Shown here piece after piece: positions 1 to 32,941 of a DNA stretch of 32,941 nucleotides. The position numbers were made by a program, and so were the translations under genes. The stretch lies in the IMG/VR virus record IMGVR_UViG_3300025133_000387, positions 1-32,941 of that record. One strand, written 5' to 3'. The stretch is from a virus. The notes under the pieces were generated by a model, which was not told the DNA's origin, did not search any database, and saw nothing but the letters and a program-made list of their open reading frames with translations. The first letter of the stretch is position 1; each line of letters begins with the position of its first letter.

Positions 1-244
1 CATACCCAAACTTTCTACATGATTCTTCTGAGAGACCACGAGACTTGATGGGTCTTGTTTCACTGTCGATAAAGTTTGAAGGTAACGCTGGCTTCATCTC
101 TACAACTGTTCCATCACCCTTCTCATAGTGTTCACATGAAAAGCAATGAGCGTGTCCGTCAGAGTATCTTGCTAGTGCATCACTACTGTTACACTGTGGA
201 CAAGGCTCATGTCTTAGAAACGTAGAGTTCGATTCGTGGGCCAT
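1..244 (-). CDS. DNA primase-helicase (T7 gp4-like), N-terminal part
   Basis: This is the start of a bifunctional replicative primase-helicase; only about 81 residues lie inside the window and the gene continues beyond base 1. The product begins MAHESNSTFLRHEPCPQC and carries the Cys4 zinc-binding motif of the T7 gp4 primase (C15, C18, C34, C37; CPQC, then YSDGHAHCFSC), which recognises the primer template sequence. T7 gp4 has the matching segment LFSDGHTFCYVC. The ATG at 244 is preceded by a GGGAAG-type ribosome site. The first 38 bases overlap the end of the RusA-like gene in another frame, which fits a tightly packed replication operon. The helicase domain is not visible here. Confidence 0.93.
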   Translation of the reverse strand, partial: MAHESNSTFLRHEPCPQCNSSDALARYSDGHAHCFSCEHYEKGDGTVVEMKPALPSNFIDSETRPIKSRGLSEESCRKFGY

Positions 245-581
245 GCTCATCTTCCCATCTTTTGATTGCGGTAATTCTTTTAATTTGGTCATCATCCTCA
301 AAGACCTTTCCATTACATGAATCTAAAATTGCTTTGACATAGTTATCTACATCACCCCTTGGTTCTTCTCTCTTGGTTGTCTTGGGTCTCTTGCAAAAGA
401 AAGTCACCATGACTTCCAAGGTTCCCGTAAGAGGCTGGCCAGTGAATACTTCAGGTACTACTGACTCAGCCTGCTTGCGGAAACTTGTATAACGCTTTCC
501 ATAGTATGCACCCCACCTAGTAACTCTGGGACGAGATGCGGGTACAGGTTCAAGAGGAAAGCTGAGAAGAAAGGAGTTCAT
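207..581 (-). CDS. rusA: RusA-family Holliday junction resolvase
   Basis: The 124-residue product fits the length and pattern of the RusA family. It has an early PVPASRPRVTRWG segment and then the acidic metal-binding core GDVDNYVKAILDSCNG followed by EDDDQI. RusA enzymes cut Holliday junctions and branched DNA as homodimers using clustered aspartates. The gene occupies the slot where T7 carries endonuclease I (gene 3), between ssDNA-binding protein and primase, so it probably does the same job of resolving replication branches. Its ATG follows the stop of the ssDNA-binding gene without a gap (TAAATG), and its end overlaps the primase start by 38 bases, which suggests translational coupling. 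Confidence 0.88.
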   Translation of the reverse strand: MNSFLLSFPLEPVPASRPRVTRWGAYYGKRYTSFRKQAESVVPEVFTGQPLTGTLEVMVTFFCKRPKTTKREEPRGDVDNYVKAILDSCNGKVFEDDDQIKRITAIKRWEDEHGPRIELYVSKT

Positions 582-1208
582 TTAAATAAAGTCATCATCA
601 GAAATGAGGTCATCAGTAGTGCTGTCAGTGGTGTTCTCCATGTTGGCACTGATAGCTTCAAAGCCATCTTCTTCATCGAAGTCAAAGCCAGCAGAATCAG
701 GAGAGAACTCTTTAAGTTCTAATACTTGAACAACCTTACAACGGAGAGAGAGACCAACACCGATGGTGGCTGTGTAATAAGGATACACTTCACAACCAAC
801 TCGTATCGTTGATCCCCCACCAACGGTCTCCGTCATAGGTTGACGCTTTGCGTCCATAAGAACTGGACGTTGCGAAATCTTTTTACCATCGTATTCATAT
901 TGTGCTTTAAGTTTGAACTTAACCTGCACATCACCTGTAGCTTCCCCTGCATCATCTTCAACTTCGATGATAGGTAGAGGTGCTTTCTTTAATTTTGTTT
1001 TACCTTCTGACTCACAAGTTGCCGTGTAATGTTCCTTGTGGATTTCTTCGAGCTTATCAATAAATTCTTGGGCTTCTTCTCGTGAGAGTTGAAGGTTCAC
1101 TTTGTAGTCACCATCGCTGTTGAACTTTTTATCTGGCTCATTCAGCCAAGGCCATACAGCCAAACCTTTAGGTGTTGTTACTCTTGGGTTGCGTTTCCGT
1201 TTCTTCAT
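582..1208 (-). CDS. Single-stranded DNA-binding protein (T7 gp2.5-like)
   Basis: The 208-residue protein has a basic start (MKKRKRNPRV), an OB-fold-like middle with alternating beta segments, and a strongly acidic tail ending DLISDDDFI. The acidic tail with terminal aromatic or hydrophobic residue is the hallmark of T7 gp2.5, whose tail contacts DNA polymerase and primase-helicase. Position supports the call: it lies between RNA polymerase and the resolvase, as gene 2.5 does in T7. A good AGGAG site stands 7 bases before the ATG. It should coat ssDNA during replication and recombination. Family assignment rests on tail, size and synteny more than on a single signature motif. Confidence 0.85.
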   Translation of the reverse strand: MKKRKRNPRVTTPKGLAVWPWLNEPDKKFNSDGDYKVNLQLSREEAQEFIDKLEEIHKEHYTATCESEGKTKLKKAPLPIIEVEDDAGEATGDVQVKFKLKAQYEYDGKKISQRPVLMDAKRQPMTETVGGGSTIRVGCEVYPYYTATIGVGLSLRCKVVQVLELKEFSPDSAGFDFDEEDGFEAISANMENTTDSTTDDLISDDDFI

Positions 1209-1229
1209 TAGTTGCTCCTGTGGATTATG

Positions 1230-3617
1230 TTATGCAAAATAGTATTGCGACTCTAGGACATCCTCAATGTTCAATCCGCCAACGTAGGGGATCTCTGGTA
1301 ATGTTATTCCTATCGGCAGTAGTACCGAAATTTGTTTAGAGAAATCTTCCAATAAATTTTTCTTGAAATGTTCAACGGTCGCGGTCTTGAGACAGGTGTT
1401 AAGTATTCCTGAGTGAGCTGCGGTGGTGGCATACGAATCATGCACCATTGAGAATTGATCTACACCATTAAGAGCTGCTAGGTTCACAGTACGCATCATA
1501 AGGGAAGCATCGAGACTGTGTACGAAGTTTGGACAAATTCCATTGATATTTTTTCTGGCTGAGTTTTCGCCACGACCTCGCTGTAATCTATGTCTTCTTA
1601 TCTTCCCACCTATAGAAGTCTTTACTTCATACTTGGCTTGTTTCTCATAGAGTTGCTTCACCAAGAAGCCAGAAGGTACTGACCACATTGGAGTTACATT
1701 ATTATCCATGCAGATCCTAGCGACAGCCCTGAGCCAATCCATACCCATCCTTGCGGATGTCACAGAGTCACCAATAGAGTCCCAGATGAGGTCACTGAGG
1801 AAGATACAGGGTCTGAAGACTTCCTTGCCAAAGGGGTTGTCTCTGCGTTTCCTGAAGACTTCCTCCTTAAACCACTCAACTGTGTAGTCCTTGCAGGATT
1901 GCTTCGTTGAGCCATAGGGAAGCACCATAGTCTGTCTCTTGGTGGTCTTCCTGGTGATGCCAAACTCTACCCACTTCTGGGCAAAGGGATGGTCAGAGAG
2001 TTGAAGTTTCTCTATGACTGTATTTGCAACAATCTGGTAGAGGTCTTGAGGTGTATCACTGGGAGTTACATTGGTATAATAGGCAGCTTCAGGGTCTCTG
2101 AGTAACATGGCGTATATCTGGAGACCTTGGTTACTTGCATCTTGTGCAATGGGCAGGCTTGAGACATACCCATAGCCCTGCTCAAAGAACTCACCCATCT
2201 CCATTGCTGCTGCTAGGAACTGCCAGGGTTTATCTGCGGTATTCCATTGGATGTACTCAAGCGGATCTTGATGTATCTTCCTGAACATCTCCTCGTTGCT
2301 CCATGCCCACTCAAGTCGTTCTTGGATAGGTTTCTTATCGAGACCCCATGTGTTAGCTGCTTGAAACGCTAACCAGTTGGCATCGTCCTGAGTTTCTATA
2401 GGTGCTCCCTTGGAAAACCTCAGTAATCCCTTGGCCCAATCTGGCCCTTGGGGTTGTAGGTATTGAGGAACAGGATATGTTCGTGCTCTAAAGTCTAATT
2501 GTTGGGGATAGTGGAACTCCTCATCAGAAAACTTATTAGCAAGATATAAAACCTTAGCAAGTTGTAGTCTCTTAGACCTATCCTGAAGGTTCATCCTGTG
2601 TGTCTGGCTGGCTTGTCTACGCCACTGCTTCTGCGCTGGCTCGTTGGTGTCCCAATCTTCAGGTCTTGGAGGTAACTCATGCTCAGTGTTTGAAGGTAAG
2701 TCCCCCATAGCACTGTTGTTCTCATAGGAATACTGCATGGTCAGCAGGATCTCGTTATTAACTTCCCACCCTGTATCTTGTAGATGCCCTATTGCCTTGA
2801 ATACAGCAGGCATAGATATCTCATTGAGGTCTTGGAGATACCCAGCATCATAGGATTTAACTAGGGGTCTACGTCTAAGTTCTTCTGCGTGATACCCCCC
2901 TATGTAGATAGATTGCCAAGGCATTGGTTTGACCACCATCGGCATAAAGACAGGCCTAAGTATCTCATGGATAGCGTGGGCTTCTTTCAACCATAGCATG
3001 AGGTCATCGGTTGCCTGCACTGTGGTGGTAGCCCTACCAAACATATTGGTGAAGGTCTCTATATCTATTAGCCCAGTAGCTTCCCTCATTAACTCAATGA
3101 GAACGATACCTACTGCACAGGTGTCCTTGGTTTTCCACCTTGGGAGAATGATACCTGCTGCCTTAGCGGTCTTATGGATGTACCTACGCTTACTGACGTA
3201 GCCACCGTTGTTATTAACAGTAGAGAATAAGGTTGCCCATAGGTCAGGTTCTTCTTCTTGTATCTTGCGGAATCTATACTCATCCTCTAGGTACTGACCT
3301 ATACGGATAGCAATAGCTGTTAAAGTTCTACGCTGAGAGATACCATCGAGTACCGTCCGAGCTGTTAAAGCAGCCATGAGGTCTGTAGGTAACATATAGA
3401 AGTAAGGGAGGACTCGATGCTTACGTCCTGGGCCTGTCTCAGAGTACACAATCCAGTCCTTAATGCTGGCTTCGAGTAACTCTATGGATTCACCGAGTAA
3501 CCTCTTGGCTACAGGACTATAGGTTTCTACCTCGGCTTCTCTGGTTCTTGCCAGTTTACTATGATACCTCTCCTTACCGAGTTCAATCATTTCCTTATCT
3601 AGTTCACTTTGTCGCAT
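1230..3617 (-). CDS. T7-like single-subunit DNA-directed RNA polymerase
   Basis: The 795-residue enzyme transcribes the middle and late phage genes from phage promoters. Landmarks match T7 gp1: catalytic Asp near residue 493 in AQDASNQGLQIYAMLLRD (T7 D537 region), TKRQTMVLPYGS with Lys about 560 and Tyr about 568 (T7 K631 and Y639, same spacing of 8), and the second catalytic Asp about 727 in SMVHDSYAT (T7 D812). The C-terminus ends in the typical aromatic-Phe-Ala (YYFA, compare DFAFA in T7). I chose the ATG at 3617 because AAGGAG lies 5 bases ahead; a TTG 21 bases upstream is less likely. It follows the integrase gene, as in integrase-bearing marine podoviruses. Promoter specificity should differ from T7. 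Confidence 0.97.
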   Translation of the reverse strand: MRQSELDKEMIELGKERYHSKLARTREAEVETYSPVAKRLLGESIELLEASIKDWIVYSETGPGRKHRVLPYFYMLPTDLMAALTARTVLDGISQRRTLTAIAIRIGQYLEDEYRFRKIQEEEPDLWATLFSTVNNNGGYVSKRRYIHKTAKAAGIILPRWKTKDTCAVGIVLIELMREATGLIDIETFTNMFGRATTTVQATDDLMLWLKEAHAIHEILRPVFMPMVVKPMPWQSIYIGGYHAEELRRRPLVKSYDAGYLQDLNEISMPAVFKAIGHLQDTGWEVNNEILLTMQYSYENNSAMGDLPSNTEHELPPRPEDWDTNEPAQKQWRRQASQTHRMNLQDRSKRLQLAKVLYLANKFSDEEFHYPQQLDFRARTYPVPQYLQPQGPDWAKGLLRFSKGAPIETQDDANWLAFQAANTWGLDKKPIQERLEWAWSNEEMFRKIHQDPLEYIQWNTADKPWQFLAAAMEMGEFFEQGYGYVSSLPIAQDASNQGLQIYAMLLRDPEAAYYTNVTPSDTPQDLYQIVANTVIEKLQLSDHPFAQKWVEFGITRKTTKRQTMVLPYGSTKQSCKDYTVEWFKEEVFRKRRDNPFGKEVFRPCIFLSDLIWDSIGDSVTSARMGMDWLRAVARICMDNNVTPMWSVPSGFLVKQLYEKQAKYEVKTSIGGKIRRHRLQRGRGENSARKNINGICPNFVHSLDASLMMRTVNLAALNGVDQFSMVHDSYATTAAHSGILNTCLKTATVEHFKKNLLEDFSKQISVLLPIGITLPEIPYVGGLNIEDVLESQYYFA

Positions 3618-3855
3618 CCATGCTCCTTTACACCACAAGGTATCGCCACATTCTATGGAATACCTTTAATTTTTGCGGGTGTGGATACGGGAATAAGTAA
3701 GATTAAGTTGAGTGTCGGTGAATAGTCATCCACTGGTGTATCAATGAATCAGTAGAGCGACTATCCACAATACCACTGATTAGAGAAAATAAACCTAATA
3801 GAATCAAACACTTAACATTAACACATATTCCTGTAAACACCTTAAACACCACCAG
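3618..3855. promoter_or_regulatory. Intergenic region between integrase and RNA polymerase; possible attP or control region
   Basis: This is 238 bases with no supportable gene. Around 3722-3790 there are short interlocking inverted elements: GAATAGTC is answered by GACTATCC about 35 bases on, and GAATCAGTAG by CCACTGATTAG. Such arrays next to an integrase gene are compatible with integrase core and arm sites, or with regulatory sites for the polymerase gene. I see no recognisable tRNA 3' end, the usual attachment target for this group, so the att reading is only a guess. The region is AT-rich. Confidence 0.25.
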
Positions 3856-4890
3856 TTACGCCACAGTATTCTCCTGTAGAACATCGGTATTGGATCGTCT
3901 ACTTGCAAGTTTCTTTATCACATCCTCTAAGTCATTAGGGGCTAAGTGAGTGTATCTCTTAGTCATGGCTAAGGACTTATGACCTGCAAGTTGCTGCACC
4001 ATAAATAAATTAGTGTTCTCTTGGACTAAGTTTGTTATGAAGGTATGTCTACAAGCATGGAGGCACTCTTGAGTATCAGTCCACCCTAGTTGTTTCTTCA
4101 CTCTGTCCCATCGACTCTTAATCTGCGTATAACTCACCCACCTGAATGGGCCACCAGATATCTTAGAAAAGTATTCCATGATGCTCTGGACTTCAGGTGT
4201 CATAGGGATAGACCTAGCAGAGAAGTTCTTGGTCTTATCAAGGACTATTAAGTTACCCTGAATGTTCTCCCACTCAAGACTGAGGAGTTCCCCAATACGC
4301 ATACCTGTATCCAAGAGTACCCTGACTATCATTCCATAGTCCTCTAGGTCTAACTCATGGAAGGTCTTAATAATATCTTGCTGCTCATCATCGGTGTACC
4401 ACCTGATACGTTCTTGAGGTTCTTTCAGGTAGGTGATCTTGGGGAGCTTAGAGATAATCTCAAGTTCCAGAGCTGTCCTAAGCATTCGACTAAGAGCTGC
4501 AAGTTTTCTATTGACAGTTGCAGGTGAGTTACCGATCGACTTAAAGTCAGCCATCATCTCATCTATGGTAAACTTATCTATCGCATGGATATCCATAGAT
4601 CCACCGATGGACTCGACTACCTTCATAGCGTTAATCCATGTCTTACTCTCAGATCTCATGCCAGCCCAGTGATGCTTATAGGTATAGTCGGCTAACTCTT
4701 GGAGAGTTCTAGGTCTACTCTTGGTGCTCGATTGAGTACCCATCTCAGGTAACTTATCAGAGAGTAGGTCAGCTTTAGATTGTGCCTCCCATATCTCAGC
4801 TTCTTTAAGAGACTTGAATGATCTCCTGTAGCGTTCCTTGTGATAGTGGATAGTGGCTTCGTAAGATGTTCCTCGTTGTGTTATTGGCAT
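3856..4890 (-). CDS. int: Tyrosine recombinase / phage integrase
   Basis: The 344-residue protein has the full catalytic set of tyrosine recombinases: R198 (DTGMRIGELLSLEW), a Lys in the TKNFSARSIPM beta-turn, H278 and R281 (HACRHTF), H304 (LAGHKS) and nucleophile Y313 (KRYTHL). An N-terminal AP2/arm-type domain (residues 1-50) is followed by a SAM-like core-binding domain (about 60-150) and the catalytic domain. It should integrate the phage genome at a host attachment site through a 3'-phosphotyrosyl intermediate. It lies directly downstream of the MarR-like regulator (11-base gap) and upstream of the RNA polymerase gene. The catalytic residues are intact, so nothing indicates inactivation. 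Confidence 0.96.
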   Translation of the reverse strand: MPITQRGTSYEATIHYHKERYRRSFKSLKEAEIWEAQSKADLLSDKLPEMGTQSSTKSRPRTLQELADYTYKHHWAGMRSESKTWINAMKVVESIGGSMDIHAIDKFTIDEMMADFKSIGNSPATVNRKLAALSRMLRTALELEIISKLPKITYLKEPQERIRWYTDDEQQDIIKTFHELDLEDYGMIVRVLLDTGMRIGELLSLEWENIQGNLIVLDKTKNFSARSIPMTPEVQSIMEYFSKISGGPFRWVSYTQIKSRWDRVKKQLGWTDTQECLHACRHTFITNLVQENTNLFMVQQLAGHKSLAMTKRYTHLAPNDLEDVIKKLASRRSNTDVLQENTVA

Positions 4891-4901
4891 TACTGCATCC
4901 T

Positions 4902-5258
4902 TTATAAAGTTTGAATAAAACGTGTACCTTTGGGTGTAAGTTTGACTAACTTTACCCTTCTGTTCATGGGATCTTCGTAAGAATCAACCAGTCCATGACC
5001 TGATTGACCTTTCCTGTGAATCTTACCCAGCATCGCTACGTTGCGACTAACACTACTCTGTGCCGTCCCTGTCTTTATCCCTATGTCCCTCATTGTTATC
5101 GGTTCTGGGTCTGCTAATGCCACGACTAAAAGTGTAGAGATTGCTTGTGCCTGTATCTCTGGGTCTATCGTCCTGAAGGTTTCCACCTGCCTGAATAGCA
5201 TCCCTAAGTTTGTTAAGGGTGGATTGTGGGGTGTAGATAATAGAGAAGCGGAAGGCAT
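4902..5258 (-). CDS. MarR-like winged-helix transcriptional regulator
   Basis: The 118-residue protein has a winged helix-turn-helix in its second half: EPITMRDIGIKTGTAQSSVSR forms the helix-turn-helix, and the segment RRVKLVKLTPKGTRFIQ forms the wing and following helix, with the LTPKG signature typical of MarR proteins. A short helical N-terminal half probably dimerises. Its gene sits just before integrase, so a role in the lysis-lysogeny choice or in control of integrase and RNA polymerase is a reasonable inference. A near-perfect palindrome overlapping a -35-like box lies 54 bases upstream, suggesting autoregulation. It is unlike CI/Cro repressors. Confidence 0.8.
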   Translation of the reverse strand: MPSASLLSTPHNPPLTNLGMLFRQVETFRTIDPEIQAQAISTLLVVALADPEPITMRDIGIKTGTAQSSVSRNVAMLGKIHRKGQSGHGLVDSYEDPMNRRVKLVKLTPKGTRFIQTL

Positions 5259-5290
5259 ATATATAATACTCCTGTTGGTTACATCCGAGG

Positions 5291-5324
5291 AAACAATCTA
5301 CTACTGGATGGGACTTGTCAAGTC
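5291..5324 (-). promoter_or_regulatory. Candidate promoter with operator palindrome upstream of the regulator gene
   Basis: On the minus strand, GACTTGACAAGTC (5312-5324) is a palindrome with 6-base arms around one central base, and it contains an exact TTGACA -35 box (5316-5321). A weak -10 (TAGATT or GATTGT) follows at 15-17 bases. The overlap of operator and -35 is a typical repression geometry, and the next gene encodes a MarR-like protein. The -10 is poor, so the promoter strength is uncertain. Confidence 0.4.
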
Positions 5325-5393
5325 TTTCAAACCAAAGCTGGCCTAAGTATGGCACTTTAAGTAACAACGAGATGCTCCTGAAGGGTAATTATT

Positions 5394-5458
5394 AAGGACT
5401 AAAAAAAAATAAAAAAAAGAGTTAGAGGGAGTCCTTGACTAAGATCAAGAATCAATCA
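5394..5458 (-). terminator. Possible terminator / inverted-repeat region after the early small-gene block
   Basis: On the minus strand a hairpin CTTGA-TCTTAG-TCAAG is followed 14 bases later by two long T tracts (8 and 10 bases, 5401-5418). A second inverted pair, AAGGACT (5394-5400) and AGTCCTT (5430-5436), encloses the T tracts. The T-richness and position after the last early small gene suggest transcription termination or attenuation before the regulator-integrase-polymerase genes. The hairpin is weak and set back from the T tract. Confidence 0.35.
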
Positions 5459-5464
5459 AGAGAA

Positions 5465-5659
5465 TCAGGCAGAACGCCAAGACTCTGTGCGTGGATCAGG
5501 TGTCTCTGGATTACCTACGGATTCATTGTACTTATCGAAGTGGTATTCTATGTCAGCTTCAAGGTCGACTAAATCTGATAAGCACTTGGCTAACTGCGCT
5601 TTGAACATTCGTACGTCTGAAAGTATCTCTTGTTTTAATTTGGTTTCTTGGGTGTTCAT
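5465..5659 (-). CDS. Small early protein, unknown (MNTQETKLK leader)
   Basis: A 64-residue acidic protein, largely predicted helical with coiled-coil-like spacing in LAKCLSDLVDLEADIEYHF. I do not recognise the family. It is the last gene of the early small-gene block. Its first residues MNTQETKLKQ are nearly the same as those of the gene at 6040-6231 (MNTQETKLNN) and like those of 6450-6668 (MNTQQEQLK), although the rest differs, so the 5' end looks like a reused cassette. A GAAGGAAAC ribosome site precedes the ATG. No T7 counterpart is evident. Confidence 0.7.
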   Translation of the reverse strand: MNTQETKLKQEILSDVRMFKAQLAKCLSDLVDLEADIEYHFDKYNESVGNPETPDPRTESWRSA

Positions 5660-5677
5660 TTGGTTGTTTCCTTCTTG

Positions 5678-5974
5678 TTAAAAGTTGCGAGCATTTTGCT
5701 GATACGCCTTGCGTATCTCATCTGCTCGTTTAAGAGATTCTAGCTTCATCTTGGCGCCATCTTCAGTGTGGAATCCAGCGATTACCCCATACCAATTAGG
5801 CACATTAGACACACACTCGCACTCGCCAAGTACCTGAAATGGGAATATTTCCGCCAAGTTGTCGTCATAGTCCCACTCAGGGTCATCAAACACCTTGTAA
5901 CCATTTAAGTTGTCGAAAGTATCCTCGTTATATTTGACTATTGCGTATGATATATAAACTTTTTCGGTGTTCAT
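5678..5974 (-). CDS. Small early protein, unknown, 98 residues
   Basis: The product is acidic in its first half (FDDPEWDYDDNLAEIF) and has a basic helical end (KLESLKRADEIRKAYQQ). It has the look of a small alpha/beta protein, but no known motif is visible. The ATG follows the shared leader GGAAACCCAACA, and it begins MNTEKVY, again close to the MNTQ starts of neighbouring genes. It overlaps by 4 bases the stop of a short decayed coding remnant (5971-6039). Proteins in this position in T7-like phages usually act on the host early in infection, but nothing here shows a function. Confidence 0.75.
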   Translation of the reverse strand: MNTEKVYISYAIVKYNEDTFDNLNGYKVFDDPEWDYDDNLAEIFPFQVLGECECVSNVPNWYGVIAGFHTEDGAKMKLESLKRADEIRKAYQQNARNF

Positions 5975-6039
5975 TGTTGGGTTTCCTTCTGTAATTCATT
6001 GGGTATGTACCACATACCATCAATGGCGGAGTACGCTTG
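5971..6039 (-). pseudogene. Remnant of a duplicated small early gene (3' end only)
   Basis: Directly after the stop of the 63-residue gene, and in the same frame, 22 further codons read QAYSAIDGMWYIPNELQ followed by KETQQ and a TGA. IDGMWYIPNELQ is a clear relative of FDGFWYIPTDLQ at the end of the preceding gene, and the DNA is also similar (GGTACATACCCAATGAATTACAGAA against GGTACATCCCCACTGACTTACAGAA, about 22 of 25). No good start codon serves it alone. It is best read as the tail of a duplicated paralogue whose front was lost, or a C-terminal domain cut off by a new stop. Its stop overlaps the next ATG. Confidence 0.6.
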
Positions 6040-6231
6040 TTATGTGTTGGGAATTAGGTTCTGTAAGTCAGTGGGGATGTACCAAAAACCATCGAAGGGT
6101 TCATCCTCACCTTCTGCATAGATGTCTATGACTACTCCCCCATCCTCATTCTTGACGACTACCCTGCCACCTTCCTTGATGGATATGTAGGCATACTCTT
6201 GGTTGTTTAGTTTTGTTTCTTGGGTGTTCAT
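6040..6231 (-). CDS. Small early protein, unknown, 63 residues
   Basis: An acidic, beta-rich product with alternating hydrophobic segments (YAYISIKEGGRVVVKN, GVVIDIYAEG) and an aromatic end FDGFWYIPTDLQ. The family is not recognised. It starts with MNTQETKL, shared with the gene at 5465-5659. Its ATG overlaps the stop of the preceding gene by 4 bases (ATGA), so the two are likely translationally coupled. A truncated copy of its last third follows immediately downstream. Confidence 0.72.
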   Translation of the reverse strand: MNTQETKLNNQEYAYISIKEGGRVVVKNEDGGVVIDIYAEGEDEPFDGFWYIPTDLQNLIPNT

Positions 6232-6437
6232 TGTTTTAGTTCCTCGATAATCCCGAAGGCCTTTACAAGTAGGTTCACAAGATAGTCATAGTCCTCTTGA
6301 CTAATGTTCTTGATCTTACAATCGGTAGCCCAACTCTTGACTAAGTTAGCAAGAGGTTCTTCGAGTTCGATGTGCTGGTCTAACTCTGAGAGTTTTACGG
6401 TAGATGCTTCTAGTTTTTTAAGTAAGTTGTTGTTCAT
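6228..6437 (-). CDS. Small early protein, unknown, 69 residues
   Basis: A largely helical acidic protein (LLKKLEASTVKLSELDQHI, then DYDYLVNLLVKAFGIIEELKQ). No recognised motif, no membrane segment. The ATG has the usual leader AAGGAACACCAACA. Its last codons (GAA CTA AAA CAA TGA) also form the leader of the next gene, whose ATG overlaps this stop by 4 bases. Confidence 0.72.
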   Translation of the reverse strand: MNNNLLKKLEASTVKLSELDQHIELEEPLANLVKSWATDCKIKNISQEDYDYLVNLLVKAFGIIEELKQ

Positions 6438-6449
6438 TGTTGGTGTTCC

Positions 6450-6668
6450 TTATGGCTTCGCAAATTTTAAGTGTTCTAATAGTTCGATACAGGATTCATG
6501 ACTAACGCCATCATCGCCCCACGCACAATCATCGTCACATCCCATCATCCACTGTTCAAAGGTGTTAATGAGAATAGATATCTGTGGTGCTGTAAGGTGG
6601 ACGAAACACGCATCACCACGAATAACGTCATGTACTGCATCTTTTAGTTGTTCTTGTTGGGTGTTCAT
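6450..6668 (-). CDS. Small early protein, unknown, 72 residues, Cys/Asp-rich patch
   Basis: Begins MNTQQEQLKDAVHDVI, similar to the other MNTQ starts, then a helical region LTAPQISILINTFEQWM and a CDDDCAWGDDGVSHESC patch with three cysteines and many acidic residues that could bind metal. Function unknown. It starts inside the stop of the preceding gene (ATGA overlap) behind an AAGGAGGATCAACA leader, the strongest ribosome site in the block. Confidence 0.72.
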   Translation of the reverse strand: MNTQQEQLKDAVHDVIRGDACFVHLTAPQISILINTFEQWMMGCDDDCAWGDDGVSHESCIELLEHLKFAKP

Positions 6669-6874
6669 TGTTGATCCTCCTTCTTGGTGACTAATCTCCA
6701 GCCACCACCTTTTGACTTTGTTTCGTACATATTATTGTGAAAGTCCCATCCCTGTTGGTAACTAAACTTGCCATCTCCATTGTGGGTAGTTTTCCATCTG
6801 GTCGCTGTGACTAAAATTAGATCAACAGTTCCCTTTGGTGTTCCGCTTCCTGTTCGTAGTGTTATTGTTTTCAT
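6665..6874 (-). CDS. Small early protein, unknown, 69 residues
   Basis: A basic, beta-rich protein (MKTITLRTGSGTPKGTVDLILVTATRW) with several aromatic residues and a lysine-rich end GGGWRLVTKKEDQQ. No family recognised. The C-terminal EDQQ and TGA are encoded by the next gene's leader GAGGATCAACAATGA. It starts within the stop of the 59-residue gene upstream. It appears intact and has a good ribosome site (GAGGATACACA). Confidence 0.72.
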   Translation of the reverse strand: MKTITLRTGSGTPKGTVDLILVTATRWKTTHNGDGKFSYQQGWDFHNNMYETKSKGGGWRLVTKKEDQQ

Positions 6875-7050
6875 TGTGTATCCTCTGTTTTATGCGAGTC
6901 AGACATAACGACTAACTCTAGTTTCTTAGTTGCATCATTCTCTACGATGTCCAGATTTATATGACCCAAAGACTCGTTGGTAGTGTCATCTAGGATATCA
7001 ATAGTTAGACCGAAATCGTTTGCTAAAATATCTTGCGTTGTAATAATCAT
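6871..7050 (-). CDS. Small early protein, unknown, 59 residues
   Basis: A short acidic product starting MIITTQDILANDFGLTIDIL and ending HKTEDTQ. It is easy to miss because of size, but both ends fit the block: the ATG lies behind GGAAACCCAACA and overlaps the previous stop by 4 bases, and its TGA overlaps the next ATG by 4 bases. Alternating hydrophobic residues suggest beta strands. No motif is recognised. Confidence 0.7.
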   Translation of the reverse strand: MIITTQDILANDFGLTIDILDDTTNESLGHINLDIVENDATKKLELVVMSDSHKTEDTQ

Positions 7051-7574
7051 TGTTGGGTTTCCTTTTTTGTTATTCCATCCATGTATTCAAGTTCACCGTT
7101 ACGGAATCCGCCGCTCACGCCGCCATCTTCTGGGCTACACCATAATCCTGTTTCCGAATCCTTTTCAAACTCATCAAGTTCAATCAAAGAATAGACAGTT
7201 GCCAAGGCAAATCGCTTCGCCTCTTCAAGATCAACAAACTCCCCGCAACGCTCTCGCTTGTCTTGATGTTCCCACTCCCCGATAACAATTTTTGTCAAAA
7301 CATAGCAAGTGATTGCTTTGTGATGCGTGGGTATGGTTGGGATAAACTCCGCACCAACTCCACCAATCCATCTGGCAACATTGCCGCAGTCATCGTGCCA
7401 AAAATCCCATACGATTTTATTGTAAGCATTTTTCATAACCAATTCGCCTTCAACCCAAAACTCGTTCACCGTTGACCTGTATTTTCTTACCCACAATTTT
7501 GATACATCAAACTTCTTTCCAAGTTTTGCTTGGAGTTCAATCAATGTTGTTTTTGTTTTTTCAAACTTGTTCAT
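7047..7574 (-). CDS. Early protein, unknown, 175 residues
   Basis: The largest product of the early block. I take the ATG at 7574 (MNKFEKTKTTLIELQ) because it lies behind the shared GAGGATACCCAACA leader and overlaps the preceding stop by 4 bases; an in-frame extension 41 codons upstream lies inside the neighbour's coding sequence. The protein is rich in Trp and charged residues (WVEGELVMKNAYNKIVWDFWHDDCGNVARWIGG), and ends KKETQQ, the residues encoded by the next leader. It looks like a soluble alpha/beta protein. No known family is recognised. Confidence 0.75.
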   Translation of the reverse strand: MNKFEKTKTTLIELQAKLGKKFDVSKLWVRKYRSTVNEFWVEGELVMKNAYNKIVWDFWHDDCGNVARWIGGVGAEFIPTIPTHHKAITCYVLTKIVIGEWEHQDKRERCGEFVDLEEAKRFALATVYSLIELDEFEKDSETGLWCSPEDGGVSGGFRNGELEYMDGITKKETQQ

Positions 7575-7903
7575 TGTTGGGTATCCTCTGTGTTGAAAGT
7601 TGCTGAATAAAAAGTTGCTACGGTGTGGACTAAAAAGAATATCGGTGCGCCAATGGTTGCGACTAGAATAATTGCTAGTTTGCCTGGGGTATTGCATCGG
7701 TCGAATAGTGGTTCATCATCGGGGCTATTTCGTTCTAGTAATAGTGGGTCAAGAATTTCTGCTCGCCTCTCGTTGGCTTCTTCAATACTAATTTCGCCAT
7801 GTGCTTCTAACTCATCTATTTTGTCTATTGATTCTTGGAGTTTTGGGTCTTCATAAATACCACTATCAATTTGATCGAATAGTGGTTGTTCTTGTGGTTT
7901 CAT
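7571..7903 (-). CDS. Small early membrane protein, unknown
   Basis: A 110-residue protein with a charged helical N-terminal domain (SIDKIDELEAHGEISIEEANERR) and one strong hydrophobic stretch near residues 80-103 (KLAIILVATIGAPIFFLVHTVATF), likely a single membrane span with a short tail. I prefer the ATG at 7903, with AAGG 9 bases before it; an ATG at 7912 is the alternative. The protein could act on the host envelope early in infection or take part in superinfection exclusion, but no motif shows this. Confidence 0.7.
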   Translation of the reverse strand: MKPQEQPLFDQIDSGIYEDPKLQESIDKIDELEAHGEISIEEANERRAEILDPLLLERNSPDDEPLFDRCNTPGKLAIILVATIGAPIFFLVHTVATFYSATFNTEDTQQ

Positions 7904-8232
7904 TGTTTGCATCCTTTATTGTTTGCGGTTTCACGTTCGCCCATTACACGCATCGCTTCGATATATTCTGGCAAATCCTCATTTCTAAGTAACTTTGCCC
8001 AATGCTCAACCAACTCAACAACCTTAACAAAGTCATCTAAATCACCGCTCATTATTGCGTTGGCAGTATCTTGCATATCTTGTTGTATTTGCATGATATG
8101 TCCACCATGCTCACCATAACATTGCGTGCAAGTCCATGATTCGGATTGGCACGTTCCCAGGTGTTGCGTAAGTACATCTGAAACCTCCCCACAGTATGTA
8201 CATCGGTTCTGGGCTGTAATTTCACTTTTCAT
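7900..8232 (-). CDS. Small early protein with zinc-ribbon-like cysteine pairs
   Basis: About 110 residues. The N-terminal third has CTYCGEV followed by HLGTC, then CTQCYGEHGGH: two CxxC pairs with added Cys and His, consistent with a structural zinc site. The rest is helical (DDFVKVVELVEHWAKLL, EYIEAMRVMGERE). Zinc proteins of this size in phages often bind nucleic acid or host polymerase, but the family is not recognised. The start at 8232 has the same AAGGATGCAAACA leader as the next gene; an ATG at 8241 is possible. Its last codons GCKQ overlap the next leader. Confidence 0.72.
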   Translation of the reverse strand: MKSEITAQNRCTYCGEVSDVLTQHLGTCQSESWTCTQCYGEHGGHIMQIQQDMQDTANAIMSGDLDDFVKVVELVEHWAKLLRNEDLPEYIEAMRVMGERETANNKGCKQ

Positions 8233-8326
8233 TGTTTGCATCCTTATATTGTTTGCGAGTTATCTGTTGCTTAATTCATTTTGAATCAGTTTTGCGTACT
8301 TAATTTTGGCGAGTAGTTCCACGATA

Positions 8327-8557
8327 CTATCCAAAGTTCAAGTGTTGCATGGCTTCATCAAACGCCTTGTCGTTCTGTTTGACACAATCAAGTCGGTTTA
8401 CTACTTGCATTGCAACTTCAACCTTTGTGCCAGTGAGTGTAATAGGTACTATCTGTGAATATTCACCCATGGTTTTATGGTACTTTTTAGCATCTTTCAG
8501 GTTGGCAAAAATCATTGTGTAGTCGTCTTCGCCATTTTCTACTTTATAAATTCTCAT
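8327..8557 (-). CDS. Small early protein, unknown, 76 residues
   Basis: A product with a mixed alpha/beta pattern starting MRIYKVENGEDDYTMIFANL and a helical end (KAFDEAMQHLNFG). The start of the sequence, with DAKKYHKTM, suggests a small ferredoxin-like or beta-alpha fold, but no family is recognised. It is the first solidly supported gene after the terminator and operator-like palindromes, so it probably leads the early transcript. The 94 bases between it and the next gene hold no convincing gene. Confidence 0.65.
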   Translation of the reverse strand: MRIYKVENGEDDYTMIFANLKDAKKYHKTMGEYSQIVPITLTGTKVEVAMQVVNRLDCVKQNDKAFDEAMQHLNFG

Positions 8558-8757
8558 GCTGGTTTCCTATTTATTCGGAGTTCCATTATTCGCACCGAGT
8601 TGTGCGGTTTACTTATTGTATCCTGTGGTACATACGATGTACCTGTGGACTGTTCTATCGGGAAGTGTACACCAAGTAGAGTAGTAAAAGTAGTCAATCT
8701 ACCGATTAATTTACAAGTATTTTCAATAGGTGTTGTAAGTGTAGTAGTACCAGGCAC
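8554..8757 (-). CDS. Doubtful 67-codon reading frame, GTG start
   Basis: This frame starts with GTG, lacks a clear ribosome site, and encodes a Thr/Pro-rich sequence (PGTTTLTTPIENTCKLIG) of unclear nature. In its favour, its TGA overlaps the next ATG by 4 bases, like others in the block. Against it, the same DNA holds two strong palindromes and lies just past a terminator, as expected for an early promoter-operator region. I think it is more likely regulatory than coding. Confidence 0.25.
   Translation of the reverse strand: MPGTTTLTTPIENTCKLIGRLTTFTTLLGVHFPIEQSTGTSYVPQDTISKPHNSVRIMELRINRKPA
8591..8643. promoter_or_regulatory. Operator-like palindromes in the early control region
   Basis: Two perfect inverted repeats stand close together: CGCAC-N6-GTGCG (8591-8606) and GGTACAT-ACG-ATGTACC (8627-8643, 7-base arms). 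The second is flanked by direct copies of CCTGTGG/CTGTGG. A TACAAT -10-like box lies on the minus strand next to it (about 8613-8620), although the matching -35 is poor. The arrangement, just upstream of the early small genes, fits repressor control of an early host-type promoter. Confidence 0.4.
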
Positions 8758-8766
8758 TTACAATCT

Positions 8767-8801
8767 TAAAAAAAGCAAATAAGCCCTCTAAAAAAGAGAG
8801 C
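8767..8801 (-). terminator. Rho-independent terminator (minus strand)
   Basis: On the minus strand GCTCTCT-TTTTT-AGAGGGC forms a 7-bp stem (one G-U pair), followed by TTATTTGC and a run of seven Ts. It lies after the 103-residue gene and ahead of the early genes, so it would end transcription that passes through the genome-end region. The loop on the opposite strand is A-rich, so it works best for leftward transcripts. Confidence 0.7.
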
Positions 8802-9005
8802 GTTAATATAGGCAAGATAGACCATCATCATACATATATATAGACAACATGAGATGCTGGTAGATTGATAGTCAGTTGGACGTTCAGTAAATTGCAGGGT
8901 GTATGGTGCTTTTGTGGTCCAGGGTGGTGGTATTCTTTTATTGTGGGGCGTTCGAGTGATAGGGTAAGGGGGGAATGCCAGCGACAAAACCTACGATATA
9001 CCCTG
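8802..9005. other. Non-coding stretch between terminator and the 103-residue gene
   Basis: 204 bases with no supported gene. Two overlapping open frames on the minus strand have no ribosome site and unlikely composition (Pro- and Ile-rich with odd Trp and Cys). Near 8941-8972 is a G-rich run (TTGTGGGGCG, then AGGGTAAGGGGGG). Confidence 0.4.
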
Positions 9006-9317
9006 TCAGATTTTTTCATTAAAATTTGACTTAGACAACCTTGAAACCCACCCAAGAACCTCTTCAGGATTCTCCATAGCAATCAACCCCAGGACATTCT
9101 CAAGAACCCTTATAGATCCTTCAGACACCTGAAGCCCATAGGTATCCACAATACACTCGATGATCTCATGCAACAGTGTAAGAGCCTCATGCTTGGGATC
9201 TAGTCCTTCCTGTAGCCATATACTTGGAGTTGGATAGGGATTGTATTGACCCCATATTGCCTCATCGAGTTTCTTGTGAACCACAGGGACATCCAGAGCA
9301 CCCACCTTGATATTCAT
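9006..9317 (-). CDS. Zincin-like small protein with HExxE motif
   Basis: The 103-residue product has TLLHEIIECIVDTYGL near its middle, followed by SEGSIRVLENVLGLIAMENPEEVL. An HE-hydrophobic-hydrophobic-E helix followed by a second acidic helix resembles small phage proteins related to ImmA/IrrE-type metallopeptidases, in which the usual HExxH is often HExxE. Peptidase activity is not established. A good AAGGAG ribosome site lies before the ATG. The gene stands alone between the repeat-rich genome-end region and a terminator, so it may be carried near the physical left end and expressed very early, or be the last late gene. Moderate confidence in the family, high that it is a gene. Confidence 0.72.
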   Translation of the reverse strand: MNIKVGALDVPVVHKKLDEAIWGQYNPYPTPSIWLQEGLDPKHEALTLLHEIIECIVDTYGLQVSEGSIRVLENVLGLIAMENPEEVLGWVSRLSKSNFNEKI

Positions 9318-9425
9318 AAGGACTCCTTAGTAGCTCTAGCAAACTGCGGTGTGTACAAGATCAGTAATAATCAATAGACGGGGCCAGTAGAGACATAGGT
9401 ACATCTGGGGTCTCCTTTGGGTATT

Positions 9426-9497
9426 CCTAATGCACTCTCTAGGAGCACCTAATGCACTCTCTAGGTAACCCTAAAGAAGCACCTAATGCACTCTCTA
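9426..9497. repeat. Three direct copies of CCTAATGCACTCTCTA
   Basis: Copies start at 9426, 9448 and 9482 (spacing 22 and 34). The first two share CCTAATGCACTCTCTAGG, and the second and third share an extended AGCACC start. A CCCTAAAG word lies between the second and third. They are similar in place to the short repeat arrays beside T7 terminal repeats. Confidence 0.85.
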
Positions 9498-9513
9498 AGT
9501 CCACCTAGAGATA

Positions 9514-9533
9514 ACCTTAAGTTAACTTAAGGT
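9514..9533. repeat. 20-bp perfect palindrome ACCTTAAGTTAACTTAAGGT
   Basis: The sequence equals its own reverse complement over 20 bases with no central spacer. It follows the direct-repeat array by 16 bases. Possible roles are a protein dimer site, such as for terminase or host factor, or an end-processing signal. No function is shown. Confidence 0.8.
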
Positions 9534-9735
9534 ATTCCTAAGTGTCTTTAAATAATACACTTATATTGTCTATTTAATTAGTTCTTGTGTATGTTTATCT
9601 TTAGATAACTTATGTCTTTATAGTTACCTTAGACACTTATAGATAACTTAGATTCCTAAGATTCTATAGATACCTAAGATAACTTATAGATAACCTAAAA
9701 GATATATCTCAACCAAGATTACTTAGATCCAGAAG

Positions 9736-9752
9736 CCCCCCCAAACCCCCCC
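9736..9752. repeat. Tandem C7 tracts (G7-TTT-G7 on the minus strand)
   Basis: CCCCCCC-AAA-CCCCCCC on the plus strand; on the minus strand each G7 could supply two G-triplets, enough in principle for an intramolecular G-quadruplex. G-rich words GGGGATCTGGGGG follow on the plus strand at about 9793-9805, so a hairpin with the C tracts is also possible. Confidence 0.6.
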
Positions 9753-9937
9753 AAAGACAACAGAGGAGGATGCAACCTATGTCTCTGCATTGGGGATCTG
9801 GGGGAACATTCAAAGATCTATGTATCCAGGTTATTACATTGTAACAAACCAGAAGCGATTGTGGGGGGAGGCTTTTATACCATCACTGCCCATAGCTCAA
9901 CCTGAGTTCCTTGAGTCCGTCAGCCAAGAGACCTTGT

Positions 9938-9963
9938 GTCTCTCATATACTTGTACTTTATTA
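9938..9963 (-). promoter_or_regulatory. Candidate phage RNA polymerase promoter (phiOR-like position)
   Basis: The minus strand reads TAATAAAG-T-ACAAGTATATGAGA-GAC. The T7 promoter has the same outline: TAATA, 8 bases, TATA, then a G/A-rich start region. A 21-base segment (9941-9961) matches 19 of 21 bases of another site at 31118-31138, with ACAAGTATATGAGA identical. Location beside the genome-end region is that of T7 phiOR. Confidence 0.45.
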
Positions 9964-10021
9964 CGCAGGCTCTAGGAGGCACTAGGAGGCTCTCTAAGAG
10001 ACTTTAGAGTTTAGGTGTACT

Positions 10022-10195
10022 CTAGGGGTCTAATAGTTTAAATGTTCCGTCAGAGGCTTCCTGCGCCTCTCTAGCCTTCAGCATACGAATGATGTAATCA
10101 GTCACCTGCTCAGTATTCAGTTCATCCAGTAAGAACTTCTCCCAGGCATCTATGAAGTCATCTACTGTTTCTTCTAGTGATTTTGGGTCAGCCAT
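10022..10195 (-). CDS. Small protein after the large terminase, 57 residues, unknown
   Basis: A highly acidic helical protein (MADPKSLEETVDDFIDAWEKF, ending DGTFKLLDP). Its ATG lies inside the last 22 bases of the large terminase gene in another frame, a typical phage overlap. No family is recognised. It is the last gene before the repeat-rich region. T7 places small genes 19.2-19.5 in the same area, but no similarity is visible. Confidence 0.68.
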   Translation of the reverse strand: MADPKSLEETVDDFIDAWEKFLLDELNTEQVTDYIIRMLKAREAQEASDGTFKLLDP

Positions 10196-11844
10196 GTGTC
10201 TTGACCCCTTCCTGTGTTTCCTATTGCATGATTCATGAACGTGTTGAGTTCTTGCGATAACTTGTCACGTTTGTGCGACATCATGGCATCATCTACATCT
10301 CTTGACATCTGGTCTACCCAGTATTGGACAGCCATCGCCAGGACATCTAAACGGTCATCATGTGCTAGAGACCCTTTGTCTCTTGTAAGTCTACTCATCT
10401 GGTAGAACAACTGATACTTCAGTGCCTTCTCAGGTGGTAGGTGTTTTGTGCTATTATAATCATCATGAATGATTTTTTCATCTACAATCAATTTGTGCCG
10501 ATTCATTACTGGCTCCAGGACATCCAAGATCCTCTTTTCTTTCTGGATACTATGGCGTACCTCAGAGATCGTGACCTTGTGGATCTTGGAGAGGATAGGT
10601 TGGAGGAGAGCTGTGAACATCCCGTCACCGAAGTTACTCTCAACGATGACCTCATTCACTGAGTGCTCCTTAGCCATTACAGCCAGTGCCTTCAGGGTGT
10701 CTTCATCATACCCACCAGGCAATCCTCCAGCAGCCACCACAAAGAGTTGCGAGTTAAGCATCTTCACGATGGCGTAAGCTGTTTCGTCTGCACCTCTACC
10801 AGAGGGGTCAATAGACATTACAGACCCCTGGTAATTCATGAACTCACCTGAAGTACCCATAGGCATATAGAATCTATCACCACCAAAACCTACACATGGT
10901 AAATCTTTATAGGCATACTCAGGGGTTCCTGCCCAGATGACCTTCTCAGGTGCTTGTTCTTTATCTAACCTCATGATTACAAGGTCAGAGAGTTTCAATG
11001 GGTATCTCTCAGCGTCACTCAAGGAAGTATCTAGCATGAACTGTAGAGCGAACCCTGAGCGTCCGTAGGAAGCCTCACGCTCCATTAGGTCGAACTCATT
11101 GAACCTCTTGGGGTCTATTGCTTTGGATGGCTCTAAGTCCATCTCAATGATCGCAGGAGCCAGCCTCTTGCCATACCCAGTGATTTGTTTCTCAGTGGGC
11201 ATACGGGCAGGCCAGATGCGTACATCATAACCACGATCAGGTAACTCATTGTAAAGTGATTGCTCAGTTTGGGGAGTCCCCAGATAGATGATGTGACCAT
11301 TGGGCTTTAGGACGGCATCGAACTCTTGGACTTGCATCGCAAGTTTATCACGCATCATCTGGGTGGCAGAGTTATTTAGGGACTCAACATCGTCAGCAAT
11401 AATTAAGTCTGCACGACTCCCCGTTATCTGAGAAGTAATACCTTTGGATGTGACCGATGGTGCATGGGATGCAGGTGCGGGTGCAACATCAAAGGCAATC
11501 TTAGAGTTACGTTGGTTATCTCCAGGTTTCAAGTGCTGTAGTATCTCCATCTCAGCAATAAGCCTGAGAGTGAAGGTACTAAAGTCATCTGCCCGTTGCT
11601 TACTAGCGGATACCACCAAGATATTCTTAGTAGGATCTAACAGTAATTGATGACAGACGAAGGCTGAAGTTACCCAAGACTTTCCAACCCCTCGAAACGC
11701 CATGACACAGCGTCTCTTAGGGCCACTTTGGATATAGTCTGCTATATCATATTGAACAGGAGTGGGATCAGGTAGACCGAGATGTTCCCACGCCATGTAC
11801 AGGAAGTTCCTGAAGTCATGTAAACGTGGGTCAATTTCAATCAT
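10174..11844 (-). CDS. terL: Terminase large subunit (T7 gp19-like)
   Basis: The 556-residue motor packages DNA into the prohead and cuts concatemers. ATPase motifs are Walker A FRGVGKS (50-56), Walker B LIIADDVE (147-154) and the coupling motif LGTPQTEQS (188-196). The C-terminal nuclease has acidic residues in MSIDPSGRGADE (D346), VESNFG (E402) and HDDRLD (D497). The length is close to T7 gp19 (586). Its ATG overlaps the small terminase stop by 4 bases. The catalytic residues appear intact. Confidence 0.97.
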   Translation of the reverse strand: MIEIDPRLHDFRNFLYMAWEHLGLPDPTPVQYDIADYIQSGPKRRCVMAFRGVGKSWVTSAFVCHQLLLDPTKNILVVSASKQRADDFSTFTLRLIAEMEILQHLKPGDNQRNSKIAFDVAPAPASHAPSVTSKGITSQITGSRADLIIADDVESLNNSATQMMRDKLAMQVQEFDAVLKPNGHIIYLGTPQTEQSLYNELPDRGYDVRIWPARMPTEKQITGYGKRLAPAIIEMDLEPSKAIDPKRFNEFDLMEREASYGRSGFALQFMLDTSLSDAERYPLKLSDLVIMRLDKEQAPEKVIWAGTPEYAYKDLPCVGFGGDRFYMPMGTSGEFMNYQGSVMSIDPSGRGADETAYAIVKMLNSQLFVVAAGGLPGGYDEDTLKALAVMAKEHSVNEVIVESNFGDGMFTALLQPILSKIHKVTISEVRHSIQKEKRILDVLEPVMNRHKLIVDEKIIHDDYNSTKHLPPEKALKYQLFYQMSRLTRDKGSLAHDDRLDVLAMAVQYWVDQMSRDVDDAMMSHKRDKLSQELNTFMNHAIGNTGRGQDTWLTQNH

Positions 11845-12059
11845 ACTGCTTCTTCAATGTCCTGCTCTGGGTCAAATGGTAACACTTTCGTCAGATTAAG
11901 CAGGGGCTTAGATTGATTAGTATTGGCATCAATACCGTTGTCTCTAAGGAACTGCCTAGCAACATTCAGTTCACCTGAAGATGCGTCTCCTGATTTGATG
12001 CGGTCTAGCAATTCTCTCGCTATTGCATCATGGAGTTCTGAAAGTTCTTTCTTATCCAT
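11841..12059 (-). CDS. terS: Terminase small subunit (T7 gp18-like)
   Basis: A 72-residue protein, helical at the start (KKELSELHDAIARELLDRIKSG), with ASSGELNVARQFLRDNGI, the pattern seen in marine podovirus small terminases. It recognises the packaging site and stimulates the large subunit. It is immediately upstream of terL with a 4-base overlap. It is shorter than T7 gp18 (89 residues). The preceding gene's stop overlaps its ATG by 1 base (TAATG). Confidence 0.85.
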   Translation of the reverse strand: MDKKELSELHDAIARELLDRIKSGDASSGELNVARQFLRDNGIDANTNQSKPLLNLTKVLPFDPEQDIEEAV

Positions 12060-12226
12060 TACTTCTTCTTCTTCTTTTTCTTACCGATTGTTAGGGCTTT
12101 CATTGAACCTTTATATCTGGCTCTGCTACCCACCGAATTCAGTGTACTACTACTACTCGCTCTACTTTTCGCTTTGCGGGTTGCTTTTGACCCGCCTCCA
12201 AAACTATCACCGCCACCTCTAGGCAT
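12059..12226 (-). CDS. Small very basic protein with polylysine tail, 55 residues
   Basis: The protein begins MPRGGGDSFGGGSKATRKAK, has a serine cluster and ends in seven lysines (TIGKKKKKKK). Its composition is like that of nucleic-acid-binding or disordered virion proteins. A TATAGGAGATATAG leader gives an 8-base spacing to the ATG. The stop overlaps the terS ATG by one base, so the polypurine lysine codons also occupy the terS ribosome-binding position. No known family. Confidence 0.65.
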   Translation of the reverse strand: MPRGGGDSFGGGSKATRKAKSRASSSSTLNSVGSRARYKGSMKALTIGKKKKKKK

Positions 12227-12250
12227 AACTATATCTCCTATAAAAAAGTT

Positions 12251-12574
12251 TTATGCACCTAACTTAACATCTACTGTTGCTGATCCAGTACCAGTAACAG
12301 TCATATAACATCGCATACTGGGATACAGTGAGATATCTTCAACGGCTGTTGCGGTAGCTCCTGTATGTGTTTTATCTGTACTTGCTACATCTACCCAACT
12401 CATATCTGAACTCATACGACCTTGTAACTTAAACGCAATGTTTGTAAGTCCAGACCAGTCGGTTGTTTGGTATTGTATGAGACCTCTAATTGTTTTTGGC
12501 ATATGTAACTCAACAGCAGAACTTTGTGTTGTTGCAGTTACCGATGTGCCATCTACTAATACTTCAATTCGCAT
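12251..12574 (-). CDS. Small structural-like protein, 107 residues, unknown
   Basis: A beta-rich, Thr/Ser/Val-rich product (MRIEVLVDGTSVTATTQSSAVELHM, later MTVTGTGSATVDVKLGA). The composition matches the neighbouring virion proteins and suggests a minor tail or capsid component with an Ig-like or jelly-roll-like fold. No signature motif. The ATG has a CGGAGAG ribosome site. Confidence 0.65.
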   Translation of the reverse strand: MRIEVLVDGTSVTATTQSSAVELHMPKTIRGLIQYQTTDWSGLTNIAFKLQGRMSSDMSWVDVASTDKTHTGATATAVEDISLYPSMRCYMTVTGTGSATVDVKLGA

Positions 12575-12589
12575 TGTTAGTGCTCTCCG

Positions 12590-12793
12590 TTAATGTTTCA
12601 GCCATTGAAATAAAAGTGCGAAAGAAGCACCAATGGCTGCGGATGCTCCCATAAGCCAACTACGGCTGTTCTCTAGTTTTCTTAATCTTGTTTCCATACG
12701 CTCTAGTTCTTCGTCATGGACAGCTTGACGGGTCATTAAGGCATCAACCTTTCCTTCAAGACGGCCTAGAGCCAGCAACAGTTCTTCATTCAT
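12590..12793 (-). CDS. Coiled-coil protein with C-terminal membrane anchor (holin / XhlA-like)
   Basis: A 67-residue protein with a heptad-type helix (LGRLEGKVDALMTRQAVHDEELERMETRLRKLEN split over residues 8-41) and a single hydrophobic segment near the end (SWLMGASAAIGASFALLFQWL). This design, a coiled coil followed by a membrane anchor, is that of XhlA-type and related phage lysis proteins. It may act in lysis together with the holin-like gene near the capsid gene. The start has only a weak purine-rich site. Confidence 0.6.
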   Translation of the reverse strand: MNEELLLALGRLEGKVDALMTRQAVHDEELERMETRLRKLENSRSWLMGASAAIGASFALLFQWLKH

Positions 12794-12798
12794 TTGAT

Positions 12799-13155
12799 TT
12801 AACTTTCTTTAGCTGGCTTCGGATGGTCAGCTTTGACGTTTGCAATATGGTCTTTCCAGGTTGTGCTATCATTAGCGAGATCGTGGAACATCATATCGAG
12901 TTGATCGCCGACATCGCCGTAGGCTAATTTTCGGTCATCCTTGTACTTATGATTAGTTTCATAATCAGCTTGTTCCGCAGCTACAGCAGCCTCTTCCTTA
13001 TCTCTAGCTGTCTCTTCGACTTTTGTGAAGTAGACAGAAACGCCGTTGATGGACGACACACGCCTACCAGCAGTACGTTGTGCGGGATCGTCTGGTGCAA
13101 TCTCTTTACCAGCCGCTACTAATTCTTCTGTGATCTGTTCTTTAGTCTTTAACAT
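12799..13155 (-). CDS. Tail-associated or hypothetical protein, 118 residues
   Basis: A charged, mostly helical product. The C-terminal part RKLAYGDVGDQLDMMFHDL followed by WKDHIANVKADHPKP resembles a motif of many marine phage proteins that lie after tail fibre genes (YGDIGDQLDMIYHD-type). The role is not established; chaperone or fibre-attached protein is possible. The ATG follows AAAGGAA. It is close to the preceding receptor-binding gene (12-base gap). Confidence 0.65.
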   Translation of the reverse strand: MLKTKEQITEELVAAGKEIAPDDPAQRTAGRRVSSINGVSVYFTKVEETARDKEEAAVAAEQADYETNHKYKDDRKLAYGDVGDQLDMMFHDLANDSTTWKDHIANVKADHPKPAKES

Positions 13156-13167
13156 AGTGTTTTTCCT

Positions 13168-13947
13168 TTAAGCGTTCGGTCTGCGATATAAAGTAAAATC
13201 ACCATTACTCCAGGTGCCAGTAGATGGTGCAATCTTTAATGCGGTAACTACTTCTGCCGTGGCTCTGTAACCCCCACCAGTTACCCACTGTCGTCCACCG
13301 CTTGAAACAGTACGACCAATAGTCCACCAAACAAAAGTGTAATCATTGTGAGCAGGATCAATGAGAGTACACTCACCAAAGGCTTGGTTGCCAGAACCAG
13401 TAGCCGTTCCTGTTCCATGTAGAGGAATATTGGAATCAGAAGTAGAATGAACTTGAGTATGTGTGGTATTCTGAACACCATCACCAGAGTAAGCATATCC
13501 AGACGTTTGATATGTAGGAGTGGCACCAGTACCAAAGGTAATAAGGAATTGATCGTTACCCGTACTTTCGACATTGTGCCATTGCACTTGATAGTCATAT
13601 CCTGCTGCTAAACTCTCAAACTGGATGGAACTTGATGTGCTTGCAGTTTGCGTGCTAACCCAAGTCCAACCGCCATCACCAGCAGCAACAGTAGCCCATA
13701 CTGGGTTAGCATCAGCACCCTGAGTCTTCAGGAATTGTCCACTGGTTCCAGCACCAAGGTTCACAAGGTCAGAGCCATCATAATAGAGAACATCACCCTG
13801 GGCGAGTGTGCCAGTTGTCATGAGTGCGGGTTTAATTTTCCCCTCAGCATCAAGCTGTACTATGGCTCCCTCATCAAGAGAGGAAGAAGATGTTAAAGTT
13901 TTGGAAGTGACCTCTGCCAACATATCAGTTGGTACTTTAGTAGTCAT
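13168..13947 (-). CDS. Tail fibre / receptor-binding protein, 259 residues
   Basis: A virion protein in two parts. Residues about 1-90 are a shaft-like region with GDVLYYDGSDLVNLGAGTSG and FLKTQGADANPVWATV, a motif common in phage fibre linkers. The C-terminal domain (about 93-259) opens with WTWVSTQTASTSSSIQFESL and ends NGDFTLYRRPNA; marine phage fibres often carry this beta-sandwich module with YDYQVQWHNV and a GGGYRATAEV stretch. It probably contacts a surface receptor. It is the third of three consecutive fibre-type genes, giving the phage a multi-protein adsorption apparatus. Confidence 0.72.
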   Translation of the reverse strand: MTTKVPTDMLAEVTSKTLTSSSSLDEGAIVQLDAEGKIKPALMTTGTLAQGDVLYYDGSDLVNLGAGTSGQFLKTQGADANPVWATVAAGDGGWTWVSTQTASTSSSIQFESLAAGYDYQVQWHNVESTGNDQFLITFGTGATPTYQTSGYAYSGDGVQNTTHTQVHSTSDSNIPLHGTGTATGSGNQAFGECTLIDPAHNDYTFVWWTIGRTVSSGGRQWVTGGGYRATAEVVTALKIAPSTGTWSNGDFTLYRRPNA

Positions 13948-14005
13948 AAGGTATCCACAGGCTGTGCCTGCAACTTAGGTTTTGTTTGTGTTTGTCTTTT
14001 AGTTG

Positions 14006-14635
14006 TTATCCGATTTCTATACACCAAAAGGCCGACTTTGTTGCCTGGGGGTAACAAGTATATGTTGGGGATGAACTATTTACCCACGGATATGCCACCA
14101 CATCATATCTTACTTCTGAAGTGCTTGCTGGTTGTGTAACGGTGAGGTTGGTAGATTTATTCCAGTATTCGTGTGTTGAAGTGCCCTCAGAACGTACAAT
14201 ATTAACTGCGGCAGAGCCTGACACATGGGTTCCATCCGTTGCTGCACCAGCTGCCGCCGTATTTCCTGTAACAAGATGAGATGTACCACCAGTAATATCG
14301 TTTGCAGAAACCGAGACAAGATAAGGTGTCCATATTAATAACAAGGTAGACGAAGTAGTTTTGGGGGTTATTGTCACGCTCATGCCATAAACGCTAACTT
14401 GAGCTGGATCGGTGAGTGCATGGCTAGTACCCGCAGTTACATCATACGTTGCAGAAACTATCTGCCTGATGTTCATAGAACCCACACCAGCCAGCACGTT
14501 AATACCACCAGCAGTAGACCCATCGTGTATTCTTAAAGTCTTATCATCGGATACATAGGTGAGTTCACCGATAGCACCCGTAAAGGTTTCGTGGTCAGAC
14601 GCATCTCCACGCCTGAGTTGTACTTGTTTAGCCAT
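14006..14635 (-). CDS. Second tail fibre / receptor-binding protein, 209 residues
   Basis: Residues 1-50 form a head module (MAKQVQLRRGDASDHETF, then GELTYVSDDKTLRIHDGST), a common fibre attachment domain. The rest is a C-terminal domain of the same layout as that at the end of the preceding 503-residue fibre: IRQIV near its start, then VTITPKTTSSTLLLIWTP, ATDGTHVSGS and a final CIEIG, against SIRQIV, ISITPKKTGSNILLL, ATMDGTQLRYGS and AIEIG. The final coding bases are also alike (AGAAATCGGATAACAACTAA). It is probably a second receptor-binding protein. A TTTTAGGAG site precedes its ATG. Confidence 0.75.
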   Translation of the reverse strand: MAKQVQLRRGDASDHETFTGAIGELTYVSDDKTLRIHDGSTAGGINVLAGVGSMNIRQIVSATYDVTAGTSHALTDPAQVSVYGMSVTITPKTTSSTLLLIWTPYLVSVSANDITGGTSHLVTGNTAAAGAATDGTHVSGSAAVNIVRSEGTSTHEYWNKSTNLTVTQPASTSEVRYDVVAYPWVNSSSPTYTCYPQATKSAFWCIEIG

Positions 14636-14675
14636 TTATAGGCTCCTAAAATTGAGGGAGGTTGTTAGTTAGTTG

Positions 14676-16187
14676 TTATCCGATTTCTATGGCATATAAG
14701 TGCCCAACATTGGGGCTGTAACGTATTGTTGAGTAGGTTCCTGTCACCGCATTTTGTAACGCTAAACCAAACTTCATAGCCACACCCGCTGTTCCCGATG
14801 TTGCTATATGTTGGAGGCAAGTATGTTGATATATGCGGTCTTGTGTACTCATATTTGCAAAGCCATTTGAACCATAGCGTAACTGTGTACCATCCATAGT
14901 TGCACCTAAAGTAGAAACCGTATGGTTTTGATATAAAAGCAAGTACGCAATCGCTGTGCCAACGTCAACCGAGTAACATTCTGTTCGTGCACCTGCTAAT
15001 AGCAGTATGTTGCTTCCTGTTTTCTTAGGTGTTATAGATATCTCTATATCCATAAACTCAGGTACATCAACTGATGAAATAGAATAGCCCCCTTCTGTGA
15101 ATCCTGTAGGAGTTGCCCCATCATGTTGCACTATCTGCCGTATACTCATTGCATCAACACCCGCATACTGCAAAGCACCTGTGAGTATGTTCATGTCTCC
15201 TGAAACACCACCACTTAAAGTAGTTGCTCCAGTGACTCCAAGTGTATCGCTTAAAGTAGTTGCTCCAGTGACTCCAAGAGTATCGCTTAAGGTGGTAGCT
15301 CCAGTGACTCCAAGAGTACCTGTAGTAGACAGGTTGCCATCCTTATCAACGCTGGCTTTCACAGCGTCTGCACTATCAGTCCAGTTCTGTAAGTTTGCGG
15401 TTTGACTTGCGAGACCTTTTACAGTTACCCCAACAGTGCTTGTTGAATCTGGTTGTATGGGTTGTGCAAGGATATCTCTAGCAACACCAAAGTTTCTCAC
15501 AGTAATGTTATTAGTTCCACTTGCAGGAGCCGACCCGAAGGTAAGAGTAGTGGCAGATATCGTAAAGTCAGTTGTAGGTTTCTGCACAACACCATCAATA
15601 TCTACAACATACATATCAACATCTGTTGAAGCGGGGTCGGGTGAACTTAGTGTGAAATCTGTTTCAACAGTATCACCACTGAATGACCACTTTTGAGGGA
15701 CACTGATGGCATCATTATATAAGGATAATCCATCTACATATTGTTTAGTAACAGCATCAAGTGCTGCTGTGGGAGTGCCTACATCTTTAATTCGGGTATC
15801 CTCAGCATCCCAGGTGTTATCTGCAAGATCCTTACTGAGAGCGTTGGTTGCTCCTGAGTCTTCAGCTTCCTGCGTGATATATAAGAGACCCAACACAGCA
15901 TTATCTAGGTCAGACTCAGTGAGCACTGAACCGTTGGCAAAGTCAGCAATCTGTGCTTGATAGTCAGCTTTAGTCTTAGGGGTGACTCTTTGTACTAGAA
16001 CCACAGTCCCACTACCAGGAGCTGACGTAAAGGTGACCTGGTTTGTACCAGTATCTATGGAGTATCCAGTAGATTGTAAGACACCATCTAGGTATATCTT
16101 AATGTGCTCACTAGATAGATAGTCAAATGTTATTGCGAAAGATGCTTGACCTGTAGAGGTGTATCTATCGTAGCTATAAATTGCCAT
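14676..16187 (-). CDS. Tail fibre protein (T7 gp17-like N-terminus)
   Basis: The 503-residue protein starts with the gp17 tail-attachment domain: YDRYTSTGQASFAITFDYL, YLDGVLQSTGYSID, VTFTSAPGSGTVVLVQR, ADFANGSVLTESDLDN and AVTKQYVDGL (residues about 1-160). A second beta domain follows (PQKWSFSGDTVETDFTL to DITVRNFGVARD). A shaft with three copies of the 12-residue repeat LGVTGATTLSDT (residues about 290-325) leads to a C-terminal receptor domain from IRQIV to AIEIG. It should form a trimer on the tail. The repeats are exact to within a few bases at DNA level and may vary in number. Confidence 0.9.
   Translation of the reverse strand: MAIYSYDRYTSTGQASFAITFDYLSSEHIKIYLDGVLQSTGYSIDTGTNQVTFTSAPGSGTVVLVQRVTPKTKADYQAQIADFANGSVLTESDLDNAVLGLLYITQEAEDSGATNALSKDLADNTWDAEDTRIKDVGTPTAALDAVTKQYVDGLSLYNDAISVPQKWSFSGDTVETDFTLSSPDPASTDVDMYVVDIDGVVQKPTTDFTISATTLTFGSAPASGTNNITVRNFGVARDILAQPIQPDSTSTVGVTVKGLASQTANLQNWTDSADAVKASVDKDGNLSTTGTLGVTGATTLSDTLGVTGATTLSDTLGVTGATTLSGGVSGDMNILTGALQYAGVDAMSIRQIVQHDGATPTGFTEGGYSISSVDVPEFMDIEISITPKKTGSNILLLAGARTECYSVDVGTAIAYLLLYQNHTVSTLGATMDGTQLRYGSNGFANMSTQDRIYQHTCLQHIATSGTAGVAMKFGLALQNAVTGTYSTIRYSPNVGHLYAIEIG
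15214..15317 (-). repeat. 36-bp tandem repeat inside the tail fibre gene
   Basis: Copies of the plus-strand word CTTAAAGTAGTTGCTCCAGT (third copy CTTAAGGTGGTAGCTCCAGT) start at 15214, 15250 and 15286, an exact 36-base period. They encode the fibre-shaft repeat LGVTGATTLSDT and keep the reading frame. Copy-number change would alter shaft length without a frameshift. Confidence 0.9.
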
Positions 16188-16197
16188 AAGTTATTCC

Positions 16198-19100
16198 TTA
16201 TTGATTCGTAAGTGCTAGGAGTTCTTCGTAGGATCGTCCAGTTCTCCTAGCCTGTTTAATCAGGAGATTTATCTCATCTCTCTGACGCACATCAGGGAAC
16301 TCTCGGAGCATCTGCGAGAAGGCTTTTGCTCTATACTTGGACAGAATCTTGTTTATCTCTCGAACACGAGGGCTGTTCTCTAAGCCTTCAATGGCTTCGT
16401 AGGGTAATTTCTTGTAATCTCTTGACTTTAGAAGACGGGTCATAGCTTGACGGAAGGTCTTACCATTTAGTTTTACAGACCCATGTAGTTCTAACCAACG
16501 GTCATACGCTGATTGTCCTGAGTCATTCATATATGCTCTAAGTTCAACACCATTCTTCTCTGAGCGAGGTGAGCTGAACCCATGACCTATCTGAGCAAGT
16601 TCTTTCTTCAAGACATCGCTTGTTGTCTCTGAGTAGTCAAAGGGTGATATGAAGTCTGGGCCAAGTGCTCCCTGCTTCGTAACCACCTCACCAAACAGAT
16701 TACGTCTTGGGGGTGCATCTTTAGAATAGAAGGGCAACCTAGATTTGATTGTATCTAGCATAGTCCTGATATCTTTGTGCTCATCATCTATAGAACGATT
16801 TGCTTGAGAGAGAACATTAGGTACAAATGAACCTACGGTACTTCTTGCCCACGAACCCATGAATCTATCAGGGTTAGACAAGGCATTAGATACACGGGTC
16901 ATTCCTGTTAGATAGGTTTTATCTGTGAGGTTCTTAGCCATTGCGACCAGCAAAGCCATGCCAGCAGCTTCAGTTTCATCTCGTGTTGTCTCATCGCCAT
17001 TCGCATAGATATCTGCAACATCTGCCATGATTCCAAAGAAGGATGAGTAGGGATCAAGTCTGCGGAATGATGTGTAGGTATCCCCTATCTTTACAGAGTA
17101 AGGTTTCCACCCAGAATCTTCTAAGACTTTTCGTTTGTTTCTATCAGAGGGGCCACCACCTGTTATCTTACCCTGCAACGCCAGCATATAACCACTGGTG
17201 AGAAGTGCTGAACCTGTCATTAAGCGACCAATCGCATCTGCTTTAACAGTGGGATCTGCACTGAATAATTCTTTACGCAAGATATTGAATCCCTCACGAT
17301 TAGAGAAGGATAACGCACCAAGGGGTGTTCTATCTATAACGTGTTGGATGATGTTTGCAGGTGTTCGCACGAACGGTACAACGAGGCGTACCAGTGGATT
17401 ATTGTTTGCAAGGTCTGAGACACCTTTACTAATACTTATGAATGTTCCCCTATCTTTGGATAGTGGTGTAGTAAAGGTCATATCCCTAGCGTGTTTGAGT
17501 GCTTGTTCGGCTAGAGGACTTATGTTAGCCATCTCCCAGTCAATATAGTGACTCTGTGCAGCCACCCGATTGAAGCTCCCATCCTCTTTAGCAAGAGACC
17601 CTCCAGGTTCAGCAGTTTCCCCTATATCTTTTAATATAGGATTCTTTTGCCGTTCCAACCCAGCTAGTAACTGAGCGTCACTCATCTCTAGGGCTTGTTT
17701 GTATACCTTTTGTCTGGTGTAGAACTGCCCATCATCAACAATTCGATTGAACTCAGTGTCCACAAACTCAGCAATAAGCCTTGGGTTTGTTATCCCGTCA
17801 GCTATCGCTTTCTCTGCTAGACCCGCTTTCATTGAACTTCGATAATTAAGTTGCTTGAACACTTCATCAACAGCCATAAGTGATCGGCTAGGTGCTGTAA
17901 CAACATTACCCAATGCTTTTGCTATAAAGTGAGCAGCTTCAACACCTACCGTACTTTCCAACATACGCTTCTCTATCATTGTATGTGTGATGGCAGATTG
18001 ACTGTATCCCCGTTCACCTGTGCTACTTGTGAGTTCATCAAGTTGTGCTTTATTTTCACAAAACGCTTTCCAGCCCTGACCCAGTGCGTCATCAATGCTT
18101 TGAGCCAGATAGACGTATCGCTTGAGTTGTTGTGCTGCTCCACTCATATCTCCAGTGATAGCTCGCCCTATGGCTTTCTCAAGCGGTGATATTGTAGTAG
18201 TTAATACCCCAGACAATGCGTTTACTGCTTGAGTTTGTGGCCCAGACAGAATAGCGTTCATCCAGTATTCGATTACTGATTTACCAAAACCACCTTTTTG
18301 ACTGTGTACCTTTAAGGCTTTCGCTGGGTTTACGTCATAAGCCATCATAAACAGCCTGGCATCCTTCTGGATAGCAGCAAGCCCCCCATGTGCTTCAATA
18401 ATATCATCTACTTGTTTTGTATCTTTTAATACTTGTTCAAGTTCATCCACCGTAAGTGTGCGAGGTAGTTTCGTATTGGATGCGTGGTGTAGATTTAATG
18501 CACGACCAAACTCTCCACTAACCCTACCATGAGCGATATCTATTCTCTGTGCATCAGTCTTCGATTTAAGATAGCGAATAGCTCCCGCCCTATCCATTTT
18601 TGTACTGTTTGGGTCTGCGAAGGACTTCGCTGCTTCATAGGTTTTCCCTAGAAACCGTAGTGAGGTTTCCACTATAGCAACTCGGTTCATCGAAATTTCA
18701 CGAATTTGTTCTGCGTCTTCTCTTGCGAGATTTTCTACATCAGTTACTTCGCTTTTAGAGCCTCGTGCTATCTTACCTGATTCTTCTAAAAACTCTTGTG
18801 TTTTGGGGGCCTCTGAAAGTTGCACCGCATGGCTTACGGGGACTTTGTTTTTTCGTTGAAGTGCTACGGCAGTTTTAACACTAATTCGATGAGCATTTAC
18901 TATATCAGTTGCTTCATCTAGCGAACTATCAGAAAAGGTCTTCTGGATACCTTCTAGTTCATCTATAGAAAGTTTATCTATCGCTCCGTATAATTCATCT
19001 GGATCTTCAATACGACTCAATCGCTCTATCGGTGTTAAGTCTGCATCAGGGACTTCATCTACTTCTTTAACAACAACGTCATCTACAACTTCATCAGCAT

Positions 19101-19968
19101 CTTTAACGACACCTTCAGTAACTTCATCAGCTTCTTTAGTAAGGGCTTTTGTTGCATCATCAGCAGCATCTCTAGCAACTACATCTTCAAAGCCTTTAGC
19201 TGCTGCATCCATTGTGATATCATCTTGTTTCTTACCTCGGATATCTAACTTACTTCCTGATTTTATGGCTCGGAAGCCAATCATCAGACCATCTATAGCA
19301 AACCCAAGACCAATACCTTCGATCATGTTCTTTAAGCGACCTTCAAACTCTGAGTCACTCTCATCGGCTGCCATCCACTCAAAAAAGGGATTCTGTAAGG
19401 CAGGGAACTCTTGTAACAAGTTAGAGAGGCGTTGTTCATGTGCATCAAACACAGTGAAGTCTGCAACAGCACCTGCGGTTCCGTACTTAATAAATTCACC
19501 ACCCCTTGCAAGAGCAAGAGCAGTTAGCTTACGGTCAGCGTTCTGTGCCTTAACAGCAGCCTTAGCAACTTTACCAGCATGAAGACCACCACGACTTGCG
19601 AGACCTGTGAGTTTACCTAAGCGTCCCGCCCATGCGAGACCTCCAACTCCAGGTGCAGCAAAGCCAGCAGTGAACTGTACAAGTGTTTCAATAGCAGAGC
19701 CTGCAAAGGATTCTGTAGGATCAATGATATCGTCAGTTTCGTAGATGTCATAGTTCACACCAGGTATGATGTTACCTACTTCAATCGTATTTTCTACGGC
19801 TCCTAAGACACCTCTACCGATACCTTTACCGATATCTCCAACTGTTCCCCAGAAGCCCAGTTCTTCTTCTTGTTCTTGTTGGAGCATTTCTGGAGTTTGA
19901 CTCTGTAAACGTGCTTGCTCCTCGGCAGCAAAGTTTTCAAAGTCTATTGTATTGTAATCAAACGGCAT
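16198..19968 (-). CDS. Internal virion protein D (T7 gp16-like)
   Basis: The 1256-residue protein belongs by length and position to the ejected core protein that forms the DNA channel through the host envelope. The N-terminus (MPFDYNTIDFENFAAEEQAR) has glycine-rich hydrophobic helices (WGTVGDIGKGIGRGVLGAV) and no visible lytic transglycosylase motif, unlike T7 gp16, whose first 150 residues are an SLT domain. An acidic, repetitive Asp/Glu/Val region (ADEVTEGVVKDADEVVDDVV) lies near residues 270-310. The rest has the long amphipathic helical style of gp16, and the C-terminus is basic. Its ATG overlaps the gp15 stop by 1 base (TAATG). Confidence 0.88.
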   Translation of the reverse strand: MPFDYNTIDFENFAAEEQARLQSQTPEMLQQEQEEELGFWGTVGDIGKGIGRGVLGAVENTIEVGNIIPGVNYDIYETDDIIDPTESFAGSAIETLVQFTAGFAAPGVGGLAWAGRLGKLTGLASRGGLHAGKVAKAAVKAQNADRKLTALALARGGEFIKYGTAGAVADFTVFDAHEQRLSNLLQEFPALQNPFFEWMAADESDSEFEGRLKNMIEGIGLGFAIDGLMIGFRAIKSGSKLDIRGKKQDDITMDAAAKGFEDVVARDAADDATKALTKEADEVTEGVVKDADEVVDDVVVKEVDEVPDADLTPIERLSRIEDPDELYGAIDKLSIDELEGIQKTFSDSSLDEATDIVNAHRISVKTAVALQRKNKVPVSHAVQLSEAPKTQEFLEESGKIARGSKSEVTDVENLAREDAEQIREISMNRVAIVETSLRFLGKTYEAAKSFADPNSTKMDRAGAIRYLKSKTDAQRIDIAHGRVSGEFGRALNLHHASNTKLPRTLTVDELEQVLKDTKQVDDIIEAHGGLAAIQKDARLFMMAYDVNPAKALKVHSQKGGFGKSVIEYWMNAILSGPQTQAVNALSGVLTTTISPLEKAIGRAITGDMSGAAQQLKRYVYLAQSIDDALGQGWKAFCENKAQLDELTSSTGERGYSQSAITHTMIEKRMLESTVGVEAAHFIAKALGNVVTAPSRSLMAVDEVFKQLNYRSSMKAGLAEKAIADGITNPRLIAEFVDTEFNRIVDDGQFYTRQKVYKQALEMSDAQLLAGLERQKNPILKDIGETAEPGGSLAKEDGSFNRVAAQSHYIDWEMANISPLAEQALKHARDMTFTTPLSKDRGTFISISKGVSDLANNNPLVRLVVPFVRTPANIIQHVIDRTPLGALSFSNREGFNILRKELFSADPTVKADAIGRLMTGSALLTSGYMLALQGKITGGGPSDRNKRKVLEDSGWKPYSVKIGDTYTSFRRLDPYSSFFGIMADVADIYANGDETTRDETEAAGMALLVAMAKNLTDKTYLTGMTRVSNALSNPDRFMGSWARSTVGSFVPNVLSQANRSIDDEHKDIRTMLDTIKSRLPFYSKDAPPRRNLFGEVVTKQGALGPDFISPFDYSETTSDVLKKELAQIGHGFSSPRSEKNGVELRAYMNDSGQSAYDRWLELHGSVKLNGKTFRQAMTRLLKSRDYKKLPYEAIEGLENSPRVREINKILSKYRAKAFSQMLREFPDVRQRDEINLLIKQARRTGRSYEELLALTNQ

Positions 19969-22259
19969 TAACGTCTCTCCTGGAGTAATCTATATTGGTA
20001 TCTGATAAATTCCTCGTTACCTACTTTGTATGACTTCCCTTCGGGGAGCATTTCATACACTTCATCTATATGTGCTTTCCCCTCTGGTGTTTCTACATAT
20101 TTAAGGAAATCTTCAGCACTTTTTTGGTTATCTATAAGAAGGAAGTATTTAGGGTTCAGTTGTTCGTCCGTAATATCAAAAGTTAATGCACCTTCTTTCC
20201 ACGCAACATCATCCACCTCACCCGCATACTTTCGATTTTTAATTTCCTCTCTCGATGCCCCTACCACAGCTTTACCATAAACATAATCCCACATAAGTTT
20301 TGGCTCAATCATGGTGACAGGACGGCCAGTGAGACCACCACCCTTCCAGCCAGTAGTAGTAGGAGGACTCTGAGCAGTAGCTTTCAAAGCGAACTTATAC
20401 AGGTCTGGAGACTTCTCTTGTAGTTTCAGTAGTTTTTCTTGACCATTTAATCCTGTCATATCCATTGCCTGTATTTCTTCTCTAACATCAAACAGATGGG
20501 TATCCCATACCCACATTGATGGGACAGCTTTGAACATCTCAGGCTCTGGTGTACTATCAAGTTGCTCTTTCAGGTATTCTTCACGGGCCTTCTTAGCTTG
20601 TGGTGTTAGAGCTTCGCCAGTAAAGACAGCAGGCTCTGTTCCATCAGGATCTGAAGGTGTTAGATCATCTATGAATTTTCTAGCTTCGACTCTAAAGAGT
20701 GTATCCACTTCCTGAGACATCTCGTGGGGTTTTGTGGATGCTTTTACGGGGTCAGCCTGAACAGCAGCATAGGCAAGCCTATCATAAATAGCCTCTAACC
20801 CAGGTCTAATATCGTCAAGCGTTTCTTCACTTGTTCCGCCTTGCCGTAAAACCTCAACCGTATCTTCTAATTCTTTTAAGAATGGTTTACGATCCGAACT
20901 TAAACTGCGTACACTTCCATAGAGGTTTTCTTCAGTAGGTTTATTAGCTTTGCGAGATAGTGCGATGCTTGCAGCGTTCTGGCTCACTTCAGGATCAGCT
21001 ATTAGTTCATTAACTCTTGCTTCATCGCTGGGGTTCAGTGTGCCAGGCTTGGTAACAAGGTCAAGTAACTCTAATGTTTTCTCTCTATCATTGGGGGTAG
21101 CTTGCTGTCCCTGCCAGGTCTTCAACTGAGCGAAGGCTTGCATAGTGGCTTTATCTAATAAATCTTCATCAATCTTTAAGTCTTTTCCAAAAAGCGTTGT
21201 TGATTTACTTAGTTGCTCTCGGATTTTCGCTTGCCATTCTTTAGATTGGAAATTGATATCTGCTGTGTCTTCTAAAGACAGATACCACCCGTCTAGTTCT
21301 GTTGCGGTGGCTTTCTCAATTTTTTCTTTTTCTTCTGTGTCTCTAGCAATTTTACGCCTTTTTGCTGCATCGAGCGTCCTTTCACCTTGCTTCACTAACT
21401 CAGTAAGTTCATTACGATAGGTATGACCAAAGGAAGCTGTGCCTATCTGTAGTTTACTTAACTGAGCGAGAAAAATGTTGGCGTGATCTTCGTCCCCAGT
21501 AAGTTCCACTAACTCCAAGTAACGTACTTCGGCTGCTTCAAATAATTCTTTATGTCCAGGAGCACCAGTATTCAACCTGTGGGCATCTATTATCTCTGTG
21601 GCATTAGACCAAGTAGCTTGATTACCTTCACTCTCATCAAACTGAATACCCATAAGGGCTTCTGAAAGATTATCTACAAGATCATCACTGTTCTGTTGGG
21701 CTGTACGTTGTGCAATAGCTTCGCCTACACGATTCTCAAAGGCGTTCCTAATGGGCTGAATGGTCTCGTTGTAAGCTGTAGCAGCGTATATACTATCAAT
21801 GCCATTAGCATCCGAAAACTCTTGGAGCACTTGGTCTACTGTAAGTGTAGATCCTATTTGGCTGAGTTCAGGAAGTTTTGCATATAGAGTTTTACGAGCC
21901 TCTCCAGCCAAGCGTTTACCAGCAGCCTCTAGCAGAGCAACCTTAGCCCAAGGTGATGCACCTTCAGGAATGACACCCTTCTTTTGGAGACCTATGAAGT
22001 CTCTCTTAGAAGCAGCCCTGAGTTCATCAATGGACATCTTGCTGGCTGCTAGGTTCATTGCTGCTGCATCTTCAGCTTTATCACGTTCCTCAAACTTCTT
22101 TAAGGTGGGACTTAGACCCGCAAGAGCACTCCCGATATCTTCAAGTTCACTGCGAGGTGCTATGAATTGCTTAGGAGCATTGTACTGGTCAAAGATTTGT
22201 TGTTGGGGTTGTAATGCTTTAGATGGCAGGAAGTCCTGCTGTTGTTGTCGTTTAGCCAT
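19968..22259 (-). CDS. Internal virion protein C (T7 gp15-like)
   Basis: A 763-residue, charged, predominantly helical protein, close to T7 gp15 (747). It begins MAKRQQQQDFLPSKALQPQQQ, and continues with long alpha-helical stretches rich in Glu, Lys and Ala. gp15 sits in the portal core and is ejected with gp14 and gp16 to build the trans-envelope channel. Assignment comes from size, composition and gene order (13-14-15-16) rather than a catalytic motif. A GGATAACTA leader precedes the ATG. Confidence 0.85.
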   Translation of the reverse strand: MAKRQQQQDFLPSKALQPQQQIFDQYNAPKQFIAPRSELEDIGSALAGLSPTLKKFEERDKAEDAAAMNLAASKMSIDELRAASKRDFIGLQKKGVIPEGASPWAKVALLEAAGKRLAGEARKTLYAKLPELSQIGSTLTVDQVLQEFSDANGIDSIYAATAYNETIQPIRNAFENRVGEAIAQRTAQQNSDDLVDNLSEALMGIQFDESEGNQATWSNATEIIDAHRLNTGAPGHKELFEAAEVRYLELVELTGDEDHANIFLAQLSKLQIGTASFGHTYRNELTELVKQGERTLDAAKRRKIARDTEEKEKIEKATATELDGWYLSLEDTADINFQSKEWQAKIREQLSKSTTLFGKDLKIDEDLLDKATMQAFAQLKTWQGQQATPNDREKTLELLDLVTKPGTLNPSDEARVNELIADPEVSQNAASIALSRKANKPTEENLYGSVRSLSSDRKPFLKELEDTVEVLRQGGTSEETLDDIRPGLEAIYDRLAYAAVQADPVKASTKPHEMSQEVDTLFRVEARKFIDDLTPSDPDGTEPAVFTGEALTPQAKKAREEYLKEQLDSTPEPEMFKAVPSMWVWDTHLFDVREEIQAMDMTGLNGQEKLLKLQEKSPDLYKFALKATAQSPPTTTGWKGGGLTGRPVTMIEPKLMWDYVYGKAVVGASREEIKNRKYAGEVDDVAWKEGALTFDITDEQLNPKYFLLIDNQKSAEDFLKYVETPEGKAHIDEVYEMLPEGKSYKVGNEEFIRYQYRLLQERR

Positions 22260-22267
22260 TAGTTATC

Positions 22268-22894
22268 CTACTGGGGGTTTATTAGAACGCCATAACCAGG
22301 GGTGTTGTACCTTGTCTGTTGTCCAGGTGATAGATAAGGAGCACCCTGCCAGCCACCTGTAACAACTGCATCTGGGTCAGGGATATCTGCAAAGTAATCA
22401 CCAATAGTTCCACCAATCCTAAGAGCAGCACCTAAGAAACTTGGACGTTGTGCTGGCATGAACTGTAGGTCTTCAATGCGACCCTGAGTACCTATACGGA
22501 TTGCTTCAAGTTGATCCGCAGTGTTATCTTCTTTCCACTCTAGGTTACTTCGGACATTGGTTGTGTAGAACAACTCTTGTCTCTCAAAGTCATCTAGCAT
22601 TGCTTGTACAGATTTACCTGCTACGCCTGCTTCACCAGCAGCTACCGCACCCATTGCTTGTGCTCTACGAGATTGACGAGATACCTGTGAGATTTCCTCA
22701 GCAGCAGCTTGACGGTCTTGTTGCATACGCTTGTAGGCTTGACCTGTTTGTAACCCATAGTTCTCTAAGGCTCTTTCAGTGCCAAGTTCTTGACGCTGGC
22801 GATTCATAGCATCTTGAGCTTTTGCTTGTCGCTTTTGTCCTTGGTACTGGACGGCCGTAGATGCTGCCATAAGAGCTACTGTTGGGCTGCACAT
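22268..22894 (-). CDS. Internal virion protein B (T7 gp14-like)
   Basis: 208 residues, near T7 gp14 (196). It begins MCSPTVALMAASTAVQYQGQ, followed by a long Gln/Arg/Ala-rich helix (QAYKRMQQDRQAAAEEISQV) and GAVAAGEAGVAGKSVQAML, typical of gp14. It inserts in the host outer membrane after ejection. One base separates it from the gp13-like stop. The Gly/Pro-rich end (PYLSPGQQTRYNTPGYG) is likely disordered. Confidence 0.87.
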   Translation of the reverse strand: MCSPTVALMAASTAVQYQGQKRQAKAQDAMNRQRQELGTERALENYGLQTGQAYKRMQQDRQAAAEEISQVSRQSRRAQAMGAVAAGEAGVAGKSVQAMLDDFERQELFYTTNVRSNLEWKEDNTADQLEAIRIGTQGRIEDLQFMPAQRPSFLGAALRIGGTIGDYFADIPDPDAVVTGGWQGAPYLSPGQQTRYNTPGYGVLINPQ

Positions 22895-22895
22895 A

Positions 22896-23351
22896 TTAGT
22901 TTATCCTTACAAATTCAATAAAGGGACGATTTTCAACACCGAATTGTTCGTGTCGATTGATGAACTTAAACCCTAACCACCTCAGCCACTTGATGTGAAC
23001 TGTGTTCCGTTCATCTACATAATTGAACAACATCTCATATTTATCATGGAGCTGCTCAAGCCAATGTTTACTTTCTCTCAGGAACTGAATAGATATGTCT
23101 TCAATACCATCAGTACCTAATAACCACACCACACCGACTCCAGGTTCAACTTCACCTGAGCCAAACATGGCAACTGGTGTATCACCTACAAGTACAGTTC
23201 TGGGGTTATCTGAGTATATGAACCCAGAGACCATAGCATCCAGTGGTTCTTCACCATTCATCGCCAGTATCTCCCTGCGGTCATCCTCTCGGATGTTCTC
23301 AGCGATTACATGGCAATCATTAAGGACACTAGGACGTACACTACCACTCAA
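22896..23351 (-). CDS. Internal virion protein A (T7 gp13-like), GNAT-like fold
   Basis: 151 residues (T7 gp13 has 138). MSGSVRPSVLNDCHVIAENIREDDRREI and the later VVWLLGTDGIEDISIQFLRES, with YVDERNTVHIKWLRWLGFKF, give the pattern of gp13-like proteins that resemble GNAT acetyltransferases. Such proteins are needed for virion assembly in T7, and acetyltransferase activity is not established. The ATG overlaps the gp12 stop by 4 bases. Confidence 0.84.
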   Translation of the reverse strand: MSGSVRPSVLNDCHVIAENIREDDRREILAMNGEEPLDAMVSGFIYSDNPRTVLVGDTPVAMFGSGEVEPGVGVVWLLGTDGIEDISIQFLRESKHWLEQLHDKYEMLFNYVDERNTVHIKWLRWLGFKFINRHEQFGVENRPFIEFVRIN

Positions 23352-25822
23352 AGCCCTATTCTCTTTCCTCTAGGAGACCACTCAAGTTCAAACTCAGCAC
23401 TCATAAGAGCAGAGGGGAGTGGTGTATCATTCTTTACTACAATAGACGCTTGGTCAGCCTTGGAGTATACAGGGAATCTATATTCACCTGATTCAATAGG
23501 AATAGAACCAACAAGCATCTGGCCAGAACCTAAGACTCTACCAGTAAAGTAATGTGTACTTGTATCTCTATAGTCGGGTGTCACTTCCACTTGGAAGAAT
23601 CCAGTATCTGCAAAGATAATATTTCCATATCTAAGTTGTACTCGACCATCTGCAATTACAGCATAGCCACCTGTTTGTGTTTGTTGTTTTAATGTGACAT
23701 CAGAGAATGTATAGGACATCTCATAGGCTTCACCCACATAGAACTCAACGGCATCTAAAGCTGCTGTAATAAGGTCATAGTCATCTGTTTCTGTAGCTGT
23801 TGAAAGATCGCCATAATCTACCGATGTAGAAGCGGTCTCAGTAACTGAACCACTATTCTCTGTATTATGAAGTGTATCCTTGACCACCACGGTAGCGGAG
23901 CCATCTGTCTGAGTATCCACAGGGATTCTAACGCCTGCTTTGGTGATAACCTCAATGTCTCTACCTGGAGACTTCTCATAAGGTAACGTAATAGTCTTAT
24001 TAGTAGTAGTGGGTGTATCTACACGCCTATCTAATCGACTCACATAAGTAGAACCTACGTCAGCCTTCCCCAGTTCAAAAGCCAGCTTCTCAATGAATAT
24101 ACCTTGAGTCCTCTGGACAACCATGTAGAGGTCTGTATCAATAAAGTCGATACCTAGAACTTCTACATCTGTACCCAGCGTGAACCTATGCCATGCACTT
24201 TGTAATCTCTCAGTACCTTGGTTGTACCAGTTGTATACATAGATAGCATCTGTATCACCATCTACTTGACATACTAGAACATTCTCGTGGCTTGCTACGG
24301 TCATCCTGGATATGTTACCTGTCATATACTTCGGCACATGAGCAGAGATATCTGTACCCTCAAACATATTTTCAACAGATGATGATGGGTAGTATTCTCG
24401 AACACCACTGTAGTCACCACGATCAAACGCAAAGAAGATAGAAGATCCCACGAGCGCAGGCTCACAGTTCCGTAGACACCCATAGGTAGTCGTTGGAGCA
24501 ATAGAGACAGTCTTAGGGGTCAGTGTTGTGCCTCCCTGTAGAGCGAACTGAGCGTCCTCTGAGAACAGCATCAGGTTTTCTACCATTGGGACAGCATGGC
24601 GTAGAATTGAGACTCGCCTGCTTGCTACAGCAACATCTATAGGAGCTGTGTCTAACATATCAATTATTGTTGTACGCCAGAAGTTAAAGAACTCTCCAGC
24701 TTCTGTCATGATAACATTTTCGCTTGCTAAGAAACCTAAGCGGTTCTTAAACAGGAACATATCGTTTATTGTTTCACCTATGAAAGTGGGGTTAGGTTCA
24801 GTTAGTAAGTCACCAACCTGTCGCTCTCCCCAACCAAAGGCACTGTAGTCATAAGTATCATGGTCTGTTCCATCGGCTTCCTTAAAGACAAATGTACTGT
24901 CAGCCTGCCTGATAAGAATATGAGGCATTGTTGAAGCATCAAACTTGAGCGCACTGGCAACACCTGGTTCTGCACATTCTTCCCATGTACCTTCACCAAT
25001 ACTGCCAGATGCACCTGTAGTTACAAACTTTACATAGTAATCATCAATACCATCTGTGGGATCACCCTCAATTTTAAGAATCATTCCATCTTTTGCGAAG
25101 GTGGGTAAGTCGGTGAACTTCTGGGCAGTACCTTTGAAGGTTTCTATGTATCCATTGCCCTTTGAAAAGGAAGCACTGATTGTGAAGTCAGACGCAGCAG
25201 ATAGATATATTACAGAACCCGCAGTTGAAGAAGTAATACCTGTATCATCCGATATCGAAACCTGTAGAGCTGCTGCATCGGCTGTTAAATCCCCCGTTGC
25301 AGTTCGGGTGTTACTTCCACCACCATTGACTAGGACTTCATAAGTACCACTGTTATGTCCTTGTTTAAGGAACACAAGAGCTTCATAAGTATTCACCGAA
25401 GAAGGTGTAGAATCCGCAGCCATAGCCACGGGTATCTCAGTGTTCACAATATAAGTGACATCAGAAATTGTAACAGCCCTAAAAGCTGTATCTGCATTAG
25501 ATGTATTTAGGTATGTGACACCATCTGGGGTATCTACAGTTTCCTCATTTAAGTTCTCTAAGTCGAATACTTTAATCGTATCATCCCTTAGAATTAAAGA
25601 GTATCTCTCAGTCGTATCTCTGTTAATGGTGTGTACAAAAGTCTTACCTGAAGTAGTAATACCTGTATTTATATGGTGTTCTGTGGGTAATCTTTTAGTT
25701 AATCCCTCAACAATACTGGGGTATGCGTTCTCCTGAGCATTACATTGAGTTGCATATCTCAAGGAATCAGGTTGTTGCGATACACCATTGATAAGGTTTG
25801 GAATCGACTTAGTAGTTAGCAT
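23348..25822 (-). CDS. Tail tubular protein B (T7 gp12-like nozzle)
   Basis: The 824-residue protein starts MLTTKSIPNLINGVSQQPDSL, the signature N-terminus of gp12-type nozzle proteins (INGVSQQPxxxR), with a beta-rich body matching the usual length (T7 794). It forms the hexameric tip of the short tail. It overlaps the gp11 stop by 1 base (TAATG). Segments WGERQVGDLLTEPNPTFIG and NRLGFLASENVIMTEAGEF are also typical. Confidence 0.96.
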   Translation of the reverse strand: MLTTKSIPNLINGVSQQPDSLRYATQCNAQENAYPSIVEGLTKRLPTEHHINTGITTSGKTFVHTINRDTTERYSLILRDDTIKVFDLENLNEETVDTPDGVTYLNTSNADTAFRAVTISDVTYIVNTEIPVAMAADSTPSSVNTYEALVFLKQGHNSGTYEVLVNGGGSNTRTATGDLTADAAALQVSISDDTGITSSTAGSVIYLSAASDFTISASFSKGNGYIETFKGTAQKFTDLPTFAKDGMILKIEGDPTDGIDDYYVKFVTTGASGSIGEGTWEECAEPGVASALKFDASTMPHILIRQADSTFVFKEADGTDHDTYDYSAFGWGERQVGDLLTEPNPTFIGETINDMFLFKNRLGFLASENVIMTEAGEFFNFWRTTIIDMLDTAPIDVAVASRRVSILRHAVPMVENLMLFSEDAQFALQGGTTLTPKTVSIAPTTTYGCLRNCEPALVGSSIFFAFDRGDYSGVREYYPSSSVENMFEGTDISAHVPKYMTGNISRMTVASHENVLVCQVDGDTDAIYVYNWYNQGTERLQSAWHRFTLGTDVEVLGIDFIDTDLYMVVQRTQGIFIEKLAFELGKADVGSTYVSRLDRRVDTPTTTNKTITLPYEKSPGRDIEVITKAGVRIPVDTQTDGSATVVVKDTLHNTENSGSVTETASTSVDYGDLSTATETDDYDLITAALDAVEFYVGEAYEMSYTFSDVTLKQQTQTGGYAVIADGRVQLRYGNIIFADTGFFQVEVTPDYRDTSTHYFTGRVLGSGQMLVGSIPIESGEYRFPVYSKADQASIVVKNDTPLPSALMSAEFELEWSPRGKRIGL

Positions 25823-26433
25823 TATCCTCTACTCACTCTATTTATGACACTGGAACGGTCTATGATACGAGCAACATCGAAGTTATCAAAGATGCTGTAA
25901 TCTGCGGATTCCATTTCGTACTCCCTGAGTGCAATAAATGCTTGCTGTTCATCACCCCTTGTAAACATGGAGTGCTTCTCTGAGCCAACCAAGCGGTCTT
26001 GGTAGATACGAGCAGCTCGGATCATGATGTAACGCCTAGCGTTCTCAGGCATATCTGTGAAGTCCAGTAGATAGACCACTGTGTACTTCTTAGTTGCTGT
26101 AATCGTGTATGTAAGTTTCTTACGGTTGTAGAGTTTAGTTCCTCGGATAACTATATCGTAATTAGAATCTACGTTAGAATCCTCTAGGTCTACTCTGGCA
26201 ATGTTTGTACCTATAACCACCTGGTTATCAGAGTTAGGAGTCAGAGGAACATCCCTCTCTGTATTGAAGTGCCAACCCGCAGATTGAACTTCTCTTGATA
26301 CTTCATCAAGGATGGATTCTGCTAGACTGACATCGGCTGTAAGAGAGCCAGATAAGGAGTTTATAGGTGCTTCTCCGACAGCACTTAGGATTGTGTTAAT
26401 CGCATTGAGTTTAGTCGTTGAGGCGAGTGCCAT
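25822..26433 (-). CDS. Tail tubular protein A (T7 gp11-like adaptor)
   Basis: 203 residues (T7 gp11 has 196). It has the start TKLNAINTILSAVGEAPINSL and VQSAGWHFNTERDVPLTP, both hallmarks of gp11-type adaptor proteins that form a dodecameric ring below the portal. RAARIYQDRLVGSEK near the C-terminus is also typical. TTAAGGAG lies ahead of the ATG, just after the terminator that follows the capsid gene, so tail genes depend on read-through or another start. Confidence 0.95.
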   Translation of the reverse strand: MALASTTKLNAINTILSAVGEAPINSLSGSLTADVSLAESILDEVSREVQSAGWHFNTERDVPLTPNSDNQVVIGTNIARVDLEDSNVDSNYDIVIRGTKLYNRKKLTYTITATKKYTVVYLLDFTDMPENARRYIMIRAARIYQDRLVGSEKHSMFTRGDEQQAFIALREYEMESADYSIFDNFDVARIIDRSSVINRVSRG

Positions 26434-26450
26434 ATAAGACTCCTTAAATT

Positions 26451-26483
26451 AAAAAAAGGATTGACCCCTCAAAGAGAGGCCAA
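26451..26483 (-). terminator. Strong Rho-independent terminator after the capsid gene (T7 Tphi-like)
   Basis: On the minus strand TTGGCCTCTC-TTT-GAGGGGTCAA forms a 10-bp stem (two G-U pairs) with a 3-base loop, followed by TCC and seven Ts. It stands 28 bases after the major capsid stop and before gp11, exactly where T7 has its Tphi terminator. It would reduce tail-gene transcription relative to the capsid gene. Confidence 0.88.
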
Positions 26484-26511
26484 CCCCAAAAGTATTCTCA
26501 AAAACTAGGGA

Positions 26512-27803
26512 TTAGCTAGATTTAAGACCTACACAAGCACCTGCTCGGAGGTAGTTGTGACCCATTGCATACTTAGCAACCATCAAAGTACCTTGGTTTT
26601 GCACCAAGTAATCAGATTCGATTGCAAGATCCATGAGCTTAACAGTACCGATACCACTGCGGTGGAATACAACGCCTTGGTAATTAGAGAAGTCAGTACC
26701 TGAGTAGCCTTCGTTAGAATCAGCATTAGTAGCACCCGCATCGTTAAATGGAGCGTTGCGTACTGAAGTTGAACCAAGGACAGTATCTACTGTACCTGAA
26801 CCATCATCATCTTCATCGGCTGTAGGAACGTGGTTACTCATAAAGCAATTCACACCAGCAACTCGGATGGTTTGACCACCACCTTGAAGGACTGAAGCAC
26901 CTGGGCCATAATCTTTGTTCAATACAGCAGCAGCAGTGTCAGCACCACCAGCAGATTTAAGAACCGCATAGAATGACGCAGGTGTTAGGACGCAGAAACG
27001 ATCACCCATAGGGATGTTGTTTACGTCCATTGTTTTAGCAGCATCAATAATACCATCAATGATATCATCACCAGTTGTGCCACCAGTGGATATTTCAGTA
27101 CCACCTGTGTTACCAAGAACATCAGTAGTATCATGAGCACCAGCAATAGCTGAACGGATAACCGCTTTGTCAGCGTGGTTAGCTAGAGCATAACCGAGTT
27201 CTGAAGCATAAATGCTACGAACATCATAGTGGTTCATTGCTTCATCAATGTTTGCGATAAACGCTGAAGCTACAAGTAGGTTATCAATATTAATTACTCG
27301 CTCGGAGTGGTTAATAGCTGTACCTAAGATCTCATCCCCAGGAGCGTGGTAGCCAGCAGTTGCTGTACCAGTCAATGGGAATTGAGCCGATTTACCGCTA
27401 GTAATAGTTCTAACGGTGTGGAGAGGCATCATGACGTTGCGTTCTTCAAACGCTGCCAAGACCTCCAATATGTTCGCACATAGTCGCTAATTATGTACCG
27501 CCCGAAGGCTGCTATCAGTCACCTGATAGATCAGACCATATCATCACCCACAAGGGGTGCTATGCACTTCGACTGGGCTTCCAGTCTACTTCCTTTCGGA
27601 ATGGTCGTTGCACCTTCCTGCTTTCGCAGGCTTGGCTCAGGATTGTCTACTAGAGATGTTCCCTGAGTTCACATAGTTCTTCAATGATTATTGCTAACCA
27701 AGGGGGCAAAGTTGCTCTCACCCGAAAAAGTCTTGAGGAATAGTTCAAAGTTATCTGAACCTCCCTGATTAAGACCGAGGCGTGATTCTGTCATATTTGA
27801 CAT
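26512..27803 (-). CDS. Major capsid protein (T7 gp10-like), split by a group I intron
   Basis: The coding sequence is join(27720-27803, 26512-27465) on the minus strand. Exon 1 encodes 28 residues starting MSNMTESRLGLNQGGSDN and ending TFSG; exon 2 begins EVLAAFEERNVMMPLHTVRT. Joining GGT to GAG keeps frame and gives TFSGEVLAAFEERN, the usual continuous sequence in gp10 relatives. The product has 345 residues, the same as T7 gp10A, and forms the capsid shell (HK97 fold). Without splicing the first exon reads 12 codons into the intron and ends at TGA (about 27681-27683), so no full capsid protein could be made. An AAGGAG site stands 7 bases before the ATG at 27803. A TTG within the intron end (27468) would give a spurious truncated start. 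The 94 bases upstream hold AACTTT repeats but no recognised promoter. Confidence 0.92.
27466..27719 (-). ncRNA. Group I intron (IA2, T4 td-like), ORF-less, in the major capsid gene
   Basis: 254 nt. P1: exon end GGGU (27723-27720) pairs with the internal guide GCCC (27707-27704), with the conserved U-G wobble at the 5' splice site. P10: 3' exon GAGGU pairs with ACUUU (27712-27708) directly beside it. P3: CUAUGU (27676-27671) with GCAUAG (27565-27560). P7: GACCAU in the R-like element GUGCAACGACCAU (27606-27601) with AUGGUC (27539-27534) in the S-like GAUAUGGUCUGA. P9: CUAUCAG-GUGA-CUGAUAG (27529-27512). GAAA-capped hairpins CCUGC-GAAA-GCAGG and UUCC-GAAA-GGAA lie between. The core CUCUAGUAGACAAUCC and the end GAACAUAUUG resemble T4 td as I recall it. 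The intron ends in G before exon 2. Confidence 0.93.
27720..27803 (-). other. Exon 1 of the major capsid gene
   Basis: 28 codons from ATG 27803 to the GGT before the 5' splice site. The TESRLGLNQGG start is the typical N-terminus of gp10-like capsid proteins, which shows that the exon is real coding sequence rather than chance. It is easily missed in automatic annotation because unspliced it gives only a 40-codon frame. Confidence 0.9.
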
Positions 27804-27897
27804 ATCAAGTCTCCTTTACAGTTAAAGTTAAAGTTACGACAAAAGATTGACGTTCGATCTCAAAGTTCTGCCACCTTGAACTGTCCAGTTGTCCACC

Positions 27898-28164
27898 TCA
27901 GTGGGCTGCGTCTTCAGCGTTGTCTTCTGTTGGGATTTGTACGTCCCCAGCAAACCATCCTTCAGGAAGGTCTACCGAGTTTCCAGAAAGTTCCCATGAG
28001 GAACCATTCCAGTAATAGACATGACCCCGTACATCAGGGCCAAGTCTCAGTAACCCGTCACTTGGGTGGACGAATACGACTCGTGAACCTCCGCACCCTG
28101 TCAGCCCAAGCATCACGATAACGCTTAGGGACAGTAGGAGCATCAATGGCTTTAGTCGGTTCAT
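27898..28164 (-). CDS. Small lipoprotein, Rz1-like outer-membrane spanin candidate
   Basis: 88 residues. The N-terminus MNRLKPLMLLLSLSVIVMLG is a signal sequence that leads to the lipobox LTGC, with Cys24 as the lipidated residue. The mature part (VVFVHPSDGLLRLGPDVRGHVYYW, later VDLPEGW) resembles phage lipoproteins seen in lysis cassettes. Its 5' part overlaps the preceding 59-codon gene by 107 bases in another frame, the same nested arrangement as Rz/Rz1. A GGAG site stands 7 bases before the ATG. It should be anchored in the outer membrane. The outer spanin role is inferred. Confidence 0.78.
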   Translation of the reverse strand: MNRLKPLMLLLSLSVIVMLGLTGCGGSRVVFVHPSDGLLRLGPDVRGHVYYWNGSSWELSGNSVDLPEGWFAGDVQIPTEDNAEDAAH

Positions 28165-28237
28165 TCGCTTTCTCCAAAGCTACGGGAATTAAGATTTTGA
28201 AAAGTGCTGCAATAGCACTAATGATTGCTGCCCACAT
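28058..28237 (-). CDS. Small membrane-anchored protein overlapping the lipoprotein gene, inner-spanin-like position
   Basis: 59 residues: a hydrophobic N-terminal segment (MWAAIISAIAALFKILIPVAL) followed by a polar, basic domain (KANEPTKAIDAPTVPKRYRD, then ADRVRRFTSRIRPPK). Its ATG overlaps the stop of the holin-like gene by one base (TAATG), and the lipoprotein gene starts inside it. This gene order (holin, small N-anchored protein, nested lipoprotein) is that of phage lysis cassettes. The polar part is short for a classic i-spanin, which usually has a longer coiled coil, so the role is uncertain. It is short enough to be missed by usual ORF cutoffs. Confidence 0.65.
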   Translation of the reverse strand: MWAAIISAIAALFKILIPVALEKANEPTKAIDAPTVPKRYRDAWADRVRRFTSRIRPPK

Positions 28238-28422
28238 TACTCAGTGGACTTTAGGTTCATTCGAGCACCAGTGTATCCAAGTGCAACAAGAGCAGAAGCT
28301 ACGAGTGCAATTACTTGGTTCCATGGGCCATCTGAGGGAATGTAACCAGAAGCTACAGCACCACCTACTATAGTAGCAGCAGCACTTAGCCAAAATTCAG
28401 TTGTTTTGTATCCAGATTTCAT
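28237..28422 (-). CDS. Holin-like small membrane protein
   Basis: 61 residues, starting MKSGYKTTEFWLSAAATIVGG, with two hydrophobic segments (about 10-27 and 35-51, VIALVASALVALGYTGA) separated by a short turn SDGPWNQ. The pattern KTTEFWL...LGYTGAR is widespread in small phage holin-type proteins. Position between scaffold and capsid genes, next to the lipoprotein, supports a lysis role. No endolysin gene is present in the window, so its partner would lie outside. Confidence 0.75.
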   Translation of the reverse strand: MKSGYKTTEFWLSAAATIVGGAVASGYIPSDGPWNQVIALVASALVALGYTGARMNLKSTE

Positions 28423-28432
28423 AAGTAGTCCT

Positions 28433-29179
28433 TTATTGAGTTAGGTTAGACACATTAAGACGATTTTCTACATCAGAACGATAAGCAGGATCTTTAGCAT
28501 AACGAGGGTCACGCATAGCAGCAGACACCTGTTGCCAACTTTGGAAGCCACTGGTTGAATCTTTGCCAGCGTTTCCTTGAACAAGATGGGGTGTAGTTCC
28601 ATTTGCCTGAGCATATCTTGCAGACAAACCTCGTACAGCCATCATCACAGCATTAGCATCACCAGAGTCTACAGCATTATCGAAAGATGTAATCTCAGCA
28701 TCAGTGAAGTTCTCACCAGCCCAATCGACCATCTCATTATAGTTGTCCTGTCCTCCGACTTCAGCGAACACTGTGTTTTGTTGTTGTTCTACTAGAGCAC
28801 GTTGTCCTTCAACATAAGCCCTAGCGATATCCTGTGGGATACCTGCGTCCTTCTCTAATCGGTCATAAGACTCCTCAGATAACTCACCATGCTCCATAAA
28901 CTCATCAGAGTACGGTGCAAGATACTCGGTGGTGAGACCAGTCGCTTCTTCAATGGTTCCTTCTTGGGTTTCCTCGGACGTATCCGCAGGCTCTCCACCC
29001 ATTCTCGATTCGAGTTCACCATAGGCTTGCGCCATATCTTCGGGTGAATTGAATTTCTCAGGGAGCCATTCGGGTCGTTCCGATACTTCCCCCGCTTGAT
29101 CCATCGGGTTTTCCGCAAGTGATTCCTCTGGTGCATCAGCACCTGTTATTCCGCTATCCATCTGTATTCGGTCTGCCAT
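28433..29179 (-). CDS. Capsid assembly scaffold protein (T7 gp9-like)
   Basis: 248 residues, acidic in the first two-thirds (SLAENPMDQAGEVSERPEWL, MGGEPADTSEETQEG), with the PEWLPEKFNSPEDMAQAY motif typical of gp9-type scaffolds. It guides capsid assembly and leaves the prohead. The stop of the portal gene overlaps its ATG by 1 base. The C-terminus (NRLNVSNLTQ) probably binds the capsid protein. Confidence 0.92.
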   Translation of the reverse strand: MADRIQMDSGITGADAPEESLAENPMDQAGEVSERPEWLPEKFNSPEDMAQAYGELESRMGGEPADTSEETQEGTIEEATGLTTEYLAPYSDEFMEHGELSEESYDRLEKDAGIPQDIARAYVEGQRALVEQQQNTVFAEVGGQDNYNEMVDWAGENFTDAEITSFDNAVDSGDANAVMMAVRGLSARYAQANGTTPHLVQGNAGKDSTSGFQSWQQVSAAMRDPRYAKDPAYRSDVENRLNVSNLTQ

Positions 29180-30702
29180 TATTCAGCCTCCTGTGTTGCT
29201 TCTAATTGTTGTGCTGCTATATCTATAGCTTGCCCCCCGAATTGCTGTACTACTGCGTCTTGTTGTTGTTGTTGCATTTCTGCCATGAGTTCTTCTTCAG
29301 ACTTAATGAGTCCTAGAGTATCTATTCCAAGAGCTGTTGCTCTGCGTTTAATGTATTCTCGTAGATTCACAAACTGTCCTATTGCTTCTGGCCCAATGGT
29401 CTGAGCCATACCTTGTAAGAAGAAGTCTAATCGGTTCAGGTCATTGCCACGACCCAAGGCTTCTATCCCTGTAATTATAGCGGGTGATATGAATTTCTTA
29501 GGTAATTTTGGTAATTTCTTTTTCTTCTGTAATCTGGTCATCATTCGGTTTACCAAAGGTAACTGAAGTTCCTGACTTAGAAGACTGAAGGCTCCACCTA
29601 GTTGTCTTTCGATTGATTGAGTGACCAAGCGGATTTCTTCTGCTGTAACTCTCTCTGCTCTACGGACGGTGGACTCCGTTAATAGAAACGCATAAGCCAG
29701 CCTATCTGTAATCGTTTGTGCCGTTTGGTGAGCGATAGAGAGATCTGCGGATTTCTGAGACTGTAATACCGTAACATCTTGAGCACTCCCTTCAACGATA
29801 GCACCATTGGCAGACTTAGCGAGGGTTCTAGCACGAGTAGTTCCATTAGGATTCACCATGAATAGAATCTTACTGGCTGCTGCTGCACCCTCTACGATTG
29901 ATTGGGTCAGTCCTTCAAGAGACTTGAGGTCTCCAAGGTATTGTTCAACATAACTGCGACCCCAGTTCTCTCCTTCAACCCTGTACATTCGTAAAGGTAA
30001 GAAGGGGACTTTATCTTCTGGGTATACGCCATGTGACCCTGGAATCTCTACATCACCAATAGATTGGTACACACTGTACTTACCATCGGGTTGTTTATGG
30101 ATACAGGTGTAAACATCTACACTATCATTACTTATAGAATCCGAGGGGATCATCGCTTGAATTTCTTGAGACAAGGCCAGAGGACTTACGGATTCTTTTG
30201 TAACCATGTGAAGTGGATTACCCATAGGATCACGTTGGATAACATAGCGAGTCATGGGGAAGACTCTAACACCACCCTCATCTGGGAAATGTAATAGACA
30301 ATTACCAGCAATGATAAGGTGTTTTAGAGCCTCAAACAAAGCTACTCGGACATTGTTTACTTCAACCTCTTTCATGACAGCCTTCTCAATGGATGCCAGA
30401 GATTGTTCGACTTCACTCTTGATCTCAGGAGCACCCTCAATTTGCTTGAGTGCCTGGTCATCGAGCACCAGTCGGAAGAATGGGGAGTTGGGGGGTAGGA
30501 GGCTTAATAGTAAAGAACTTGCAAGATTATTGACTCCTCGCGCCCCAGTCCCGTTATACGGACAAGCAAATTTCTGGTGACTTGTTGTTCCCTCGTTGGG
30601 TATGACAGTGGGGAGAGTCAATCGACTACAATCCCTAGCACGTTCCAAGAAGGAATAACGCTTTGTCTCTAGTTCTGTATACAAGCCTTTGGCATTTTTC
30701 AT
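29179..30702 (-). CDS. Portal (head-tail connector) protein (T7 gp8-like)
   Basis: 507 residues (T7 gp8 has 536). It shows the segments FLERARDCSRLTLPTVIP, GTGARGVNNLASSLLLSLLPP and RVTAEEIRLVTQSIERQLGG that mark T7-type portals. It forms the dodecameric ring at the capsid vertex. The C-terminus is Gln-rich. It directly follows the gp7.3-like gene by a few bases. Confidence 0.96.
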   Translation of the reverse strand: MKNAKGLYTELETKRYSFLERARDCSRLTLPTVIPNEGTTSHQKFACPYNGTGARGVNNLASSLLLSLLPPNSPFFRLVLDDQALKQIEGAPEIKSEVEQSLASIEKAVMKEVEVNNVRVALFEALKHLIIAGNCLLHFPDEGGVRVFPMTRYVIQRDPMGNPLHMVTKESVSPLALSQEIQAMIPSDSISNDSVDVYTCIHKQPDGKYSVYQSIGDVEIPGSHGVYPEDKVPFLPLRMYRVEGENWGRSYVEQYLGDLKSLEGLTQSIVEGAAAASKILFMVNPNGTTRARTLAKSANGAIVEGSAQDVTVLQSQKSADLSIAHQTAQTITDRLAYAFLLTESTVRRAERVTAEEIRLVTQSIERQLGGAFSLLSQELQLPLVNRMMTRLQKKKKLPKLPKKFISPAIITGIEALGRGNDLNRLDFFLQGMAQTIGPEAIGQFVNLREYIKRRATALGIDTLGLIKSEEELMAEMQQQQQDAVVQQFGGQAIDIAAQQLEATQEAE

Positions 30703-30705
30703 AGT

Positions 30706-30939
30706 TTAATATCCAACATTAGCACCAGAGCCACCACCAACATTATCTGATAGTCGAATCTTAAGCATACTTGTGCCTTTTCTCTTAGCTCGTTGGGAGT
30801 AACCATGAGTCTCTCTACGCCTTGCCTCAGTAGCATCACCTGAATCAGCCATCGTTTCTGCTGTAGGAGCAGGGGGTGGTGGCGGTGGAGGGGGAGGAGG
30901 AGGCGGGGGTGGGGGTTTAGGGCTGCGGCCAATGCACAT
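30706..30939 (-). CDS. gp7.3-like tail assembly/virion protein with polyproline tract
   Basis: 77 residues. After MCIGRSPK comes a run of fifteen prolines (about residues 9-23), then APTAETMADSGDATEARR and an end resembling that of T7 gp7.3: RAKRKGTSMLKIRLSDNVGG, with a Gly-rich finish GSGANVGY. T7 gp7.3 lies directly upstream of portal and ends in a similar Gly/Ile-rich tail. The polyproline segment could be a spacer or docking peptide. An overlapping frame in the same DNA is not real. Confidence 0.68.
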   Translation of the reverse strand: MCIGRSPKPPPPPPPPPPPPPPPAPTAETMADSGDATEARRRETHGYSQRAKRKGTSMLKIRLSDNVGGGSGANVGY

Positions 30940-30941
30940 AA

Positions 30942-31142
30942 TTATCTCTCCAAGATGTTATCCGATTGCTCTTTAAGGATAGACATAAGATGTTCTACAA
31001 CTGACCTTTGACCAGCTTTGAAGAATATCTCACGCTCTGTATCTGTAAGAGCAGGTGTTTGTATTGGGAATTGCGAGTCCAACCACTCGGTTAATTCGGG
31101 CAAAACCACGGGAGTTTTCTCATATACTTGTCCCTTATCCAT
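30942..31142 (-). CDS. Small conserved-type protein upstream of gp7.3, unknown
   Basis: 66 residues from ATG 31142 (MDKGQVYEKTPVVLPELTEW), mostly helical and acidic: EREIFFKAGQRSVVEHLMSIL. A GTG two codons upstream is an alternative start. Similar short proteins with FxxGQRSVVEHL-type helices occur next to the portal genes of marine podoviruses, but the function is unknown. The ATG overlaps the preceding stop by 8 bases, and a promoter candidate lies within its first codons. Confidence 0.65.
   Translation of the reverse strand: MDKGQVYEKTPVVLPELTEWLDSQFPIQTPALTDTEREIFFKAGQRSVVEHLMSILKEQSDNILER
31118..31138 (-). promoter_or_regulatory. Candidate phage RNA polymerase promoter (phi6.5-like position)
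   Basis: The minus strand has ATAAGGG-ACAAGTATATGAGA, with the last 14 bases identical to the site at 9941-9961 and 19 of 21 overall. It lies ahead of gp7.3 and portal, where T7 has phi6.5, and would drive the head and tail genes. It overlaps codons 2-8 of the small gene. Confidence 0.45.
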
Positions 31143-31476
31143 TTTCACCGTCCTTCTTAGCTTCTACATACGCACCCAGCAGGCACACATAGTTCACAAT
31201 ATCTACACAAGTATCCCTAAAACTTTCATCGGATACCTTGAACTCACCTGATTCTGCGAATGTAGATAACCTGCTGAACTTGTCTGTAAGCCTTACCAAG
31301 AACCCACGTTCAGTCGTGCATATTCCCATAGACTCACACCTCGTAAAGTTAGCAAAGGGATGTGTACCTTTATTACCCGCATAGTCTGAGTTCTTGGCTT
31401 TCGATAGTTCCCTTGCTTCATTACATATTTCCTCATGGAACTTTAAGTATTCATCTCGTGACATTCTGGTGTCCAT
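31135..31476 (-). CDS. Nmad1 / DUF1599-like protein
   Basis: 113 residues. The sequence KNSDYAGNKGTHPFANFTRC, RLTDKFSRLSTFAESG and SFRDTCVDIVNYVCLLGAYV is the pattern of the DUF1599 (nucleotide modification associated domain 1) family, present in many phages among DNA metabolism genes. The family's activity is not settled, though it is predicted to be linked to nucleotide metabolism. Its ATG follows AAGGAGG at 7 bases and overlaps the exonuclease stop region by 34 bases. Confidence 0.72.
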   Translation of the reverse strand: MDTRMSRDEYLKFHEEICNEARELSKAKNSDYAGNKGTHPFANFTRCESMGICTTERGFLVRLTDKFSRLSTFAESGEFKVSDESFRDTCVDIVNYVCLLGAYVEAKKDGENG

Positions 31477-32198
31477 AGATTGACCTCCTTAGTCTTCTTA
31501 TTGTATTCTCCATGCCTTAGAATCCTAGCAACCCTTGCTTGGATCAGAGCATCTTCTTCTGTTAGTCCTACCTTCTCATAGGCAGCAACAACCTCTATCC
31601 AGTCCCCATCCTTGAGAACCTTGATAGCGGTCTTAGGGCCAATCCCAGGACAGCCACTGTAACCGTCTGTAATATCACCAGTTAGGGCTTGAGTGAGGTG
31701 GGTTCTGTTGGCTTGCTCTAGGGATATCTCCATGATCCCATCTTCAGGATGTCCAGGGTTGTATAACTTACCTGGGATGGTCTTCATGTCCTTATCTTCA
31801 GAGACAATGATCTTATCTGTTTTATCCTTGGGGTCTGTTGCCAGTATCCCCATGACATCATCAGCCTCTAAGGTATCCCACAATGCGGTCTTGTAAGTTT
31901 CCGCTACATAATCTCTAAGTACAGGGTATACCAAGGGTTTACGTTTACTTTTGCGGTTGTGCTTGTATGTGGGGAGGACTTCCTTGCGCCAGTTTGCGTG
32001 GTCAGTCAGGGTGATTATTAAGTGGTCAGCTTCTAGGTGTTCCTTGATATCTGTCAGCCAAACATCAACTCTTTCTTTAGCTATCTTAGCATCACCATGT
32101 AGTGTCCATACATCATCCCCCCAATCCCATGCTTCCTCTACTGCTGATGACTCAGCGTATAAAAGAATATCTCCATCAATCAATAGAGTCCGTTCCAT
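31443..32198 (-). CDS. 5'-3' exonuclease (T7 gp6-like, FEN/PIN family)
   Basis: 251 residues from ATG 32198, chosen for an AGGAG 9 bases ahead; a start 14 codons upstream would lie in the neighbouring gene. Metal-binding acidic residues are in LLIDGDILLY, LEADDVMGIL and IIVSEDKDMKTI, and the helix-3-turn-helix DNA-binding motif is GYSGCPGIGPKTAIKVL. It degrades host DNA to supply nucleotides, removes RNA primers and acts in recombination. Gene order, just after DNA polymerase and before virion genes, is as in T7. Confidence 0.93.
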   Translation of the reverse strand: MERTLLIDGDILLYAESSAVEEAWDWGDDVWTLHGDAKIAKERVDVWLTDIKEHLEADHLIITLTDHANWRKEVLPTYKHNRKSKRKPLVYPVLRDYVAETYKTALWDTLEADDVMGILATDPKDKTDKIIVSEDKDMKTIPGKLYNPGHPEDGIMEISLEQANRTHLTQALTGDITDGYSGCPGIGPKTAIKVLKDGDWIEVVAAYEKVGLTEEDALIQARVARILRHGEYNKKTKEVNLWTPECHEMNT

Positions 32199-32397
32199 CG
32201 TGGATATCTCCTGCTTCTGCGGCCATCCTTGCCATTGCAAGTAGGCCTAGTATTGCGTGGTATGCTCCCCCTAAACACATGATTACATCATCCTCTTTAG
32301 TGCTCCTCCGACTGGCTGCAACAATCACAACCTCATCAAACCTTTTGGTCAGTTCAGCAACCAATGCTTTAGTTGAGAAGTATTCTATTGATTCCAT
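32176..32397 (-). CDS. Small protein between endonuclease and exonuclease, unknown
   Basis: 73 residues: MESIEYFSTKALVAELTKRF, then VVIVAASRRSTKEDDVIMCL and a helix AYHAILGLLAMARMAAEAG. It has a small alpha/beta look, similar to short phage proteins near exonuclease genes. It overlaps the endonuclease stop by 13 bases and the exonuclease start by 23 bases, a chain of translational coupling. Confidence 0.7.
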   Translation of the reverse strand: MESIEYFSTKALVAELTKRFDEVVIVAASRRSTKEDDVIMCLGGAYHAILGLLAMARMAAEAGDIHDGTDSID

Positions 32398-32744
32398 AGG
32401 TAGTTGATCCTCTTGAGGTTCTTTAACTCATCCACTAATGCAGTTCGTTTTGCTGATTTCTTTGGGTACTTCAAGATCTGTAGTAGTATAACTGCTTGCG
32501 GTAATTTTTCCTTGAGGAAGGGGAGAACTTCTTTAATACAATTCCTTGCGGTCTCGCCTGTGCAGTACCACTCGTATGCTTGGCGATGTCCCTCCTTAGT
32601 GTTGGTTCGTTCTCTTACAGTTCCGCCAAATAATTTTTTGTACCAAAACAAAGTAAGAGGATAGGTGTTAGAGATAGATACTCTGGTAGTGTTGTGAAAC
32701 CTTAGACAACCTTCAGCGTCCAAGTAAGCGGCTGCGTACACCAT
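32385..32744 (-). CDS. LAGLIDADG homing endonuclease, single-motif, free-standing
   Basis: The ATG at 32744 follows the DNA polymerase stop by one base (TGATATG). The 119-residue product begins MVYAAAYLDAEGCLRFHNTT, in which AAYLDAEGCLRF is a LAGLIDADG motif with the catalytic acidic residues, then VSISNTYPLTLFWYKKLFGG, WYCTGETARNCIKEVLPFL and a basic helix. One motif means a likely homodimer. It is not inside an intron or intein here. An upstream in-frame extension overlaps the polymerase gene and is unlikely. It is a probable selfish invader beside DNA polymerase. Confidence 0.85.
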   Translation of the reverse strand: MVYAAAYLDAEGCLRFHNTTRVSISNTYPLTLFWYKKLFGGTVRERTNTKEGHRQAYEWYCTGETARNCIKEVLPFLKEKLPQAVILLQILKYPKKSAKRTALVDELKNLKRINYLWNQ

Positions 32745-32745
32745 A

Positions 32746-32941
32746 TCAATGAGTTTCTGCCCAGTTCCTTCCGACCTTAAATTCTCCAGCAAGAGGACAT
32801 CGTAGGTTGAAGTACCTTCCAGCTTCTTCAATAGATCTTGTGGCCATATTTCCGAGTTGTTCTGCATAGTCCTCCTTGACTGATAATTGAATTTCATCGT
32901 GAATGTGAGCGACCTGATAAGCAGTACCTTCAGGTAGCGTG
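32746..32941 (-). CDS. DNA polymerase (T7 gp5-like, family A), C-terminal end
   Basis: About 64 codons of the polymerase C-terminus are present: LPEGTAYQVAHIHDEIQLSV, then EEAGRYFNLRCPLAGEFKVG and RNWAETH at the stop. HIHDEIQ matches the palm motif C (VHDEI, catalytic Asp) of T7 gp5, whose end is MGPNWAICH. The gene enters from beyond the window edge. The stop is followed almost at once by the LAGLIDADG endonuclease start. Confidence 0.95.
   Translation of the reverse strand, partial: TLPEGTAYQVAHIHDEIQLSVKEDYAEQLGNMATRSIEEAGRYFNLRCPLAGEFKVGRNWAETH

Follow-up and report, generated by a model that had tools for sequence, protein, structure and literature searches.

The window, a stretch of 32,941 nucleotides from a marine bacterial virus (IMGVR_UViG_3300025133_000387), carries on its minus strand a run of 11 small early genes (8557-5465), named here by their start coordinates. 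All 11 begin with ATGA, compared with 9 of 26 genes elsewhere in the phage. Between 8232 and 5465, six of the nine junctions are 4-nt ATGA stop/start overlaps (7900-7903, 7571-7574, 7047-7050, 6871-6874, 6665-6668 and 6228-6231), in agreement with an earlier note on this DNA that had described most junctions in this way; at the remaining three, the genes are separated by 12, 65 and 18 nt.

A recurring leader some 16 nt long, AAGGAAACCCAACAATGA or a variant of it, stands at these starts, where it reads AAGGAAACCCAACA or GAGGATACCCAACA (Table 1). CCCAACAATGA is present in three exact copies, each on the minus strand and each at an early start; exact GGAAACCCAACAATGA stands at two starts and exact GAGGATACCCAACAATGA at one, while the other copies are shorter or altered. 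A second leader type, CGCAAACAATA(T)AAGGATGCAAACAATGAAA, lies upstream of genes 8232 and 7903. The statement in the earlier note that the same leader precedes the genes was right about a recurring, statistically strong element, but slightly generous given the shorter and altered copies. The repeat extends past the start, covering about 15 nt of the downstream gene (MNTQETKL...). The fossil or duplicated gene end at 5971..6039 aligns with the 3' end of gene 6231 at a local score of 59, the maximum among 1417 other segments being 31.

Table 1. Leader copies, junctions and small early genes of the window. Tails are the residues encoded up to the stop codon.
Feature	Position	Strand	Description
Leader of gene 8232, second type	8227..8260	minus	TCGCAAACAATATAAGGATGCAAACAATGAAA; direct repeat D6, exact over 19 nt with copy 7898-7916
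Dual-use junction 8232/7903	7898..7930	minus	CGCAAACAATAAAGGATGCAAACAATGAAA; tail TANNKGCKQ of gene 8232 and RBS/start of gene 7903
Dual-use junction 7903/7574	7571..7588	minus	GAGGATACCCAACAATGA; tail EDTQQ
Dual-use junction 7574/7050	7047..7064	minus	AAGGAAACCCAACAATGA; tail KETQQ; L037-L039 homology stops within
Dual-use junction 7050/6874	6871..6885	minus	GAGGATACACAATGA; tail EDTQ
Dual-use junction 6874/6668	6665..6680	minus	GGAGGATCAACAATGA; tail EDQQ
Non-overlapping copy upstream of gene 6437	6434..6451	minus	AAGGAACACCAACAATGA; 12-nt gap; TGA frame still KEHQQ
Dual-use junction 6437/6231	6228..6245	minus	GAGGAACTAAAACAATGA; tail ELKQ
Copy upstream of gene 5974	5971..5988	minus	AAGGAAACCCAACAATGA; now end of fossil tail (KETQQ)
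Degenerate copy upstream of gene 5659	5656..5673	minus	AAGGAAACAACCAAATGA; TGA frame KKETTK
Fossil or duplicated gene end	5971..6039	minus	QAYSAIDGMWYIPNELQKETQQ, then stop; second copy of gene 6231 3' end (DEPFDGFWYIPTDLQNLIPNT, then stop) plus leader
Gene 8232	7900..8232	minus	110 aa; between two copies of second leader type
Gene 7903	7571..7903	minus	110 aa
Gene 7574	7047..7574	minus	175 aa; unknown function; exchanged cassette
Gene 7050	6871..7050	minus	59 aa
Gene 6874	6665..6874	minus	69 aa
Gene 6668	6450..6668	minus	72 aa; N-terminus MNTQQEQLK
Gene 6437	6228..6437	minus	69 aa
Gene 6231	6040..6231	minus	63 aa; N-terminus MNTQETKLN, common to gene 5659
Gene 5974	5678..5974	minus	98 aa; N-terminus MNTEK
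Gene 5659	5465..5659	minus	64 aa; N-terminus MNTQETKLK

Pfam and PHROGs gave no confident family for 10 of the 11 small early proteins (gene 5659 lay outside the scan), and the protein of gene 7574-7047 matched neither collection. No Rfam family was found within 3600-10200. Scans for sigma-70-type promoters and stem-loops returned fewer matches than shuffled sequences, with no same-strand promoter/stem-loop pair at the junctions, and we rejected such an element there. Among the leader sequences that were read, no 17-bp inverted repeats were seen.

The leader repeat is far above chance. In the non-SD spacer (-8..-1), mean pairwise identity is 0.52 among the 11 early leaders, compared with 0.32 in the 26 other genes and 0.41 in composition shuffles (z = 5.0); over the codons at +4..+18 it is 0.47, compared with 0.29 in the other genes (z = 5.7). 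The same leader identity statistics found no such repeat in the phage's other genes, in its two distant relatives CRP-114 and HTVC109P, or in the lambda P-Q region.

One tentative account, which we consider unlikely, is that the leaders arose separately as a pure translational optimum, combining a host-specific Shine-Dalgarno (SD) site, an open A/C-rich spacer and ATGA, with cassette edges at starts reflecting only selection against broken genes. The early leaders are indeed A/C-rich (A 0.52, C 0.36), and their starts are more open than other starts (unpaired 0.70 versus 0.54, p = 0.0013). SD-containing ATGA overlaps are also common in prokaryotes, where they mediate reinitiation (PMC6728339), and AACAATG is present in unrelated phages as well. 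However, the identity of the spacer and of codons 2-6 exceeds that of same-composition shuffles, and repeats of 53 nt in the relative L088 or, in the window, of 19 nt exactly and 38-39 nt with lower identity, exceed any RBS need. Moreover, the close relative L002/L088, whose backbone is 72% identical in DNA, uses a different, mostly intergenic repeated leader with few overlaps, and its early genes are almost wholly different. The leader is thus not conserved across this lineage of temperate T7-like phages.

The clearest indication of gene movement comes from gene 7574-7047, which recurs at 92% and 86% DNA identity in phages (L037/L039) that have no further gene in common with this one over the stretches compared. 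Its homology ends a few bases from the ATG on one side and inside the downstream leader on the other. At the 5' side, 20-nt windows outside the gene have identities of 0.25-0.65 and those inside reach 1.00; at the 3' side, identity is 0.85 over the final 20 nt and drops to 0.25-0.35 immediately past the stop. Across the phages the gene is preceded by three different leaders, and has three different upstream and three different downstream neighbours, all unrelated. The leader behind it contains CCCAAC here, as do other window leaders, and AGCAC in L037-L039, as do their other leaders; copies therefore match better within than across genomes. These comparisons support cassette exchange of early genes, with gene 7574-7047 as the direct case.

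The leaders behind this gene in the two phages have 13 of 16 bases in common. We did not rely on the three substitutions alone as proof of a crossover, because a few substitutions are expected at 8-14% divergence. It is nevertheless notable that these substitutions match the local leader exactly.

Gene 7574-7047 is the one early gene of the window that could be traced to a second phage; the remaining early proteins used in searches gave no relatives. Its relatives were absent from GenBank phages and from bacterial and archaeal genome contigs, and genes 5974-5678 and 8232-7900 had no relatives in viral contigs or the phage collection. Scanning viral contigs for exact leader matches gave 31 contigs per scan, nearly all single-copy. 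When the window's early proteins were compared with these leader-matching contigs by tblastn, clear relatives of a small early gene turned up only where gene 7574 was present, so a lone 16-18 nt match is uninformative.

Repeated leaders and duplications are found in the other phages too. The L037-L039 phages have their own repeated leader, which encodes the tail KETAQ; in addition to the 53-nt leader repeats of L088, L039 carries a 223-nt duplication of leader plus gene. In a related phage family, 10 of 16 abrupt homology edges fall within 20 nt of a start, compared with 18.5% expected at random, in a count based on rough gene calls and on pooled comparisons that are not independent. Gene contents thus change at leader breakpoints, as the earlier note had asked of related phages, both around gene 7574-7047 and in this family. 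The edges bear out its picture of swappable cassettes, in which the leaders themselves may have served as sites of recombination.

The leaders might instead be true recombination hot spots, with microhomology kept for the phage annealing system and the block serving as a cassette-swapping platform, a reading we regard as doubtful. The hybrid leader behind gene 7574, the duplicated gene end with its leader and the exchange between unrelated phages all point this way, as do the Gp2.5-like annealing protein, exonuclease and RusA-like resolvase that the phage encodes. Against it, the leaders behind gene 7574 agree only partially between the two phages, and edges at starts in the related family also occur without a long leader repeat. 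Edges at starts are no proof that leaders attract recombination, because selection removes breakpoints inside genes; the leaders may drive recombination, or may merely mark joints that survive selection.

Because leader copies recur inside the 3' ends of upstream genes, six unrelated proteins share leader-coded ends: GCKQ, EDTQQ, KETQQ, EDTQ, EDQQ and ELKQ. This supports the dual use proposed in the earlier note, in which one module encodes the tail of one gene and the RBS and start of the next; ELKQ and GCKQ are additions to its list. Shared tails were likewise found elsewhere, leader-coded but in the form KETAQ, which ends three L037 proteins and two L039 proteins; two of these end in INEEQKETAQ and are otherwise unlike. 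All six window tails end in Q, and four consist of ET or ED plus Q-rich residues, as might be expected if they formed a functional tag on the protein, perhaps one for degradation or localisation, with the DNA repeat secondary. We rejected this very improbable reading because gene 7903 has an L088 homologue without the EDTQQ tail, ending in FYTATFKN; in addition, the homologue of gene 7574 ends in KETAQ, the leader sequence is kept before 6437 and 5659, where no tail is coded, and the similarity runs beyond the stop into the next gene. Every contig is metagenomic, but an assembly artefact or chance similarity is scarcely credible given the strong repeat statistics and the finding that contigs of different samples carry the common gene flanked by the leader type of their own genome.

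We favour, at a probability of roughly 0.6, a phage-specific translation-initiation module that fixes the upstream tails at most junctions, with one-gene cassettes gained, lost and duplicated at edges in or beside it. This reading builds on the observed repeat, dual coding, sharp-edged cassette, duplicated gene end and tail-less homologue, and the greater openness of the early starts also speaks for it. Against it count the different leader and few overlaps of the closest relative, and the tracing of a single window gene to another phage. The module would reach from roughly -16 to +18 relative to each early ATG and comprise the Shine-Dalgarno site, a spacer that is A/C-rich and unstructured, ATGA and the opening codons. 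At most junctions it fixes the last residues of the preceding protein because the ATGA overlap places it inside that gene's end, and termination-reinitiation probably couples translation across the overlaps. Small accessory genes would come, go and duplicate singly with edges in or beside the module, so that each newcomer would adopt the local leader and tail. The leader was probably copied within a genome, and recombination may have used leader homology; the encoded annealing protein, exonuclease and resolvase could perform it. A bolder version, possible but improbable in our judgement, is that the junction acts as a dual-coding adaptor retained for exchange. Such a sequence, read in each of the two overlapping genes and homogenised per genome, would allow short-homology annealing to splice in single-gene cassettes from unrelated phages, and each newcomer would acquire the C-terminal tag and the translation start of the recipient.

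The way in which phages exchange small genes one at a time while keeping operons intact is an old question, with one camp invoking random recombination followed by selection and the other recombination targeted by conserved boundary sequences. The joint described here occurs in repeated copies, both genes read it, it varies from one relative to another, and it lies at the edges of a gene common to unrelated phages; both views therefore become testable. A simple rule also follows: odd shared C-terminal residues (KETQQ, KETAQ) can be used to find such joints elsewhere and to correct gene starts and ends.

In the lambda P-Q region, leaders barely resemble each other. In the lambdoid nin region, as Clark et al. 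are said to have described for HK620 in 2001, ATGA-joined small genes swap singly and a conserved joint sequence was proposed to target recombination. The conservation there is reportedly between phages at one joint, whereas in the window it is between the joints of one genome.

The window shares with termination-reinitiation sites the 4-nt ATGA overlap and an SD inside the upstream gene, but such overlaps are general in prokaryotes and lack a repeated near-identical leader (PMC6728339). The 17-bp repeats of cluster O mycobacteriophages are likewise dispersed, with gene gain and loss flanked by copies; unlike the window leader, they are palindromic and have no tie to translation starts (PMC4351075).

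The nearest known kinds are the PeSL cassettes of T4-type phages and the Start-Associated Sequences (SAS) of cluster K mycobacteriophages, from which the window element differs chiefly in its dual coding. PeSLs, as described in PMC4503421 (citing Arbiol 2010 and Comeau 2014), are mobile regulatory cassettes that lie in intergenic DNA and combine an early promoter with a stem-loop. They resemble the window element as short repeated regulatory sequences at gene junctions of a hyperplastic early region, tied to gene shuffling, which in our data has its edges at the element (gene 7574-7047 and the related family). The window element, in contrast, is translational and coding, and the sigma-70-type scan found no promoter/stem-loop at its joints. 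SASs are 13 bp long (GGGATAGGAGCCC), conserved cluster-wide and located mostly before genes with an upstream gap of >50 bp; an extended form (ESAS) adds 17-bp inverted repeats at only about half of them (PMC3203893). Like the window leader, they are short, asymmetric SD-containing repeats in one orientation, just upstream of the starts, mostly ATG, of small non-structural genes of different families, with conserved bases reaching beyond SD pairing (PMC3203893). The window leaders read AAGGAAACCCAACA or GAGGATACCCAACA and not 5'-GGGATAGGAGCCC; unlike SASs, they lie in 4-nt overlaps at six of nine junctions, encode the upstream tail, enter the first codons of the next gene and differ between close relatives.

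All 11 early genes, named here by their start coordinates, begin with ATGA, and six of the nine junctions from gene 8232 to gene 5659 are ATGA overlaps. The leader, the repeated ribosome-binding and start segment ahead of these genes, occurs mainly as GAGGATACCCAACA and AAGGAAACCCAACA, with shorter or altered forms (GAGGATACACA, GGAGGATCAACA, AAGGAACACCAACA, GAGGAACTAAAACA, and AAGGAAACAACCAA). CCCAACAATGA is found in three exact copies, each at an early start, while a second leader type, CGCAAACAATA(T)AAGGATGCAAACA, precedes genes 8232 and 7903. Read in the upstream frame, the leaders encode EDTQQ, KETQQ, EDTQ, EDQQ, ELKQ, and GCKQ, C-terminal tails that arise because the leaders sit in overlaps. 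In eight leaders the AGGA core is positioned 13 or 10 bases 5' of the ATG, so leader length shifts by threes and the upstream frame is kept, including at three junctions where the overlap has been lost.

The repeated unit spans approximately -16 to +18, N-terminal codons included, since similarity was found in the spacer and first codons, with no real signal at -30 to -17 upstream of early starts. The SD-to-start spacer had a mean pairwise identity of 0.52 in the eleven early leaders; shuffling these sequences at constant composition gave 0.41 (z = 5.0), and 26 further genes of the window gave 0.32. The first codons (+4 to +18) gave 0.47 against 0.39 in such shuffles (z = 5.7) and 0.29 in other genes. 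Genes 6231 and 5659 share the N-terminus MNTQETKL, and gene 6668 has MNTQQEQL. Early starts also show less structure than other window starts. Spacer similarity was not seen in the early genes of two distant relatives, Roseobacter phage CRP-114 (z = 1.6) and Pelagibacter phage HTVC109P (z = 0.4); in the lambda P-Q region it was weak (z = 2.6), and neither the SD segment nor the initial codons showed any.

Gene 7574-7047, which encodes 175 aa and matches no known family, is also present in the IMG/VR contigs L037, L038, and L039 (92%, 86%, and 85% DNA identity), the last two being nearly one phage. Apart from a 19-nt hairpin, nothing else is common to these contigs and the window in the stretches compared, and no other gene is. 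Against L037, in 20-nt steps, identity rises from 0.25 before the gene start to 1.00 after it, and falls from 0.85 in the final 20 nt to 0.35 past the stop. Its three contexts have three different upstream and three different downstream neighbors. The leader 5' of the gene is GAGGATACCCAACA in the window, AAAAGGAAAATGAAA in L037, and AAGGAAACAGCACA in L039; the 3' leader opens with a common AAAAAAGGAAAC and then turns to a local form, CCCAACAATGA in the window (with the C of GGAAAC) and AGCACAATGA in L037/L039. Because AAGGAAACAGCACAATGA is reused at junctions (three in L037, two in L039), unlike proteins of these phages share the ending KETAQ, extended in two cases to INEEQKETAQ. The earlier note had proposed checking whether gene contents change with breakpoints at the leaders; for this gene the check has a positive outcome.

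Further traces of probable gain, loss, and duplication were observed. The final part of gene 6231 is present a second time, in frame, in the interval before gene 5974 (IDGMWYIPNELQKETQQ in this copy versus FDGFWYIPTDLQNLIPNT, each before a stop; score 59, best among 1417 other segments 31). This homology extends into the leader, and gene 6231's own end resembles a leader that has decayed (TTCCCAACACATAA). Two second-type leader copies, 19 nt identical, flank gene 8232. In L039, a 223-nt block of leader and gene start is duplicated (94%; 6353-6575 and 7518-7740). Each copy stands before a different gene end, so that two proteins share the N-terminus MTTNET..KLNATLKRETEKAFLMDCETD. Comparison of early regions across the L037/L039 family and the window gave 16 abrupt homology edges, of which 10 lie no more than 20 nt from a called start (random positions, 18.5%), a count that is only supportive of cassette edges at starts, as the comparisons are non-independent and the gene calls rough. 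One-gene cassettes would be gained and lost with their edges at the module. The repeated leader may also raise the exchange rate, via the phage annealing protein and exonuclease; edges in these positions would equally be expected from selection against breakpoints within genes.

The close relative L002/L088 (two ends of one contig; backbone DNA identity to the window 72%) differs in almost all early genes, with homologs found only of gene 9317 and, short, of gene 7903. The latter ends in FYTATFKN without EDTQQ, so this tail results from the junction, and we infer that the gene 7903 family does not need it. Leaders in this relative are another repeat, ACAATCTATAGGAGGATAATAAAATGACTA..., mostly intergenic; leaders are therefore alike within a genome and unlike between close relatives. 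This pattern fits within-genome copying better than one host-ribosome optimum, with the proviso that the two hosts may differ. Each phage most likely has its own repeated translation-initiation module. By analogy with SD-bearing overlaps elsewhere, which couple translation by termination-reinitiation (PMC6728339), the module in an ATGA overlap probably does the same.

The window coding strand carries 15 copies of the hexamer TTAGTC, every one of them at 7633-4029 (minus strand); the other strand has seven scattered copies. Coding copies number 13, against 1.5 in synonymous shuffles (maximum 7 of 1000). In L002/L088 the early region (L088 2994-5445, L002 1-3956) contains 23, and the rest of the same strand contains none in the stretches compared. 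Within integrase and polymerase, 0 of 11 positions are common to both phages, so sites turn over while density is kept. The hexamer was not found in the early regions of CRP-114 and HTVC109P. It resembles a polar signal of the early region (stoperator-like, antitermination, or another kind). The hairpin CCGCACAACTCGGTGCGA, which lies 5' of the first early gene, has an identical 19-nt counterpart in L037, an unrelated phage. It recurs in the L037 family, where copies mostly follow a second strong hairpin of variable stem (z -3.6 to -6.1) and the hairpins stand 5' of early gene starts. It has no Rfam match and is possibly an undescribed structured leader RNA.

The window is a single linear virus contig with its main genes on the minus strand. 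Its order of small genes, MarR-type regulator, integrase, and RNA polymerase matches temperate marine Autographiviridae, including CRP-114 and HTVC109P. The RNA polymerase has at most 36% identity over its length among the phage-collection matches listed, and that collection gave no DNA match to the early block. Approximately 5 kb of L002 (5608-10715), flanked by the blocks that match window 1 and window 32936, is absent from the window, so some of the replication genes are probably missing from its contig. The 22-nt repeat lies between terminase and early genes, where T7-like phages have terminal repeats.

Coordinates of genes, repeats, and hairpin copies
Feature	Contig	Position	Strand
Small early genes	window	8557-5465	minus
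Transcriptional regulator	window	5258-4902	minus
Integrase	window	4890-3856	minus
T7-type RNA polymerase	window	3638-1230	minus
Gp2.5-like annealing protein, RusA-like resolvase	window	among main genes	minus
Exonuclease, structural genes	window	opposite side	
Large terminase	window	11844-10174	
22-nt tandem repeat CCTAATGCACTCTCTAGGAACA	window	9426-9474	
36-nt tandem repeat in structural gene 16187-14676 (GVTGATTLSDTL repeats)	window	15214-15318	
36-nt tandem repeat in large structural gene 19968-16198	window	19052-19138	
Hairpin CCGCACAACTCGGTGCGA	window	8588-8606	minus
Hairpin copy	L037	6808	
Hairpin copy	L039	6343	
Hairpin copy	L092	6422	
Hairpin copy	L097	15553	
Hairpin copies	L106	9471/9874/10232	

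Boundary sequences in lambdoid phages were reportedly described by Clark et al. in 2001, a paper listed in PMC3945230. In cluster K mycobacteriophages, SASs are repeats that contain an RBS and lie 5' of starts, with a suggested role in translation initiation (PMC3203893). PeSLs of T4-type phages, as cited in PMC4503421, are promoter and stem-loop repeats linked to gene shuffling, and cluster O phages show gene gain or loss at repeats (PMC4351075). The window junctions work like all four and belong to none. SASs mostly precede genes with wide upstream gaps (PMC3203893), whereas the window leaders lie mostly in ATGA overlaps. What is new in the window is this overlap, and hence the encoded C-terminal tails, together with a repeat that continues into the following gene and leaders that differ from one close relative to another.
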